Shown in pieces: positions 1-64,000 of a stretch of 64,000 nt of DNA. A program made the position numbers and the translations under genes. The number at the start of each line of letters is the position of its first letter. Position 1 is the stretch's first letter. The notes beneath the pieces were generated by a model. It was not told where the DNA came from. It searched no databases and worked only from the letters and a program-made list of their open reading frames with translations. Source of the stretch: Bordetella parapertussis (lineage in GTDB: Bacteria > Pseudomonadota > Gammaproteobacteria > Burkholderiales > JACQAP01); NCBI GenBank assembly GCA_945900965.1, contig CAMDKM010000009.1, positions 40,903 through 104,902 of the forward strand. The letters run 5' to 3'.

Positions 1-313
1 GGACAAAAGGCATGTCCGCCAAGGCAATCAGCCAGCCAGCGGCGTTCTCGCTGGCACGGATGCCCTTGATCAGGCTGCGCGACAGACCCTCGCTTGCGTC
101 GTGGCAGATAACCAGCGTGGCGTCTTCGCTTTCGAACAGCCGGCGCAGGGCTTCATCGCCCTCCCGCACCACCACGATGACATGAGGGCACGCAACCTTC
201 AAATTCCGGTACGACGCAATGCCCACGGGGATACCGTCGGGCAAGGGATGCAAAAGTTTCCCTCCGCCAAAACGACTGGCGCTGCCGGCAGCGAGGAGAA
301 TCCCTTGAATCAC
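1..313 (-). CDS. MobA/MocA-like nucleotidyltransferase, partial at window edge (possible GTG start at 313)
   Basis: Reverse-strand translation VIQGILLAAGSASRFGGGKLLHPLPDGIPVG...LIALADMPFV: LLAAGxSxRFGxxK nucleotide-binding motif and ADMP motif of the NTP_transf_3/MocA family. Confidence 0.75.
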   Translation of the reverse strand, partial: MIQGILLAAGSASRFGGGKLLHPLPDGIPVGIASYRNLKVACPHVIVVVREGDEALRRLFESEDATLVICHDASEGLSRSLIKGIRASENAAGWLIALADMPFV

Positions 314-380
314 TGCCTGGCCCGGTGACGGGTAAACAGAGAATTATCTTGGCGGCAAACAACCGCGAACCGACCAAGGC

Positions 381-1694
381 TCACAGTTCGCGCATCTTGC
401 GAGCCAAAGGCGGGTTGGTCGCAAAATACTTGCGTATGCCTACCAGAATGGCCTGGGCCATTTTTTCCTGATATTTCTCGTCCTTTAGTTTTTTCTCTTC
501 TTCGGGATTGGTGAGGAATGCGGTTTCCACCAGAATCGAAGGAATCTCGGGTGCCTTCAGTACGGCGAATCCGGCCTGTTCGACTTTTGCCTTGTGCAGG
601 TCATTTACTTCGCCCAATTCGCCAAGCACTGCCTTGGCAAGCTTGAGGCTGTCGTGAATGGTGGCTGTTTGCGAAAGATCGACGATTACCTGATTGACGA
701 TCGGATCGTTCGCTCGATTTACGCCGCCAATCAAGTCGGACTGGTTTTCCTTTTCCGCAAGAATTTCGGCGGCGGCGGAAGTTGCCCCGCGCTCGGACAA
801 TGCAAATACCGAAGAGCCGCGCGCATGAGGCTTGATGTAGGCATCCGCATGAATTGATACGAAAAGATCCGCCTGCGTTTTTTGTGCTTTTTTGACCCGG
901 TCGCCGAGCGGGACAAAGTAATCGCCGCTGCGAATCATCACCGCACGCATCGAAGGTTCCGAGTCGATAAGATCCTTCAATCGCCTGGCAATCGCCAGTG
1001 TCACGTGTTTTTCGTAGGTGCCTCCACGGCCCCGGGCGCCGGGGTCTTCGCCCCCATGACCGGCGTCGACGGCTATGGTGATCAGTCGAACCACTTCCGC
1101 AGGCGCGGTTTTCGGCGTGGAGGTGATGGCAGGTAGTCCGGCTGCGTCCGGCTTGGGCGAAGGCGTGCCGGGCGGATTTTTCTTCTCCTGCAAGAGTGTC
1201 AGGATCGGATCGAGAGGGACCATCGGGTAGACGTCAATAACCAGACGATGGCCGTAAGTACCGATCGGTTGCAGGGAAAAAATCTGTGGTTTGACGTCGG
1301 TCTTTAATTCGAGCACCAGACGAATCACGCCCGGCTTGAAGCGGCCGATTCGCAGGCCGCTTACATATGGATCATCGGCGGAAATTTTGGCGGCGAGTTG
1401 TTCGAGTGGCGGGCCGATATCGACATTGTCGAGGTCGATGACCAATCGACGCGGATTCGCGATAGTGAAAACATTGTGAACAATTTCGGCGTCGGACTCC
1501 AAGGTAAGCCGGGTGTATTCCTCTGCCGGCCAGATTCGTGCTGAACTGACTTGAGTGCCCGCAAAGGCCCGGGATAACGGCAAGAGCAATGCAGCCGAGA
1601 GGAGAAGGGCGAATACCCGGAAGACAGCACTGCCGGGACGAAGTGATTTTCGCGTTTCGATCAAGTCAATCCTCCGCGGAGTTGCGCCAGACAA
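381..1694 (-). CDS. amiC: N-acetylmuramoyl-L-alanine amidase with N-terminal AMIN domain
   Basis: AMIN-like N-terminus; amidase_3 motifs TIAVDAGHGGEDPGARG, SIHADA, ILVETAFLTNPEEE. Confidence 0.93.
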   Translation of the reverse strand: MSGATPRRIDLIETRKSLRPGSAVFRVFALLLSAALLLPLSRAFAGTQVSSARIWPAEEYTRLTLESDAEIVHNVFTIANPRRLVIDLDNVDIGPPLEQLAAKISADDPYVSGLRIGRFKPGVIRLVLELKTDVKPQIFSLQPIGTYGHRLVIDVYPMVPLDPILTLLQEKKNPPGTPSPKPDAAGLPAITSTPKTAPAEVVRLITIAVDAGHGGEDPGARGRGGTYEKHVTLAIARRLKDLIDSEPSMRAVMIRSGDYFVPLGDRVKKAQKTQADLFVSIHADAYIKPHARGSSVFALSERGATSAAAEILAEKENQSDLIGGVNRANDPIVNQVIVDLSQTATIHDSLKLAKAVLGELGEVNDLHKAKVEQAGFAVLKAPEIPSILVETAFLTNPEEEKKLKDEKYQEKMAQAILVGIRKYFATNPPLARKMREL

Positions 1695-2140
1695 GTTTTT
1701 CCTTTTTGTGTTGCGGCGTCAATCCTCGCTCGGCGACCATCGCCTTCGATGGTCAATTGAATATCCAGATCCGCCGCGGGCAGAATCTCAGACGCTCTCT
1801 CAGGCCATTCAACCACGCAAACATTGTGCCCTTCAAAATAATCCCGGAATCCCGCATCCGATAATTCAAGTGCATTATTGAATCGATAAAAATCAAAGTG
1901 ATATAAGTCTAGCGCAGAGAGTCTATAGTGTTCAACCAAGGTGTAGGTTGGACTTTTCACTTTTTCCGCAAAGCCCAGCCCCCGCAGCAGCCCCCGGGTC
2001 AGGGTGGTTTTGCCGCTGCCCAGGTTGCCGTGAAGCGAGATGAACATTCCTTGCGTGACGAGTCCGGCGATTTTTTCTCCCAAGGCGAGCGTGTCGGCTT
2101 CGCGTGCGAGATACAGTTGTGTTTCAACGGGTGTCGGCAT
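1661..2140 (-). CDS. tsaE: tRNA threonylcarbamoyladenosine biosynthesis ATPase TsaE
   Basis: Walker A GNLGSGKTTLTRGLLRGLG, SPTYTLVEHY, overlaps start of amiC. Confidence 0.93.
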   Translation of the reverse strand: MPTPVETQLYLAREADTLALGEKIAGLVTQGMFISLHGNLGSGKTTLTRGLLRGLGFAEKVKSPTYTLVEHYRLSALDLYHFDFYRFNNALELSDAGFRDYFEGHNVCVVEWPERASEILPAADLDIQLTIEGDGRRARIDAATQKGKTCLAQLRGGLT

Positions 2141-3060
2141 TACGGAGTTGACCTGCGCGCGGCTTTCTTCTTCGATTCCGAGGCGGATTGCACGGCCAGT
2201 TCGACGAATGTTTTTAAGGCCGGCAATTCGTCATCCCTGCGCCAGGCGAGATGGATTTCGATCAGCGGGCTGCGCTCGCGCAGCACTTTGTAGGTGACGC
2301 CAGTGCGGCGAAGATTGGTGAGCGAGGCAGGGATCAGGGCTACCCCGAGTTCGGCCGAAACCAGGCTCACAATGGTCTGCATCTGCACCGCTTCCTGCAC
2401 TACGCGCGGGCTGAATCCCGCCGCGCGGCAGACCCCGACCACCTCATCGTGCAGGCCGGGGGCCATCTGCCGCGGAAACAGAATATAGGGAGCATCCTTG
2501 AGCAGGCGCAAATCCAGTTTGCCTGGCCGCAGCGCGAGCGGATGCTTTTCCGGCAGGGCCGCCACCAGCGGCTCGCGCAAAATGGCTATCGATTGCAAAA
2601 GCGGCTCCGCAACCGGCGGCAGCACAAAGCCAACGTCAATGCGGCCGGCGAGCAGATCGGCGATCTGCGCATCCGAAGTGGACTCGCGCAGGGTGAGATT
2701 CACCATTGGAAACCGACGGCGGTATTCGCGCAACACCAGCGGCAGAACATTGTAGTCCGCCACACTGATGAATCCGATGGCCAGTTCACCGATTTCGCCT
2801 CGGCTGGCGCGACGAGTAGTCAGCACCGCCTGATCCAGGCGGGCCAGCACTTCGCGGGTTTCCCGCAGCAATACCTTGCCGGCCTGTGTCAGGCTGATCT
2901 GGCGCTGCTCGCGATTAAAAAGCGTAATGCCCAATTCCTCCTCCAATGCCCGGATCTGGATCGACAGCGGAGGCTGCGACATGTGCAGTTTTTTCGCCGC
3001 GCGGCCAAAGTGCAATTCCTCGGCAACAACTTGAAAATAGCGCAGATGGCGGATTTCCAT
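2140..3060 (-). CDS. LysR-family transcriptional regulator
   Basis: MEIRHLRYFQVVAEELHFGRAAKKLHMSQPPLSIQIRALEEELGITLFNR wHTH; divergent from ilvD. Confidence 0.93.
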   Translation of the reverse strand: MEIRHLRYFQVVAEELHFGRAAKKLHMSQPPLSIQIRALEEELGITLFNREQRQISLTQAGKVLLRETREVLARLDQAVLTTRRASRGEIGELAIGFISVADYNVLPLVLREYRRRFPMVNLTLRESTSDAQIADLLAGRIDVGFVLPPVAEPLLQSIAILREPLVAALPEKHPLALRPGKLDLRLLKDAPYILFPRQMAPGLHDEVVGVCRAAGFSPRVVQEAVQMQTIVSLVSAELGVALIPASLTNLRRTGVTYKVLRERSPLIEIHLAWRRDDELPALKTFVELAVQSASESKKKAARRSTP

Positions 3061-3206
3061 TCAATACTCAAGAGATATCAATAGAGCGCCAATAATATAT
3101 TAGACGCCCCCTCGGAGGGCGCGCAAAATTGCGCCCTCGCAAGGCCCTGTCCAATTTGGGGTGACCCGGGCAGGATAAACAACTGTTTTTTGAGGAGATC
3201 AACATC

Positions 3207-4883
3207 ATGGCCGACAACTGGCGTAGCAAACTCATCACCGCGGGCACCGCCCGTGCCCCCAACCGCGCGATGTTGCGCGCAGTCGATTTCAAGGACGGCG
3301 ATTTCGACAAGCCGATTGTCGGCGTGGCCAACGGGCACTCCAACATGAACCCCTGCAATGCCGGCATTCAGCCGCTGGTGGACCGGGCCATGGAGGCGTT
3401 GCGCAAGGCGGGCGCCATGCCGCAGGTGTTTGGCACACCGACAGTCACCGACGGGATCGGCATGGGCACCGAGGGCATGAAGTATTCGCTGGTGTCCCGG
3501 GAAGTGATTGCCGATTCGATCGAAACCGCGGTCAACGGTCAGATGATGGACGGCGCGCTGGTCATTGGCGCCTGCGACAAGAATATGCCGGGCGGCATGA
3601 TGGCCATGGCCCGCATGAATGTGCCGGCGATTTATGTCTACGGCGGCACCATCAAGCCGGGACGGTGGAAGGGCCAGGATCTGACGATTGCCAGCGCATT
3701 CGAATCGGTGGGCGCTTTTGCCGCCGGCAAAATCTCCAAGGAAGATTTTGAGGGAATCGAGAAGAATGCCTGCCCGTCGGTAGGCGCATGCGGAGGCATG
3801 TTTACCGCCAATACCATGTCCTCGTCTTTCGAAGCCTTGGGCTTGAGCCTGCTGGGCTCTTCGCAGATGGCCGCGCCGGATCAGGAAAAGGCCGATTCGG
3901 CCGCTGAATCGGCCCGCGCGCTGGTGAATGCGATCAAGAAAAACATTCGTCCGCGCGACATCATTACCCGCAAGTCGATCGAAAATGTCGTGAGCCTCAT
4001 TATGGCAACCGGCGGCTCGACCAATGCAGTGTTGCATTATCTGGCGATCGCGTCTGCCGCGGAAGTGGATTGGACCATCGACGATTTCGAGCGTGTTCGC
4101 CGCAAGGTGCCGGTGTTCTGCGATCTGAAGCCCTCCGGCAAGTACGTCGCGGTGGATCTGCATCGCGCGGGTGGCGTGCCGCAGGTGTTAAAAATGTTAC
4201 TGGCAAATGGCCTGTTGCACGGCGACTGCATGACTATCACCGGTCGCACCATGGCCGAGGAACTGGCCAATATTCCGGCCGAGCCGCGCAAGGATCAGGA
4301 CGTTATCCGCTCGTTCAGCAACCCGCTTTACAAGCAGGGACACCTTGCCATCCTCAAGGGCAATCTCGCGCCCGAGGGCTGCGTGGCCAAAATCACCGGT
4401 CTGAAGAATCCGGTCATCACGGGTCCGGCGCGGGTGTTCGATTCCGAACACGAGACCATGGAGGCGATCATGGCCAAAAAAGTCAAGGCCGGGGACGTTG
4501 TTGTGATCCGTTATGAGGGACCGAAGGGCGGACCTGGCATGCAGGAGATGTTGTCGCCCACCTCGGCGTTGATCGGCCAGGGGCTGGGAGATTCGGTCGG
4601 GTTGTTGACCGATGGACGCTTTTCGGGCGCCACCTGGGGCATGGTGGTCGGCCATGTTGCCCCGGAAGCCTATGTTGGCGGCACCATTGCGCTGGTCAAG
4701 GAAGGCGACTCGATTACCATCGATGCGCACAAGCAACTGATCCAGCTCAACGTATCCGACGACGAACTGGCAAAGCGCCGGGCAGTGTGGAAGGCGCCCG
4801 CGCCGCGTTACACCCGCGGACTGCTGGCGAAGTACATGAAACAGGTTTCCACCTCGTCAAAGGGGGCGGTAACGGATATGTAG
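3207..4883 (+). CDS. ilvD: dihydroxy-acid dehydratase (IlvD/Edd family)
   Basis: [41 protein letters not shown] motifs. Confidence 0.93.
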
Positions 4884-4907
4884 ATTCGTTACGATCGGCT
4901 GGGAAAA

Positions 4908-5276
4908 TTACTTCGGCACCACGATGATTGGCCATCTGTAACAGCCGAAGCAGTGATTCCAGTCGATAAAACCCTGGTGCAACATGCGTTCTTCGTGCCG
5001 AATGCTGGCCGCGTATTCGCTCTGTAGATAATCGAGCACGGAGACGTCTACCCCACTTTCGTGCAGGCTCAGAATCTGGGAGGCGGTCAGAGGGTAGACG
5101 GCATGGCTCTGCTGTAATTCGCGGACGATCTCCTCGGCGGGCCTGCCGTCCTTGCTCATTTGCACAACTTCATCGAGCGTCGGGCGAGGCGGATGGCGGG
5201 CCGCACATCCGCCCAGCAGCATTGCCAACAAGGCGCCGAGCATCGCGGTCTGGATGATCTGTCTGGTTGACCTCAT
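4908..5276 (-). CDS. small lipoprotein, hypothetical
   Basis: Lipobox-like LLGGCAARH after hydrophobic N-terminus. Confidence 0.65.
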   Translation of the reverse strand: MRSTRQIIQTAMLGALLAMLLGGCAARHPPRPTLDEVVQMSKDGRPAEEIVRELQQSHAVYPLTASQILSLHESGVDVSVLDYLQSEYAASIRHEERMLHQGFIDWNHCFGCYRWPIIVVPK

Positions 5277-5316
5277 GGTCTTCCTTTGTCATCGCCGGGA
5301 GCGATGAGGTTCCATT

Positions 5317-5538
5317 TCAGGCAGGAATGTCGGGGACCAATTGTCCTTCAAGCTGGGCAATCTGGTCCTTGAGCAGCAATTTTCGCCGTTTCAAGCGGCG
5401 CATCTGAAGCTCATCCACGTTGGAATTGTGCGCGAGCAACTTGATGATATCGTCAAGGTCGCGGTGTTCGACCCTTAAGGTCTCGATCCGGGCCCGTACC
5501 GCATCAAAGTCTTCGTTGTTAAATTCCATGTCTCTCAC
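5317..5538 (-). CDS. DUF465 (YdcH-like) small coiled-coil protein
   Basis: 70-aa helical protein ending LKRRKLLLKDQIAQLEGQL, typical DUF465 pattern. Confidence 0.7.
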   Translation of the reverse strand: MRDMEFNNEDFDAVRARIETLRVEHRDLDDIIKLLAHNSNVDELQMRRLKRRKLLLKDQIAQLEGQLVPDIPA

Positions 5539-5567
5539 ACCGATCGCCGCAGTTGCCCTTGCCTTAA

Positions 5568-6251
5568 CTATAGTCCAAGGCGGGCCATTTTGTAGGCTGG
5601 TGGCGCCCCGCCGCGTTCCAGTCCTGCATCGCGTGCCAGCACGATATCGAACCTTCCGTCCAACTCTCCCTTGCCGCCGACCGCCGGTTGCAGCGATACC
5701 ACCAAGCTGTCACGTGCTCTGCTGTCGCGAACCCTGGACAACAGAAAATCCCCTTCGTTTTCCGGCGCACCGGCCAGATACATCTGGGTGGAAAAGGTGC
5801 CGAAATCCTGTCGGGTCAGGGCAAAATGGATGTGCGGCGCGCGGCCGGGGTAGGCCACCGGCTTGACGGTGCGAAACCGATAGGCGCCCTCGGCATCCGT
5901 GACGGCCCAGCCATAGCCTTGGAAATTCGCGTCTAATGGCACATTCCGGTCATCGTGTTCATGATGGTAGCGGCCGTGCCCGTTAACCTGCCATATTTCG
6001 ACTTTGACGCCGGCGTGAGGCCGGCCTGCGGAATCCAGGATCCGCCCGGTCACATTCAGAATCTCGCCAAATGCGCGGCCGGGACGGTCTTTCACGCTGA
6101 CCAGATCGTTGTCCTGGTCGAGGGGGAAGTCGATCGGATAAAACGGACCCCGCATTTGCGCCGGTGTTGGCGTCAATTTCGCGGCCAGGGCCGGTCCGGC
6201 AACGGCGGCCAGCATGGCGGTTCCTAGCACCTTCCTGCGCTGAATATCCAT
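5568..6251 (-). CDS. intradiol ring-cleavage dioxygenase-like protein with signal sequence
   Basis: ORF 5568..6326; likely start MDIQRRKVLGTAMLAAVAGPALA; MRGPFYPIDFPLDQDNDL, HAGVKVEIWQVNGHGRYHHEHD, RAPHIHFAL motifs. Confidence 0.85.
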   Translation of the reverse strand: MDIQRRKVLGTAMLAAVAGPALAAKLTPTPAQMRGPFYPIDFPLDQDNDLVSVKDRPGRAFGEILNVTGRILDSAGRPHAGVKVEIWQVNGHGRYHHEHDDRNVPLDANFQGYGWAVTDAEGAYRFRTVKPVAYPGRAPHIHFALTRQDFGTFSTQMYLAGAPENEGDFLLSRVRDSRARDSLVVSLQPAVGGKGELDGRFDIVLARDAGLERGGAPPAYKMARLGL

Positions 6252-6489
6252 GATCCATCCTCCATGAATGACTGCCGGCCCCGGACGTAACCCAATGTGG
6301 CAGGGAATTGATTGACCACCGCGCAAGGATCGGGTTCCCGATCGCGACGGGGGTGGGCAACGCTGTCGTCGTAGCGAATCTGGGTGCCCGTCGACACCTG
6401 AAAATATTACACCGATTCCCGGCTAGGGCACTGCAATTGCATAGCCTGGTTTGTCTGCCTATATGATGCAAAAAATGACCGGAGGAAAC

Positions 6490-7389
6490 ATGCAAGACTG
6501 GAAGGCGCCGGGAGGTATTGTCCCCATGTTGTACGCATTCTTCGACCGCCATGATGAGCTGGATCGGGATGCGGCGCGACGCCAGGTTCGGGCCTGTGTG
6601 GAACATGGGGCGCACGGTGTCGCGGTGCTTGGGCTGGGTACCGAGGTGAACAAGCTGGCCGATCGTGAGCGCCGCCGGCTGGTCGAATGGGTGGCCGACG
6701 AACTGGCCGGTCGATTGCCCCTGGTGGTGACGGTAAATGCGCCAACCATTGGGGCCCAGGTGGAATTTGCCGGATTTGCGCGAAGTCAGGGTGCGTCCTG
6801 GGTGATTCTGCAGCCTCCGCCCGAACGCGATGTCGATGAGGAATTTTTACTGGGATTTTTCGGCGCGGTGGCCGACCGTGTGGAATTGCCTGTGGCCATA
6901 CAGAATGCGCCGGAGTATCTGGGAGTCGGACTCACAGCCGAAGGAGTCAATACCCTGCAGCAACGGCATCCGAATTTTCGTATTCTCAAAGGAGAAGGGC
7001 CCGCGGTGACGATCCGCCGTTACGTGGAGTTGACCGCGGACCGGGTGGCGGTTTTCAATGGACGCGGCGGAATGGAATTAACGGACAATCTTCGGGCCGG
7101 CTGCGCCGGCATCATCCCGGCCACCGATACGCTGGATTATCAATCACGCATTTTTGAGTGGATGCGACAGGGAAAGGAAGCTCAAGCCGAGGCGGCTTAC
7201 CGCGAAATCCTACCGGCGATTGCCTTTGTGATGCAAAGCCTCGATAGCTTGCATGTATATGGCAAACGCCTGGCCGCGCTCAGGCTGGGTCTTGGGGACG
7301 TTTATGACCGCCTGCCCGGACTGCAGGCCGATGCATTCGGAACACAATGTGTCGAGCGATTTGCCCACCATCTGGGTCCGTTGACTTGA
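6490..7389 (+). CDS. dihydrodipicolinate synthase family protein
   Basis: DapA-like barrel: GIVPMLYAFFD, GVAVLGLGTEVNKLADRERRRLVE, FRILKGEGP; probable start MQDWKAPGG at 6490 inside ORF 6451..7389. Confidence 0.85.
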   Translation: MQDWKAPGGIVPMLYAFFDRHDELDRDAARRQVRACVEHGAHGVAVLGLGTEVNKLADRERRRLVEWVADELAGRLPLVVTVNAPTIGAQVEFAGFARSQGASWVILQPPPERDVDEEFLLGFFGAVADRVELPVAIQNAPEYLGVGLTAEGVNTLQQRHPNFRILKGEGPAVTIRRYVELTADRVAVFNGRGGMELTDNLRAGCAGIIPATDTLDYQSRIFEWMRQGKEAQAEAAYREILPAIAFVMQSLDSLHVYGKRLAALRLGLGDVYDRLPGLQADAFGTQCVERFAHHLGPLT

Positions 7390-7390
7390 G

Positions 7391-8944
7391 GTGAATATGA
7401 GAATTCGCGGTTTGAACATGTTGGGCATCGTATTTCTGACGTTGACGGCACGAGCCGAGCCGCCGGAGCTATGGTTCGAAAGCGGCCGTGCCGCGGTGCT
7501 GAAGGCCAAACAATTGCAAGCCATTACCGGCCGGGCGAAAAATGTCATTCTGTTCGTCGGTGACGGTATGGGTGTTTCAACCGTGACCGCCGCGCGCATA
7601 CTCGAAGGACAACAACGGGGCGGCAGCGGCGAAGAAAATTTGCTGTCCTTCGAACAACTGCCCTATGTCGCGCTGTCGAAAACCTATAGCGACAACCAGC
7701 AGACTTCGGATTCCGCGCCGACCATGACCGCCATGGTGACCGGGATCAAGACCGGAGACGGCCTGATTTCGGTGACCGGACGAGTAGCGCGGCGCGATTT
7801 CCGGGCGGTCGCCGCGCATTCCGCGACAACCATTCTGGAGCGTGCCGAAGCCCGCAGCATGGCCACGGGTGTGGTGACCACGGCCAGACTGACTCATGCG
7901 ACGCCGGCTGCCTGCTACGCCCACTCGCCGGACCGCGATTGGGAAAGCGATGCCAATCAGTCCAATGAGGCGAACGCCGCAGGATTTTCCGATATAGCCC
8001 GACAGTTGATCGAGTTTTCCGCAGGTGATGGATTGGAAGTCGCATTGGGCGGCGGCAGGGCGAAATTTCTTCCAACGACTCAACGCGATCCGGAGTATCC
8101 CGCAAAAAATGGGGAGCGGCGCGACGGACGGGATTTGACGGAGGAGTGGTTGCGCGGGCGTCCCCACGCAGCCTACGTGTGGAATCGCGCGCAGTTCGAC
8201 GCATTGGACGGCGGCAAGACCGGACCGGTGCTTGGCCTGTTTGAACCCTCGCATCTGCGCTACGAACACGACCGGCTTCGCGATGGGGCAGGAGAGCCTT
8301 CGCTATCGGAAATGACCGTCAAGGCATTGGAGATCCTTGCGCGAAGCGACAAAGGCTATTTCCTGATGGTCGAAGGCGGGCGCATCGATCACGCTCATCA
8401 TGAAGGCAACGCCTATCGGGCCCTGACCGACACCATTGAATTTGCCCGGGCGGTCAGGTGGGCGATGGACCATACCGATCCGCGCGACACCTTGATCGTA
8501 GTTACCGCCGATCACAGCCACGTTTTTACCATTGCGGGGTACCCGAAACGCGGCAATCCGATACTGGGCAAGGTCTCGGAAACCGGGCATCCCACCAGGG
8601 AATATGGCAAGGATGCCTTGGGCCTGCCTTACACAACGCTTGGCTATGCCAATGGACCTGGATACAGCGGACAGTCGGCATCCCAGGCCGAAGGGCCGAA
8701 AAGACATTTTCATCCAGGTGCCGGATATCGCGGAATCGCCCGCGGCCGCCCTGATCTGACGGACGTGGATACCACGGTGCCGGACTATCTTCAGGAGTCA
8801 ACGGTGCCAATGGCGATGGAAACCCACGGAGGAGAAGACGTGGCCATTTATGCTCGCGGACCGCAGGCGCATTTGTTTCGGGGAGTGCTGGAGCAGCACG
8901 TTATTTATCACGTGATGGCCGAGGCACTTGGGCTAGCCCCATAA
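7391..8944 (+). CDS. alkaline phosphatase
   Basis: NVILFVGDGMGVSTVTAARI, SDSAPTMTAMVTGIKT nucleophile Ser motif, EGGRIDHAHHEGNAYRAL, TADHSH. Confidence 0.95.
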   Translation: MNMRIRGLNMLGIVFLTLTARAEPPELWFESGRAAVLKAKQLQAITGRAKNVILFVGDGMGVSTVTAARILEGQQRGGSGEENLLSFEQLPYVALSKTYSDNQQTSDSAPTMTAMVTGIKTGDGLISVTGRVARRDFRAVAAHSATTILERAEARSMATGVVTTARLTHATPAACYAHSPDRDWESDANQSNEANAAGFSDIARQLIEFSAGDGLEVALGGGRAKFLPTTQRDPEYPAKNGERRDGRDLTEEWLRGRPHAAYVWNRAQFDALDGGKTGPVLGLFEPSHLRYEHDRLRDGAGEPSLSEMTVKALEILARSDKGYFLMVEGGRIDHAHHEGNAYRALTDTIEFARAVRWAMDHTDPRDTLIVVTADHSHVFTIAGYPKRGNPILGKVSETGHPTREYGKDALGLPYTTLGYANGPGYSGQSASQAEGPKRHFHPGAGYRGIARGRPDLTDVDTTVPDYLQESTVPMAMETHGGEDVAIYARGPQAHLFRGVLEQHVIYHVMAEALGLAP

Positions 8945-8950
8945 ACCCGA

Positions 8951-9013
8951 ATGTTCCATTGGAGAATGAAAAGCGCGCTTAATAGGAAGGGTTCGAAGGT
9001 AAACACGAATGAG
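8951..9013. repeat. degenerate half-copy of Family A element
   Basis: ttccattggagaatgaaaagcgcgcttaataggaagggttcgaaggtaaacacgaatgagaagg resembles a family A left arm. Confidence 0.55.
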
Positions 9014-9025
9014 AAGGTGTGTCGG

Positions 9026-10342
9026 ATGAAAGTAATGACGCTGCTGTGTTTTTGTCTCATGGCCTGTCTGGCAACGGCGGCTGACAATGTGCGTCTTGAG
9101 GCTGAGCGGCGATTAAATGCCGACGAGGCACAGGCTGCATTCGAGCTCCTAAGTCCTTTGGAGACCGAACGCGCCGGCGACCCGCACTTTGACTACCTGC
9201 TTGGTAGGGCGGCATTGCAACTGGGTAAAAATACCGAAGCGGTATTTGCACTCGAGCGAGTATTGGCGGTGCAGCCTGACAACACCGAGGCCCGCGCGTT
9301 GATCGCTCGAGCTTATTTAAACCTCAAGGAAACCGCTTCGGCAAGGAGGGAGTTCGAAAACGTCAAACAACAGAACGTGCCTCCAGAAGTCGTGAAGACC
9401 ATAGACCGTTTTCTCGATGCCATTACACGCATGGAAGATGAAAACCGCGTCGCCATCCATGGCTACGTTGAAACCGGATTCGGTTACGACAGCAATGTCA
9501 ATGCTGCAACTTCCGACAGCCAGATTGCGGTGCCCACGCAGGGGGGGGGATTTCTGACCCTGTCCTCCGTGTCAACGGAAAAGAGCGACTCTTATATAAG
9601 TTTAGGCGGGGGGGTGATTTTCACTGCTCCCCTGCAAAACACACTCTCGTTGTTCGGAGGCTTGGCGTTTTCCAGGAAATCGAATCGGGACGAAAGTGAT
9701 TTTTCCACCTATTACTATGATGTGGACCTCGGGCTTTCCCGCAAGCGCGATCGTGAAGCTTTTACCATCGCCGCTTCCATGAACGAGTACTTCATCGAAT
9801 CCCCCGCCTATTCAACCTCCTACCGAAATGCCTACGGCGTGACAGGAAATTGGCAGCATGATTTCGATGCTCGCAATCAAATGAGCATGTTCGTCGAGAT
9901 GACCAACCTGGTCTACCCTGATCAGGGAGAGCGGAACGCCCGCCGCTACGTGGCGGGATTGGCCTATGCCCACGCGACCAAAAGCAACGTGGTGGGTTAC
10001 ACGGGCGCCTATGGGGGCAACGAGAGGGTGAAAGACAATAATTTCGCGGAGTTCGGCAACCGCTTTTTTGGGATTCGGCTGGGCGGCCAGATGTCGGTCG
10101 GCGAAAAGCAGATATTTTTCCTGAATGCCAGTACCGAGTGGCGTGATTACGGCGGACCGGACCCCGATTTTCTTATCCACCGGGCAGACGATCAAATAAA
10201 CGCCTCGGTCGGCACGATCTACCTGCCACTCAGGAATATTCGGCTTATTCCCCAGCTCACCTATACCCGAAACAAATCCAATATTACGCTTAATGAATTC
10301 GATCGCGTGGCATATTCGCTGACATTCCGGCATGACATGTGA
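9026..10342 (+). CDS. TPR-containing protein with C-terminal outer-membrane beta-barrel-like region
   Basis: Signal peptide MKVMTLLCFCLMACLATAA, TPR-like repeats, then alternating aromatic beta strands (VETGFGYDSNVNAAT...YSLTFRHDM); ORF track start 8951 lies in repeat remnant. Confidence 0.7.
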   Translation: MKVMTLLCFCLMACLATAADNVRLEAERRLNADEAQAAFELLSPLETERAGDPHFDYLLGRAALQLGKNTEAVFALERVLAVQPDNTEARALIARAYLNLKETASARREFENVKQQNVPPEVVKTIDRFLDAITRMEDENRVAIHGYVETGFGYDSNVNAATSDSQIAVPTQGGGFLTLSSVSTEKSDSYISLGGGVIFTAPLQNTLSLFGGLAFSRKSNRDESDFSTYYYDVDLGLSRKRDREAFTIAASMNEYFIESPAYSTSYRNAYGVTGNWQHDFDARNQMSMFVEMTNLVYPDQGERNARRYVAGLAYAHATKSNVVGYTGAYGGNERVKDNNFAEFGNRFFGIRLGGQMSVGEKQIFFLNASTEWRDYGGPDPDFLIHRADDQINASVGTIYLPLRNIRLIPQLTYTRNKSNITLNEFDRVAYSLTFRHDM

Positions 10343-10384
10343 GCGACGCCAATCCGCCACCGATTCTCGGTGAATGCTTCAACC

Positions 10385-10600
10385 CAAACTTTCCATTTGA
10401 CGCCCGCTATCCAATGAAAATCCGGGTTCACATGAAACGCAAAACTCTTCAACACGAAGGACGCGAAGGTAAACACGAAGGGTCGCGAAGGAACTCCATT
10501 CCGACAAGGCCAAGGCAACATACACTTGTACTTGCCTTCCTTCGAGTCCTTCGTGCGCCTTCGTGTCAGCGCGTTTTTTATTCTCTAATGGAATATCCGG
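10385..10600. repeat. Family A element (CACGAAGG type), extended copy
   Basis: ccgctatccaatgaaaatccgggttcacatgaaacgcaaaactcttcaacacgaagg...ccttccttcgagtccttcgtgcgccttcgtgtcagcgcg...ctaatggaatatccggg. Confidence 0.9.
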
Positions 10601-10648
10601 GATTATGGCGGGTCCGCGATCAGACATGCACCGTCAAAAAGAGTCAAA

Positions 10649-11743
10649 TCAGTTTCGTTTTCCATGTCTGCCGGACGATCTCCGGCCGGCATTCGGGATT
10701 GCTTCGCTTTGTGTTACCGGATCGATTCTTTGCGCCATTGTCTGGGTTATTGGTCCGGAAAGAGTGAACGACTCCATGGCGGCCTTCTGACTTTTTCTGC
10801 TGGAGCTTGCGGGATCGCGTCGGGAGTATTCCTGGGCATTGCGAAATTCTCCGATATCGCTGAGTTCATCAGCGCCGCGGGGAAGCCGCTTAATGGATTC
10901 CTCTTCTTCCGGTGCTTGCGCGCGGTGGTCCTTCGGTGAGTCTCGGCGGCGTGAAGGAGAGTCCGAACTTTCATCATTCCTATTGTCGCTGAGTCGGTCA
11001 TTGCGCAGGGCCTTGTCTTCGCGTTCTCGATCGTTTGCGCGGTCGGAAGAGGGATCGTTTTTCGCTACCTCGGTATCCTTTTCGGGTGAATGTGCCTTCG
11101 CGCGCTCGGAGATTTTTCGCTTTTTTTCACTCGGTGCCGGTGCTGGCAGTTGGGCTGACTTGTAGGTCAATTCCGGCTTGGTATTTTCGTCGCGTACGAA
11201 ATACGACTGGCCCTGAGCGACATCCAGGCAACCTGCGCCATTGCATACCGCAATGCGGCCATGGGCGACACTGCCCGAGAGGTTTTCTCCGTACACGACA
11301 GAATATTCGGTACCGCGTATTCCTATGGTGGAGACTCTGGTAATCAGTTCGTAGGCCGACTGAATTTTTTTCCCGACCAGGCCTGAGATGGTGCGTAATC
11401 CACCTTTGAGCAATTCCATGCTCAAACGTTCGTTGCCATCCAAGGATCCGTTAAAAGTGTAGGCGTTGACCCTGAATTCCGAATCGGGAAGCAGGGAAAC
11501 AAAGCTGCCATCGGTAAAGCGCAACTGCGTGCGCGCATCCATCGTGACCACCGTATCGCCTACGAATACCGATGATCCTTTCTCGACGGCGCGTTTGTCT
11601 CCTGCGACAGAAACGATCTCGGCGGTGCCAAATACGAATTCGATGGTTGCTGCGGCGTCTTGCGCGACGGCCGGTTGGGTAAACGCCAGAAGCACTACCC
11701 ACAGGATCCCGATGATTGTGACTCTGCCACTCAATGTGGTCAT
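10649..11743 (-). CDS. FecR-domain protein with long charged low-complexity C-terminal tail
   Basis: Signal peptide, VFVGDTVVTMDARTQLRFTDGSFVSLLPDSEFRVNAY FecR core, then K/R/E/D/S-rich tail. Confidence 0.85.
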   Translation of the reverse strand: MTTLSGRVTIIGILWVVLLAFTQPAVAQDAAATIEFVFGTAEIVSVAGDKRAVEKGSSVFVGDTVVTMDARTQLRFTDGSFVSLLPDSEFRVNAYTFNGSLDGNERLSMELLKGGLRTISGLVGKKIQSAYELITRVSTIGIRGTEYSVVYGENLSGSVAHGRIAVCNGAGCLDVAQGQSYFVRDENTKPELTYKSAQLPAPAPSEKKRKISERAKAHSPEKDTEVAKNDPSSDRANDREREDKALRNDRLSDNRNDESSDSPSRRRDSPKDHRAQAPEEEESIKRLPRGADELSDIGEFRNAQEYSRRDPASSSRKSQKAAMESFTLSGPITQTMAQRIDPVTQSEAIPNAGRRSSGRHGKRN

Positions 11744-12179
11744 TGCGCCTCCAGAAAAAGCCAGCCGAATTGTGCGTTAACTGAAACCCGCTCAGCCCGC
11801 TGGCAATTTGGTAGTCGGCAGGCGCTGTGGTCTTAGACGCAAAGTCAGTGCCACTTGTCTCTAAATAGAGACGTTAATTAAGAAGGTGCTACCGCAATCG
11901 GAGAGTTATCACAAATATATTAATTAACAATAGATTAACATCTTATTCTTAATCCATTTTGTCCTTAATATGTTATTGGACGAGCCAAAATATCTGAAAT
12001 AACTAGAAATTATGTCGCTTATAAGAGACGTTTTTTGGCACAAAAATGCCGGTATCAGTCAGCCTGACTGGGCGCGTAGAGATCTACGTATCGCGCCGGT
12101 GCAATGCCCGAGCAATATCTGCCGCGCGTTGCAGCGGAAAGGGGAAGGGGGGCGGGCCGAAGTCCCGCCGGTCTGAGGA

Positions 12180-12770
12180 TCAGCCCTTGGTGGTTGTCTT
12201 GCGGATCTCTTTTTCGTCTGTCCACTCCAGCAGCCCGTTTTGCACGTTCCAGAGCTGCAAGTTGAACTTGTAATAAACGTCCTTCACATCCTTGGCCTGT
12301 TTCACGATGGAAACGATGTTGCCTTCGAGGCGAAAGGCTGCACCCGCCATTTTCCCGACTTGTGCCGCCTTGCCGGGCTCATAGAATTCACTTTGCTGCC
12401 TCTGCAACTCATCGATCTGCTGTTTCATTTCCGCAGCATCCACGGCAAAGCGAACGCGGCCGCTTTTTTGCAATTCGGCCCGAATGGAATCGGTGATAGC
12501 CCGGGTATCGATGTATTCGCTGGTCTTGTTTTTCACATCTTGCACAGTAACGATGGGCAGGTTGCCACCCGCGACAACCGGCGCATTCAACATCGACCGG
12601 GTCATTGACTCGGCAATCATCTGCAAGTCCGTGGACCCAAATTCATTGGTCACCGTCTCCACACCGCGCGCATCACCGTAACGGACCTTGTCTTTTGCGC
12701 AACCGGAAATAACGATGAGCAGGCAGGCGGCAAAAACGACGGACAGGCGCGGACACAAATTATGAATCAT
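12180..12770 (-). CDS. lpoB: penicillin-binding protein activator LpoB
   Basis: Lipobox ISGCAKDKV; FGSTDLQMIAESMTRSML, NKTSEYIDTRAITDSIRAEL, FRLEGNIVSI. Confidence 0.9.
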   Translation of the reverse strand: MIHNLCPRLSVVFAACLLIVISGCAKDKVRYGDARGVETVTNEFGSTDLQMIAESMTRSMLNAPVVAGGNLPIVTVQDVKNKTSEYIDTRAITDSIRAELQKSGRVRFAVDAAEMKQQIDELQRQQSEFYEPGKAAQVGKMAGAAFRLEGNIVSIVKQAKDVKDVYYKFNLQLWNVQNGLLEWTDEKEIRKTTTKG

Positions 12771-12817
12771 GGTGCATCTCCTTATAAGTTCGGAATTCCA
12801 ATGTGCAGTTTCACCTA

Positions 12818-13255
12818 TTACTTATCCTGGTCCATCAGCATGAAACGGAAGTCCACCGCTTCCCGGCTGGGGGATACCGTCGACACCGTGTGGCGGGTGT
12901 TTCCATAGAGCAATTCGGGTTTCCAGGTTTCTTCTTCCCAGGCGCGCATACCTTCCTTGTCCAGCCAGCGGAAGCGCCAGGCAAGGCGACGCACGTCCTT
13001 GCTATCGTTTTTCAGATCGATCTCGATGCGCAGGCGTTCACCTCGTTCCGCGCAGCGCATTTCGACAATCTCGATATCGGCGATGTTGCCCGATGGGTCG
13101 GCCTTGGCCGCGATCAGGTCCTGGGTATCCTTGATTTTTTTGTCGCCCCCGGTGGGGCAGCCCATGACGGAACCAGGGTGTTCGAATCCTTTGCTTCGGC
13201 AGCCGGCCAACCCTGCCAGCGCAACAATCAGTAGGGCTAAAACGATTCGTATCAT
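12818..13255 (-). CDS. YcfL/DUF1425 family lipoprotein
   Basis: LAGCRSKG lipobox; RLAWRFRWLDKEGM; position next to lpoB. Confidence 0.8.
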   Translation of the reverse strand: MIRIVLALLIVALAGLAGCRSKGFEHPGSVMGCPTGGDKKIKDTQDLIAAKADPSGNIADIEIVEMRCAERGERLRIEIDLKNDSKDVRRLAWRFRWLDKEGMRAWEEETWKPELLYGNTRHTVSTVSPSREAVDFRFMLMDQDK

Positions 13256-13282
13256 GATTGCGGTCCTTTCAAACGAAAATTT

Positions 13283-14761
13283 TCACCACAACGCGTGCGT
13301 GATAAGCGGCGTTGACTCTATCCTGGCCGTGCGGCCCGCGTCCTGCGCCGCAGGCACTGCGAATACCCGCCCGCCCAGAAGCCGAAGGCTGACCACCGCA
13401 TGCGGGCCGGCAAGATTCACCTCAACAGTTTCCATTCCCCGTGCCGTGGGAATACGCAGACGTTGCTGGCCGCTCGGAACCCGCCCGCGGGCGATCGCAA
13501 TGTGCGCCGGCAAGGTCCTCCATCCACGCTCATCCGCCGATTCGGTCAACAACGCGCCGAGCGTGACAGCCAGCTCCGATAGACCGCCGCTATCATGCTT
13601 GCGGGCCCGGCGCTGCATGGCGCCTTTGACCGTTGAGCGAATGATACCGCGCAACATGATTCCCGGCATGTCGTCTTGCAGGGCCCGCCTCGCCATGGCA
13701 TCGATACTGGTGATGGGAATCACACTGAATGCGCCCGCGCCGTCGATTTCGATCGAATCCGGCAGCAATGCCGCTTCCGTCGGACGCAATACCGGGAAAG
13801 ACACCGGCACCAAAACCATGTCGTTCGAGGAAATAATGGGAAGATTGAATCCGCGCGATTGGCGGGCCGGGGCCAGGCCGGATTCGATAACGACCAGCAA
13901 GTCGGTATGGCCGTTGTCGACGATGCCTTGCCGGCGATCAAGCTCTTCAAGGGCACGCTCGAGGAGCGGCTGGTTCGGCTGGAGTTCAATGGCCTGTCGA
14001 TAACCGGCAGCCGCCAGGCCGGGCTCACCCAGCGCTTCGTAAACGAAGCCGGCCAGGTAATGGCTGAAGGCCGACTGATAGCCGTTGCGCAATGCGGCCA
14101 CCTCCGGCGTTTCGAGAGTGGCGACCGGGTAGCCATTGACCTCCCGATACTGAGTTTTTGCTCCGCGAGATTTGGCATCGCGCTCGATATCTTCCAATTG
14201 CCGGGCGCGCAACGCGGCGATCACCGCTTCGCGTTCATGGGTTTTCTTGATTTCCACCCGCGCGTTATCCCAATCGCCCAGCGCAAGATGGTTCAGCGCG
14301 ATGCGGGTGGTGAGCATCACCTTTTCGTAGTCGTGACCCTCGTAGGGCCGCAACTTCTCGTTTACCGCGTAGGCGGCAATACCAGCCAGGAGTTTTGCCG
14401 GGTCGCTACGCGCGGTATTTTCCCAGGCTTGAACCGTGGCATCGGCGCTCCTCCATTCCTTTTGGCTCTCGGCAATTCGGCCATTGAGACGCAACAATTC
14501 GCCAAGTTCGCAATAATGGAGCAGATCCCGTTTCGTACCTTTGCCGCGTGATTTCAAATTACCGATTGCGGCGTCCAGTTGCCCGGAACTGGCAAGTGAC
14601 AGGGTGTCGGAAAGTTCCATATCGTAACTTCGCAATGCCGCGCATCCCGTGCCCGCAAGCGCCAATACCATGACGATTGCCGACAAAATTGGCACGCGCG
14701 AAGCGCACATGGCACAAGGGGGCATCGGGTTGCTCGGTGAAGGTTCACCGACCTGGATCAA
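13283..14761 (-). CDS. COG3014-like TPR lipoprotein
   Basis: Lipobox LAGTGCAAL, TPR-like central part, conserved neighbourhood with lpoB/ycfL. Confidence 0.8.
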   Translation of the reverse strand: MIQVGEPSPSNPMPPCAMCASRVPILSAIVMVLALAGTGCAALRSYDMELSDTLSLASSGQLDAAIGNLKSRGKGTKRDLLHYCELGELLRLNGRIAESQKEWRSADATVQAWENTARSDPAKLLAGIAAYAVNEKLRPYEGHDYEKVMLTTRIALNHLALGDWDNARVEIKKTHEREAVIAALRARQLEDIERDAKSRGAKTQYREVNGYPVATLETPEVAALRNGYQSAFSHYLAGFVYEALGEPGLAAAGYRQAIELQPNQPLLERALEELDRRQGIVDNGHTDLLVVIESGLAPARQSRGFNLPIISSNDMVLVPVSFPVLRPTEAALLPDSIEIDGAGAFSVIPITSIDAMARRALQDDMPGIMLRGIIRSTVKGAMQRRARKHDSGGLSELAVTLGALLTESADERGWRTLPAHIAIARGRVPSGQQRLRIPTARGMETVEVNLAGPHAVVSLRLLGGRVFAVPAAQDAGRTARIESTPLITHALW

Positions 14762-15288
14762 TTGACAGTCCGACGGATGTCCGGCTCCGTGGTCGGTGTG
14801 TCAAGCGCCGGTACCGCGAGCGTTATGTCCCATTCCGCCCGACTGGCGCTCTCCTGGATCAATTTCAGCAGACCATGCAAAAGCGTATCGCCGAGCGCAA
14901 GATCTATTCCGTTACCTCTGTGTGGCAGAAATGACAGTACAGTCTGACTGTGGTCATTGCGGCGTGCATTCACTTGCGAAATCAACATGGGCTCGGACCC
15001 CAGGGGCTGCTCGCGGGCGGGCTCCTGCGGCTCGTTGGAGATTTTCACCTGCTGGAGGGCTTTTTCGTGCTGAAAGCCCAGTAATGCCTGGCGTGCCTCG
15101 GGACTGGATTGCCTCTGAATGTCGGGCGTGGCCTGCGCCAACTGGATCAGAATCGGCCAGATGCGCGTAACCAGACGACGGGTCAGCCAGAAGCGTATTT
15201 CGGAGGTGCCGTCGAAAAATACCCGTAACAGCATGCGGTCTTCCACAGCGTGATATTCAACAGTCATTCGTTCAAGGTTCATGGCCAC
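14758..15288 (-). CDS. conserved hypothetical protein
   Basis: ORF overlapping start of the COG3014-like gene, same strand, plausible composition. Confidence 0.6.
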   Translation of the reverse strand: MAMNLERMTVEYHAVEDRMLLRVFFDGTSEIRFWLTRRLVTRIWPILIQLAQATPDIQRQSSPEARQALLGFQHEKALQQVKISNEPQEPAREQPLGSEPMLISQVNARRNDHSQTVLSFLPHRGNGIDLALGDTLLHGLLKLIQESASRAEWDITLAVPALDTPTTEPDIRRTVN

Positions 15289-15351
15289 ACTATAACCCGG
15301 CTGCCCGCCAGTAAAAATACCCGTGTACTTTGCTTTATCAAACTAAAAAAG

Positions 15352-15493
15352 CTGTTCAATCACGGAGAACACGGAGAACACCGAGTAAAACAATGAGATA
15401 TTTTTCTTTTTACGCTGACCCATTGGCTGATATATCAGAGCCATACATGTTCTTGTATTTTCTCCGTGTACACCGTGCCCTCCGTGATTCAAT
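15352..15493. repeat. Family C tandem-armed inverted repeat
   Basis: caatcacggagaacacggagaacaccgag...ttctccgtgtacaccgtgccctccgtgattcaat. Confidence 0.88.
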
Positions 15494-15507
15494 CGCCTTT
15501 TGTGGCA

Positions 15508-15903
15508 TCAACCAACCTGCCCCGTTTGTCGAAATGAGGGCTTTGCGCCGCGGGCCAGAAGCCAGGTCAGCAGCAGGACAAAGCCGGTCAGAACAAAAAT
15601 CTTATTGATAAACCAGTTGGTGCGCCAGATCGTCCACTCCGGCGCCGCAAGGAACCAAACGAATTTGGTGCCGACAATAATAATCTCTGTGGTGGCGATG
15701 ATGCCGGCCGCCCAGAATGTCCACGGCCGCCAATTGAGAAGAGCCCAGCCCAGCCAGACATGTACGGCCGGCCAAAAGTCGGGATAGATGTGAGTCCCCA
15801 GGGGCTCGCCGGCATGCAACGCAAACGCGGCCGGGAACAGGTATTTGATGACCACGGTCCAGGCCGCAAGCACAAAAAGAAAATGGGCAAAAAAGTGTCT
15901 CAT
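15508..15903 (-). CDS. integral membrane protein, hypothetical
   Basis: ATG at 15903 (MRHFFAHFLFVLAAW...) overlaps SDR stop (ATGA); four hydrophobic segments. Confidence 0.7.
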   Translation of the reverse strand: MRHFFAHFLFVLAAWTVVIKYLFPAAFALHAGEPLGTHIYPDFWPAVHVWLGWALLNWRPWTFWAAGIIATTEIIIVGTKFVWFLAAPEWTIWRTNWFINKIFVLTGFVLLLTWLLARGAKPSFRQTGQVG

Positions 15904-16682
15904 GCGGGAAAAGTCCGCAGCCCGCCGTACGTATGCCATGAGCCCGCAACCAGCCAGCCGCAATCGACCGGCAGATTGACGCCGGTAATCGCCATGGCAT
16001 CCGGGCCGGCGAGGAACGCCACCGCGCGCGCAATTTCGATCGGCTCCACCAGGCGGCCCAGCGCGGCGTTGCCGGCAAGTCTCGAAACATCGCGCTCGCC
16101 CTTGTCGACAGCGTCTTGCAAGGCTGGGGTGCGCGTGTAGCCGGGAGACACGGCGTTGACCCGTACCTGGGCTGGCCCCCATTCCGCGGCCAGGCATTCG
16201 GTCATGGAGATAACCGCCGCCTTGGCCGGCGCATAGGCATGCAAGGGCATCGAGCGCATGCCCGCGACCGAGGCGATGTTGACGATGCTGCCGCGCCGCC
16301 GTGCGACCATGCGCTTGCCAAATGTTACCGCGGCGACATAGGTGCCGCGCTGGTCCACCCGTACCACTTCATCCCAGTTCGACATCGCCAGGCGCTCCGG
16401 TGGCACCGGCACCTGGATGATGCCCGCGCTGTTGACCAGGATTTCCACCGGGCCCATTGCGGCCTCGATGGCATCGGCGCAATGCGCGAGTGCGGTTTCG
16501 TCGGCCACATCCACGAGCCAGGCGCGGCCGTTGATCTCGCGTGCCATGGCGTGCGCACGGTCGTCCCGGTCCAGCACGGCGATCCGCGCACCGCGCGCCG
16601 CCAGTTCGCGGCAGCAGGCGGCGCCGATACCGCTCGCACCGCCGGTGACCACTGCCACGCCAGATAAAGAATTGCCGGGCAT
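15900..16682 (-). CDS. SDR family oxidoreductase
   Basis: VVTGGASGIGAACCRELAARGA, NSAGI, YAPAKAAV, VNAVSPGYTRTP. Confidence 0.93.
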   Translation of the reverse strand: MPGNSLSGVAVVTGGASGIGAACCRELAARGARIAVLDRDDRAHAMAREINGRAWLVDVADETALAHCADAIEAAMGPVEILVNSAGIIQVPVPPERLAMSNWDEVVRVDQRGTYVAAVTFGKRMVARRRGSIVNIASVAGMRSMPLHAYAPAKAAVISMTECLAAEWGPAQVRVNAVSPGYTRTPALQDAVDKGERDVSRLAGNAALGRLVEPIEIARAVAFLAGPDAMAITGVNLPVDCGWLVAGSWHTYGGLRTFPA

Positions 16683-16746
16683 GTTTATCGTCCTGTTCGT
16701 AGGGTGAGGGAAAGATTGTGCTGCCCGCCATTGAGTCCGGCAAGTG

Positions 16747-17709
16747 TCATGGGTTCAGCCCGCGCAGAAATTTACCCAGCAACAGGTTGACCTCCGCGGG
16801 GCGTTCCTGCTGAATCCAGTGGCCGGCGCCCTCGATGATTTCGCAAACGCGCAGATCATCGACCCAGCGTTTCATGTTTTCCACCAGATCGACATTGGGC
16901 ACGAAGCGCAACACCTTGTCGCGGCTGCCGGCGATGAAACAAGCCGGGCGCGTGATGCGGGCACCGCTCAAACCCGTCAGGCGCTCCCAGTCGCGGTCCT
17001 GATTGCGGTAACGGTTCAGCCCGCCACGGAATCCCTTGCGCTCGAATTGTTCGGCGTAATAATTCAGATCGGCGTCGGTGAGCCAGGCAGGCAGTTGGGC
17101 CGGGTTGGGCAAGTCATCGAGCATGCGGGCATTCACAGCCTTGTCCGGGCGGAAGATGCCCTTCGGCGCCTCGCCCGATCCCGCGAAATAAATCTTGCGC
17201 AAGGTGGTGAGGATGTCGGCCTCGAATTCCACTTCCGCGACCCCGGGTTCCTGAAAATAAAGCTGATAAAAAAATCGTCCCGCGTAGAGATGCTTCCAGA
17301 GTGCGAGCGAGGAGATTTTTCCGCGCGGCGAATAAGGTACGGAAAGCGCGGCAACGGCGCGCACCCGGCCCGGATGCAAGGCTGTGGTATTCCAGACGAT
17401 GGGCGCACCCCAGTCATGCCCGATCAGCACCGCCTGCCGTTCGCCGAAGTGGTCGATCAGTCCGAGCACATCGCCGATCAGAGATTCCATGTCGTAGGCC
17501 TCGATCTGCGGCGGCGCATCGCTTCCCCCGTAGCCGCGCACATCCGGCACCACCACCTTGTAGCCGGCGGCCTTCAGCGGCGCGATCTGATGGCGCCAGG
17601 AGTACCAGGATTCCGGCCAGCCATGCACCAGAATCGCCAGCGGGCCGTCGCCTTCGACGACGCAGCGCAAGCGGATGCCGTTGGTGGGGATGGAATGGTA
17701 GGGGTACAT
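16747..17709 (-). CDS. alpha/beta hydrolase (epoxide hydrolase-like)
   Basis: LVHGWPESWYSWRHQI, VPDVRGYGGSD, IGHDWGAPIVW, GAGHWIQQERP. Confidence 0.93.
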   Translation of the reverse strand: MYPYHSIPTNGIRLRCVVEGDGPLAILVHGWPESWYSWRHQIAPLKAAGYKVVVPDVRGYGGSDAPPQIEAYDMESLIGDVLGLIDHFGERQAVLIGHDWGAPIVWNTTALHPGRVRAVAALSVPYSPRGKISSLALWKHLYAGRFFYQLYFQEPGVAEVEFEADILTTLRKIYFAGSGEAPKGIFRPDKAVNARMLDDLPNPAQLPAWLTDADLNYYAEQFERKGFRGGLNRYRNQDRDWERLTGLSGARITRPACFIAGSRDKVLRFVPNVDLVENMKRWVDDLRVCEIIEGAGHWIQQERPAEVNLLLGKFLRGLNP

Positions 17710-17718
17710 TTTCTTGGT

Positions 17719-17768
17719 GAGGCGTGAGGGGTCAGGAGTCAGGGGCGAGGGGCGAGGGGCGAGGGGTG
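17719..17768 (+). repeat. G-rich heptamer array (GAGGGGC-type)
   Basis: gcgaggggcgaggggcgaggggtggg. Confidence 0.8.
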
Positions 17769-17799
17769 GGCGTAGTATGCTGCTTTATCGGCACTTGGA

Positions 17800-17911
17800 G
17801 AATGCAGGGATCCGACTTTACCACCGAAGGGATTTGTCTTGGCCAAACTCCGCCGAGGCCAAGGAAGCGATGACGGCATTTTTCGAGAAACGCAAACCGA
17901 TTTTTGATTGA
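17800..17911 (+). pseudogene. 3' remnant of an enoyl-CoA hydratase/crotonase gene
   Basis: C-terminal LSWPNSAEAKEAMTAFFEKRKPIFD* resembles the crotonase C-terminal (S/A)xDAKEGxxAFLEKRKPxF; no upstream crotonase core. Confidence 0.55.
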
Positions 17912-17974
17912 GTTGATGGGCTTTTTGACATCCAAGAGGTTTAACCCGGGCAATCACTACGAGCGATACACCCC

Positions 17975-18808
17975 ATGTATCTTCGTCCCACTAATCTGAA
18001 GGAGGCGCTCGGTGCCTTGTCCTCCGGCGGCATGACGGTGCTGGCGGGTGGTACCGATTTCTACCCCGCCCGGGTCGGGAAGCCGGTGACCGAGCGCATT
18101 CTCGACATCACTGCGCTCGATGCCCTGCGTGGTATTCGCGAGGAGGTGACCTATACCCGCATTGGCGCACTCACCACCTGGAGTGAATTGATCGCCCATC
18201 CCCTGCCGGATTGTTTTGCTGGTCTCAAAGCCGCGGCACGCGAAGTCGGAGGAAAACAAATCCAGAATGCCGGCACGATCGCCGGGAATCTCTGCAATGC
18301 TTCGCCCGCCGCAGATGGTATTCCGCCCTTGCTCGCGCTGGACGCGGAAGTCGAGCTGGCGTCCGCCGTGAAAAGCCGGCGGCTGCCGCTCTCCGAATTC
18401 GTTCTGCGCAACCGGCGCACCGCGGCGGCGGCCGACGAACTGCTCACCGCCATTCTGGTGCCGCATTGGGGAAGTGGCGCGCGCTCGAATTTCCTCAAGC
18501 TTGGCTCGCGGCGCTATCTGGTCATTTCCATCGTCATGGTGTCGGCAGTGCTGGAATCCGGTTCGGACGGGCGAGTGACTCGCGCGAGCGTCAGTGTTGG
18601 GGCGTGCTCCGAAGTGGCGCAGCGTTTACCGGCGCTGGAGAAACGTCTGCTCGGCCAGCCGATGTCGGTGGCCCTGGCCGATATTCCAGTGGCCTCGGAC
18701 CTCGACTCACTCAAACCCATCACCGACATACGCGGCACGGATGTATATCGACGCGATGCCGCTTTGACACTGGTGCGGCGAGCCTTGCGGGAGCTTCCCG
18801 GTGAATAA
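17975..18808 (+). CDS. xanthine dehydrogenase family FAD-binding subunit (candidate nicotinate hydroxylase)
   Basis: LAGGTDFYP, GGKQIQNAGTIAGNLCNASPAADGIPPLLAL motifs of FAD_binding_5. Confidence 0.93.
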   Translation: MYLRPTNLKEALGALSSGGMTVLAGGTDFYPARVGKPVTERILDITALDALRGIREEVTYTRIGALTTWSELIAHPLPDCFAGLKAAAREVGGKQIQNAGTIAGNLCNASPAADGIPPLLALDAEVELASAVKSRRLPLSEFVLRNRRTAAAADELLTAILVPHWGSGARSNFLKLGSRRYLVISIVMVSAVLESGSDGRVTRASVSVGACSEVAQRLPALEKRLLGQPMSVALADIPVASDLDSLKPITDIRGTDVYRRDAALTLVRRALRELPGE

Positions 18809-21596
18809 GCCGCGCGAACATTCCGCGCTCGACACACAGATCGGACGCAGAGCAATTTCTTTCCGGCTCAACGGCAGCCCGGCGCAAGTGGATGTAGATC
18901 CTGCCGCACGACTAACCGATGTATTGCGCGAACAACTGGGATTGACCGGCACCAAGGTCGGTTGCGAGGCTGGCGATTGCGGCGCCTGCACTATCCTCCT
19001 CGATGGCCGGCAAGTCTGTGCCTGCCTGACCGCGGCGGCGCAGGTTGAAGGGCGCGAGGTATTGACGGTCGAGGGCCTGGCCCGCAACGGCGAACTCAAT
19101 ACCCTGCAACGCGCGTTTCTTGCACACGGCGCGGCCCAGTGCGGCATTTGCACGCCGGGCATGCTGATGGCCGCGAGCGATTTGCTTCGGCGCATTGCCG
19201 AGCCCAGCGAAGAACAGGTGCGCGACGCACTTGGGGGCGTGTTGTGCCGCTGCACCGGCTATCGAAAAATTATCGACGCCGTGCTGGCCGTGGCGCGCGG
19301 GGATGTGCATGCTGACATGCCCGCTGCGAGCGCGGCGGTGGGCGCGCGTATCGCCAAGCTCGACGGCGCGTCGCTGGTTGATGGTTCGGCAGACTATGGC
19401 GCGGATCGTTTTCCCGTCGACAGCCTCTGGCTGCGGGTGATCCGCTCGCCGCACGCCCGTGCGCGATTTCGCTTCGGCGATTTGTCGGCGCTACGCCTTC
19501 GTCCTGGACTGGAAGCCGTGTTCACCGCGGCCGATGTTCCGGAGAACAGCTTCGGCATTTTTCCCCAGGTGAAAGATCAACCCGTACTTGCCGAGGCTCA
19601 TGTGCGTTTTCGCGGCGAGGCAGTGCTGGCGCTGGTTGGCGAACGGGACGCGGTGATTGCGGTGCCCGATTCGGCGATACCGATCGAGTGGATGCCCGAA
19701 GCACCGGTCGCCGATATGAATGTCGCCCTGACGGGGCAAACGTGCCTACACGATTTCGCGCCGGACAATGTGTTGATCCGTGGCCGGGTGGTGAAGGGCA
19801 ATGTCGAGCAGGTATTGTCCAACGCGGCTTACCGTGCCGAAGGAGAGTTCAGCACGCCTTATCTGGAACACGCCTACATCGAACCGGAGGCGGGCTACGC
19901 GGAGTGGTTTCGCGCGGCGGATGGGCGGGATCGTCTGCGGATTTTTTCCTGCACACAAACGCCCTATATGGATCGCGACGAAGTGGCGCGCGTATTGAAG
20001 CTCTCGCCCGAGACGGTGCATATTCTGCCCTCGGCGATTGGCGGGGGATTCGGCGGCAAACTCGATATAGCGATCCAGCCGTTGCTGGCGCTGGCGGCCT
20101 GGAAGCTCAAGCGCCCGGTGCGCGGTGTGTTCACCCGGCCCGAGTCGATGCTCACCACCACCAAGCGGCATCCATCGCGAATGCGCGCGCGGTTTGCCTG
20201 CAACGCAGAGGGCAAACTGCTGGCCGCCGATTTCTCCGGCGACTTCAACACCGGCGCCTATGCCTCATGGGGCAACACGGTGGCGAACCGTGTGCCGATC
20301 CATGCCTCGGGCCCGTATTTCGTTCCGCACGTCAGGGCACTGACCCGGGCGGTCTACACCAACGGACCGGTTGCCGGGGCATTCCGCGGCTTCGGCGTTC
20401 CTCAATCGACCTTGGTCCATGAAACATTGATCGAAGATCTTGCGGAGCGATGCGCCATCGATCCGCTGGAGTTCCGCTGGCGTAACGCAATTCGTGCCGG
20501 ACAGCCGACGGCAACCGGGCAGGTGCTGGTTGCCAGTTGTGGACTTTCACAATGTATAGAACGCCTGCGTCCCGCCTGGCAAGTCGCTCGCGAACATGCG
20601 CAGGCGTTCAATATGCAACAACGTGCCGTGGGTGGTACCCTGCGCCGAGGTGCCGGCATTGCCTGCATGTGGTATGGCATCGGCAATACGGTGATTGCCA
20701 ACCCGTCCACACTGCGAGTCGGGCTGCGCCGCAACGGGCGCTTGTTTCTATATAACGGCGCGGTGGATATCGGTCAGGGCTCCAGCACTGTCCTGCCGCA
20801 GATCTGCGCCGATGCGGTGGGGTTGCCGGTGGCGATGATCGACCAGGTGGTGGGCGACACCGATGCGACGCGCGATGCCGGCAAGACCTCCGCGTCGCGC
20901 CAGACTTTTGTGTCCGGCAATGCGGCGCGGTTTGCCGGCGAAGATCTGCGCAAGAAAATTCTGACTCTTGCTGGAGCGCCGCACCATGCATCGTTGGAAA
21001 TTGTCGGGCAAACACTTGTCGCGTGCGCCTCGGGCAAACAATGGCGGCTCGGACTTCTATCGGCGACTGCCGATGCAGACGGCAATATCGCCGTCGGCGA
21101 CGGCTACTTCGATCCGCCTACCACGCCGCTCAATACCGATGGCCAAGGCGCACCCTACGCCACCTATGGCTTCGCGGCGCAGATCGCCGAGGTCGAAGTC
21201 GATGAGGCGCTGGGCACCACCAGGGTCCTGCACATGCACGCGGCGCACGATGTCGGTCGCGCGATCAATCCCACCCAGGTTGAAGGCCAGATTCACGGCG
21301 GCATCGCGCAGGGCCTGGGCATGGCGCTGATGGAAGAGTATGTCGCGGGCCGTACCGACAACCTTCATGATTATCTGATTCCCACCATCGGCGATGTGCC
21401 ACCCATCACCACGCATCTGATCGAAGATCCCGAACCGCTGGGCCCGTATGGCGCCAAAGGGGTGGGCGAGCCGGCGCTGATTGCCACGGCGCCGGCCATT
21501 CTCAATGCGATACGGCACGCCACGGGCGTGCGCATGACGCAAGTGCCGGTGACGCCGGACCGGCTGCGCCAAGCCCTCCTGGAGCGCCGCGTATGA
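18801..21596 (+). CDS. molybdenum hydroxylase: 2x[2Fe-2S] domain fused to molybdopterin-binding large subunit
   Basis: CEAGDCGACTILLDG, CGICTPGMLMAASDLL...CRCTGYRKI, then GGGFGGKLDIAIQPLLALAAWKLKRPVR and GAKGVGEPALI. Confidence 0.93.
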   Translation: MNKPREHSALDTQIGRRAISFRLNGSPAQVDVDPAARLTDVLREQLGLTGTKVGCEAGDCGACTILLDGRQVCACLTAAAQVEGREVLTVEGLARNGELNTLQRAFLAHGAAQCGICTPGMLMAASDLLRRIAEPSEEQVRDALGGVLCRCTGYRKIIDAVLAVARGDVHADMPAASAAVGARIAKLDGASLVDGSADYGADRFPVDSLWLRVIRSPHARARFRFGDLSALRLRPGLEAVFTAADVPENSFGIFPQVKDQPVLAEAHVRFRGEAVLALVGERDAVIAVPDSAIPIEWMPEAPVADMNVALTGQTCLHDFAPDNVLIRGRVVKGNVEQVLSNAAYRAEGEFSTPYLEHAYIEPEAGYAEWFRAADGRDRLRIFSCTQTPYMDRDEVARVLKLSPETVHILPSAIGGGFGGKLDIAIQPLLALAAWKLKRPVRGVFTRPESMLTTTKRHPSRMRARFACNAEGKLLAADFSGDFNTGAYASWGNTVANRVPIHASGPYFVPHVRALTRAVYTNGPVAGAFRGFGVPQSTLVHETLIEDLAERCAIDPLEFRWRNAIRAGQPTATGQVLVASCGLSQCIERLRPAWQVAREHAQAFNMQQRAVGGTLRRGAGIACMWYGIGNTVIANPSTLRVGLRRNGRLFLYNGAVDIGQGSSTVLPQICADAVGLPVAMIDQVVGDTDATRDAGKTSASRQTFVSGNAARFAGEDLRKKILTLAGAPHHASLEIVGQTLVACASGKQWRLGLLSATADADGNIAVGDGYFDPPTTPLNTDGQGAPYATYGFAAQIAEVEVDEALGTTRVLHMHAAHDVGRAINPTQVEGQIHGGIAQGLGMALMEEYVAGRTDNLHDYLIPTIGDVPPITTHLIEDPEPLGPYGAKGVGEPALIATAPAILNAIRHATGVRMTQVPVTPDRLRQALLERRV

Positions 21597-23098
21597 GCAA
21601 GCCGATCAAGGTGCTGGATCACGCCGTGCCGAACCGGCCGCTGTCGGACAAGAAAATCGAGTGCAACGCCTGTCCGGTGTTGTGCCAGATCAGCGATGGG
21701 CGCACCGGCGCCTGCGATCGCTGGGGCAATGTCGGCGGCGTGCTCACACGGGTGGATCCGGTGGTGTTGTTCCGCAAGGTGGCGCGTGCCGAAGGCGAAG
21801 TTACCGGTTTTCTTGGCGGCGAAGAATGGGATGGCGGCCTCGTGCGCGATGCGCCGGTGTTTGTTTCAGGCGTGGGCTCGGGTACCACTTATCCGGATTA
21901 CAAGCCGGCGCCATTTATCGTGAGCGCGCAACACGCGGGCGTAGACATGGTCACTGTGGTGACCGAAGGTATCTTCAGTTACTGCGGATTCAAGGTGAAG
22001 ATCGACACCGACCGCTGGCTCGGGCCGGAGCAGGCCACGGTGCGGTGCAAGGGCGAGGCGGTCGGGCATGTCACCACCGCGGAGTACGGCTCGCAGATGC
22101 TCTCGCTGGGCGGCGTGCATCACCTCACCGGCGGCAGCAAGAAGGAGGGCCGCGTGACCTGCGAGATGATGATGGAACTCGGTAACAAGCAGGCGGTGAA
22201 ACTGGAGATCGACGGCGGGGCGCGTTTGCGGATTCAGGCCAATCGTGCGCCGCTGATCAACGGCGTGGAAGAGCGCCGCATGCGGGTGGGCTGCGGCTCG
22301 GCCACCATTGGCATTTTCGCCAAGCAGTGGTTCCGTCACGCCGATGAAGTGGTGGTGGTGGACGACCATATCACCGGGGTGCTGACCGAACATCAGGCCG
22401 GCCGCTGTCTCGACATGCCGCCTTCCGGCATCAAGATTCGCGGGCGCAAGTCCACGCCTGGGCGTTATTTCCAGGTGGCCAAGCCCGGTACCGGATGGGG
22501 TGGCACCGACATCACCGATCCGCTGACGATTGTTACCGGCTTCGACGCGGAAGTGGCCCGGCCCGGCAGCCGCATTCTGATGGTGTCCACCACCGGAGAA
22601 GATGCGGCGTTTTTTGTGCTCGATGAGAAGTTGCGCTTGATGCCTGCACCGATGCCGGCGCCCCTGCAAAAGGTAGTGGATCGCATCGGAGAAAACTGCG
22701 AGCCCTCGCTGGCAACCGTGCTGTTCATGGCCGGCGCCGGCGGCAGCCTGCGCGCCGGCGTGACCGACAATCCGGTGCGCCTCACTCGCTCGGTGCAGGA
22801 GTTGCTGGTGAATGTCACCTGCGGCGGCGCTCCGGCCTATGTGTGGCCGGGCGGTGGCATCACGGTCATGGTGGATGTTGCGCGCATGCCCGACAACTCG
22901 TTCGGCACCGTGCCCACACCGGCCATTGTCGCACCGATCGAATTCAGCATGCGGCTCGCCGATTACGAGCGCCTCGGCGGACACATGGATCGCGTGCGCA
23001 CGGTCGACGACGTGATGAAAAACGAACGGGTGCGAATGGTGGAGTGGGACGGGTTGAATCCGTGGCCATTGTTTGACGCGGTGAAGGGGGAAGGGTGA
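21593..23098 (+). CDS. 6-hydroxynicotinate reductase-like iron-sulfur protein
   Basis: N-terminal IECNACPVLCQISDGRTGACDRWGN (CxxCxxxC...C), many further Cys; overall similar to the Hnr family as I recognise it; ATGA overlap with Mo subunit. Confidence 0.8.
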   Translation: MSKPIKVLDHAVPNRPLSDKKIECNACPVLCQISDGRTGACDRWGNVGGVLTRVDPVVLFRKVARAEGEVTGFLGGEEWDGGLVRDAPVFVSGVGSGTTYPDYKPAPFIVSAQHAGVDMVTVVTEGIFSYCGFKVKIDTDRWLGPEQATVRCKGEAVGHVTTAEYGSQMLSLGGVHHLTGGSKKEGRVTCEMMMELGNKQAVKLEIDGGARLRIQANRAPLINGVEERRMRVGCGSATIGIFAKQWFRHADEVVVVDDHITGVLTEHQAGRCLDMPPSGIKIRGRKSTPGRYFQVAKPGTGWGGTDITDPLTIVTGFDAEVARPGSRILMVSTTGEDAAFFVLDEKLRLMPAPMPAPLQKVVDRIGENCEPSLATVLFMAGAGGSLRAGVTDNPVRLTRSVQELLVNVTCGGAPAYVWPGGGITVMVDVARMPDNSFGTVPTPAIVAPIEFSMRLADYERLGGHMDRVRTVDDVMKNERVRMVEWDGLNPWPLFDAVKGEG

Positions 23099-23180
23099 TG
23101 GGCGAACGGTGAACGGTGAACGGAGAACGGACAAGGGCGAAAATGCAGGGGCGAGGGTCGAGGGACGAGGGGAAAAGGCG
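23096..23180. repeat. heptamer-type array between hnr-like gene and UPF0280 gene
   Basis: gaacggtgaacggtgaacggagaacgg...aggggcgagggtcgagggacgagg. Confidence 0.7.
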
Positions 23181-23246
23181 GCTGCGCGGGTGACGCTTTT
23201 AAGCCCCTCTCCCCTTGCGGGAGAGGGGTTGGGGACAAGGGCACAT

Positions 23247-24149
23247 TTGAAGCGCAGTAGAGGGGGGGCTAAAGCACGACCCACGCATGGCGCGGAACGA
23301 ACACGGCTCGCCGATGGGCGCTACCGATTTCTGCATGGCCCGATCGATCTGGTGATCGGCGCGGATGGTGAAGCCACGGCAGTGAATAGGGCGGTGGAAA
23401 AAGCGTGGAACCGTTTCGAGACGATTCTTGCCGAACTGGTGACCGAACTATCCTGGCTGCGCCTGCCAGTGCAGGAGGCTATTGGAGTACGTGGCGCGGT
23501 GGCTCGCCGAATGGTGGCTGCAACGCGCCCCCATTGCGAACGCTTCATCACGCCAATGGCGGCGGTGGCGGGTGCGGTCGCCGATGAGCTGATCGGCTAT
23601 TTCCGGGATGAATCTCTCATCGAGCGAGTCCATGTCAACAACGGCGGCGATATCGCGTTGCATCTTACGCCCGGGAAAGTTTATCGGGTGGGCATGATGG
23701 CGGATATCGAAAGCGTGAAAAGCCGCGAACAGACTCTGCTGGACGGCACTTTTGAAGTTAGCCACGACTCTGGCGTCCGGGGAGTAGCCACCAGCGGCTG
23801 GCGCGGACGCAGCCACAGTCTGGGTATCGCCGATGCCGTGACCGTGCTGGCGAATAGCGCATCTGCCGCGGATGCCGCTGCCACGCTGATCGCCAACGAT
23901 GTGAACCTCGAAGATCCTGCCATACTGCGCAAGCCCGCGAATAGGCTGAAAGACGACACGGATTTGGGCGAGCGGTTGGTGACCATCGGTGTCGGCGAGT
24001 TGTCGCCGGAACAAATAGACGTGGCGCTCGATGCCGGTGAGCGGACAGCGCGCAGGATGCAGGAGGCTGGACAGATTTACGCCGCGACGCTTTGGTTGCA
24101 AGGTTCGGCACGCTTGGTGGTGCCCGAGAATCTCAAGGATTGCAGATGA
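23247..24149 (+). CDS. UPF0280 (ApbE-like) family protein
   Basis: YRFLHGPIDLVIGADGE, VRGAVARRMVAATRPHCERFITPMAAVAGAVADELI; N-terminal part of ORF 23109.. is repeat sequence; start uncertain (TTG near 23247). Confidence 0.8.
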   Translation: MKRSRGGAKARPTHGAERTRLADGRYRFLHGPIDLVIGADGEATAVNRAVEKAWNRFETILAELVTELSWLRLPVQEAIGVRGAVARRMVAATRPHCERFITPMAAVAGAVADELIGYFRDESLIERVHVNNGGDIALHLTPGKVYRVGMMADIESVKSREQTLLDGTFEVSHDSGVRGVATSGWRGRSHSLGIADAVTVLANSASAADAAATLIANDVNLEDPAILRKPANRLKDDTDLGERLVTIGVGELSPEQIDVALDAGERTARRMQEAGQIYAATLWLQGSARLVVPENLKDCR

Positions 24150-24730
24150 AAGCCAGAATCAGAAAAATTATCGTACAGGTGGATGAAACCTATATTGAGA
24201 TGGGCCGCCCCATTTCGCCGCCCACGCGGCGCGCGCTGGCGATGGCGGTGGTCGAAAATCCGTTCGCTGGACGGTACCAGGAAGACCTGTCGGCGCTGAT
24301 CGATATCGGCGAAGAACTGGGCGGCTTGCTCGGGGGAAAATGTGTCGAAGCACTGGGGATTGCGCCGGGCAAAGCCGAGAGTTATGGCAAGGCGGCCATT
24401 GTCGGCGAGCGGGGTGAACTCGAACACGCCGCCGCAATCCTGCATCCGAAACTCGGCGCACCCTTGCGGCTGGCGGTGGAGAAGGGCGCGGCACTGGTGC
24501 CCTCGGCCAAAAAAATAGGCACCCTGGGCACCGCCATCGATGTGCCGCTGGGCCACAAGGACGCCGCCTTCGTGCGCAGCCATTTCGATGCCATCGAGGC
24601 GCGGGTGAGCGATGCTCCGCGCGCCGACGAAATTGTGGTCGCGGTGGCGGTCACCGACAGCGGGCGTCCTTTGGCTCGCATCGGTGGCCTGCAAAAACAT
24701 GAGATCAAGGGAACCGATGGGTTGCGTTGA
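24146..24730 (+). CDS. DUF1185 / amino acid synthesis family protein
   Basis: MKARIRKIIVQVDETYIEMGRPISPPTRRALAMAVVENPFAGRYQEDLSALIDIGEELG; ATGA overlap with UPF0280 stop. Confidence 0.85.
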   Translation: MKARIRKIIVQVDETYIEMGRPISPPTRRALAMAVVENPFAGRYQEDLSALIDIGEELGGLLGGKCVEALGIAPGKAESYGKAAIVGERGELEHAAAILHPKLGAPLRLAVEKGAALVPSAKKIGTLGTAIDVPLGHKDAAFVRSHFDAIEARVSDAPRADEIVVAVAVTDSGRPLARIGGLQKHEIKGTDGLR

Positions 24731-24768
24731 CTGGTCATGTGCAATGTGGGCGGTTTTAAAAAGTTAAA

Positions 24769-24955
24769 AACACTTTCACCGAGGAGGACGCGGCAGCTCC
24801 GGCCGTAAGTGCTGCGTCTTAAGGACGCGGAGGAAGAAACAAACTATAAGGTCAGGCAAAGTAATAAATGATCGTCGGGTCTCGCGAGCGTGAAGTTTCA
24901 TATCTTGTCGAGCTTTTGAATTTCCTCCGCGTCCTCTGAGGTGAGAGCGTTGTTC
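24769..24955. repeat. Family B tandem-armed inverted repeat (GCGGAGGAC type), variant
   Basis: ttcaccgaggaggacgcgg...gaatttcctccgcgtcctctgaggtgagag. Confidence 0.8.
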
Positions 24956-24986
24956 TAGATTTTGGTTTCGAAAGGACAAATCAAGA

Positions 24987-26189
24987 ATGAAAACAAAAAT
25001 ATTGGTTCTGTCGGCGATCTGGGTGAGCGCCACAGCCGCAATTGCGCAACAACCAATTCGTATCGGCGAAATCAGCAGCTACTCGACCGTGCCGGCGTTC
25101 ACCGTTCCCTACCGAAACGGCTGGCAACTGGCGGTGGAGGAAATCAACGCGGCAGGCGGCTTGATCGGCGGGCGCAAGCTGGAAGTTATTTCCCGCGATG
25201 ATGCCGGCAAGCCGGATGATGCCACCCGGCATGCCTCGGAACTGTTGTCCAGCCAGAAGGTCAATCTGCTGACCGGAACTTTTCTATCCAATGTTGGCCT
25301 TGCGGTCAGCGATGTCGCGCTTCGCAACAAGATGTTGTTTGTAGCCGCGGAGCCACTTTCCGATGCGCTGGTATGGGACAAAGGCAACCGCTACACCTTC
25401 CGTCTGCGGCCCAGCACTTACATGCAGTCCGCGATGCTGGTGGAAGAGGCCGCCAAGTTGCCCGCGAAACGCTGGGCGACCATCGCCCCGAATTACGAGT
25501 ATGGCCAATCGGCCGTGGCGAATTTCAAGGAACTGCTCAAGGCCAAGCGCCCCGATGTCGAGTTTGTTGCCGAACAATGGCCCGCGCTGGGCAAGCTGGA
25601 AGCCGGCGCAACCACGCAGGCTCTGGCGAGCGCCAAGCCGGACGCGATTTTCAACGTCACCTTTGGCGCCGACCTGACCAAATTCGTGCGCGAAGGTAAT
25701 CTGCGTGGCCTGTTCGAGAATCGTGCTGTGGTCAGCATGTTGACCGGTGAACCCGAGTACCTCGATCCCCTCAAGGACGAAACACCCAGGGGGTGGATTG
25801 TCACCGGCTATCCGTGGGATCAGATCAAGCGGCCTGCGCACGACAAGTTCGTCGAGGCCTATCGCAAGCGCTTCAACGAAACCCCGCGCCTGGGTTCAGT
25901 GGTGGGCTACACCACCTTCATGTCCATTGCGGAAGCGATCCGTAAGGCCAAATCCACCGACACGGAAAAACTCGTGGTGGCCTTTCGCGGCCTGAACGTC
26001 GAATCGGTATTCGGCCCCATCACCTTCCGCGCCCTGGATCAGCAGTCAACCCTGGGCGCATTCGTCGGCAAACTCGATCTCCAGGGTGAGCGTGGCGTGA
26101 TGGTGGATTGGCACTATAAGGACGGCAAGGACTACCAGCCACCGGAGGCATTGGTCGGGAAGCGTCGGCCTGCGGAGGCGATGAAGTAA
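24987..26189 (+). CDS. ABC transporter substrate-binding protein (Leu/Ile/Val-type family)
   Basis: Signal peptide; IRIGEISSYSTVPAFTVPYRNGWQLAVEEINAAGGLIGGRKLEVISRDDAGKPDDATRHASELL. Confidence 0.92.
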   Translation: MKTKILVLSAIWVSATAAIAQQPIRIGEISSYSTVPAFTVPYRNGWQLAVEEINAAGGLIGGRKLEVISRDDAGKPDDATRHASELLSSQKVNLLTGTFLSNVGLAVSDVALRNKMLFVAAEPLSDALVWDKGNRYTFRLRPSTYMQSAMLVEEAAKLPAKRWATIAPNYEYGQSAVANFKELLKAKRPDVEFVAEQWPALGKLEAGATTQALASAKPDAIFNVTFGADLTKFVREGNLRGLFENRAVVSMLTGEPEYLDPLKDETPRGWIVTGYPWDQIKRPAHDKFVEAYRKRFNETPRLGSVVGYTTFMSIAEAIRKAKSTDTEKLVVAFRGLNVESVFGPITFRALDQQSTLGAFVGKLDLQGERGVMVDWHYKDGKDYQPPEALVGKRRPAEAMK

Positions 26190-26204
26190 CCGAAAGATTC
26201 AAAA

Positions 26205-26565
26205 CGCATTCACCGCAGAGGACGCGGAGGAAAAGCTCAAGAAACGAATGTGTTTAGGGGGCGCGAGGCTATCGTACGACTTTCGGAACGAACGCTGTGA
26301 CCGCTATAGTAGGTAGCCCGGATGGAGCGCAGCGCAATCCGGGAATGGGTGTCGAAACCTTGCATTTCCCCCGCTAAAAGCGCTTTCACCGCAAAAGATG
26401 CGCGGAGGAAACCAATGCATAGTTCTTAAGGGCCGAACATCTGACTCATTTCGATATTTTCGCGCGAACGGTCAATGCCCACTTAAATGTATTCATTTCA
26501 ATTTCTAGCCTTTCCTCCGCGTCCTCTGCGTCCTCCGCGGTGAGAGAGTGTTTTCGCACTGAGGT
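26205..26565. repeat. Family B inverted repeat, complex copy
   Basis: ttcaccgcagaggacgcggaggaaaag...cctttcctccgcgtcctctgcgtcctccgcggtgagagagtg. Confidence 0.85.
26313..26344. repeat. GTAGCCCGGAT...ATCCGGG short hairpin repeat
   Basis: gtagcccggatggagcgcagcgcaatccggga, nested in family B copy. Confidence 0.75.
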
Positions 26566-26582
26566 AATTGTTTCACCCGACC

Positions 26583-26933
26583 TCACAGCAACTCGATACC
26601 GAATCGGCGAACCGCCACCGCAAAAACGCCAAAACACACCACGGTAATCGCCACGCACGTCAACAAGCTTGGCCAGAACCCGATGCGCGGCAGCAGGGCA
26701 GGAAATACCAGGAACATCGGCAGCGTCGGCAGCACGTACCAGAAGGTGTACCAGGCGTGGTTGGCGATTTTGTCCTGGGGTTGCTTCTCCATGTAAAGCC
26801 ATATCAGCGCCAGAATCGTCACCAGCGGCAACGCGGCCACAATGCCCCCGAGTTTGTCGCTGCGCTTTGCCAGTTCAGATATCAGCACGACGGCGGCAGC
26901 GGTCAACAGGTATTTCGTAATAAGCCAGGCCAT
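26583..26933 (-). CDS. DUF3147-like small membrane protein
   Basis: MAWLITKYLLTAAAVVLISELAKRSDKLGGIVAALPLVTILALIWLYME; start chosen inside ORF 26583..26969. Confidence 0.75.
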   Translation of the reverse strand: MAWLITKYLLTAAAVVLISELAKRSDKLGGIVAALPLVTILALIWLYMEKQPQDKIANHAWYTFWYVLPTLPMFLVFPALLPRIGFWPSLLTCVAITVVCFGVFAVAVRRFGIELL

Positions 26934-26974
26934 TATCTTTCTCCGTGATTCAGCGGCTTTAACCCACATTCTCC

Positions 26975-27215
26975 ATTAGACCCTCGCTATCCAATAAAAA
27001 TACGGGTTCACATAAAATGCAAAACTCTTCAACACGAAGGGCACGAAGGTAAACACGAAGGATCACGAAGGAAATCCATTCCAACAAGGCCGAGGCAATA
27101 TTCATTTGCACTTGCCTTCCTTCGAGTTCTTCATGAATTCCTAAAAGGGTACTCCACGCTATCGCGAGGGTATTCGTGCGCCTTCGTGTTAACGCGTTTT
27201 TATTTTCCAATGGAA
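26975..27215. repeat. Family A element (CACGAAGG type), extended copy with insertion in right arm
   Basis: caacacgaagggcacgaaggtaaacacgaagg...ccttccttcgagttcttc...gtgcgccttcgtgttaacgcg; flanks shared with the copy at 10.4 kb. Confidence 0.85.
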
Positions 27216-27234
27216 TGTCTGGGTTTAATTAGGT

Positions 27235-28266
27235 TCAAACCTTACGTGTCGCCTCGATCAAACTCCACGCCGAGCCGGTCTGGATGATCCGCACCAAACT
27301 GAACCCACTCCCGGTCAACAGGGTGCGAAACTCTTTCTCGGTGCGTTCCTTACCCCCGTGATTCGTCATGAGCATATGCAGATCGATGACTTTCGCCGGT
27401 GAAGCCTCGTTGCCCGAAGGGACGATGCGTTCGCAGATCAGCAAGCGCGAATTGGTTGGCATGGCCAAGCGGCAGGTGGCGAGGATCTTTGCGCAATCCT
27501 CGTCGCCCCAGTCGTGCAGGATATGTTTCATGAAATAGGCGCCCGCTCCCGGCGGCACGGCCTCGAAAAAGCTTCCGCTGACGAACTCACAGCGCGCAGA
27601 CAGCCCGTGCGAAGCAATGAACGCCTGCGCGCGTTCTCCGACATGGGGCAGGTCAAACACGATGCCCTTGAGTCCGGGCGTAGCGGCGACGATGCCGCAC
27701 AGCGTGGAGCCGATCCCGCCGGCAACGTCGACCAGCGTGCCTACCCCGGAAAAATCGTAAGACTTCACAACGGCGGCATTGGTCGAAGCCGACGAACTCG
27801 CCATCGCGCGGTCGAACATGGCGGCGGTGTCGGGATGGGTCTGCAGGTAGTCGAAGAATTTCTCGCCGTAAATTTTCTCGAAAGGCGCCTGACCGGTACG
27901 CACGGCATGCAGAATGCCTTCCCAGGAGCGCCAGGACGTTTCGTCACCGAATAGCAGCACCAGATCGCGCAGAGAGCCAGGCACGTCGGAGCGCAGGAGG
28001 TTCGACAGGGGAGTATTGGAGAGTTTCCCGTCGGCACCCTCTGCAAAAATGCCGTTCATCGCGAGTACGCGTAATACCCGGTATAGCGAAGGCGCATGGG
28101 TGCCAGTGGAGGTCGCCAGGTCGTCAATATGCCGTGGCCCGCCTGCCAGCGCTCCGGCAACATCCAGCTCCGCCGCGGCATACAAAGCGCGCGAGGAAAA
28201 ATATTGGGTGATGATGCCCCGGAGCTTGGCAACATCCTCCGGGGGTACTTCGTCTGTTTTGGTCAT
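27235..28266 (-). CDS. methyltransferase (O-methyltransferase family with N-terminal dimerisation domain)
   Basis: GTLVDVAGGIGSTLCGIVAATPGLKGIVFDLPHV, MKHILHDWGDEDCAKIL, LLICERIVP; start MTKTDEVPPED at 28266, since upstream part is family B repeat. Confidence 0.88.
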   Translation of the reverse strand: MTKTDEVPPEDVAKLRGIITQYFSSRALYAAAELDVAGALAGGPRHIDDLATSTGTHAPSLYRVLRVLAMNGIFAEGADGKLSNTPLSNLLRSDVPGSLRDLVLLFGDETSWRSWEGILHAVRTGQAPFEKIYGEKFFDYLQTHPDTAAMFDRAMASSSASTNAAVVKSYDFSGVGTLVDVAGGIGSTLCGIVAATPGLKGIVFDLPHVGERAQAFIASHGLSARCEFVSGSFFEAVPPGAGAYFMKHILHDWGDEDCAKILATCRLAMPTNSRLLICERIVPSGNEASPAKVIDLHMLMTNHGGKERTEKEFRTLLTGSGFSLVRIIQTGSAWSLIEATRKV

Positions 28267-28295
28267 GGCGGGCAGCGAGTTTTCAAGAAAACAAT

Positions 28296-28455
28296 TTACT
28301 CTCTCACCGCGGAGGACGCGGAGGAAAAGCATGAAACAATGGAACATACCCTGTGATGAAAGGTCGTCAGAATATTGAAAGTAACCATTCAAACTTTAGC
28401 ATTCTATAGTCCTTCCTCTGCGTCCTCCGCGTCCTCTGCGGTGAGAGAGTTTAAT
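28296..28455. repeat. Family B inverted repeat
   Basis: actctctcaccgcggaggacgcggaggaaaagc...ccttcctctgcgtcctccgcgtcctctgcggtgagagagt. Confidence 0.9.
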
Positions 28456-28479
28456 CTTTAACTCTCTAGACACGAGCTC

Positions 28480-29292
28480 TCAAGCGAGTGTCTCAGCCAA
28501 TTCCGCGATATTAGCCACTATAAGGTCGGGCTGATGCGGTGTTTCCCCGAACGGCCGTTTCCGTCTATCGATGAACGCCGTCCGCATTCCGTAGGATTTG
28601 GCGCCGATGCAATCGAAGGCATGGTTGGCGACAAACAGGATACCGGAACGTTCCTGCCCGATGATCTCTTCGGCCTTGGCATAGGTCTTCCAGTGCGGCT
28701 TGAAATAACCGGCCTCCTGCACCGATATGACATGATCGAATGCAAAGCCAATATGCGGCCCGGCGGCTTTGAGCATATCGCGGTCGCCGTTGGAGAGGAT
28801 GGCAAGCTTGTAACCCTTGGCCCGGAGCTTTTTCAGTGCTTCGACCACATCGGGAAATGGCTTGAGCGTCTCGATCTGGCTGACGAGCCAGCGGACCTCG
28901 TCTTTCGTGTAGGCAATCCGGCAGCGGTCCATGACATGGGCCACCGCGCGCTGGCTGATCTCCCGGTAGGCCGTATGGCCCCGATCGCACAGCGAATCGA
29001 TCATCGAGTTCTCGAAGTGCGTCCGGCGCCACCAGGTAACAAAGCTGTTCGGCTCGCCGGTCCAGCCCTTTTGTTTCAGGAACGGCGCGACGGCCTCGGT
29101 GAGGCCTTTCTGGATATCGACGATAGTTCCGTACTGGTCGAAGGCCAAGGCCTTGATTTCGCGTTTCTGGATGTCGGAATTCTTCATCGAAGCGTTACGA
29201 TTGGCCCGCGACATGAACAGCACATGGGCGCCGAAAGAGCAGGTCTGCTTGAATATCGCTCTCGCCATGGGCGTCTTGCAATATTCCTCCAT
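28480..29292 (-). CDS. haloacid dehalogenase type II (HAD superfamily)
   Basis: ALAFDQYGTIVDIQKGL, LAILSNGDRDML, GILFVANHAFDCIGAKSYGMRTAFIDR; start may be internal near 29190. Confidence 0.88.
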   Translation of the reverse strand: MEEYCKTPMARAIFKQTCSFGAHVLFMSRANRNASMKNSDIQKREIKALAFDQYGTIVDIQKGLTEAVAPFLKQKGWTGEPNSFVTWWRRTHFENSMIDSLCDRGHTAYREISQRAVAHVMDRCRIAYTKDEVRWLVSQIETLKPFPDVVEALKKLRAKGYKLAILSNGDRDMLKAAGPHIGFAFDHVISVQEAGYFKPHWKTYAKAEEIIGQERSGILFVANHAFDCIGAKSYGMRTAFIDRRKRPFGETPHQPDLIVANIAELAETLA

Positions 29293-29501
29293 CGCGAATT
29301 AGGCAAGGGGGTGACCCCTCATCCACTTTTTCTCTCGTTGCGTACTTCGTGCCCGAATTCAAGAAAACATTACGTACCTATAACCCAGATGCGGTTCCAG
29401 CGCGGCGCCGAAGGGCTTATTTGGCGGAGGATGTCTGCCATCGACAGGATGTAGTTAATCTTATGATTTCGCGAACCCCTTACAAACCGCAATCCATTAG
29501 G

Positions 29502-29756
29502 TTAGCCGACGATTTTGTCGTACTCTCCGTGGGTTCCAATCCAGATCCACAGGATTCCATCATCGACTTCAGTACCGAGAGCTCGGTAGCTCCCGCCAAT
29601 CCGCACCGACCACAGTTTTCCCAGACCTTTAAAATGAAGCGAAGGACGCTTCGGATCGCGCTTGAGTAGAGCGTAGTTTTTATCCGCCAGTAAGCGTGCC
29701 GCTGCGGGAAGGTCGCCGTATGGTGCCCAGAATCGCGATGAGGCGTCATGTTTCAA
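29502..29756 (-). CDS. RelE/ParE-like toxin of a type II TA pair
   Basis: LHFKGLGKLWSVRIGGSYRALGTEVDDGILWIWIGTHGEYDKIV is a RelE/HigB-like C-terminal pattern; overlaps antitoxin. Confidence 0.78.
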   Translation of the reverse strand: MKHDASSRFWAPYGDLPAAARLLADKNYALLKRDPKRPSLHFKGLGKLWSVRIGGSYRALGTEVDDGILWIWIGTHGEYDKIVG

Positions 29757-29953
29757 ATCGGACGAGTGTTGCCGACCTTATGGTCAGCAAGCGCATCTGA
29801 AACCAGTTTGTCCAACTTTCCGGCTTCCGAATCGGCAGCGATTTGCTTGTCCCACATCGGGGCATCAAATTCCACGAACCATTCGCGGAATTGTTTCAAC
29901 TTTTCCGACGAAAGCTTCTGAACGTGCTCTTCCAGCTTTTCCAGTTCACTCAT
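29753..29953 (-). CDS. antitoxin partner of the RelE/ParE-like toxin
   Basis: MSELEKLEEHVQKLSSEKLKQFREWFVEFDAPMWDKQIAADSEAGKLDKLVSDAL; ATG overlaps toxin start. Confidence 0.78.
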   Translation of the reverse strand: MSELEKLEEHVQKLSSEKLKQFREWFVEFDAPMWDKQIAADSEAGKLDKLVSDALADHKVGNTRPI

Positions 29954-30104
29954 GTTGGTGTCTCGATGTTTGCGGATATTTGCCTTCAGTTACGATCGCG
30001 ATCCATCGCGCCCGCTTGGTCAGGGCAAGTAACTTGCCTTGACCACGCAACAGACTCACGACCGCATTGGTGTCGAGCAAACAGCGCTCAGGCGGGCCAT
30101 TCAT
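29946..30104 (-). pseudogene. truncated PIN-domain (VapC) toxin
   Basis: ERCLLDTNAVVSLLRGQGKLLALTKRARWIAI then out of frame/stop; about 50 aa against about 130 expected. Confidence 0.65.
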
Positions 30105-30318
30105 TGCGCAAAGTGCGCTGCTGCTCCAGCGCATCGCCGGACCAACACAGGCGCCTGGCCAAATCGGAAAAGTCGTAACCGGGCGCGCGAGGAACCGCAG
30201 ACGACACCGACTCGATTACCAGCACCAATTCCACCTCTCCAGAAGGCAAGGTGGTGGGCACATCGAGGCGCAGATGTCCATCCTCGTCGACTTGGCTCTT
30301 GAATTTGAGGGTTTGCAT
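30088..30318 (-). CDS. small antitoxin-like protein upstream of truncated VapC
   Basis: MQTLKFKSQVDEDGHLRLDVPTTLPSGEVELVLVIESV; overlaps PIN remnant. Confidence 0.65.
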   Translation of the reverse strand: MQTLKFKSQVDEDGHLRLDVPTTLPSGEVELVLVIESVSSAVPRAPGYDFSDLARRLCWSGDALEQQRTLRNEWPA

Positions 30319-30366
30319 GCATACACTTCTAGCTGCCCATGCTATACAGCATCGGCCCAAGCGGCA

Positions 30367-30408
30367 AGTTTTAGAGTGACAGTTTTAGAGTGACAGTTTT
30401 AGAGTGAT
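30367..30408. repeat. three tandem 14-bp repeats AGTTTTAGAGTGAC/T
   Basis: agttttagagtgac agttttagagtgac agttttagagtgat. Confidence 0.95.
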
Positions 30409-30488
30409 AGGTTTCCCCCCAATCCCCCTTTTGCAGACCGCTCTTTCGTCCTAATATGGGACCTATTCGGCAAATTGGGCTCTCGCAA

Positions 30489-30722
30489 ATGGCAACTTCA
30501 CGGCAAGTATTTGAAATCACCGCGGGAGAAATTGCGGGCGAATTGAGGCGTCGTGGCATTGGGTCAGATGAACGCGTGACGCTTACTATTGAGCCCGATC
30601 AGGAAATCATCCCGGGCCGGCGGGAATCCCGCGCCCGGGTTGTCGCTGCCGGGCTGACGGATGAAGATATCGACCGACTGGTAAAGCAAGCTCAGAAGGA
30701 AGTGGAACCGCCTGGCGGATGA
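30489..30722 (+). CDS. antitoxin-like protein
   Basis: MATSRQVFEITAGEIAGELRRRGIGSDERVTLTIEPDQEI; overlaps following PIN fragment by ATGA. Confidence 0.65.
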   Translation: MATSRQVFEITAGEIAGELRRRGIGSDERVTLTIEPDQEIIPGRRESRARVVAAGLTDEDIDRLVKQAQKEVEPPGG

Positions 30723-30925
30723 AGATTGTCGTCGATACCAACGTATTTGTGAGCGTGGCCCACAGTGCGTGCCGCCAGCAACCTAAATCATGCTCTTCCG
30801 TCCTTCAATTCCTTTCACCCATTCTCAGACGAACCGCCAAGCAAAGTCAGCATCGCAAACCTGCTCAACCAGCGCACCATCGTGCTGGAGGTCCCAGTAC
30901 TGGAAATCCAGAATTGCTATCATAA
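30719..30925 (+). pseudogene. truncated/frameshifted PIN-domain toxin
   Basis: MKIVVDTNVFVSV PIN start, then non-PIN sequence. Confidence 0.65.
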
Positions 30926-30971
30926 ATGATGAGTGATATCGTATAGGTGTCAATTTAACGGAGTGATAGCT

Positions 30972-31208
30972 ATGGCAGCCGTGACCATCAGAAATTTACC
31001 GGATGAAACCCTGCGCGCCCTCAAGAAACGCGCCGAACAGGGTGGACGCAGTACGGAGGCTGAAATGCGTGTGATCTTGCAGAATGCGGTACGCCCACAG
31101 CGCGGAATGGGAACGGTATTGGCGGAAATCGGCCGAAAACATGGGGGTGTTGAATTTCCGAAGACGCGCAAGCGTAGCCCGGTGCGGCCGGTGAACTTTG
31201 ATTCATGA
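30972..31208 (+). CDS. FitA-like ribbon-helix-helix antitoxin
   Basis: MAAVTIRNLPDETLRALKKRAEQGGRSTEAEMRVILQNAV. Confidence 0.88.
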   Translation: MAAVTIRNLPDETLRALKKRAEQGGRSTEAEMRVILQNAVRPQRGMGTVLAEIGRKHGGVEFPKTRKRSPVRPVNFDS

Positions 31209-31624
31209 TTATTCTGGATACGAATCTTGTCTGCGAACCCCTCAAACCGAAGCCTCATGCTGCGGTGTTGGCCTGGTTGGATCGTCAAGCGCCGGAAACG
31301 CTCTATCTCACTACGATTACGTTGGCTGAGCTACAGGCGGGCATCGAGGTCTTACCAGTAGGGAAACGTCGCAAGGCGTTGCAGGAAGTGACGAGAGAAT
31401 TAGTTGCCCAGTTTGAGGGGCGCATCCTGTCGTTCGATCAGGGCAGCGCAAACGCGTTTGGACTCGTGGTCGCGGGCACGCAAGCAGCGGGCAATGCGAT
31501 TCACTTTGGTGATGGCGCGATCGCCGCGATCGCCATCAGTCGAAGTTTCGTACTGGCGACCCGAAATGTACGGGACTATAAGGGCGCGGGCATCGAATTG
31601 ATTAACCCTTGGAACGCATCCTAA
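31205..31624 (+). CDS. FitB/VapC-like PIN-domain toxin
   Basis: MIILDTNLVCEPLKP, LYLTTITLAELQAGIEVLPVGKRR, FGDGAIAAIAISRSFVLATRNVRDYKG. Confidence 0.9.
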   Translation: MIILDTNLVCEPLKPKPHAAVLAWLDRQAPETLYLTTITLAELQAGIEVLPVGKRRKALQEVTRELVAQFEGRILSFDQGSANAFGLVVAGTQAAGNAIHFGDGAIAAIAISRSFVLATRNVRDYKGAGIELINPWNAS

Positions 31625-31796
31625 GAAATCTCTTTAAGCCTGCATCGTCTGCCCCAAGCGACGGGCTTTTGCTCAATGCCATGGTAACTTTGACGTTGTC
31701 TTCCTTAAAAACAAGTTTATCCGGCCTGGATAGAAAGTCATCGATGACCCGGAGCCTGCCCATCGGTTCATTTGTATATTTAACTTTGCTCTTCAT
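31602..31796 (-). pseudogene. CopG/BrnA-type antitoxin remnant
   Basis: MKSKVKYTNEPMGRLRVIDDFLSRPDKLVFKEDNVKVTMALSK then aberrant C-terminus. Confidence 0.6.
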
Positions 31797-31990
31797 AGAT
31801 TTTCGTGCCTCTGCGCCAGTAACCGGCGCCAAGTATGCGAATGATGCCCTCACGGTAGGTAAAACGAACCGTTAAGGCTCCGTACCCAACCCAGCCTATG
31901 CAGTAGTGCCGTATTTCACCGTGACTGTGGCTCAGGTCTTCGCCTCAGAATATCCCAGATCGGCGAATTGGCGTGTTTCGAGATTGTCTT
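31785..31990 (-). pseudogene. BrnT-like toxin remnant
   Basis: Reverse strand reads GEDLSHSHGEIRHYCIGWVGYGALTVRFTYREGIIRILGAGYWRRGTKIYEEQS* with an in-frame stop immediately upstream. Confidence 0.6.
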
Positions 31991-32050
31991 TATGTCCAGT
32001 CATTTACAATGATTTTATTGAGGAAGGGAAACCCGCCTTGTTCAAGAAGT

Positions 32051-32080
32051 CTGGATTCCCGTTTCCACGGGAGTGACATT
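32051..32080 (-). repeat. dRS3-like core, partial copy
   Basis: ctggattcccgtttccacgggagtgacatt is the reverse of aatgtcattcccgt...acgggaatccag. Confidence 0.75.
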
Positions 32081-32186
32081 TCGGAGCGCCATCCAGTGTT
32101 TGCCTAAAATGCCAAAAACTCAATAGTGATAGGCTTCGGCGAAAATCAAAACGCACGGTACTGCCGCGGGCTGATACCTACAAGAA

Positions 32187-34049
32187 ATGTCTTCCCTATT
32201 GATCCAAATCCTGAGCGGGTTGGCGCATGCGTCCACGTTGTTCCTGGTGGCTTGCGGACTATCGATCATTTTTGGCGTGACCCGTATCGTCAATTTCGCC
32301 CACGGTTCGTTCTACATGCTGGGGGCGTATCTGGCGTACAGCATTACGGCGTTCCTGACGCCGGCCATGGGCGGGGTGGGGTTCTGGGGGGCGCTGTTTC
32401 TGGCGGCGGTAGTGGTGGGGCTTGTGGGCGTGGTGGTGGAAGTGGTTATTCTTCGGCGAATATATCGCGCGCCGGAACTATTTCAGTTACTGGCGACCTT
32501 CGGTGTGGTGCTGCTGGTGCAGGATGCGGCGCTGTGGATTTGGGGACGGGAGGATTTGTTCGCGGGGCGGGCGCCGGGGCTGAAGGGCACGGTGGAGATT
32601 TTTGGCGAGCGGTTTCCGCAGTATCACCTGTTCCTGATCGTGCTCGGGCCGATCGTGCTGGGGCTTCTCTGGCTGCTGTTCAACCGCACGCGTTGGGGCA
32701 CGCTGGTGCGCGCCGCGACGGAGGATCGGGAGATGACAGGGGCGCTAGGGGTAAACCAGCGTTGGCTATTTACCGGCGTGTTATTCCTGGGCTCGATGCT
32801 GGCCGGTTTGGGCGGGGCCTTGCAGATTCCCAAGGAAGCGGTGAACTTGCAGATGGATATTCACATCATCACCGAGGCCTTTGTGGTGGTGGTGATCGGC
32901 GGGCTGGGTAGTGTGGCCGGCGCCTATCTCGCGGCGCTTCTGGTGGGAGAAATTTCCGCGCTGGGAATTCTGTTGTTTCCGCAGGCGACGCTGGTGTTGC
33001 CGTTTCTGGTGATGGCGCTGGTGCTGGTGCTTCGCCCATACGGGTTGCTCGGCGTTGCGGAAGGGCGAGGGCGCTCTGCGGGCACGGCTTCGGAGACTTA
33101 TCTTAAACCGCCGTCGCGGAATTTTGTATTGGGTGTGTTAATCGGCTTTGCGGTGTTGACGCTCGCGCCGCTTGTGGCTGGGGACTACGCGCTGTTGTTG
33201 CTGACCGAGTTCATGATCTTCGGGCTGTTCGCGGTGAGTCTGCATTTCATCATGTCGATTGGCGGCATGGTGTCCTTCGGCCACGCGGCGTTTTTCGGGC
33301 TGGGCGCTTATGTCGCCGCGCTGGTATCGAGTCGGCTTGCGCTCTCGATGGAATTCGCCATTGTCCTGGCGCCGCTGGGTGCCGCGCTGGGCGCGCTGAT
33401 CTTCGGCTGGTTCTGCATCCGACTCTCCGGTGTGTACCTCGCCATGTTGACGCTCGCCTTCGCGCAAATTCTCTGGTCGGGCGCCTTTCAGTTCGCATGG
33501 ACCGGTGGCGACAATGGCGTGCTTGGTGTCTGGCCCTCAGCGTGGGCGGGGTCGAAGGCCGTGTATTTTTATCTGACGCTGGTATTGAGCGCAGGGGCCA
33601 TCGCCCTGGCATGGCGTGCGATTTTTTCGCCGTTCGGTTATGCACTGCGGGCGGGGCGCGATTCGCCGCTGCGCTCCGAGGCGATTGGCATCAACGTGCG
33701 TCGCCAGCAATGGCTGGCCTTTGCATTCGCCGGCGCGCTGGCGGGGTTGGCGGGCGCGCTTTACGTCTTTCACAAAGGATCGGTGTTTCCCAATGTGTTG
33801 TCGATCCCGCAGTCGGTGGATGCGCTGGTGATGGTGCTGATGGGGGGCATTCAAACGATTACCGGGCCGGTGGTCGGCGCGGCTGCTTATCACTATTTGC
33901 AAACGGAAATCATGCGTGCGACAGAATACTGGCGCGCCATTCTGGGTGGAGTGATTCTGCTGGGCGTGACGATATTTCCGCGCGGCATAGTCGGCACCTT
34001 GAGCGGGCTGCGGGCAGGGCAAGTTGTCAGCGGAGCGACATCGCCATGA
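32187..34049 (+). CDS. fused branched-chain-type ABC transporter permease (LivH-LivM fusion)
   Basis: LivH-like ACGLSIIFGVTRIVNFAHGSFYMLGAY then LivM-like GGMVSFGHAAFFGLGAYVAAL in a single 620-aa ORF. Confidence 0.93.
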   Translation: MSSLLIQILSGLAHASTLFLVACGLSIIFGVTRIVNFAHGSFYMLGAYLAYSITAFLTPAMGGVGFWGALFLAAVVVGLVGVVVEVVILRRIYRAPELFQLLATFGVVLLVQDAALWIWGREDLFAGRAPGLKGTVEIFGERFPQYHLFLIVLGPIVLGLLWLLFNRTRWGTLVRAATEDREMTGALGVNQRWLFTGVLFLGSMLAGLGGALQIPKEAVNLQMDIHIITEAFVVVVIGGLGSVAGAYLAALLVGEISALGILLFPQATLVLPFLVMALVLVLRPYGLLGVAEGRGRSAGTASETYLKPPSRNFVLGVLIGFAVLTLAPLVAGDYALLLLTEFMIFGLFAVSLHFIMSIGGMVSFGHAAFFGLGAYVAALVSSRLALSMEFAIVLAPLGAALGALIFGWFCIRLSGVYLAMLTLAFAQILWSGAFQFAWTGGDNGVLGVWPSAWAGSKAVYFYLTLVLSAGAIALAWRAIFSPFGYALRAGRDSPLRSEAIGINVRRQQWLAFAFAGALAGLAGALYVFHKGSVFPNVLSIPQSVDALVMVLMGGIQTITGPVVGAAAYHYLQTEIMRATEYWRAILGGVILLGVTIFPRGIVGTLSGLRAGQVVSGATSP

Positions 34050-34816
34050 GCCTGCTGGAAGTGAATGGACTGTGTCGGCGCTTTGGCGGCGTGGAAGCGG
34101 TAAAGGACGTGTCCTTCCGTCTGGAAGCCGGAGAACTGCTGGCGCTGATCGGGCCGAACGGGGCGGGCAAATCCACTTGCTTCAATCTGCTCAACGGGCA
34201 GTTGTGGCCGGATCGCGGACAGGTGAAATTGGAGGGCCGCGATATCACCGCGCTGAAGCCGCGCGAACGCTGGGCGCTCGGCGTGGGGCGGACCTTTCAG
34301 ATCACTGCGACCTTCAGCTCGATGAGCGTGCGCGAAAACGTGCAGATGGTTCTGCTCTCGGCGGCACGGCGGCTGAACGGGTTCTGGACCCGGGCCTCGA
34401 AGTGTTATCAGGCGCAGGCCGATGCACTGCTGGAAAAGGTCGGCATGTTGACCCAGGCGCAGCGCCCCTGCGGGCTGCTGGCCTATGGGGATGTGAAGCG
34501 CGTTGAGCTGGCGATGGCACTGGCATCGCGTCCACGCCTGCTGCTGATGGACGAGCCCACCGCCGGCATGGCGCCGGGCAAGCGCGACGCCTTGATGGTG
34601 CTGACGGCTTCGCTGGCCAGGGAGCAGGGCATCGGCGTGTTGTTCACCGAACACAGCATGGACGTGGTGTTCACCCATGCTCGGCGGGTCCTGGTGATGG
34701 CGCGCGGGCGGCTCATCGCCGAAGGCGACCCGGCCAGCGTGAGGGAAAATGCCGAGGTGAAGTCGATCTACTTCGGCACCGGCGCGACTTTCCGGCCGCA
34801 TCCGGCTCTGTCATGA
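34046..34816 (+). CDS. ABC transporter ATP-binding protein (LivG-like)
   Basis: MSLLEVNGLCRRFGGVEAVKDVSF, GPNGAGKST, LLLMDEPTAGM; start at 34046 inside ORF 33497..34816. Confidence 0.93.
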   Translation: MSLLEVNGLCRRFGGVEAVKDVSFRLEAGELLALIGPNGAGKSTCFNLLNGQLWPDRGQVKLEGRDITALKPRERWALGVGRTFQITATFSSMSVRENVQMVLLSAARRLNGFWTRASKCYQAQADALLEKVGMLTQAQRPCGLLAYGDVKRVELAMALASRPRLLLMDEPTAGMAPGKRDALMVLTASLAREQGIGVLFTEHSMDVVFTHARRVLVMARGRLIAEGDPASVRENAEVKSIYFGTGATFRPHPALS

Positions 34817-35526
34817 GTGCGTCATTGCTCAGTGTGCGGAATCTTCGTGCCTGGTATGGCCGGGCGCAGATCCTTTATGACCTGGATTTCGAAGTAGCAC
34901 GCGGGGAAGTGGTGGCCTTGATGGGGCGTAACGGAGCGGGCAAGTCCACCACCTTCAAGGCGCTCATGGGTCTGCTGGATCGGGCCGAGGGCGAGATTGT
35001 GTTCGACGGCCTCGCGTTGCGCGGTCAGGAGCCGTATCGCATCGCCCGTGTCGGGTTGGGCTATGTGCCGGAAGACCGGCGCATTTATTCAGGCCTGACC
35101 GTGACCGAAAATCTCGAAGTGGGAAGACAGGCACCGCGCACCAACGCGCCGCACTGGACTGCGGAAAAACTTTTCCAACTGTTTCCCAATTTGGGTGAAA
35201 TGCGCGATCGTCCGGGCGGGCAAATGAGCGGCGGGGAACAACAGATGCTGACCGTGGCGCGCACCCTGATGGGCAACCCGCTCCTGGTGCTGCTCGACGA
35301 ACCCTCCGAGGGTCTCGCGCCAAAAATCGTGGAAGACATGGCCAACACCATCCTGGAGTTGAAGAAGGAAGGCCTTTCGGTGATGTTGTCGGAGCAGAAT
35401 CTGCACTTCGCGCGCCTGGTCTGCGACTGCGCCTACCTGATCGAAAAAGGCCAGGTACGCTTCGCGGGCAGCATGGCGGAACTGGAAGCCAACGAAGACG
35501 TTCGCCGTGCTTACTTGACGATATGA
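34813..35526 (+). CDS. ABC transporter ATP-binding protein (LivF-like)
   Basis: LMGRNGAGKSTTFKALMGLL, GYVPEDRRIYSGLTVTENLEV, MSGGEQQMLTVARTLMGNP. Confidence 0.93.
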   Translation: MSASLLSVRNLRAWYGRAQILYDLDFEVARGEVVALMGRNGAGKSTTFKALMGLLDRAEGEIVFDGLALRGQEPYRIARVGLGYVPEDRRIYSGLTVTENLEVGRQAPRTNAPHWTAEKLFQLFPNLGEMRDRPGGQMSGGEQQMLTVARTLMGNPLLVLLDEPSEGLAPKIVEDMANTILELKKEGLSVMLSEQNLHFARLVCDCAYLIEKGQVRFAGSMAELEANEDVRRAYLTI

Positions 35527-35536
35527 AAAGTCGAAA

Positions 35537-35920
35537 CAACAAAACGCTTTTAACACGAAGGACACGAAGGTAACACGAAGGAACACGAAGGAAAATAATG
35601 GCGAAAATGTGATTCTCGATTAGGGGAGGGAAAGTTCCACGCTCTTAACACGAAGGACGTGAAGGAAAGTCCGGACAAAAATCCCATCCTAAATGAAGGG
35701 CGGAAAAATCAAACGCTTTTAACACGAAGGACACGAAGGTAACACGAAGGAACACGAAGGAACACGAAGGAAAACCATAACGAAAATCCCGTTGAGTGAG
35801 GATCATCAATTGGTTCAGGACACAATGCGAACGTTTTCTTGATCTTGATTTCCTTCGTGCGTTTTTGGTTTTCCTTCGTGTTCCTTCGTGTTACCTTCGT
35901 GTTGACGCGTTTTGTTTTAC
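35537..35920. repeat. Family A element (CACGAAGG type), multi-arm copy
   Basis: Three left arms (aacacgaaggacacgaaggtaacacgaagg...) and one right arm ccttcgtgttccttcgtgttaccttcgtgttgacgcg. Confidence 0.9.
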
Positions 35921-35947
35921 GCAGTAAACGATGGCAGGAGAGTGAAC

Positions 35948-37138
35948 ATGGCGGTGGAAACGGACACATCGAGCAAGGGTAAACTTGTCATTCGCAACGT
36001 CGGGTTGATGTTGTCGGGCGACATTGACCGGCCGATTCTGGATGCGGATACGGTGGTGGCGGTCGATGGGCTGATCACAGCAGTGGGCAAGGAAAAGGAC
36101 TGCGACACCTCGAAGGCCGATACTGTGATCGATGTGCGCGGAACCTGTTTGGCGCCGGGTTTGATCGACAGCCATGTACATCCAGTGTTTGGCGACTGGA
36201 CGCCGCGGCAGAACCAGCTCGGCTGGATCGACTCGACGTTGAACGGCGGGGTCACCACCATGATCTCGGCGGGGGAAGTGCATCTGCCCGGGCGACCCAA
36301 GGACATTGTCGGGCTCAAGGCGCTGGCCATCACCGCGCAACGCGCGTTCCATAATTTCCGGCCAGGCGGCGTCAAGGTGCTGGCTGGCGCGCCGATCATT
36401 GAACGAGGCATGGTGGAGTCGGATTTCAGTGAGCTCGCCCAGGCGGGCGTCACCCTGCTGGGCGAAGTGGGACTGGGTTCGGTGAAGGCGGGCGCGGAGG
36501 CGCGGCAGATGGTGGCCTGGGCGCGCAAGTACGGCATCCAGAGCACCATCCACACCGGTGGGCCATCGATCCCCGGTTCCGGCCTGATCGACAAGGATGT
36601 GGTGCTGGAGGCCGACGCGGATATCATCGGCCACATCAATGGTGGCCATACCGCCTTGTCCGAAGCCCATGTCTGCGAATTGTGCGAGCGCTCCACCCGC
36701 GCCATCGAGATCGTCCATAACGGCAATGAAAAAGTTGGCATCGCGGCCGTGCAAGCGGCGCGCGACGGCAAATGTCTGCATCGAGTCATTCTCGGCACCG
36801 ACGGGCCCGCCGGCTCGGGCGTGCAGCCGCTGGGCATTCTGCGCATGGTGGCGCTGATCTCCAGCCTGGGTGGCATTCCCGCCGAACAGGCATTTTGTTT
36901 TGCGACCGGCAACACCGCGCGCATCCGCAAACTCAATTCCGGCCTAATTGAGACGGGACGGGCGGCGGATTTTGTGTTCATGGACCGGGCCCAGCACACC
37001 GCCGGGCGCACGCTGCTTGAAAGCGTGGCGCTGGGGGATATTCCGGGCGTGGGGATGGTGGTGATCGACGGGGTGGTACGCTGCGAGCGCAGCCGCAATA
37101 CGCCCCCTGCGACGGAGGTGCCGGTTTTGCATTACTAA
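35948..37138 (+). CDS. amidohydrolase, enamidase-like (1,4,5,6-tetrahydro-6-oxonicotinate ring opening)
   Basis: LIDSHVHPVFGDWTPRQNQ, GGVTTMISAGEVHLPGRPKD, GEVGLGSVKAG, HTGGPSIPGSG, GHINGGHTALS, SRNTPPA, which match what I recall of E. barkeri enamidase. Confidence 0.85.
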   Translation: MAVETDTSSKGKLVIRNVGLMLSGDIDRPILDADTVVAVDGLITAVGKEKDCDTSKADTVIDVRGTCLAPGLIDSHVHPVFGDWTPRQNQLGWIDSTLNGGVTTMISAGEVHLPGRPKDIVGLKALAITAQRAFHNFRPGGVKVLAGAPIIERGMVESDFSELAQAGVTLLGEVGLGSVKAGAEARQMVAWARKYGIQSTIHTGGPSIPGSGLIDKDVVLEADADIIGHINGGHTALSEAHVCELCERSTRAIEIVHNGNEKVGIAAVQAARDGKCLHRVILGTDGPAGSGVQPLGILRMVALISSLGGIPAEQAFCFATGNTARIRKLNSGLIETGRAADFVFMDRAQHTAGRTLLESVALGDIPGVGMVVIDGVVRCERSRNTPPATEVPVLHY

Positions 37139-37140
37139 TG

Positions 37141-37345
37141 AAAAACCAAAACGCTCTCACCGCAGAGGACGCAGAGGACGCGGAGGAAAAGCAAGGAAGC
37201 GGGAAATGAAGCGTGACAACTAGGCGGACCGAAATCCATTCACGTGTTTTCCTCGTTGTGTTTTTCATGCTTTCCCTCTGCGTCCTCCGCGTCCTCTGCG
37301 GTGAGAGATTTTTTTGCCCGTCCTTCGCGGTGAGAGAAGGTTGTA
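37141..37345. repeat. Family B inverted repeat
   Basis: ctctcaccgcagaggacgcagaggacgcggaggaaaagc...ccctctgcgtcctccgcgtcctctgcggtgagag. Confidence 0.9.
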
Positions 37346-37457
37346 TTATTAACCGTATCAGTATCCAGCAGGAGTGCTAGACTTTTCGGGCAGGGCATTG
37401 GTCCCCGGACGGGGATGGGGCAACGTGACAACAGATTACCAATCAGGAGGAGAGGCA

Positions 37458-38189
37458 ATGAGTGACTTTGACAGAAGGAAATTTCTTGCCGCGGCGGGGG
37501 CCAGCGCGCTGGCGGCGGCGAGTTCGTTGAGTTTTTTCGGTAGTGCGTTGGCGGCGGGCAAGATCAAGCCTGGGGCGGGTGATGCTCTGCTGGTGATCGA
37601 CGTACAGAATTGCTTTACTTCGGGTGGCAGCCTGGCGGTGAAGGAGGGGGACCTGATCGTGCCGCTGATCAATCAAATTGCCAAGGGCTTCGCCAATGTG
37701 GTGATGACCCAGGACTGGCACACGGCGGACCACGTTTCCTTCGCTTCGCAACACGAAGGCAAGAAACCGTTCGAGGCGATCAAGCTGGACTATGGCACCC
37801 AGGTGTTATGGCCCGACCACTGCGTGCAGGGTACAGATGGGGCTTCGCTGCACAAGGATCTGAGCATTCCGCATGCGCAACTGGTGATTCGCAAGGGCTT
37901 CCACAGCAAGGTGGATAGCTATTCTGCATTCCTGGAGGCGGATCGCAAGACTGAAACTGGCCTCGCCGGCTATCTCAAGGGCCGCAAGATCAAGCAAGTG
38001 TTTGTCTGCGGATTGGCGACCGATTACTGCGTGGCCTGGTCGGCAATGGATGCGCGCAAGTTTGGGTTTTCGGCATCGGTGATTGAAGATGCCTGCCGCG
38101 GTATTGACCTGAATGGTTCCATTGCTGCGGCGTGGAAAGATATGGGCAAGGCTGGGGTGAAGCGGATTCAGTCGAGCGATATGGGCTAA
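37458..38189 (+). CDS. nicotinamidase (PncA-like, isochorismatase family) with Tat signal peptide
   Basis: MSDFDRRKFLAAAGASALAAASSLSFFGSALA Tat signal; LLVIDVQNCFTSGGSLAV, TQDWHTADHVSFASQH, WPDHCVQGTDGASLH, RKGFHSKVDSYSAF, VCGLATDYCV. Confidence 0.9.
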   Translation: MSDFDRRKFLAAAGASALAAASSLSFFGSALAAGKIKPGAGDALLVIDVQNCFTSGGSLAVKEGDLIVPLINQIAKGFANVVMTQDWHTADHVSFASQHEGKKPFEAIKLDYGTQVLWPDHCVQGTDGASLHKDLSIPHAQLVIRKGFHSKVDSYSAFLEADRKTETGLAGYLKGRKIKQVFVCGLATDYCVAWSAMDARKFGFSASVIEDACRGIDLNGSIAAAWKDMGKAGVKRIQSSDMG

Positions 38190-38406
38190 TTCGCGGTTTA
38201 GCTAAGTTTATCTCCACCCCCTCACCCCCGCCCTCTCCCGCGAGGGTGAGAGGGGGTGCTCTTTGGTGATGTGCAAGGGGTAGTTGAATACTAGCGACGT
38301 AGTCTGCCGCGAGTCACAGATGCACGCCTACAGCTAGGGCGGAAAATATCGGGCCCCCTCTCCCCTCGCGGGAGAGGGCAGGGGAGAGGGGGCGGCGAGA
38401 GCGGCG

Positions 38407-39330
38407 TTAAACGGTTATAACGCGATACCCCACCCTCGGGAAATGCACACACACCGTTCCCACGCGGGGATCATCACGCAGCAGGCCAATGCTGTCGCAA
38501 GTGGAATAGCGGACAGTGCCGGTCACCGGCGCTTCGCCGCTGTCCAGGTCCGGTACCACGCTGACGCGCATGCCCGCCTTCAAGCCCTGTGGGTCCATCG
38601 CGTCAGTGCGTTCCGGCGCGGGCGTCTTGCCCGCTCGGGCGATTTCGATGGCTTCTGTCGAGGTCATCACTGTTGGCGTGCCGTGTCCGATCGCCTTGAC
38701 CCGTTGCTCCCAGGGCGAAATCGAACTGAATTCGTCGATCATGGCTGGTCCGCCCTGCCAGCGTCCGCGTACGAACCACACCAGGTAATACCCGACGGCA
38801 TCCACCAAGCCGGGCCCGTCGCCGAGTAGGAAAGCACGGCCATCTGAAAGCTGCTGATGCAGCCAGATGAACTGCCCGCGCAATTGCGATACGACGTGGG
38901 GCACGTCTTTCTTCAAATCCTCGACTCGCCAATCCGTCCCGAAGAACAGCCGTCCACGGTCTTTCAGAAAGGCTTCGGGAAACTGATCTGCGTTGGCGCC
39001 GATCAATAGCTTGGCCGCTGAGTCGAACAGGATGTCGGCCCAGCGATTGACGGCCCAGGACAGGCCTTCGGAGCCGCCGGGAAAAAACGTCGGTTGCGGA
39101 AACCGGCGATGCAACTCGCGCAGGATGGCGTGACTGTCACAATAGATGTCGGCGCCGATCTGCATGATCGGCGTGCGGCGGTATCCGCCGGTGAGCGGCA
39201 TCACGTCGGGCTTGGGCGGCACGCGCGGAATTTCCACGGAACGCCAGGCCAATTTCTTGATGCCAAGCGCAACACGTACCTTCTCCGAAACCGGGGACGC
39301 GGGGTAATGATGCAGAATGATTTCGTTCAC
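38407..39330 (-). CDS. glutathione S-transferase family protein with extra C-terminal domain
   Basis: N-terminal thioredoxin-like ILHHYPASPVSEKVRVALGIKKLAW; ~100-aa C-terminal extension (GLKAGMRVSVVPDLDSGEAPVTGTVRY...). Confidence 0.8.
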   Translation of the reverse strand: MNEIILHHYPASPVSEKVRVALGIKKLAWRSVEIPRVPPKPDVMPLTGGYRRTPIMQIGADIYCDSHAILRELHRRFPQPTFFPGGSEGLSWAVNRWADILFDSAAKLLIGANADQFPEAFLKDRGRLFFGTDWRVEDLKKDVPHVVSQLRGQFIWLHQQLSDGRAFLLGDGPGLVDAVGYYLVWFVRGRWQGGPAMIDEFSSISPWEQRVKAIGHGTPTVMTSTEAIEIARAGKTPAPERTDAMDPQGLKAGMRVSVVPDLDSGEAPVTGTVRYSTCDSIGLLRDDPRVGTVCVHFPRVGYRVITV

Positions 39331-39361
39331 GTTGCCTCCTGTTTGTGAAATTCAAATTCAA

Positions 39362-39580
39362 ATTCAAAAGCGTTTGACACAGAGGACACAGAGAACACGG
39401 AGAACACAGAGAGAAAACACAGGCTTGAGATATGAAATTCGAAGCTTCCGAGCTGTGAGGACGACGATCACACGATGCATGCCACCATACGAATGTTGTC
39501 GTTCGCACAGAAAATTCCTCTTTTTAATTTCTCCTTGTTCTCTTTTTCCTCTGTGACCTCTGTGTCAAACGCCCTTGACC
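39362..39580. repeat. Family C tandem-armed inverted repeat (ACACAGAGA/ACACGGAGA type)
   Basis: gcgtttgacacagaggacacagagaacacggagaacacagag...tgttctctttttcctctgtgacctctgtgtcaaacgc. Confidence 0.85.
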
Positions 39581-40191
39581 TATTTTCCAGGCAAAGACCC
39601 GGGGAGGTCGAAGCGTTGGCGGGTGGTGCAGTAGCGATTGCCGAACAGCCGGCCGACCGGGGTGTAACGCTCTTCGGAGACGCGTTTGGTTTTGGGGTCG
39701 ATGACGCCGTCCCGTGCATGGACGTGAACAATTTCCGCGAGCACGATATCCCGTACTTTGCCTATAGGGATATGTTGGTACAGCCGGCATTCGAAGCTGG
39801 CAGGCGCTTCAGCGATCCGGGGATGCTTGACGAAACGGGAGGGCGCCTCGGTGAAACCGGCGGGGCCGAACTCGGTTTCGTCTTCGGCATATTCGCCGCT
39901 GGAGATATGCATGCCGTTGGCGATCGCCTCGTCCACCAGATTGACCACACATTCCCCGGTGCGCAGCAGATTGGCGAGGGAGTGTTTTTTCTTTCCGTCG
40001 CTGCGGTCATTAAAACTCAGCACCACCAGCATCGGCTGTTCGCACACCGCATTGAAGTAGGAAAACGGCGCGCAGTTGGCGACCCCGTTTTCGCTGCGCG
40101 TGGAAATCAGCGCAATCGGTCGCGGGAAGATCAGGCCGATCATCAGTTTGTAGCGCTCGATGATGGGGAGCGTTGAGATGTCGAGTTCCAT
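39580..40191 (-). CDS. flavin reductase-like/FMN-binding split-barrel protein
   Basis: IFPRPIALISTRSENGVANCAPFSYFNAVCEQPMLVVLSF; start MELDISTLP at 40191. Confidence 0.9.
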   Translation of the reverse strand: MELDISTLPIIERYKLMIGLIFPRPIALISTRSENGVANCAPFSYFNAVCEQPMLVVLSFNDRSDGKKKHSLANLLRTGECVVNLVDEAIANGMHISSGEYAEDETEFGPAGFTEAPSRFVKHPRIAEAPASFECRLYQHIPIGKVRDIVLAEIVHVHARDGVIDPKTKRVSEERYTPVGRLFGNRYCTTRQRFDLPGSLPGK

Positions 40192-40346
40192 GAATTCAGG
40201 GGAGAGGGAAGAGGGGCGAGGGGCGAGGGAAAAGACCGGCGGCAATGCGCAAAATTGTCATGTATTTCTTGCCGTTTCGTTTTCTCTGCGACCTTTGCGT
40301 ACTTTGCGCCTTTGCGTCGAGATTATCTTTTTCCTGGATCCAAAAA

Positions 40347-41111
40347 TCAGCCAGCGATAGTAACGCCGCCATCGGCGACGATGGTCTGGCCAGTGACAAA
40401 GGCGCCGGCGCGTGATGCGAGGAATACCGCTATGCCGCCAATATCGTCCGGCTCGCCGATCCTGCGCAGCGGGGTCTGGGTTTCGTACTTCGAGAGCACG
40501 GCGGGATTTTCCCATAAGGCCCGGGCGAAATCGGTCTTCACGAGGCCCGGCGCGATGCAATTTACGCGGATATTGTGCGGACCCCACTCTACTGCGAGGT
40601 TGCGCGCCAATTGCATATCCGCCGCCTTCGAGATCGCATAGGCCCCGAGCGCCGAAGTGCCTTTGAGGCCGCCGATTGACGAGACGATGATGACCGCGCC
40701 GTCCTTGCGCGCTGCCATTTCCGGCAGCACCAGATTCGCCAGCCAGTGATTGGCCACGATGTTGTTCTGCAGAATCTTGTTGAAGGCATCGTCCGGCAGT
40801 CCAGCCATGGGGCCGTAGTAGGGGTTGCTGGCCGCATTGCAGACCAGCACGTCAATTTTCCCGAAATGCTTTCGGGTCTGTGCGACGAGGCTTTCGAGTT
40901 GAGCCTTGTCCCCGATGTTCGCGGCAATGGCGACTGCCTCGCCACCGGCCTTGCGAATGGATTGCACCACCTGTTCACAGGCTTCCGCCTTGCGGCTGGA
41001 AATTACCACCTTCGCGCCGGCCGCCGCCATGTGCTCGGCAATGGAGCGGCCAATGCCGCGCGAGGAGCCGGTGACGATGGCGACTTTGTTGGTGAGGTCG
41101 AAAGGGTTCAA
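40347..41111 (-). CDS. SDR family oxidoreductase
   Basis: NKVAIVTGSSRGIGRSIAEHMAAAGAKVV, CNAASNP, YAISKAAD; real start probably TTG at 41111 because upstream ORF extension is heptamer repeat. Confidence 0.9.
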   Translation of the reverse strand: MNPFDLTNKVAIVTGSSRGIGRSIAEHMAAAGAKVVISSRKAEACEQVVQSIRKAGGEAVAIAANIGDKAQLESLVAQTRKHFGKIDVLVCNAASNPYYGPMAGLPDDAFNKILQNNIVANHWLANLVLPEMAARKDGAVIIVSSIGGLKGTSALGAYAISKAADMQLARNLAVEWGPHNIRVNCIAPGLVKTDFARALWENPAVLSKYETQTPLRRIGEPDDIGGIAVFLASRAGAFVTGQTIVADGGVTIAG

Positions 41112-41118
41112 TTGAAGG

Positions 41119-41335
41119 CGGGATTGAGGATTGGGGATTGGAGATTGAGGGGCGAGGGGGGGGGATCGAGGGGCGAGGGGCGAGGGGCGAGGGGCGAGGG
41201 GCGAGGGGCGAGGAGCGGGGATCGGGGATCGGGGATTGAGGGACTTGGGTTTGCCCTTCACCCTTCACTCATTCACCCATTCACCCATTCACCCATTCAC
41301 CCTTCACGCATTTGCCCGTCACCCGTCACCGGTTC
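41119..41335. repeat. composite heptamer array (G-block then C-block)
   Basis: (gaggggc/ggggatc/ggattga)n - gggtttgccc - (ttcaccc/attcacc)n. Confidence 0.9.
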
Positions 41336-41865
41336 TCGACCACTTTCTTCAAATTCTCCAGCCCCAGCGGATAACCTCTGTTCAAGGCATTGAGCGGGGT
41401 GACGTCGTCCTGACCGGGAGGGGGATCGTCGGTCCAGTAGGCGAGGCGCTTGAAGCGGGCTTTCCAGACGACCTTGGATTTGCCGTCGCCTGCGTCGGTA
41501 ACGGTCAGGGTGGCGAAATAGTCACTGGATATTGGCTGGCCGCCGGCGTAGGTGTAGGTCATGGTCATGGCGGATTCGTCGTAGTCGATCAGTTTTTCCT
41601 CGACTTTGGTGCCGTTGCTGCGGGTGATTTCTCGCACGCAGCCTTCCGTGCGGTTTTTGCCCAAAATCCGCTTGCTGGAAACTACCGGGGGATACCACCG
41701 ATCAAGTCCGACGAAATCGCCGGCGACCGCCCAAACCTCGGCAGGCGACGCGTCGATCACGATGGAATGTTCGACTTTGAGTTCCGGGGCATCCGCGGCA
41801 ATTGCCTGGACGGACGGCAGCGACAATACAATAAGGACCAGCAATGCCCGGTAAAACTTCCTCAT
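41326..41865 (-). CDS. SRPBCC (polyketide cyclase/START-like) protein with signal peptide
   Basis: MRKFYRALLVLIVLSLPSVQAIAA; VEHSIVIDASPAEVWAVAGDFVGLDRWYP. Confidence 0.85.
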   Translation of the reverse strand: MRKFYRALLVLIVLSLPSVQAIAADAPELKVEHSIVIDASPAEVWAVAGDFVGLDRWYPPVVSSKRILGKNRTEGCVREITRSNGTKVEEKLIDYDESAMTMTYTYAGGQPISSDYFATLTVTDAGDGKSKVVWKARFKRLAYWTDDPPPGQDDVTPLNALNRGYPLGLENLKKVVENR

Positions 41866-41958
41866 TTCTCCTCCCCAATACGTTATGTTTTTTTGAGAGC
41901 GCAAGCGTACCTGAATCCGCCACGCTTTGCGCGCGCGGGCTTGTGATAGCATCGGCGC

Positions 41959-42837
41959 ATGGAAGTTTTTCCAATGGGAGGGGAAAAAATGAGCACGGTA
42001 TTGAGCGACCAGGAAATCCAGCAATATCGCGAGCGCGGTTACGTATTTCCGCGTTATCGCCTGCCCGAACCCTTGCTGAATCGTCTGCGCGAGGGAGTCG
42101 ATCGTCTGCTGGCGACCTACACCGACGTGGCTCAAGAGGATTTGGCCAATCCCCATATGGTTGCGCCAACCGAAGGGCCGAACATGAATCCTTTCATGGC
42201 GGCGGCAAGTCATCCTGGCGTGCTGGACATGGTGGAACAAGTGCTGGGTCCCGATCTGATGTTGTGGATTACCCGTGTGCTGTGCAAGCCCCCGGTAAAA
42301 GGGCGCGAAGTGCCCTGGCACCAGGACGGGGAGTACTGGCCCATGCGGCCGCTGGCGACCTGTTCAGTGTGGATTGCCATCGACCCGGTTTCCACCGCCA
42401 ATGGTTGCATGAGGTTCATTCCCGGCTCGCACCGGAACAAGGAACTCTACCGCCACCACGTTTCGGACCGCAAGGACCTGGTGTTGAATCTGGAGCTCGA
42501 TCAGGACCAGTTCGACGAACGCGAGGCGGTAAATGTCGAACTGGAGCCCGGCATGATGTCGCTGCACGATGTGCGGCTGATCCATGGCTCGCTCGCCAAT
42601 ACTTCCGGCAGCCGCCGCGCTGCACTCATCATGCGCTACATGCCGGCCACCTCGCACTATGATCGTTCACTGGTGAAATCCCGCAATACCGGCAGCCCCT
42701 TCAATATCGCCGAACAGCCACTGTTGCTCATGCGCGGTGTGGACCAAACCGGCAAAAATGATTTCGCCCACGGCCACGAGCTATGGGGAAAACGTTACTC
42801 GGGTGGGCTGAGTGTGGGGACGGGCAGCGAGGGGTAA
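41959..42837 (+). CDS. phytanoyl-CoA dioxygenase (PhyH) family protein
   Basis: WHQDGEYWPM Fe-binding HxD, NGCMRFIPGSHRN, HDVRLIHGSLANTSGSRRAALIMRYMP. Confidence 0.92.
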   Translation: MEVFPMGGEKMSTVLSDQEIQQYRERGYVFPRYRLPEPLLNRLREGVDRLLATYTDVAQEDLANPHMVAPTEGPNMNPFMAAASHPGVLDMVEQVLGPDLMLWITRVLCKPPVKGREVPWHQDGEYWPMRPLATCSVWIAIDPVSTANGCMRFIPGSHRNKELYRHHVSDRKDLVLNLELDQDQFDEREAVNVELEPGMMSLHDVRLIHGSLANTSGSRRAALIMRYMPATSHYDRSLVKSRNTGSPFNIAEQPLLLMRGVDQTGKNDFAHGHELWGKRYSGGLSVGTGSEG

Positions 42838-43075
42838 AGACGACTGGTTGAAGCGCAGGGCGCGAATGGTTTTTCTCTGTGCCTAACGGGCATGAGACCC
42901 CAATGGGATTGAATTTGTGCCTTGGAATTCTCCCAAGGCACAAGGCGCCATTTCACACTCTCTCCCACTCTCTGCTGCGCTTCAAGTGTGCCCTTGTTCC
43001 GTCAAGGGAGAGAGAGTCTTAACCCTGCGCCGATCCTTTGAGTTACTGCTCTTTGCCAGCCAACTCATTTCGAAA

Positions 43076-43480
43076 TCATGTCGTCGGCCTGATCAACTCC
43101 ACAGTCGGGAAGTAAGTGGCGTATCGCCCCTTGTCTCGGGTGAGCAAAGGCAGGTTCTCTACAGCGGCGTGTGCCCCAATGAAAAAATCGGGCAGCACCC
43201 CTGTCTTGCCTCCTTTTTGTTTCCTATATTTGGCAAATGCCTTTCCTGCAAGGAATAGCGCCTCGCGGGGAATCGGTTCCAACAGGAATTCGCCTAGCCG
43301 AAGAACGGTCTCCAATTCTTCAATCTTGCCAAATGCGATCGACAGCTCCGCGTAAATTACGGCATTGATGCATAACGGCGCTCGAAGGCTGGCGGCTTCC
43401 AGATTCTCTTGCGCCCAATTCGCCCAGACGGGATCATTCTCAACAACGTCAAGGATCACGTTTGTGTCGACAAGAATCAA
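43076..43480 (-). CDS. PIN-domain VapC-like toxin
   Basis: MILVDTNVILDVVENDPVWANWAQENL; FIGAHAAVENLPLLTRDKGRYATYFP. Confidence 0.9.
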   Translation of the reverse strand: MILVDTNVILDVVENDPVWANWAQENLEAASLRAPLCINAVIYAELSIAFGKIEELETVLRLGEFLLEPIPREALFLAGKAFAKYRKQKGGKTGVLPDFFIGAHAAVENLPLLTRDKGRYATYFPTVELIRPTT

Positions 43481-43725
43481 CGACCAGCCTTTGCCCCACG
43501 CGTGAGCGCCATGATCTGGTCGGTACTCATTTTTACCGTTGCGACGCCTCGCAGCTGCGCGAAACGGCGCGTCGGCCGTCGCGCCCTATGCTTGCCGTGA
43601 CGCAACACGACTTCCCCGGTAGGCGTTAATTCGAAATCCACAGCGGAGCCGGGTACTATTCCAAGAAGATCACGCACCCGCTTGGGAATAGTGACCTGCC
43701 CTTTGGATGTAACGGTTGTGCCCAT
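43477..43725 (-). CDS. AbrB/MazE-fold VapB-like antitoxin
   Basis: MGTTVTSKGQVTIPKRVRDLLGIVPGSAVDFELTPTGEVVL; overlaps vapC start. Confidence 0.92.
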   Translation of the reverse strand: MGTTVTSKGQVTIPKRVRDLLGIVPGSAVDFELTPTGEVVLRHGKHRARRPTRRFAQLRGVATVKMSTDQIMALTRGAKAGR

Positions 43726-43801
43726 ATCTGCAAAGGTAATACCGAAATTAATGAAGTATTACTATAACATGGAAAATTGGCCTCGCCCCTCGCCCCTGTA
43801 C

Positions 43802-45619
43802 TTACCTCACCTCGCTCGGATCAAACGGCGCTTTGCCTGGGCTGGAAGTCAATCCGGACTGCTCCCCATCCGACTGCAATAACGCCTCCAATTCCCGGGC
43901 CGCCTGTTGGCCGGATTGAATGAGTTGCGTCTCATCGTGATAGACCGCGTGTTGGCGTTCGAGCGACTGTTCGTCGAAGTTGCGGAAGGCACTGACAGCA
44001 TCGTGTGCCTCCCAGGCAGGAATGCCGAGATCGCGCAGCACGCGCTCGGCAAGATCAAGTGAAGACAGGAAGGTCTCGCGTATCAGGAAATCGACACCAA
44101 TGTCCATTAACCGATAGGCATGAAAGCGGTTGCGGGCACGTGCGTATATTCGGGCGTTGGGGAAGTGTTTCTTTACGAGTTCCGTGGTACGGAGCGAAGA
44201 TTCCACGTCGTCGATCGCCAGCACGAAAATATCCGCCTTGTCGGTCTTGGCGGCACGCAGCAGGTCAAGGCGCGAGGCATCGCCATACCAGGCGCGGGCG
44301 CCAAAGCGGCGCACAGTATCAATTTGCTCTGCGCTTTTGTCGAGCGCCGTAAAGGAGACTCTTTTCGCGCGCAGCAAGCGCCCGACGATTTGCCCGACAC
44401 GTCCGAAACCGGCGATGATCACGCGGTTTTCGGTTTCGACGATCTTTTCAAAGTCTGCTGTCGCTTTCGGCCCAAGTTTGGTCAGCCGTTCGTGGATCAG
44501 GAATGCCAGTGGCGTAAGCGCCATCGAGAGTGTCACCACAATTACCAGCGAGCCGGCAAGGGTGGCGTCGAAAATTCCTTGTGCGGCGGCGAGGGCGAAT
44601 AACACGAATGCGAATTCGCCTCCCTGGCACAGTGCCGCCGCCAACCCGGAGGCGGAGTCTTTCGGGTGACCCGAGAAGCGGCCGATTGCCAGAAGGATGG
44701 CGGCTTTTACCAGCATCATTCCGAGGGTTGCGCAGACAATGGCGAGCGGGTATTGGAGTATCAATCCGAGGTTGGCCGACATGCCCACGGAGATAAAAAA
44801 CAACCCCAGCAGCAAACCCTTGAACGGTTCGATGTTGGCTTCCAATTCATGGCGGTATTCCGAGTCGGCGAGCAGCACACCGGCCAGAAAAGCCCCCAAC
44901 GACATCGACAATCCCACCGAAGTCATCAGGAGTGCAGTGCCAATCACCACCAGCAACGCAGTGGCGGTAAAAATTTCCTGAATGCCGGTCGATGCGATGG
45001 CCTTGAGGATCGGCCTCAGAAGATAACGGCCTCCTGCAATCACCGCGACGATTAAAGCGATGGCCGACAATGCCGCAAGCCACGGATTGGTATTCGAGTC
45101 CGTGTTGCCGCTGTCGCCCAACAAAGGAATCAGAGCAAGCAACGGGATGACGGCCAGATCCTGGAAAAGCAGAATGGCAAACGAAGAACGCCCGTGCCGG
45201 CTGGCAAGCTGGCCTTTTTCGGCGAGGACCTGCAGAACGAATGCAGTCGAAGACATGGCCAGTCCAAGCCCGATCACTATGGCCGCCGGAATCGACACAC
45301 CAAGCGCCAGCGCAACCAGACCCAATGCGATGCCGCTGATCAGAACCTGCGCGCTGCCGAGTCCGAAGACCGAGTGACGGAGCACCCACAAACGCGAAGG
45401 TTGGAGTTCAAGCCCGATGACAAACAGCAGCAGTACAACGCCCAGCTCGGCGAAGTGCAGGGTATTGCTGACGTCGGTGATGAATCCGAATGCCCACGGA
45501 CCGATGAGCACACCCGCCGCCAGATATCCCAGCACTGCACCGAGACGAAGCCGGCGGGTCAGGGAAACAACGATTACTGCTGCGGCAAGAAATATCGCGA
45601 CTTGGGCAAGTAGACTCAT
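43802..45619 (-). CDS. CPA2 cation:proton antiporter with TrkA-N domain (KefB/KefC-like)
   Basis: Na/H exchanger TM region; RVIIAGFGRVGQIVGRLL TrkA-N domain. Confidence 0.93.
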   Translation of the reverse strand: MSLLAQVAIFLAAAVIVVSLTRRLRLGAVLGYLAAGVLIGPWAFGFITDVSNTLHFAELGVVLLLFVIGLELQPSRLWVLRHSVFGLGSAQVLISGIALGLVALALGVSIPAAIVIGLGLAMSSTAFVLQVLAEKGQLASRHGRSSFAILLFQDLAVIPLLALIPLLGDSGNTDSNTNPWLAALSAIALIVAVIAGGRYLLRPILKAIASTGIQEIFTATALLVVIGTALLMTSVGLSMSLGAFLAGVLLADSEYRHELEANIEPFKGLLLGLFFISVGMSANLGLILQYPLAIVCATLGMMLVKAAILLAIGRFSGHPKDSASGLAAALCQGGEFAFVLFALAAAQGIFDATLAGSLVIVVTLSMALTPLAFLIHERLTKLGPKATADFEKIVETENRVIIAGFGRVGQIVGRLLRAKRVSFTALDKSAEQIDTVRRFGARAWYGDASRLDLLRAAKTDKADIFVLAIDDVESSLRTTELVKKHFPNARIYARARNRFHAYRLMDIGVDFLIRETFLSSLDLAERVLRDLGIPAWEAHDAVSAFRNFDEQSLERQHAVYHDETQLIQSGQQAARELEALLQSDGEQSGLTSSPGKAPFDPSEVR

Positions 45620-45675
45620 GGTCTTTCCAATCCGTTATCCGCCCCGTTACCTGGGGCGGATAACCGTCTGACTCA

Positions 45676-47082
45676 CTAGGCAGCGAAGAGCATCTTCTTC
45701 AGTTCCATGTACAGCGTTGGCGCGATGAATATCGTGATGACGATGGTCGCCAGCCACAACAGAGTCATCATACGGCCGGACATGCGCATTTCCCGGGGAA
45801 GGTGCCGGTACATCAGGAATATGGTCGCGAAGGAAACGATCGGCAGCAGTGCCGCCTGACCCATTCCTGTCCATACCACCAGTTTGACCGGGGCTTGGCC
45901 GTAGACGAAATAACAGGCCACCGCCAGCATGCTGATAATCAGGATGTAGCGGTCGCGATACCAGGTGCGTTTGGCATAGTCGTCCTTCTTGTAACCATTC
46001 AGCAGTTGGGAAAAATCCGCCAGCATCCGGGCGTTGCCGGCGGTGACGGCGAACACCGTCCCGTAAAGAATCATGATGGCTCCGAAGTAGAACAACCAAA
46101 GCGACCATGGCCCCAGCGTTTTTGTGTAGACGTTCGAGAGCGCGGGAATCATGTTGGTGCCGGCTGGGATCTGGTCCATGCCATGGAGTACGCCTGCTCC
46201 GAGCAGGTAAAACGCCACTGTGGCGAGCGTATATACAATCATCGATACCAGCACGTCCACATGCATCACCCGTATCCAGCCATTGGCACGGCGGCGCCAG
46301 GCCTCGCTGTCTTCGCGGGGCCCGGTGTAGCGCGCATACCCTTTCTCGATGCACCAGTAGGGATAGATGCACAGCTCTCCGGCCGCAACGCCAGTGATGC
46401 CGAATACCGCGATGGCGATGGCCAGGCCGTTGCCCGGTGGCAGGCTGGGGATTAACCCGGATGAGAATTTCTCCCAGGAGAAATATTCAGGAACCGTCAT
46501 CATCAGAATGGCGGAAAGCACAGTGATCGCCGTGAACACCGCGACCTTGAACATGGCGATTTTTTCCACCCGGTTGTAAGCACCGCCCAGCAACAAGGCC
46601 AGAGTGAGGGCAAAAACAATCAATATCCACCATGTCACTTCGACGGCGGGAATGAGTGCGAACATGACCTGCGCGACGCCAATGTACATGCCGGTCAGCG
46701 CGAACAAAATCAGCACGGTGGCCGCAAACCACGCCCATACCACCCAGTTGACCAAAAATTTCGGTCCTGGCACCCTGGAGAAAAAAGTCAGCGTTGTTTC
46801 ACCGGTAGTGATGACGTAGCGACCCATGGCGGCCTGCACAATGGTTTTGATCAGGCAACTGACGATGATCAGCCACATCATCGTGTACCCAAGTTTTGCG
46901 CCCAACGTTGTCGTGGCGATCAGCTCGCCCGAGCCGACGATGGAAGCCGACAACACCAGGCCCGGGCCGATCCGGCTCAGAATTTTGCCCATGGCCTTCG
47001 GCGGTTCCTCGATGTTGGTCGGATCGAGGTAATAAGGATTAAATTGTGCGACGGCCGGAGCCGATGCGGAAGCTGTACTCAT
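45676..47082 (-). CDS. Nramp-superfamily transporter lacking canonical TM1 DPGN metal motif
   Basis: RIGPGLVLSASIVGSGELIATTTLGAKLGY in place of ...DPGN...; multi-TM. Confidence 0.85.
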   Translation of the reverse strand: MSTASASAPAVAQFNPYYLDPTNIEEPPKAMGKILSRIGPGLVLSASIVGSGELIATTTLGAKLGYTMMWLIIVSCLIKTIVQAAMGRYVITTGETTLTFFSRVPGPKFLVNWVVWAWFAATVLILFALTGMYIGVAQVMFALIPAVEVTWWILIVFALTLALLLGGAYNRVEKIAMFKVAVFTAITVLSAILMMTVPEYFSWEKFSSGLIPSLPPGNGLAIAIAVFGITGVAAGELCIYPYWCIEKGYARYTGPREDSEAWRRRANGWIRVMHVDVLVSMIVYTLATVAFYLLGAGVLHGMDQIPAGTNMIPALSNVYTKTLGPWSLWLFYFGAIMILYGTVFAVTAGNARMLADFSQLLNGYKKDDYAKRTWYRDRYILIISMLAVACYFVYGQAPVKLVVWTGMGQAALLPIVSFATIFLMYRHLPREMRMSGRMMTLLWLATIVITIFIAPTLYMELKKMLFAA

Positions 47083-47148
47083 TTTTCCTCCCTTTTATAA
47101 GCCGTCGCCTCGACGCCGCGCGACAAACGCGGCAGCGGGGAGGGCTTC

Positions 47149-47496
47149 TTATATTGCCGCTAGCACCCGAATTTCCACTTTGTAAGCAGGCGTGGCGAGT
47201 TTCGACTCGACGCAGGCCCGGGGCGGCGTGTTCCCCTTGGGCACCCACTGATCCCAGACCGAATTCATCTCGGCGAAGTTCTTCATGTCCGAGAGCCAGA
47301 TCGTTACCGACAGCATGCGAGTCTTGTCGGTACCGGCCTCCTTGAGGTAACGGTCGATCTTGTCGAGGATCTGGCCGGTCTGTCCGGCCACATCCACGTT
47401 GGTATCGTCGGCGACGATGCCGGCCGTGTACACCGTATCGCCGTGAATGGCCACCTGCGAAAGGCGTGGGCCGATGTGAAGGCGTTTGATACTCAT
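47149..47496 (-). CDS. RidA family (YjgF) protein
   Basis: VYTAGIVADD...VAGQTGQILDKIDRYLKEAGTDKTRMLSVTIWLSDMKNFAEMNSVWDQWV...RACVESKLATPAYKVEIRVLA. Confidence 0.93.
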   Translation of the reverse strand: MSIKRLHIGPRLSQVAIHGDTVYTAGIVADDTNVDVAGQTGQILDKIDRYLKEAGTDKTRMLSVTIWLSDMKNFAEMNSVWDQWVPKGNTPPRACVESKLATPAYKVEIRVLAAI

Positions 47497-47533
47497 GTTC
47501 GTCCTTTCGTATTCGTGAGTAAAAGTCGGACCA

Positions 47534-48925
47534 TCAGAACAGTTTCTTCAATTCGATGCCAAGCGCCGGCACCACGAACCCTGTGATGACGATGGCGCCC
47601 AGCCATAGCAGACCGGTGAGCCAGGTCGGCGCCTTCAATTCCTGCGGCAATTGACGCTGAATCAGATACACCGTTCCAAAGGAAATGATGGGAAGCATCA
47701 TTGCCTGAGCAATGGCGCCCCAGACCACCATTTGCACCGGCATCTGGCCGAAGTAGAAATAGAACGCGACCGGAATCGCGACCAGGATGACGATGGAAAT
47801 GTCGCGCCAGCGCAGACGCGCCTTGTAGTCGTCTTTCTTGAATGCGCCTTGCAGGCGCATGAAGTCGGCGAACATGCGCGAATGGCCGGCCGTTGCGGCG
47901 ATGATGGTACCGAACAAAATGACGATGGCGCCCAGATAGAACAGCCATTTCGACCATTCGCCATAGGTCTGAGTGTAGATGTTGGTGAGAGTCGAGATCA
48001 TGGCCTTGCCTTCCGGCACCAGGCCCATCTTGTTGAGCACGCCGGCGCCGAGCAGATAGAAGGCCACCGTGGCAATCGTGTAAATGATCATCGAGCCGAT
48101 CACGTCGAAGTTCATGACGCGAATCCAGCCGTGGGCGCGACGGCGCCAAGCGTCGGTGTCTTCGCGCGGGCCGGTGTAGCGTGCATAGCCTTTTTCCACG
48201 CACCAGTAGGTATAGATATAAAGCTCGGTCGCCCCCACGCCGGTAATGCCGAACACGGCCACTGCCACGGCAAGTCCTGCATCGGGAATCTGGAAGGTAA
48301 AACCCTGCGCAAGGTCCGCGGCATGGAAATCCGGCGACATCAGCAATAGCGCGGCGGACATCAGGGTGATCAGGGTGAACACACCCACCTTGACCATGGC
48401 CAGTTTTTCAATGCGGCTGTAGGCGCCGCCCAGCAGCAAAACCAGAGTGAGAATGAAAAAGATGATTACCCAGGCGCTGACGGAAACGCCTTCGAAAATG
48501 CTGTTCATGGTTTGCGACACACCGATGAACATCCCGGCGATCTGGAACAGCGTCATGAACACCATCGCGGCCCAGACCCAGACCACCCAGCCCACCCGGA
48601 AACGCGGTCCGGGAATGCGGTTTACCGCATCCAGCCCGGTTTCCGCCATGGCGATGGTGTAGCGGCCCAAGAAGGATTGCACCACGGCCTTGATGAGGCA
48701 GGACAGGATGATCAACCACATCATTACGTAGCCGACTTTCGCGCCCAGGGTCGTGGTGAGAATCAGTTCGCCAGAGCCAACAATGGAGGCCGCCAGCACG
48801 ATGCCGGGCCCGGTCTTGCGCATGATTTCGCCGAAGCCTGTCGGCGGTTCGAGAACGTCGGACGGATCGAGTTGATAGGGATCGAAAAGTCCTTTTTGTA
48901 CTTTTTTAGCCGTGTCTTGGCTCAT
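47534..48925 (-). CDS. Nramp-superfamily transporter (paralogue) lacking DPGN motif
   Basis: KTGPGIVLAASIVGSGELILTTTLGAKVGY; closely parallels the protein encoded at 45676..47082. Confidence 0.85.
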   Translation of the reverse strand: MSQDTAKKVQKGLFDPYQLDPSDVLEPPTGFGEIMRKTGPGIVLAASIVGSGELILTTTLGAKVGYVMMWLIILSCLIKAVVQSFLGRYTIAMAETGLDAVNRIPGPRFRVGWVVWVWAAMVFMTLFQIAGMFIGVSQTMNSIFEGVSVSAWVIIFFILTLVLLLGGAYSRIEKLAMVKVGVFTLITLMSAALLLMSPDFHAADLAQGFTFQIPDAGLAVAVAVFGITGVGATELYIYTYWCVEKGYARYTGPREDTDAWRRRAHGWIRVMNFDVIGSMIIYTIATVAFYLLGAGVLNKMGLVPEGKAMISTLTNIYTQTYGEWSKWLFYLGAIVILFGTIIAATAGHSRMFADFMRLQGAFKKDDYKARLRWRDISIVILVAIPVAFYFYFGQMPVQMVVWGAIAQAMMLPIISFGTVYLIQRQLPQELKAPTWLTGLLWLGAIVITGFVVPALGIELKKLF

Positions 48926-49062
48926 TACTTCCTCCCCGGAATATTGTTTTCTCCCGCCGCGGCGGATTTTTTGTTCCGTCCTGCGGCGACAGCGCGCTAC
49001 GTTAGCACCAAAGGGGCGAGGCAGTCAGCCTGATCTTCAGTGTGCATTGCACCATCAGTGAC

Positions 49063-49170
49063 TAGGGACGAGGGACGAGGGACGAGGGGCGAGGGGCAGG
49101 GACTGAGGATCGGGGATCGAGGATCGAGGATTGAGGGGGTTTCACCCTTCACTCATTCACCCTTCACGCC
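49063..49170. repeat. composite heptamer array
   Basis: (agggacg)n (ggatcga)n gggggtttcaccc (ttcactca/ttcaccc)n. Confidence 0.88.
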
Positions 49171-49183
49171 TTTCGGCTCTTAG

Positions 49184-50776
49184 TCACGAACTACACGACA
49201 ACATCGAGCACCCCGGCCGCTGGCGGGCCCAGTCGGGGCGTTTGGCGGCGAAGGTTTCCTTGTCCGGCTGTTCGTCGTAGGGGCGGCGCAGTACGTCGAG
49301 TAACTCGTTCACCAAGGCAAAGTCGCCTTGTTCGGCGCTGTCGATCGCCAGTTGTGCAAGATAGTTACGCAGCACATATTTTGGATTGACACGTTGCATG
49401 CGTGAGCGGCGATCCTCGTCCGGGATGTTTGATGCGCGCATGGCAGCGGTATATTTTCTTGCCCAGTTCAAGGCGTGTTGACGCTGATCTTCGGTCAAGG
49501 TATCGGGCTGGTACCAGGCGGCGGCGAAGGGGGCTAGCAGGGCTTCCTCGCTGGATTCGTGGCTCAGGTCGATCAACGCGAGACGACGGAAAAAAATGGT
49601 CATGTCGGTTTCCGCCGATTGCAGCACCGCCATCAGGTCAGTCGTCAGATCCGCATGGTGTTTCGCGTCGTACTTGGCGAATCCCAGCTTCTCGGCCAGC
49701 ATCCGGTTCCAGGTTGTCTGGAATGTTGCACCGTAATCGGATAGCGCCTTTTCGAGCGGGGCGGCATCTTCCACCAACGGCATCAGCGCATTGCCCAGTT
49801 GCGCGAGGTTCCAAAGCGCGACCTGGGGCTGTGCGCCGAATCGATAACGCCGGTGCTGGGCATCGGTGGTATTCGGCGTCCAATCCGGATCGTAGTTTTC
49901 CAGCCAACCGTAGGGGCCGTAGTCGATGGTCAATCCCAGAATGGACATGTTGTCGGTGTTCATGACCCCGTGCACGAAGCCCACTCGCATCCAGTGCGCA
50001 ATCAGCGCCGCAGTGCGCTGGCAAACTTCGTGATACCAGCGCACATAGGTGTCCTTGCCGGGTGAGCCCAAGCCGGAAAAATCGGTCTGGATGGTGTAAT
50101 CGACCAGGCGCCGTAGCAGATCGATCTCGTCGCGCGCGGCAAGAATTTCAAAATTTCCGAAGCGCGTAAAACTCGGCGCAACTCGGCAAACAATGGCGCC
50201 GGGTTCGCGCTGCGGATTGCCGTCGTAGAACATGTCGCGGACCACGCTTTCGCCCGTGGTGACCACGCTCAAGGCGCGAGTGGTGGGTACCCCAAGGTGA
50301 TGCATGGCTTCGCTGCACAGAAATTCGCGAATCGACGAGCGCAACACGGCCAGGCCATCGGCGGTGCGCGAGTAGGGCGTGGGTCCCGCACCTTTCAGTT
50401 GCAGCGCCCAGCGTTGTCCCGTGCGATTCACGGTTTCGCCCAGGATGATGGCGCGCCCGTCGCCCAGTTGCCCGGCCCAATGGCCGAACTGGTGCCCGCC
50501 GTAACACATGGCGAACGGGTCCATCGAGGAAAGAATGCGATTGCCGGAAAACACCTGCACGAATTCCGGCGACTCGCAGGCCACCACGGACATGTCGAGC
50601 AGTTCCGCCACCTCGCGGGCATAGGCAATCAAACGTGGCGCCACTACGGGCGTGGGCGACACTCGTGAGTAACAGGCGCCATGGACCTGACGGCGGAAAT
50701 TGTCTGGCTGCGGATCGGCCGGAAGTTCGCGGGTGAAGCGGTTATCGAAATTGAGCGTATCGAGCATAGCAAACAT
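49184..50776 (-). CDS. selO: YdiU/SelO family protein adenylyltransferase
   Basis: DPFAMCYGGHQFGHWAGQLGDGRAIILGE, VHGVMNTDNMSILGLTIDYGPYGWLE, C-terminal CSS. Confidence 0.93.
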   Translation of the reverse strand: MFAMLDTLNFDNRFTRELPADPQPDNFRRQVHGACYSRVSPTPVVAPRLIAYAREVAELLDMSVVACESPEFVQVFSGNRILSSMDPFAMCYGGHQFGHWAGQLGDGRAIILGETVNRTGQRWALQLKGAGPTPYSRTADGLAVLRSSIREFLCSEAMHHLGVPTTRALSVVTTGESVVRDMFYDGNPQREPGAIVCRVAPSFTRFGNFEILAARDEIDLLRRLVDYTIQTDFSGLGSPGKDTYVRWYHEVCQRTAALIAHWMRVGFVHGVMNTDNMSILGLTIDYGPYGWLENYDPDWTPNTTDAQHRRYRFGAQPQVALWNLAQLGNALMPLVEDAAPLEKALSDYGATFQTTWNRMLAEKLGFAKYDAKHHADLTTDLMAVLQSAETDMTIFFRRLALIDLSHESSEEALLAPFAAAWYQPDTLTEDQRQHALNWARKYTAAMRASNIPDEDRRSRMQRVNPKYVLRNYLAQLAIDSAEQGDFALVNELLDVLRRPYDEQPDKETFAAKRPDWARQRPGCSMLSCSS

Positions 50777-50827
50777 CAGACTCTGGAAATCGCCCCGGAG
50801 TTCAAGGACAAGTTAAGGTCGGCCTGC

Positions 50828-52195
50828 TCAGGCGGCGGCAGGCCGGGCAGTGCGCATGGTCACCAGTTCCTCGGCTACCGTGGGGTGAATGGCGACAGTA
50901 TCGTCGAAATCGCGTTTGGTGGCGCCCATGCGGATTGCGACAGCGAATCCCTGGAGCATTTCATCTGCGCCGGGGCCGATGATATGACAGCCGAGAACCC
51001 TGTCATCCGGACCCACGACGAGCTTCATGGAACACTTGACCCTGCGTTTCGTGAAGGCGTGAAACATGGGCGTGAACGAGGTCTGATAGACCTGAATGGC
51101 GCCGGAGCCCAATCGTCGGATGGCCACTTCTTCCGACAAGCCCACGGTGCCAACCGGCGGATGGGAAAACATAACCGTGGGAATGTTTTCGTAATCGAGT
51201 ATGCGGTCCTTCATGCGTCCGAATACCCGATCGGCCAGGCGCCGGCCGGCGGCGATGGCTACCGGCGTGAGTTCGAACCGGCCAGTGAGGTCGCCAATGG
51301 CATAGATGCCGGGTACATTGGTTGCCTGAAACGCGTCGGTCGGGATGTCGAAGTTCTCGCGGTGCGCCACCCCGGTGGCGCGCAGGTCGAGGCGATCAGC
51401 ATTGGAGTGCCGGCCGATGGCCCAGATCAGGCAGTCGAATCCAGCGAGAGTCTCGCCGTCCTCGCAATGCAAAGCGATTGCGCCGGATGGTTTCTCGACG
51501 CGGGTCACCCGTTTTTGGGGAAGAATGTGCACGCCGTCCGCGCGCATTTGCTCCATGAGTGCGCCACGCAGCATGGAATCAAAATCGTGAAGAAAGTGGT
51601 CGCGACGCAGGAGCAGCGTCACATCGCTTCCAAGCGCGCGCAGCAGGCCGGCGAATTCAACCGCCACGTAACCAGCGCCGACGATCACCACCTTTTTGGG
51701 CTGATTTACCAACTCAAAGAATCCATCGGAGGTTATGCCGAATCCTGCTCCGGGAATGCCAGGCACCACCGGATGACCGCCCACCGCGATGACTATGTGG
51801 TCGGCCGAAAACGTGTCCGCACCGACCTTGACGGTTTTCGGCCCGACGAAGCGGGCGGTTCCGCGCACGACTTCGACGCCATTCTTGAGCAGGTTTTTCT
51901 CGTAGTAGCCATTCAAATCGAGGACGTGCTGATCGCGATGGCGCTTGAGTGTGGCCCAGTCAAACTTGTGCGAGGGAATGCTAAAGCCGTAGTCGGCGGC
52001 ATCCTCAATGGCGTGCGCGAGGCTGGCGCCATTCCACATGACTTTTTTCGGGACGCAGCCCACGTTGACGCAGGTGCCGCCAAACCGGCCGGACTCGATG
52101 AGCGCGCATTTGGCACCATAACTGGCGGCACGATTGGACACGGCCACCCCGCCGCTACCGCCGCCAATGGTAAGAAGATCGAAGTGTTTGGCCAT
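50828..52195 (-). CDS. gor: glutathione-disulfide reductase
   Basis: [36 protein letters not shown] redox motif, ATIHPT-like [13 protein letters not shown]. Confidence 0.93.
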
Positions 52196-52332
52196 TGTGT
52201 AAGAATGAGAGTTTGAAACCGAAAATACCGGCAAGTATAGCGGACACTCTCTGTCGAGTCCGACGGATCAGCTTGCGCGCAAGCGTGCACTTAAAATCCC
52301 CTCTCCCTTGAAGGGAGTGGGTGAATACGTAA

Positions 52333-52470
52333 GGAGACACTGAATAAGTTTCCAAATGTCATTCCCGTGAAAACGGGAATCCAGAGTTTTCAATGGCATC
52401 TGGTTTCCCGCTCCCCGATAAGACCATTCGAGGACAGACTTCGCAAGGAAGACACTTGTTCAGGGTTTCC
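52333..52470. repeat. dRS3-like composite palindromic element, copy 1 (diverged)
   Basis: ggagacactgaataagt...gtcattcccgtgaaaacgggaatccag...gaagacacttgttcagggtttcc. Confidence 0.88.
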
Positions 52471-52524
52471 GTAAGTAACTGCGCCGGCCCCCTTTTTTCT
52501 CAATAGACGAGAATTTCAAGAACA

Positions 52525-53283
52525 TTGAGCAACAAAACCTGGCAGAAATGGATTCTCGGCGCAGTGACAGTGGGCGCGATACTGATGGTGTTCCGCCTTC
52601 TCCCCATTCCCCAAGACTCCAACTATCACAATTTTTCCGACGGCCGCACCCTGTTCGGTCTGGCGAACTTGTGGAATGTGATATCGAACGCGCCGTTCGT
52701 GTTTGTTGGCGGATTCGGATTGAGCAGGCTGTCGCATCTTTCACCCACTGCGCCGCGCGTGGCCTATATCGTGTTCTGTATCGGCGTAATGCTGGTGGGC
52801 CTGGGCTCGGGGTATTACCACTATTCGCCTTCGTCGCAGGCTCTGGTATGGGATCGTCTGCCGATGACCATTGCCTTCATGGCGTTTTTCTCAATGGTGG
52901 TCCAGGATCGTGTTTCACAGCGGCTGGGGAGTGGGTTGCTCTGGCCGCTAATTGTGGGAGGAGCGGCATCGATCAGGTATTGGCATTGGTCCGAACTTCA
53001 GGGTGAGGGCGACCTCCGCGCCTATGTGCTGATTCAATTTTTGCCGATGCTGCTGATTCCGCTGATGTTGATGCTTTTTTCCGGCAAGGCACTGAATACC
53101 GCCATGTTGTGGGCGACGATTGGGACCTACGCGTCGAGCAAAGTTGCGGAGCATTTTGACGGCCAGATTCTCGATGCCTTGGGCTTTATCAGTGGCCATA
53201 GCATCAAACACCTTTTGGGAGCCTTGGCAGTTTTCTGGACGGTCATTGCGTTCCGGCGACCGGCAGCAGGCATTCGAGGATGA
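52525..53283 (+). CDS. ceramidase-like (CREST superfamily) membrane protein
   Basis: GSGYYHYSPSSQALVWDRLPMTIAFMAFF and GHSIKHLLGALAVFW: conserved His/Asp pattern; start codon TTG. Confidence 0.7.
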   Translation: MSNKTWQKWILGAVTVGAILMVFRLLPIPQDSNYHNFSDGRTLFGLANLWNVISNAPFVFVGGFGLSRLSHLSPTAPRVAYIVFCIGVMLVGLGSGYYHYSPSSQALVWDRLPMTIAFMAFFSMVVQDRVSQRLGSGLLWPLIVGGAASIRYWHWSELQGEGDLRAYVLIQFLPMLLIPLMLMLFSGKALNTAMLWATIGTYASSKVAEHFDGQILDALGFISGHSIKHLLGALAVFWTVIAFRRPAAGIRG

Positions 53284-53308
53284 ACCAATCCTCTGGTACC
53301 CTTTACCG

Positions 53309-53360
53309 TTAACTGTTCACCATTCACTGATCACCCTTCACGCCTTCACTCATTCACGGT
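53309..53360. repeat. C-block heptamer array
   Basis: ctgttcaccattcactgatcacccttcacgccttcactcattcacgg. Confidence 0.75.
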
Positions 53361-53367
53361 ACTCAAA

Positions 53368-54072
53368 ATGATCGACCTCTACTACTGGCCCACTCCCAAC
53401 GGACACAAGATCACCATGTTTCTGGAAGAAACCGGCACGCCTTACCGGATTATTCCGGTAAATATTGGCGCTGGCGACCAGTTCAAGCCGGATTTTCTGA
53501 AGATTGCGCCCAATAACCGCATGCCGGCGATTGTCGATAGCGAACCGGGGGATGGCCGCAAACCCATTTCGGTATTTGAGTCCGGCGCGATTCTGATCTA
53601 TCTGGCCGCAAAGACCGGACGCTTTCTGCCGCGCGATACCCGCGCCTGGGTCGAGGTGCTGCAGTGGCTGATGTGGCAGATGGGCGGGCTGGGTCCGATG
53701 GCGGGCCAGAATCATCATTTCAGCCATTACGCGCCGGAAAAACTACCCTACGCGATCGACCGCTACGTCAATGAAACCGCGAGGTTGTATGCAGTGCTCG
53801 ACAAGCGGCTCGCCGATCGTGAATTTGTCGCGGGGGAGTATTCGATCGCCGACATGGCGAGTTACCCCTGGATTGTGCCGCATGAGCGCCAGAAGCAGGA
53901 TCTGAACGACTTCCCCAATCTCAGGCGCTGGTTCGAGGCGATCCGCGCGCGACCGGCGGTGGTGCGCGCCTACGAGAAAGGCAAAGCGATCAATACGAAA
54001 CCGACGGTGGATGAGAAATCCCGTGCAATTTTGTTCGGCCAGACCGCGCAGACGGTCCGGAATAGTGCCTGA
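53368..54072 (+). CDS. glutathione S-transferase family protein
   Basis: MIDLYYWPTPNGHKITMFLEETGTPYRIIPVNIGAGDQFKPDFLKIAPNNRMPAIVD. Confidence 0.93.
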   Translation: MIDLYYWPTPNGHKITMFLEETGTPYRIIPVNIGAGDQFKPDFLKIAPNNRMPAIVDSEPGDGRKPISVFESGAILIYLAAKTGRFLPRDTRAWVEVLQWLMWQMGGLGPMAGQNHHFSHYAPEKLPYAIDRYVNETARLYAVLDKRLADREFVAGEYSIADMASYPWIVPHERQKQDLNDFPNLRRWFEAIRARPAVVRAYEKGKAINTKPTVDEKSRAILFGQTAQTVRNSA

Positions 54073-54371
54073 TGATTTAGATAACTCTTGCGAGAGCGTC
54101 GTGCAAGGAAATAAATTTTCGTTTTTCATACATTTTCTTGGGGAGGCAACTTTAAGTTATCTGAATTTGCCGGCATTCGCAGCGAAATTCCCCTCATCCC
54201 CAGCGCTTCTCCCGAAGGGAAAAGGGAGCGTGTGATAAATTTCTTTCGGGGCAAGCATAAATTAGTTCAAAGTATGCAGTTCTCCCTTCTCCCTCCGGGA
54301 GAAGGACGGGGATGAGGGAAGATTCTCGTTGCCGATCCCACACGGAAGCCGGATGAAACTTATTTTTTGTC

Positions 54372-55172
54372 ATGCACGGTAAAACTATCGCCATCCTGGA
54401 AAGTCGCTTCGGCGCGCATCTTGCCGAGCTGATTGCCAAGCGGGGCGGCGTTCCGTTACGGGCGCCGGCACTGGCGGAAGAGCCGGACATCGATCTCGAT
54501 GCAATTCGGCGGTTGATCGAGGGCTGGGCGATGCAACCGATCACGCTGGTGATTTTTCAGACCGGCGTGGGTACACGGGCCTTGTTCGAGGCGACTGACC
54601 GAATGGAATTAACAAGCCGTTTCCTGGAATTGCTGGCCGCCTGCAAGGTGGCGGCGCGCGGCCCCAAGCCGACGTCGGTTTTGCGCGGACGACAGGTCCG
54701 CATAGATTGTTCCGCCGAGGAGCCCTTCACTACCCATGAAGTGTTGAGCGCCATTAGCGGCGTGGATGTGCGCGGGAAGCGAGTTCTCGTGCAACGCTAC
54801 GGCGGCCCGAACCCCGAACTCGATTCTGCACTGGAAGCGCGTGGCGCCAGCGTCATTGAGCTGCCCACTTATCGATGGACGCTACCGAAGGACTGCGGGC
54901 CGCTCAAGCATCTGATTGATGAGTTGGCCCAGGGCCGGGTCGATTGCGTGGTGTTCACCAGCGCGTCGCAGGTGCGCAATCTGTTCGTTGTGGCGCAGGA
55001 AGAGGGGCGCGCGGAAAGCCTGCGAGCGAGCCTGGGAAAAGTTATGGTGGCCTCGATCGGGCCGGTATGCAGCGAAGCCTTGGTGGCCATCGGGGTCGCG
55101 GTGCAGCTCGAAGCAAGTCCGCCCAAACTTGGGCCGCTTGTGGAAGCGCTTACGGTCGCTTTGGCGCTTTAA
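54372..55172 (+). CDS. hemD: uroporphyrinogen-III synthase
   Basis: AILESRFGAHLAELIAKRGG, VLVQRYGGPNPELDSALEARGASVIELPTYRW, VVFTSASQVRNLF, VASIGPVCSEALVAIGV. Confidence 0.88.
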   Translation: MHGKTIAILESRFGAHLAELIAKRGGVPLRAPALAEEPDIDLDAIRRLIEGWAMQPITLVIFQTGVGTRALFEATDRMELTSRFLELLAACKVAARGPKPTSVLRGRQVRIDCSAEEPFTTHEVLSAISGVDVRGKRVLVQRYGGPNPELDSALEARGASVIELPTYRWTLPKDCGPLKHLIDELAQGRVDCVVFTSASQVRNLFVVAQEEGRAESLRASLGKVMVASIGPVCSEALVAIGVAVQLEASPPKLGPLVEALTVALAL

Positions 55173-55284
55173 GGAAACACTGAATAAGTTCCCGAATGTC
55201 ATTCCCGTAGAAACGGGAAACCAGGTTTTTCAAAAAAAATCTGGCTCCCCGCTTTCGCGGGGAAGACACTTATTTAGTGTTTCC
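55173..55284. repeat. dRS3-like composite palindromic element, copy 2
   Basis: ggaaacactgaataagt...cattcccgtagaaacgggaaaccagg...ccccgctttcgcgggg...acttatttagtgtttcc. Confidence 0.93.
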
Positions 55285-55285
55285 A

Positions 55286-55879
55286 TTAACGTCGCCGGGA
55301 GGGATTGGCGTCGATCAGCCGGCAGGCGATGTCGATCGAATTTCTGACTGATTCAAGGTTACCGACATACCCGCCAACGGCTTCTTCTGCCCGGCAGCGC
55401 AACGCCTTCGACGTGACAAGACCCTCACGCGCCAGAGCTTCGATGTCCTGGCGATCCTGATCGGAGAATCTCGAAAGCTTGCTAACTGCGAGATCCACCG
55501 GGCTGAATACCCGAACGTCGACCTTTTTCCCATCTATGCCAGGGATGATGACGGGTACCGAATCTTCGTAAGCATTTTCGTGCAGGAGCCCAAGGCTGTC
55601 GTTGTAGTTGCGGTCCAGGTACAGTATGCGCGCGCTCCCGTCCACGTCGCGGAAGGAGACGCTCAAGTCGTCACTGAGCACCAGGCGCCGGGAAAAACTC
55701 GCGTCGATATCCTCCGAGACGCGAGTCCCGATATGCAGTTGCAATGCCGCGCCCCCGGCAACGTACATCCGAACCGGCAGCGCGGAAGCGGGGGCGTCCT
55801 TCAGCGACTGGGAAATGCGACCAACGATTTCGGCGAACGCGGCAAGATAGTCCGGGCGAACGCGTTTATGCGGGCGCAT
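55286..55879 (-). CDS. DUF6036-like nucleotidyltransferase protein
   Basis: MYVAGGAALQLHIGTRVSEDIDASF GGxA...DID-type nucleotidyltransferase motif; DLAVSKLSRFSDQDRQDIEALAREGLV. Confidence 0.8.
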   Translation of the reverse strand: MRPHKRVRPDYLAAFAEIVGRISQSLKDAPASALPVRMYVAGGAALQLHIGTRVSEDIDASFSRRLVLSDDLSVSFRDVDGSARILYLDRNYNDSLGLLHENAYEDSVPVIIPGIDGKKVDVRVFSPVDLAVSKLSRFSDQDRQDIEALAREGLVTSKALRCRAEEAVGGYVGNLESVRNSIDIACRLIDANPSRRR

Positions 55880-56411
55880 GAACGAGGCGTGCTCGCAGCA
55901 TGGGTAAAAATCTGGCCGGCCGAAGCGGGCTTCTCTTCAGCCATAGCGCGAAAACTTCGGGTGTCGTCACACCAGCATGCAGGGCTTCCGCCAGCCTCAA
56001 GTAACGCGCCCGATCAAATCCGGTCGCGCCAGCCAGCAGCGTGGCTAGTCCGCCCATGAAGAATTCATTGCCTCGTGCCCGCCAATGGGTCGGGTCAACA
56101 ATTCCCGACGCACACAAGTCTAGCAAAGCCGATTCGTATTCCCGGTCGAATGAATCCTGCCTGCTAAGCTGACCGCGCTGCGCGGCGGGCACCGCCTCCA
56201 GTGAGCAGCCGGCGCCCGCGGTTAGCGCCCAGAGTGTCCCGATATCGCAGGACAATTTGGAGCGCAAGCGGGACAGGGTTTCCTTGGGTACGCCGGAAGC
56301 CCTCGCCCATTGTGCGTCGCTGGCAAAATGCCGGTGTGCTTGTTCGCGCAGGGAATCGATCAGGCGTTTGATCTCGTCCTTGTTTGAGCCTAGTGACGTT
56401 GACGTATTCAT
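55866..56411 (-). CDS. helix-turn-helix protein, putative partner of nucleotidyltransferase
   Basis: WARASGVPKETLSRLRSKLSCDIGTLWALTAGAG HTH; ORF overlaps the downstream nucleotidyltransferase; start MNTSTSLG at 56411. Confidence 0.75.
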   Translation of the reverse strand: MNTSTSLGSNKDEIKRLIDSLREQAHRHFASDAQWARASGVPKETLSRLRSKLSCDIGTLWALTAGAGCSLEAVPAAQRGQLSRQDSFDREYESALLDLCASGIVDPTHWRARGNEFFMGGLATLLAGATGFDRARYLRLAEALHAGVTTPEVFALWLKRSPLRPARFLPMLRARLVHAPA

Positions 56412-56451
56412 CAACGAATAATAGGACAGCGTGCATTGTTCGTCAACGTCA
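56394..56451. promoter_or_regulatory. inverted repeat TGACGTTGACG...CGTCAACGTCA spanning the HTH start codon (putative operator)
   Basis: Perfect 11-bp arms at 56394-56404 and 56441-56451. Confidence 0.55.
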
Positions 56452-56509
56452 GCCGGATTTTGTGTCAGCCGGATTTTGTGGTTACCCCAATCGGCAAGGG
56501 CTCCGCGGC

Positions 56510-57175
56510 TCAGGCTTCTTCGCTGCCTTCGATGACCTTGCCAAACCATGCCTCGATGCTGATCGGCTTTGCACCTTCTTTCCGCGCGCGCTCCTGATCT
56601 TTGGCCGGCAAATCGCCCTGCAACAGGTCGATATTTTTCCATCCGGCAATCGGGGTCGCGCATTGCGGCCTTGGGACGTATTTGGACGCTTTGATCTTCT
56701 GCATGCGGTGGACGTAACGCGGGCAGTTCGGAAATACGGCGTCCACGCTCACTCGCACGACGAGCACTGCTTCGTGGAATTGTTTCATCAGGAGATCGGT
56801 TTCGCTGATCCGGGCCGTGCCTTGTACCCGCAGACGATTCGGGCGTTCGAAGTCCATAAACAATAGACCGACCTTGCCGCTTCCCGCGACATTTCCGGCC
56901 GAATAGAACATGCCATTGCCGTCGTAGAGGGGGAAGGCAATGGTCTTCGCATCCACCACTTTGACAAAGCCGAGATCGCCGCCTTTATATGAAACGGTTG
57001 GGCTGCCATTCGCGTCAACCGAGGAAAGCCAAAACATATCGCGGCTTTCGATAAAGGCCTTATTCATGTCGTTGATGTCTGGCGCCACGGCCACCTGTTC
57101 AATCTTGTCGGCAAGCCGGCGCGTGTCGAAGCGGTCCTGAAAGGCGCGCTGAGTGGCGCCGTAGAGTGTGCTCAT
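56510..57175 (-). CDS. pyridoxamine 5'-phosphate oxidase family protein
   Basis: FIESRDMFWLSSVDANGSPTVSYKGGDLGFVKVVD, GNVAGSGKVGLLFMDFERPNRLRVQGTARI. Confidence 0.9.
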   Translation of the reverse strand: MSTLYGATQRAFQDRFDTRRLADKIEQVAVAPDINDMNKAFIESRDMFWLSSVDANGSPTVSYKGGDLGFVKVVDAKTIAFPLYDGNGMFYSAGNVAGSGKVGLLFMDFERPNRLRVQGTARISETDLLMKQFHEAVLVVRVSVDAVFPNCPRYVHRMQKIKASKYVPRPQCATPIAGWKNIDLLQGDLPAKDQERARKEGAKPISIEAWFGKVIEGSEEA

Positions 57176-57297
57176 GTGTCCCCCGTTTATTGTTGTTGAG
57201 CAGCGCGAAGTGCGCTGCGTTTGGGAGCTTAGCAGGAAGAAAGCGGGGCAGCAGGGCCGGGTGGGGGTCGGTCCACTACCGGATGGACGTTTTGTCT

Positions 57298-57744
57298 TCA
57301 GTTCGGAATCACGGGCTCCACCAGCGTCGCCAGTTGCGCGAGCGACTCCTGCCAGCCGAGATAACACATCTCAAGGGGGATAAATTCGGGAATGCCTTCC
57401 TGCACCACGTTGAGCTCGGTTCCGGACGAGACCTTCTTCAGGCTTATCGTCGTAATCATTTCCCCTGGTAGATTGGGATCATCGAAGCGATCGGTATAGC
57501 GAATCCTTTCAAATGGCACGAGTTCCCGATATTCGCCGCCGAACGAGTGACGCTGTTGAGTGCCGAAATTCACAAACGACATTTCATAGATGCCGCCCAC
57601 CCGGGCATCCAGGCGGTGGACCTTGCAGGTAAAGCCGTAAGGTGGAAGCCATTTGGCCATGGCGTCGGCGTCCAGGAATGCGCGATAGATGCGATCGGGT
57701 TGGGCGCGAAGGACCCGGTGTAATTGGACGGTGCCGGTGGGCAT
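57298..57744 (-). CDS. SRPBCC/AHSA1 family protein
   Basis: VQLHRVLRAQPDRIYRAFLDADAMAKWLPPYGFTCKV, GWQESLAQLATLVEP; start MPTGTVQLH at 57744. Confidence 0.92.
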   Translation of the reverse strand: MPTGTVQLHRVLRAQPDRIYRAFLDADAMAKWLPPYGFTCKVHRLDARVGGIYEMSFVNFGTQQRHSFGGEYRELVPFERIRYTDRFDDPNLPGEMITTISLKKVSSGTELNVVQEGIPEFIPLEMCYLGWQESLAQLATLVEPVIPN

Positions 57745-57873
57745 GGTCGGTTCTCCTTTCGATCGGCGGTTCGTGGACGGTTTGGGTGGGAAATGTCCAT
57801 CCAATTTTCCCGCTATGGCGCATGGCACTCAAGGATTTCTTATCCGGAGCAGCGAGTTCTGGTGCAGACAAAC

Positions 57874-57903
57874 GTAAGGCGGGTTACGCTTCGCTAGCCC
57901 GCC
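57874..57903. repeat. TAAGGCGGGTTACGCTTCGCTAGCCCGCC hairpin repeat
   Basis: Perfect-arm hairpin seen in sequence. Confidence 0.7.
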
Positions 57904-58015
57904 GGAACCGCGGACCCATCGGTCGGTGCGAGACGCTTCGCTTTCGTGCCCGGGCTAACGCAGAGCCAAGGGGAGTGAGCGGAAAGGCTGCGGAGCGTCC
58001 CTCATCAGGGCCAGG

Positions 58016-58309
58016 TTATGCTGCGGTGAGTTTAACTTTTTCGACATCGGCAAGATTGACTCGCTGTCGCGCATGCCACAAATTATAGTTGTACTGCATG
58101 GCGAGCCAGCTCTCCGGCGTACGTCCGAGCGCCTTGGAAAGCCGAAGCGCCATCTCCGGAGTAACGGTACTTGAACCTTTCAGTATCCGGCTCAGAGTCG
58201 ATGCGGCCACTCCGAGCTTTAAGGCGAGTTCCCGGCCGCTCAGACTGTTGGGCTCAAGATAAACCCGAGCGATGAACTCTCCAGGGTGAGGAGGGTTGTG
58301 CATGGTCAT
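58016..58309 (-). CDS. higA: HigA family addiction module antitoxin
   Basis: MHNPPHPGEFIARVYLEPNSLSGRELALKLGVAASTLSRILKGSSTVTPEMALRLSKALGRTPESWLAMQ. Confidence 0.95.
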   Translation of the reverse strand: MTMHNPPHPGEFIARVYLEPNSLSGRELALKLGVAASTLSRILKGSSTVTPEMALRLSKALGRTPESWLAMQYNYNLWHARQRVNLADVEKVKLTAA

Positions 58310-58587
58310 CAGTGGTAATCCTCGTAGTCTAGAAGGTGAATATCTCCGTCCCGGAATTCAAAAGTCAATCGCCAGCTTCCATTAACCCAAATGGACCAGC
58401 GCCCCTTTTCTCGCCCCTTCAATGGATGAAGGCGAAAACCGGGGATGCTCATATCCTTGATCCTTTGGGCAGTGTCCAAGGCCGTGAGTTGCATTCGGAG
58501 TCGAGATGCGTGATGTGGCTGGATGCCGGCCGAGCTTCCGGACTCAAAAAACTTCTGCAACCCTTTGTGCCGGAATGTCTTGACCAT
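58309..58587 (-). CDS. higB: HigB-type toxin (RelE superfamily)
   Basis: MVKTFRHKGLQKFFESGSSAGIQPHHASRLRMQLTALDTAQ...PLKGREKGRWSIWVNGSWRLTFEFRDGDIHLLDYEDYH. Confidence 0.95.
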   Translation of the reverse strand: MVKTFRHKGLQKFFESGSSAGIQPHHASRLRMQLTALDTAQRIKDMSIPGFRLHPLKGREKGRWSIWVNGSWRLTFEFRDGDIHLLDYEDYH

Positions 58588-58725
58588 GTTCCATCATACA
58601 ATGTTGCGCACCGCGCAACAACCGGAGTTGACCTGCCGAGGCACATCGAAGTTGTAGAAAGACCGTCCCGCAATAATCGCATACTGAAATATCTGCCCAT
58701 TGAGAAGGCCGGGACTGCTATCGCT

Positions 58726-59283
58726 TTAGTCAATCGGCCGGTATTCCACGGCGATCACATCGATTTTTTCATCGCCGCCCGGTGTTTTTACGGTAACGGT
58801 GTCACCCTCGCGGGCTTTGATCAGGGCTTTGGCGAGGGGGGATATCCAGGAAATTCGGCCGCGGGAGAGGTCGGTTTCGTCGATGCCGACGATGCTGTAG
58901 GTTTTTTCTTCGCCCAGGGTATTACATACGGTGACGGTGGCGCCGAAAAAGATCTGGTCGCTGGTTTCGCGCTGTGCGGGATCGACCACGACCGCGTTGT
59001 CCAAGTGTTTGGTCAGAAAACGGATGCGGCTGTCGATCTGGCGTAAGCGGCGTTTGCCGTAGATGTAGTCGGCATTTTCCGAGCGGTCGCCATTGGAGGC
59101 GGCCCAATGGATGACTTTCACCAGTTCCGGGCGCTCCTTGTCGAGCAGGTGCAAGGCCTCGTCCTTCAGGCGCTTGAAGCCGGCCGGGGTGATGTAATTT
59201 TTCGTCCCCGCAGGCAGGGGCGAAGCCGCGGCTTCGGGCTCCTCTTCCTCCTGGTCGGTTTCCTTGGTAAATGCTTTGTTCAT
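58726..59283 (-). CDS. greB: transcription elongation factor GreB
   Basis: YITPAGFKRLKDEALHLLDKERPELVKVIHWAASNGDRSENADYIYGKRRLRQIDSRIRFL. Confidence 0.95.
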   Translation of the reverse strand: MNKAFTKETDQEEEEPEAAASPLPAGTKNYITPAGFKRLKDEALHLLDKERPELVKVIHWAASNGDRSENADYIYGKRRLRQIDSRIRFLTKHLDNAVVVDPAQRETSDQIFFGATVTVCNTLGEEKTYSIVGIDETDLSRGRISWISPLAKALIKAREGDTVTVKTPGGDEKIDVIAVEYRPID

Positions 59284-59363
59284 GCGCGGGGTGTGGTCAC
59301 AGTTGTACAATGGAATTGTCTCACTTCAAGCAGTCATTTAATAATCATCTGGAGGATCCTGGT

Positions 59364-59867
59364 ATGACGATCAAAGTAGGCGACAAACTTCCCGCTGGTA
59401 CGCTGTGGGAATTCATCGAAGACGAAACGCCGGGCTGCACGATTGGCCCGAATGCATTTAAGGTGGAAGACCTGGTGCCGGGCAAACGTATTGCGATTCT
59501 GGCGCTCCCGGGGGCATTTACCCCCACCTGCTCGGGCAAGCATCTGCCGGGGTTTGTGAAAAAGGTCGATGAGTTTAAAAAGAAAAAAGTCGATGAAATC
59601 TGGTGCCTGTCGGTCAACGATGCCTTCGTAATGGGGGCCTGGGGCAAGGACCAGGCTGCCAAGGGCAAAGTGCGGATGATGGCCGATGGTGGTGGGCAGT
59701 ACACCAAGGCGTTGGGAATGGAATTCGATCTGGTGGCAAAAGGTCTGGGGGTGCGTTCGCAGCGTTATTCCATGCTGGTGGACAATGGGGTAGTGAAAAG
59801 CTTCAATCTCGACGCGCCCGGCAAGTTCGAAGTCAGCGATGCCGATACCTTGCTGAAGCAGGCCTGA
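59364..59867 (+). CDS. peroxiredoxin (Prx5/PMP20 type)
   Basis: AILALPGAFTPTCSGKHLPGFV, CLSVNDAFVMGAWGKDQ. Confidence 0.95.
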   Translation: MTIKVGDKLPAGTLWEFIEDETPGCTIGPNAFKVEDLVPGKRIAILALPGAFTPTCSGKHLPGFVKKVDEFKKKKVDEIWCLSVNDAFVMGAWGKDQAAKGKVRMMADGGGQYTKALGMEFDLVAKGLGVRSQRYSMLVDNGVVKSFNLDAPGKFEVSDADTLLKQA

Positions 59868-59885
59868 GAGTTGCTCTGTCAAAGG

Positions 59886-59994
59886 GGAAACACTGAATAA
59901 GTTCCTAAATGTCATTCCCGTGAAAACGGGAATCCAGGATTTTCAAAGGCATCTGGTTCCCCGCCTTCGCGAGGAAGACACTTTCAGTGTTTCC
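59886..59994. repeat. dRS3-like composite palindromic element, copy 3
   Basis: ggaaacactgaataagtt...gtcattcccgtgaaaacgggaatccagg...gacactttcagtgtttcc. Confidence 0.92.
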
Positions 59995-60027
59995 CCAGGA
60001 TCATTGATCTTTTGACAGGAGGCTCAC

Positions 60028-60228
60028 ATGGCAAAAGGAATCGTGTTGTTTTGTATGCTGCTGGTGTCGGGTTGCGGGGTCGAAACGGTAACCACCGCGG
60101 CCACTGGCGCCGCCGCCAAGGCCCAGGAAGCCAAGCAGGCGCAGCAGACGACGCAGAATGTGCAGCAGAATGTGAACCAGATGCAGGAGCAGGCGGAAGA
60201 ACGCGCTAAGAAGGGCGGGGAACAGTAA
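60028..60228 (+). CDS. small lipoprotein, hypothetical
   Basis: MAKGIVLFCMLLVSGCGVETV lipobox, Gln/Ala-rich coiled coil. Confidence 0.65.
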   Translation: MAKGIVLFCMLLVSGCGVETVTTAATGAAAKAQEAKQAQQTTQNVQQNVNQMQEQAEERAKKGGEQ

Positions 60229-60322
60229 GTGCGGTGAGCGGTGACGATTAAAGGCGTGAATGGGTGAATGAGCTAAGGGTTTAAAGCCTCGATCCTCAAT
60301 CCCCAATCCTCAATCCTGCTCC
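60229..60322. repeat. composite heptamer array, inverted orientation
   Basis: ggtgagcggtgacg...gtgaatgggtgaatgag...gggtttaaagcctcgatcctcaatccccaatcctcaatcc. Confidence 0.8.
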
Positions 60323-61117
60323 TCAATCCGCCAGGTGCTGACGTAACGCGTCCAGCACCTCGTCGGGTCTTTCCGCCATCAATGCATGGCCGGCGCCTTC
60401 CAGCACGACGGTGCGGGCGCCGGGAATTTTGCCTCCCAGTTCGGACGCTGCTTTCATCGGCGTCATCAGGTCGCGTTTTCCCAGAATAAGCAGAGTAGGG
60501 CAGCGCACTTTTGCCGCCGCCTCCAATCCGGTCGTGTAGCGGTTGCAGGCGGTGAAATCCGCGAACAACACCCCGTCTTCCGAGCGCTCCATCAACCGCA
60601 TCGAAGAGCCCATCATCCAGGCGCCAGGTACGCGGTTGCCGCCGATTTGTGCCGGGGCGCTGTGGGCAAAGGCATTGATCATTTCGTAGGCGAGATGATC
60701 ACTGGCTTGCGATGCGCCGAGGAGCACGGGGGAGACCGGCATCGGTACCGCCGTACCAGCCAAGGCGATTTTTGAAACTCGGGCGGGGAATCGAGCCGCA
60801 GCCTCCAGCGCCACGAGCGAGCCCATGCTGTGCCCCACCAGCGCCGCGGATTGAGCCCCGGCCGCGTCAAGCAATGTCATCACCCAATCGGCCAACCCGG
60901 CAATCGAGTCCAGCGCCTTGCCTGCGGATTTTCCGTGTCCCGGCAGATCCACTGCCAGGGCATTCCAGCCGTGATAGGCGAAGTAGCGGCTTTGCAGCGC
61001 CCACACGCTGTGATCGTTGGCGGCGCCATGAACGAATACCACGGTGGGCTTCCCGGCATCGAAAGTCCGGTTCGCGGTGTACGCAAATACCTTCTTATCG
61101 GCAACAGTCAGGTACAT
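60323..61117 (-). CDS. alpha/beta hydrolase
   Basis: VVFVHGAANDHSVWALQSRYFAYHGWNALAVDLPGHGKS, LVGHSMGSLVALEAA, GAGHALMAERPDEV. Confidence 0.93.
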   Translation of the reverse strand: MYLTVADKKVFAYTANRTFDAGKPTVVFVHGAANDHSVWALQSRYFAYHGWNALAVDLPGHGKSAGKALDSIAGLADWVMTLLDAAGAQSAALVGHSMGSLVALEAAARFPARVSKIALAGTAVPMPVSPVLLGASQASDHLAYEMINAFAHSAPAQIGGNRVPGAWMMGSSMRLMERSEDGVLFADFTACNRYTTGLEAAAKVRCPTLLILGKRDLMTPMKAASELGGKIPGARTVVLEGAGHALMAERPDEVLDALRQHLAD

Positions 61118-61146
61118 GGGAATCTCATGGGGTTTGCCGGATGGTA

Positions 61147-62283
61147 TCAGCTTGGCATTGGGTGGCGCGCAAGGTAGGCCGCCATGAAGCGGGGCGACAT
61201 TTTTCCGAGCCGCGCATCGTCGAGTCGGCCCGAGCGGGTAATGTAGCTGTGGGCAAATTCCAGCGGCGAACGTTTCATGTGGGCCGCCATGTTTTCATAC
61301 CAACCCAGGCTTGCCTCGGCAGCCGCCACCAATTTCTCCACCACCGGGCGGCGGACGGCTTCGTAAGCGCTCAGCGCTTCCCGTAGATCGTTGGGATGTT
61401 GTTCGATCGATTTCACCAGGGCGATGGCATCTTCCATGGCCATGCGGGTGCCCGAGCCGATCGAAAAATGTGCGGTATGCAGGGCATCGCCCATCAGGAC
61501 TTTGTTGCCTGCCGACCAGTGCCGGTTATGTATTTTCGGGAAGCGCCGCCATTCGGATTTATTGGCAAGCAGTCGGCGTCCGTCAAGTTCGGGGGCAAAC
61601 ACGGTCTCGCATAGTTCGCGGTTTTGGGCGTCGTTCATGCGGGCAAACCCGGCGCGCTCCCAGGTGGGCGCATCGACTTCGACCAAAAAGGTGCTGCGTC
61701 CCGGTTCATAGCGATAGTGGTGGACTGTGAATGCGCCGTGGGCTGTATCGCGGAATGTCTGGGTGAGCGTGGGGTAGGCCTTGTCGACCCCGTACCAGAT
61801 GAACCTGTTGCTGCCCCAGGTCAGAGTCGCGCCGAACTGCTCCGCATGAGAGTTGCGTACCGGGGAATTGACCCCGTCGGCGCCGATAATCAGATCGGCA
61901 TCGACAAACGCGTCGAGCGAGGTGACGGTTTGTCCATGGGTCGGCACGATCCCTACACTGCGCGCCCGCTCTTGCAGCAGCCGCAACAGTTTGAGCCGGC
62001 CAATGGCGGTAAATCCAACGCCATCGATGGCGATCCGATCTTCGCGGTGTACCACGGTCAGGTCGTTCCACGCTTCCATATGGGGCGCGATGGCGGCGTG
62101 GGTATCGGGGTCGTCCTTGGCCAAAAAACCGAGCGCCTGTTCGGAAAAGACCACGCCGAATCCGAACGTGGCATCCGCGGGATTCTGTTCGACAAGATGA
62201 ATGTTCGTGTCGGGGCGGGTGCGTTTTATAAGATAGGCGCAATACAGCCCGGACGGGCCGCCGCCGAGAATAACAATTTTCAT
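61147..62283 (-). CDS. FAD-dependent monooxygenase
   Basis: MKIVILGGGPSGLYCAYLIKRTRPD, LIIGADGVNSPVRN, VLMGDALHTAHFSIGSGTRMAMEDAIALV. Confidence 0.92.
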   Translation of the reverse strand: MKIVILGGGPSGLYCAYLIKRTRPDTNIHLVEQNPADATFGFGVVFSEQALGFLAKDDPDTHAAIAPHMEAWNDLTVVHREDRIAIDGVGFTAIGRLKLLRLLQERARSVGIVPTHGQTVTSLDAFVDADLIIGADGVNSPVRNSHAEQFGATLTWGSNRFIWYGVDKAYPTLTQTFRDTAHGAFTVHHYRYEPGRSTFLVEVDAPTWERAGFARMNDAQNRELCETVFAPELDGRRLLANKSEWRRFPKIHNRHWSAGNKVLMGDALHTAHFSIGSGTRMAMEDAIALVKSIEQHPNDLREALSAYEAVRRPVVEKLVAAAEASLGWYENMAAHMKRSPLEFAHSYITRSGRLDDARLGKMSPRFMAAYLARHPMPS

Positions 62284-62577
62284 GGGGCGTTTAATGTGTG
62301 ACAGGCCCGCTTTGCGAGAGTGCGTCGTTTGCTGCGGTTCGGGTACACTTTGCGGTCTGCTTTTCCAGCGTATCGGGAATCGGGATTGTATTGATCTTTT
62401 CACATGTCATTACAAAGTACTTTCCCTCATCCAGTCCGAGAACCTCCCTCACCCCCGCCCCTCTCCTGGAGGGCGAGGGGAGAAGGGCCGTTCCGTCCAC
62501 ACTGTCTGGGACTGGGACACACTTGAGGCAGAGCCGGGAGACATCGGATCGTTGGACACCATGGGAGGCATACAGCA

Positions 62578-63669
62578 ATGAATACTCAAATCGCACGCAT
62601 CGAAACCGGTCACTACCTGATTCCCCTTCCGGTGGTGCTGTCCGACAGCACTCACGGCGACATGGTGGGCTTCGAGCTGGTTACGGTGCGGATCACCGAC
62701 GCGGACGGCGCGGAAGGCGTGGGCTACACGTTCACAGTGGGGACCAACGGTGCCGCCGCGTTTGTCACCATCGAGCGCGACCTCAAGGCCATGCTGATCG
62801 GTGCGGAGTCGGATCGCATCGAGCAATTGTGGAAAAAAATGTGGTGGCGCCTGCATTACGGTGGTCGCGGCGGCGCGGCGTCGATGGCGATTTCCGCGAT
62901 CGACATCGCGTTATGGGATCTGAAGGCGCGCCGCCATGGCACCGCCCTATGGCGGCTATTGGGCGGTCACGATCCGCGGGTGCCCTGTTACGCCGGCGGC
63001 ATCGACCTGCAGTTTCCGCTCGACAAACTGTTGCGCCAGACCGACGACAATCTCAAGAAAGGCTTCCGTGCCATCAAGATGAAAGTCGGGCGCGACAAAC
63101 TCTCGGAGGATGTCGCGCGGGTGCGTGCGATGCGCGAACACCTCGGCGCGGATTTCCCCCTGATGGTCGATGCCAATATGCGCTGGACGCCGGACGAAGC
63201 CATTCGCGCTGCGCGCGCCTTTCAGCCCTTCTCGCCGGTCTGGTTGGAGGAGCCCACCATTCCCGACGACATTGAAGGTCATGTACGCATCGTGCGCGAG
63301 GGCGGATTGCCACTGGCGACCGGAGAGAACCTGCATACCCTCCACGAATTCGCCAACCTGATGCGGGCCGGTGGCGTGACTTATCCGGAACCCGACGTTA
63401 CCAACTGCGGAGGCGTCACGGTATTCATGAAGATCGCGCACCTGGCCGAAGCGATGAATCTGCCGGTGACCTCACACGGGGCGCATGACGTAACGGTGCA
63501 TCTGCTTGCCGCGGCACCCAATCGTTCTTATCTGGAAGCGCACGGATTCGGACTCGAACGCTTCGTGACGCCCCTGCTGAAACTCGAAGACGGCTTTGCC
63601 GTGGCGCCGGACACGCCTGGACATGGGCTGACGTTCGACTGGAAGGGGTTGGAGGTGTTGCGGGCTTGA
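62578..63669 (+). CDS. mandelate racemase/muconate lactonizing enzyme family protein
   Basis: FRAIKMKVGRD, LMVDANMRWTPDEAIRAARAF, WLEEPTIPDD, GENLHTLHEF. Confidence 0.93.
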   Translation: MNTQIARIETGHYLIPLPVVLSDSTHGDMVGFELVTVRITDADGAEGVGYTFTVGTNGAAAFVTIERDLKAMLIGAESDRIEQLWKKMWWRLHYGGRGGAASMAISAIDIALWDLKARRHGTALWRLLGGHDPRVPCYAGGIDLQFPLDKLLRQTDDNLKKGFRAIKMKVGRDKLSEDVARVRAMREHLGADFPLMVDANMRWTPDEAIRAARAFQPFSPVWLEEPTIPDDIEGHVRIVREGGLPLATGENLHTLHEFANLMRAGGVTYPEPDVTNCGGVTVFMKIAHLAEAMNLPVTSHGAHDVTVHLLAAAPNRSYLEAHGFGLERFVTPLLKLEDGFAVAPDTPGHGLTFDWKGLEVLRA

Positions 63670-63680
63670 AACTGACGTGA

Positions 63681-63881
63681 AGGACGAGGGGAGTGGGGCG
63701 AGGGGCGAGAATTCGGGATTGGGGATCGAGGATTGAGGATTGAGGATTGAGGGTTTACACCCTTCACCCTTCACCCTTTACGCTCTTAATCGTCACCCTT
63801 CACCGATCACCGATCACCGATCACCGATCACCCTTCAATCACTCAATCACCCAATTACTCAATCACTCGTTCACCCTTCAC
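63681..63881. repeat. composite heptamer array (G-block, GGGTTTACACCC, C-block)
   Basis: (gattgag)n gggtttacaccc (ttcaccc)n (gatcacc)n (aatcact)n. Confidence 0.9.
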
Positions 63882-64000
63882 TCACTTTTTCCCGGCAGCG
63901 TGCAAGGCCCGGTTCAAATCCTCGATCAGGTCGTCAGCATTTTCCAGGCCGATGGACAGTCGAACCGTGCCCTCGGTAATGCCGGCCGCGCGCAGTGCGG
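63882..64000 (-). CDS. C-terminal fragment of a Cys/Met-metabolism PLP-dependent enzyme, partial at window edge
   Basis: ...ALRAAGITEGTVRLSIGLENADDLIEDLNRALHAAGKK*, typical C-terminus of the MetC/MetZ family. Confidence 0.85.
   Translation of the reverse strand, partial: ALRAAGITEGTVRLSIGLENADDLIEDLNRALHAAGKK

Follow-up and report, generated by a model that had tools for sequence, protein, structure and literature searches.

A Predicted Tat-Exported Nicotinamidase in a Nicotinate-Catabolism Gene Neighborhood of Burkholderiales

The window analyzed here, a 64,000-nucleotide stretch of contig CAMDKM010000009.1 from a Burkholderiales genome (GCA_945900965.1), carries on its forward strand a series of genes associated with pyridine metabolism. 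The FAD subunit of a molybdenum hydroxylase (17975..18808) is followed by a fused 2Fe-2S/molybdopterin hydroxylase subunit (18801..21596; putative nicotinate dehydrogenase), a putative 6-hydroxynicotinate reductase (21593..23098), a UPF0280-type protein (PRK04334; 23109..24149), a PF06684 "amino acid synthesis" protein (24143..24730), and a periplasmic substrate-binding protein (Peripla_BP_6; 24987..26189) with the Sec-type leader MKTKILVLSAIWVSATAAIAQ. Further downstream, domain matches identify a fused LivH-LivM permease (32187..34049), a LivG-type ABC ATPase (34046..34816), and a LivF-type ABC ATPase (34813..35526), which are succeeded by an enamidase (35948..37138; ATG behind GGAGAG) and by the subject of this analysis, a nicotinamidase gene encoding a putative Tat signal peptide (tat-pncA, 37458..38189). 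The enamidase aligns over residues 12–390 of 396 with the solved enamidase PDB 2vun (E = 1.9e-108). The molybdenum hydroxylase and the branched-chain-type ABC transporter were recognized by domain architecture, and their substrates are putative. No Pfam or NCBIfam model matched the reductase, which is named from its conserved context and the published cluster (PMC3511419).

That published cluster, for reductive nicotinate catabolism, was described in Azorhizobium and Bradyrhizobiaceae SG-6C, after the pathway of Eubacterium barkeri (PMC3511419). Like the window, it comprises a molybdenum hydroxylase, a 6-hydroxynicotinate reductase homologue (putative in the window), an enamidase, an ABC transporter, and two conserved proteins, for which the UPF0280-type and PF06684 proteins are the candidates here. 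Judged by gene content, the neighborhood of tat-pncA is this known cluster. The window differs by the addition of a predicted exported nicotinamidase, which would extend the cluster to nicotinamide and place the first step outside the cytoplasm. The gene lies 14 kb from the reductase; the binding-protein and permease genes are 6 kb apart with unrelated genes between them, and 319 bp including a palindromic repeat separate the enamidase from tat-pncA, so that the genes need not form a single operon. Read by eye, the interval 26190-32186 holds one ORF resembling methyltransferases, another resembling haloacid dehalogenases, and, at 30933-31624, a pair that looks like an antitoxin with a PIN toxin. 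The palindrome, with 51-nt arms, is formed by a GC-rich repeat, CGCAGAGGACGCAGAGGA, which has 14 matches against 0.05 expected and is intergenic, often in inverted pairs (37148-37313, 26214-26539, 28308-28440, and 39364-39578).

The tat-pncA product has 243 residues and starts at an ATG preceded by AGGAGG. The original prediction had drawn the gene as 37374-38189; the reading frame and the motifs it quoted are present, but GTG 37374 is merely the first GTG in the open frame, and the quoted, signal-bearing protein begins at ATG 37458. The product has a full isochorismatase domain (PF00857), scores 205.2 bits against NCBIfam NF008623 (bifunctional nicotinamidase/pyrazinamidase; cutoff 174; residues 42–240), and finds its best solved-structure match in the Acinetobacter baumannii nicotinamidase PDB 2wt9 (E = 2e-87; residues 40–242). 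The canonical PncA residues noted earlier are in place: by PncA homology, D48, K146, and C191 are assigned as catalytic, and D86, H88, and H121 (the last within WPDHC) as metal ligands, all six being invariant in 136 aligned Tat-type sequences, one alignment gap excepted. By score and active-site residues, the product is a complete nicotinamidase. The window's genome encodes no second isochorismatase-family (PF00857) protein.

PncA is the textbook cytosolic enzyme of NAD salvage, also known for activating pyrazinamide in tuberculosis. Cytosolic PncAs (NF008623; Acinetobacter baumannii 2wt9) share with the tat-pncA product the catalytic domain, the D/K/C triad, the D/H/H ligands, and a near-full-length match, but known PncAs have no signal peptide, whereas the tat-pncA clade carries a conserved Tat signal. 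The isochorismatase superfamily is broad and the nicotinamide activity of this clade is predicted from sequence, which leaves room for another amide, such as a substituted pyridine carboxamide or a plant amide, as the main periplasmic substrate. The equivalog-level PncA score, the invariant catalytic and metal residues, and linkage to nicotinate genes argue against such a substrate, which we consider the least probable of the alternatives discussed here.

The signal peptide, MSDFDRRKFLAAAGASALAAASSLSFFGSALA (37458..37553, + strand), displays an n-region with an RRxFL-type motif (DRRKFL), a hydrophobic h-region, and an A-x-A site with predicted cleavage between ALA and AG, such that the mature protein would begin AGKIKP. 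A twin arginine precedes a hydrophobic stretch in 80/80 nearest relatives, which were drawn from GTDB species genomes by similarity to the whole protein; 79 satisfy a strict Tat-type rule, and the remaining one reads DRRQLF. Of shuffles of the window protein's N-terminus, 0.4% satisfy the same rule, and among PncAs none outside the Tat clade does. The 136-row alignment was itself picked with the Tat-type rule, making RR invariance there partly a product of construction, and the 80 relatives constitute the fair sample. In a set of 54 Bradyrhizobium genes whose signals share one length, the in-frame pS of 0.44 exceeds the pN of 0.13 in the signal segment and the relation is reversed in both shifted frames, which argues that the segment is translated and under purifying selection. 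It is less strictly constrained than the mature part (dN/dS 0.21 vs 0.06).

The conserved arginine pair, the rarity of such a motif among shuffles, and in-frame selection together rule out a chance signal-like leader and bear out the Tat signal originally proposed for this PncA. The window's genome also encodes TatC (239 bits, 8.4e-71), and Tat export of the product is well supported on sequence and evolutionary grounds. The case named beforehand as counting against export, an internal start that bypasses the signal, was looked for and yielded no plausible codon: the only in-frame candidates are TTG24 and TTG31, both inside the signal, and GTG46, the remaining start codon after signal onset, and none has a Shine-Dalgarno sequence. 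Elsewhere in the window, an intradiol-dioxygenase-like protein (5568-6326, − strand) has a leader, MDIQRRKVLGTAMLAAVAGPALA, that by eye also looks Tat-type.

PncA was retrieved at E ≤ 1e-30 from 135/398 genomes of the phylum, and N-termini were inspected on frames of sufficient length for a signal. In a maximum-likelihood tree, all 37 Tat rows together with L167, a sequence in which RR has become RW, form one clade (support 99/99); an enlarged tree with more order-level rows unites 40 Tat rows with the non-Tat L167 and L292 (98/87). Comparison of exported with cytosolic forms, as suggested with the original prediction, thus places the Tat forms in one supported clade. This clade is nested among cytosolic PncAs, the closest of which include copies from the same order. 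The simplest reading of these trees is one gain and two losses of the Tat signal in PncA. Several signal origins were considered and set aside, given that the trees require just one gain and two losses, although this is not a formal exclusion. In L167, DRWQIL stands in place of DRRQIL, a naturally occurring loss of the twin arginine that leaves the hydrophobic stretch intact. The gene is patchily distributed, as three genomes of the same genus lack both PncA and the reductase.

Across 400 genomes of the order that were surveyed for linkage to nicotinate genes, the reductase is encoded in 29 and a PncA (E ≤ 1e-50) in 44, with the Tat form in 21 of the latter. The reductase occurs in 15/21 Tat-PncA genomes vs 14/379 others (Fisher p = 5e-15, uncorrected for kinship), and the comparison with non-Tat PncA genomes points the same way (15/21 vs 6/23; p = 0.006, likewise uncorrected for kinship), although the reductase is thus also found alongside some non-Tat PncAs. 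In six genomes of three families (f124, f97, and f2), tat-pncA lies 2–10 kb from the reductase. Three loci (L261, L262, and L264) display the order reductase, UPF0280, PF06684, binding protein, LivHM, LivG, LivF, tat-pncA, with tat-pncA directly after livF and, unlike in the window, with adjoining binding-protein and permease genes. The enamidase adjoins tat-pncA in two Burkholderiales MAGs (L002 and L003, the latter being the same contig as L268). In G447, one of the six genomes, the cluster has an enamidase and a Tat-pncA, but nothing in it matches the ABC genes of the window. A further candidate for a linked Tat case, G586, was discarded, its PncA being without a signal. On the 3′ side of tat-pncA in L262 (10922-15010) lies a molybdopterin hydroxylase whose fusion partners are a transmembrane segment and motifs of cytochrome c; it resembles a NicB-type nicotinate dehydrogenase, unlike the FAD-type hydroxylase of the window.

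Ten genomes of two families (f60 and f50) have a signal-less PncA linked to the reductase, at a distance of some 4 kb except in G008, where it is 11 kb; in four of these genomes, the frame is too short for any signal. Such rhizobial-type clusters with cytosolic pncA indicate that catabolism is possible without export. Together with the two Tat-clade members in which the signal or the arginine pair was lost (L292 and L167), they lend some weight to the view that the signal is vestigial or inefficient and the enzyme mostly cytosolic, like its counterpart in the rhizobial-type clusters. Retention of RR throughout the clade while adjacent residues differ, purifying selection on the segment, and the lack of an internal start speak against a vestigial signal, which we regard as improbable.

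In most Bradyrhizobium loci, tat-pncA resides far from the reductase in a conserved dnaK-grpE stretch, flanked in a by-eye reading by dapB, pyrF, dnaJ, dnaK, and a gene for a secreted protein, then by grpE, hrcA, rph, and rdgB. This conserved setting suggests that the exported PncA is a stable core gene in Bradyrhizobium and that the catabolic linkage of tat-pncA is a feature of Burkholderiales; for Bradyrhizobium, a strictly catabolic Tat-PncA is rejected. The original prediction, scavenging of external nicotinamide for catabolism, is hence supported for the window and related Burkholderiales, where the gene lies within a nicotinate-catabolism and ABC-uptake cluster, and fails for the family as a whole, given the Bradyrhizobium locus and the rhizobial-type clusters in which the PncA is cytosolic.

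These observations also bear on the possibility that the exported PncA serves mainly NAD salvage, with periplasmic nicotinamide from NAD/NMN breakdown or plant material converted to nicotinate for PncB and with the place in catabolic clusters of some Burkholderiales being a later recruitment. The housekeeping locus of Bradyrhizobium, away from nic genes, is in keeping with this, as are the presence of PncB in the window's genome (477 bits) and the finding that the Tat form is the sole PncA in 9/18 genomes examined. Against it stands the linkage to catabolic genes, seen in the window and again in six further genomes of Burkholderiales, and a predominantly salvage role appears unlikely, if clearly less so than the other alternatives. 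Salvage and catabolism share their first step and are not mutually exclusive; the enzyme could serve NAD salvage in addition.

The reading we favor is that a Tat-exported nicotinamidase generates periplasmic nicotinate, which is taken up for catabolism or NAD; as a whole explanation, we give it a probability of roughly 0.7. Tat export of folded, cofactor-bearing enzymes is established for other proteins. The tat-pncA product would fold and bind its metal in the cytoplasm, be exported as a folded enzyme with cleavage after ALA, and deamidate nicotinamide in the periplasm. Metal loading before export is suggested by the conserved ligands and the behavior of the Tat system; PncA is a metalloenzyme, and metallochaperones can reactivate its metal-depleted form in vitro (PMC6941528). 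The released nicotinate would be imported, most simply by the ABC transporter of branched-chain type encoded nearby, together with its periplasmic binding protein. In the cytoplasm, hydroxylation would yield 6-hydroxynicotinate, which the reductase homologue would reduce before ring opening by the enamidase; alternatively, the nicotinate could be directed to PncB for NAD. A plausible gain is that anionic nicotinate would be retained and recognized by the binding protein, whereas nicotinamide diffuses. In this scheme, we infer that export takes place, that the enzyme acts on nicotinamide, that the ABC transporter carries nicotinate, and that periplasmic deamidation is coupled to uptake. The more specific proposal of a compartmentalized module, in which the Tat nicotinamidase turns leak-prone neutral nicotinamide into a periplasmic nicotinate anion for dedicated ABC capture, with a signal that arose once and a gene recruited to the nicotinate clusters of Burkholderiales, has in our estimate about an even chance of being correct.

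A nicotinamidase that opens nicotinamide catabolism has a precedent in NaaA, an accessory gene product conferring growth on nicotinamide in Alcaligenes sp. P156 (PMC6403243). NaaA has 27% identity to its nearest characterized nicotinamidase, and the P156 route proceeds via 2,5-dihydroxypyridine (PMC6403243); in a term search of that article, neither signal peptide nor periplasm came up. Within the open-access literature, covered mostly as titles and the beginnings of abstracts, no exported bacterial PncA, nor its place in a nicotinate cluster, was found. Nicotinamidase, Tat export, and the nicotinate-catabolism cluster are each established, and the new element would be the exported PncA lineage. 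A conserved exported lineage that is often the sole PncA would mean that Bradyrhizobium, like many Burkholderiales from soil, uses nicotinamide from the periplasm. If the enzyme is exported, models and annotations that put the nicotinamidase step in the cytosol would be wrong for these bacteria. Since one version of the catabolic cluster carries the predicted exported PncA and another a cytosolic one, what is gained from the compartment can be tested directly.
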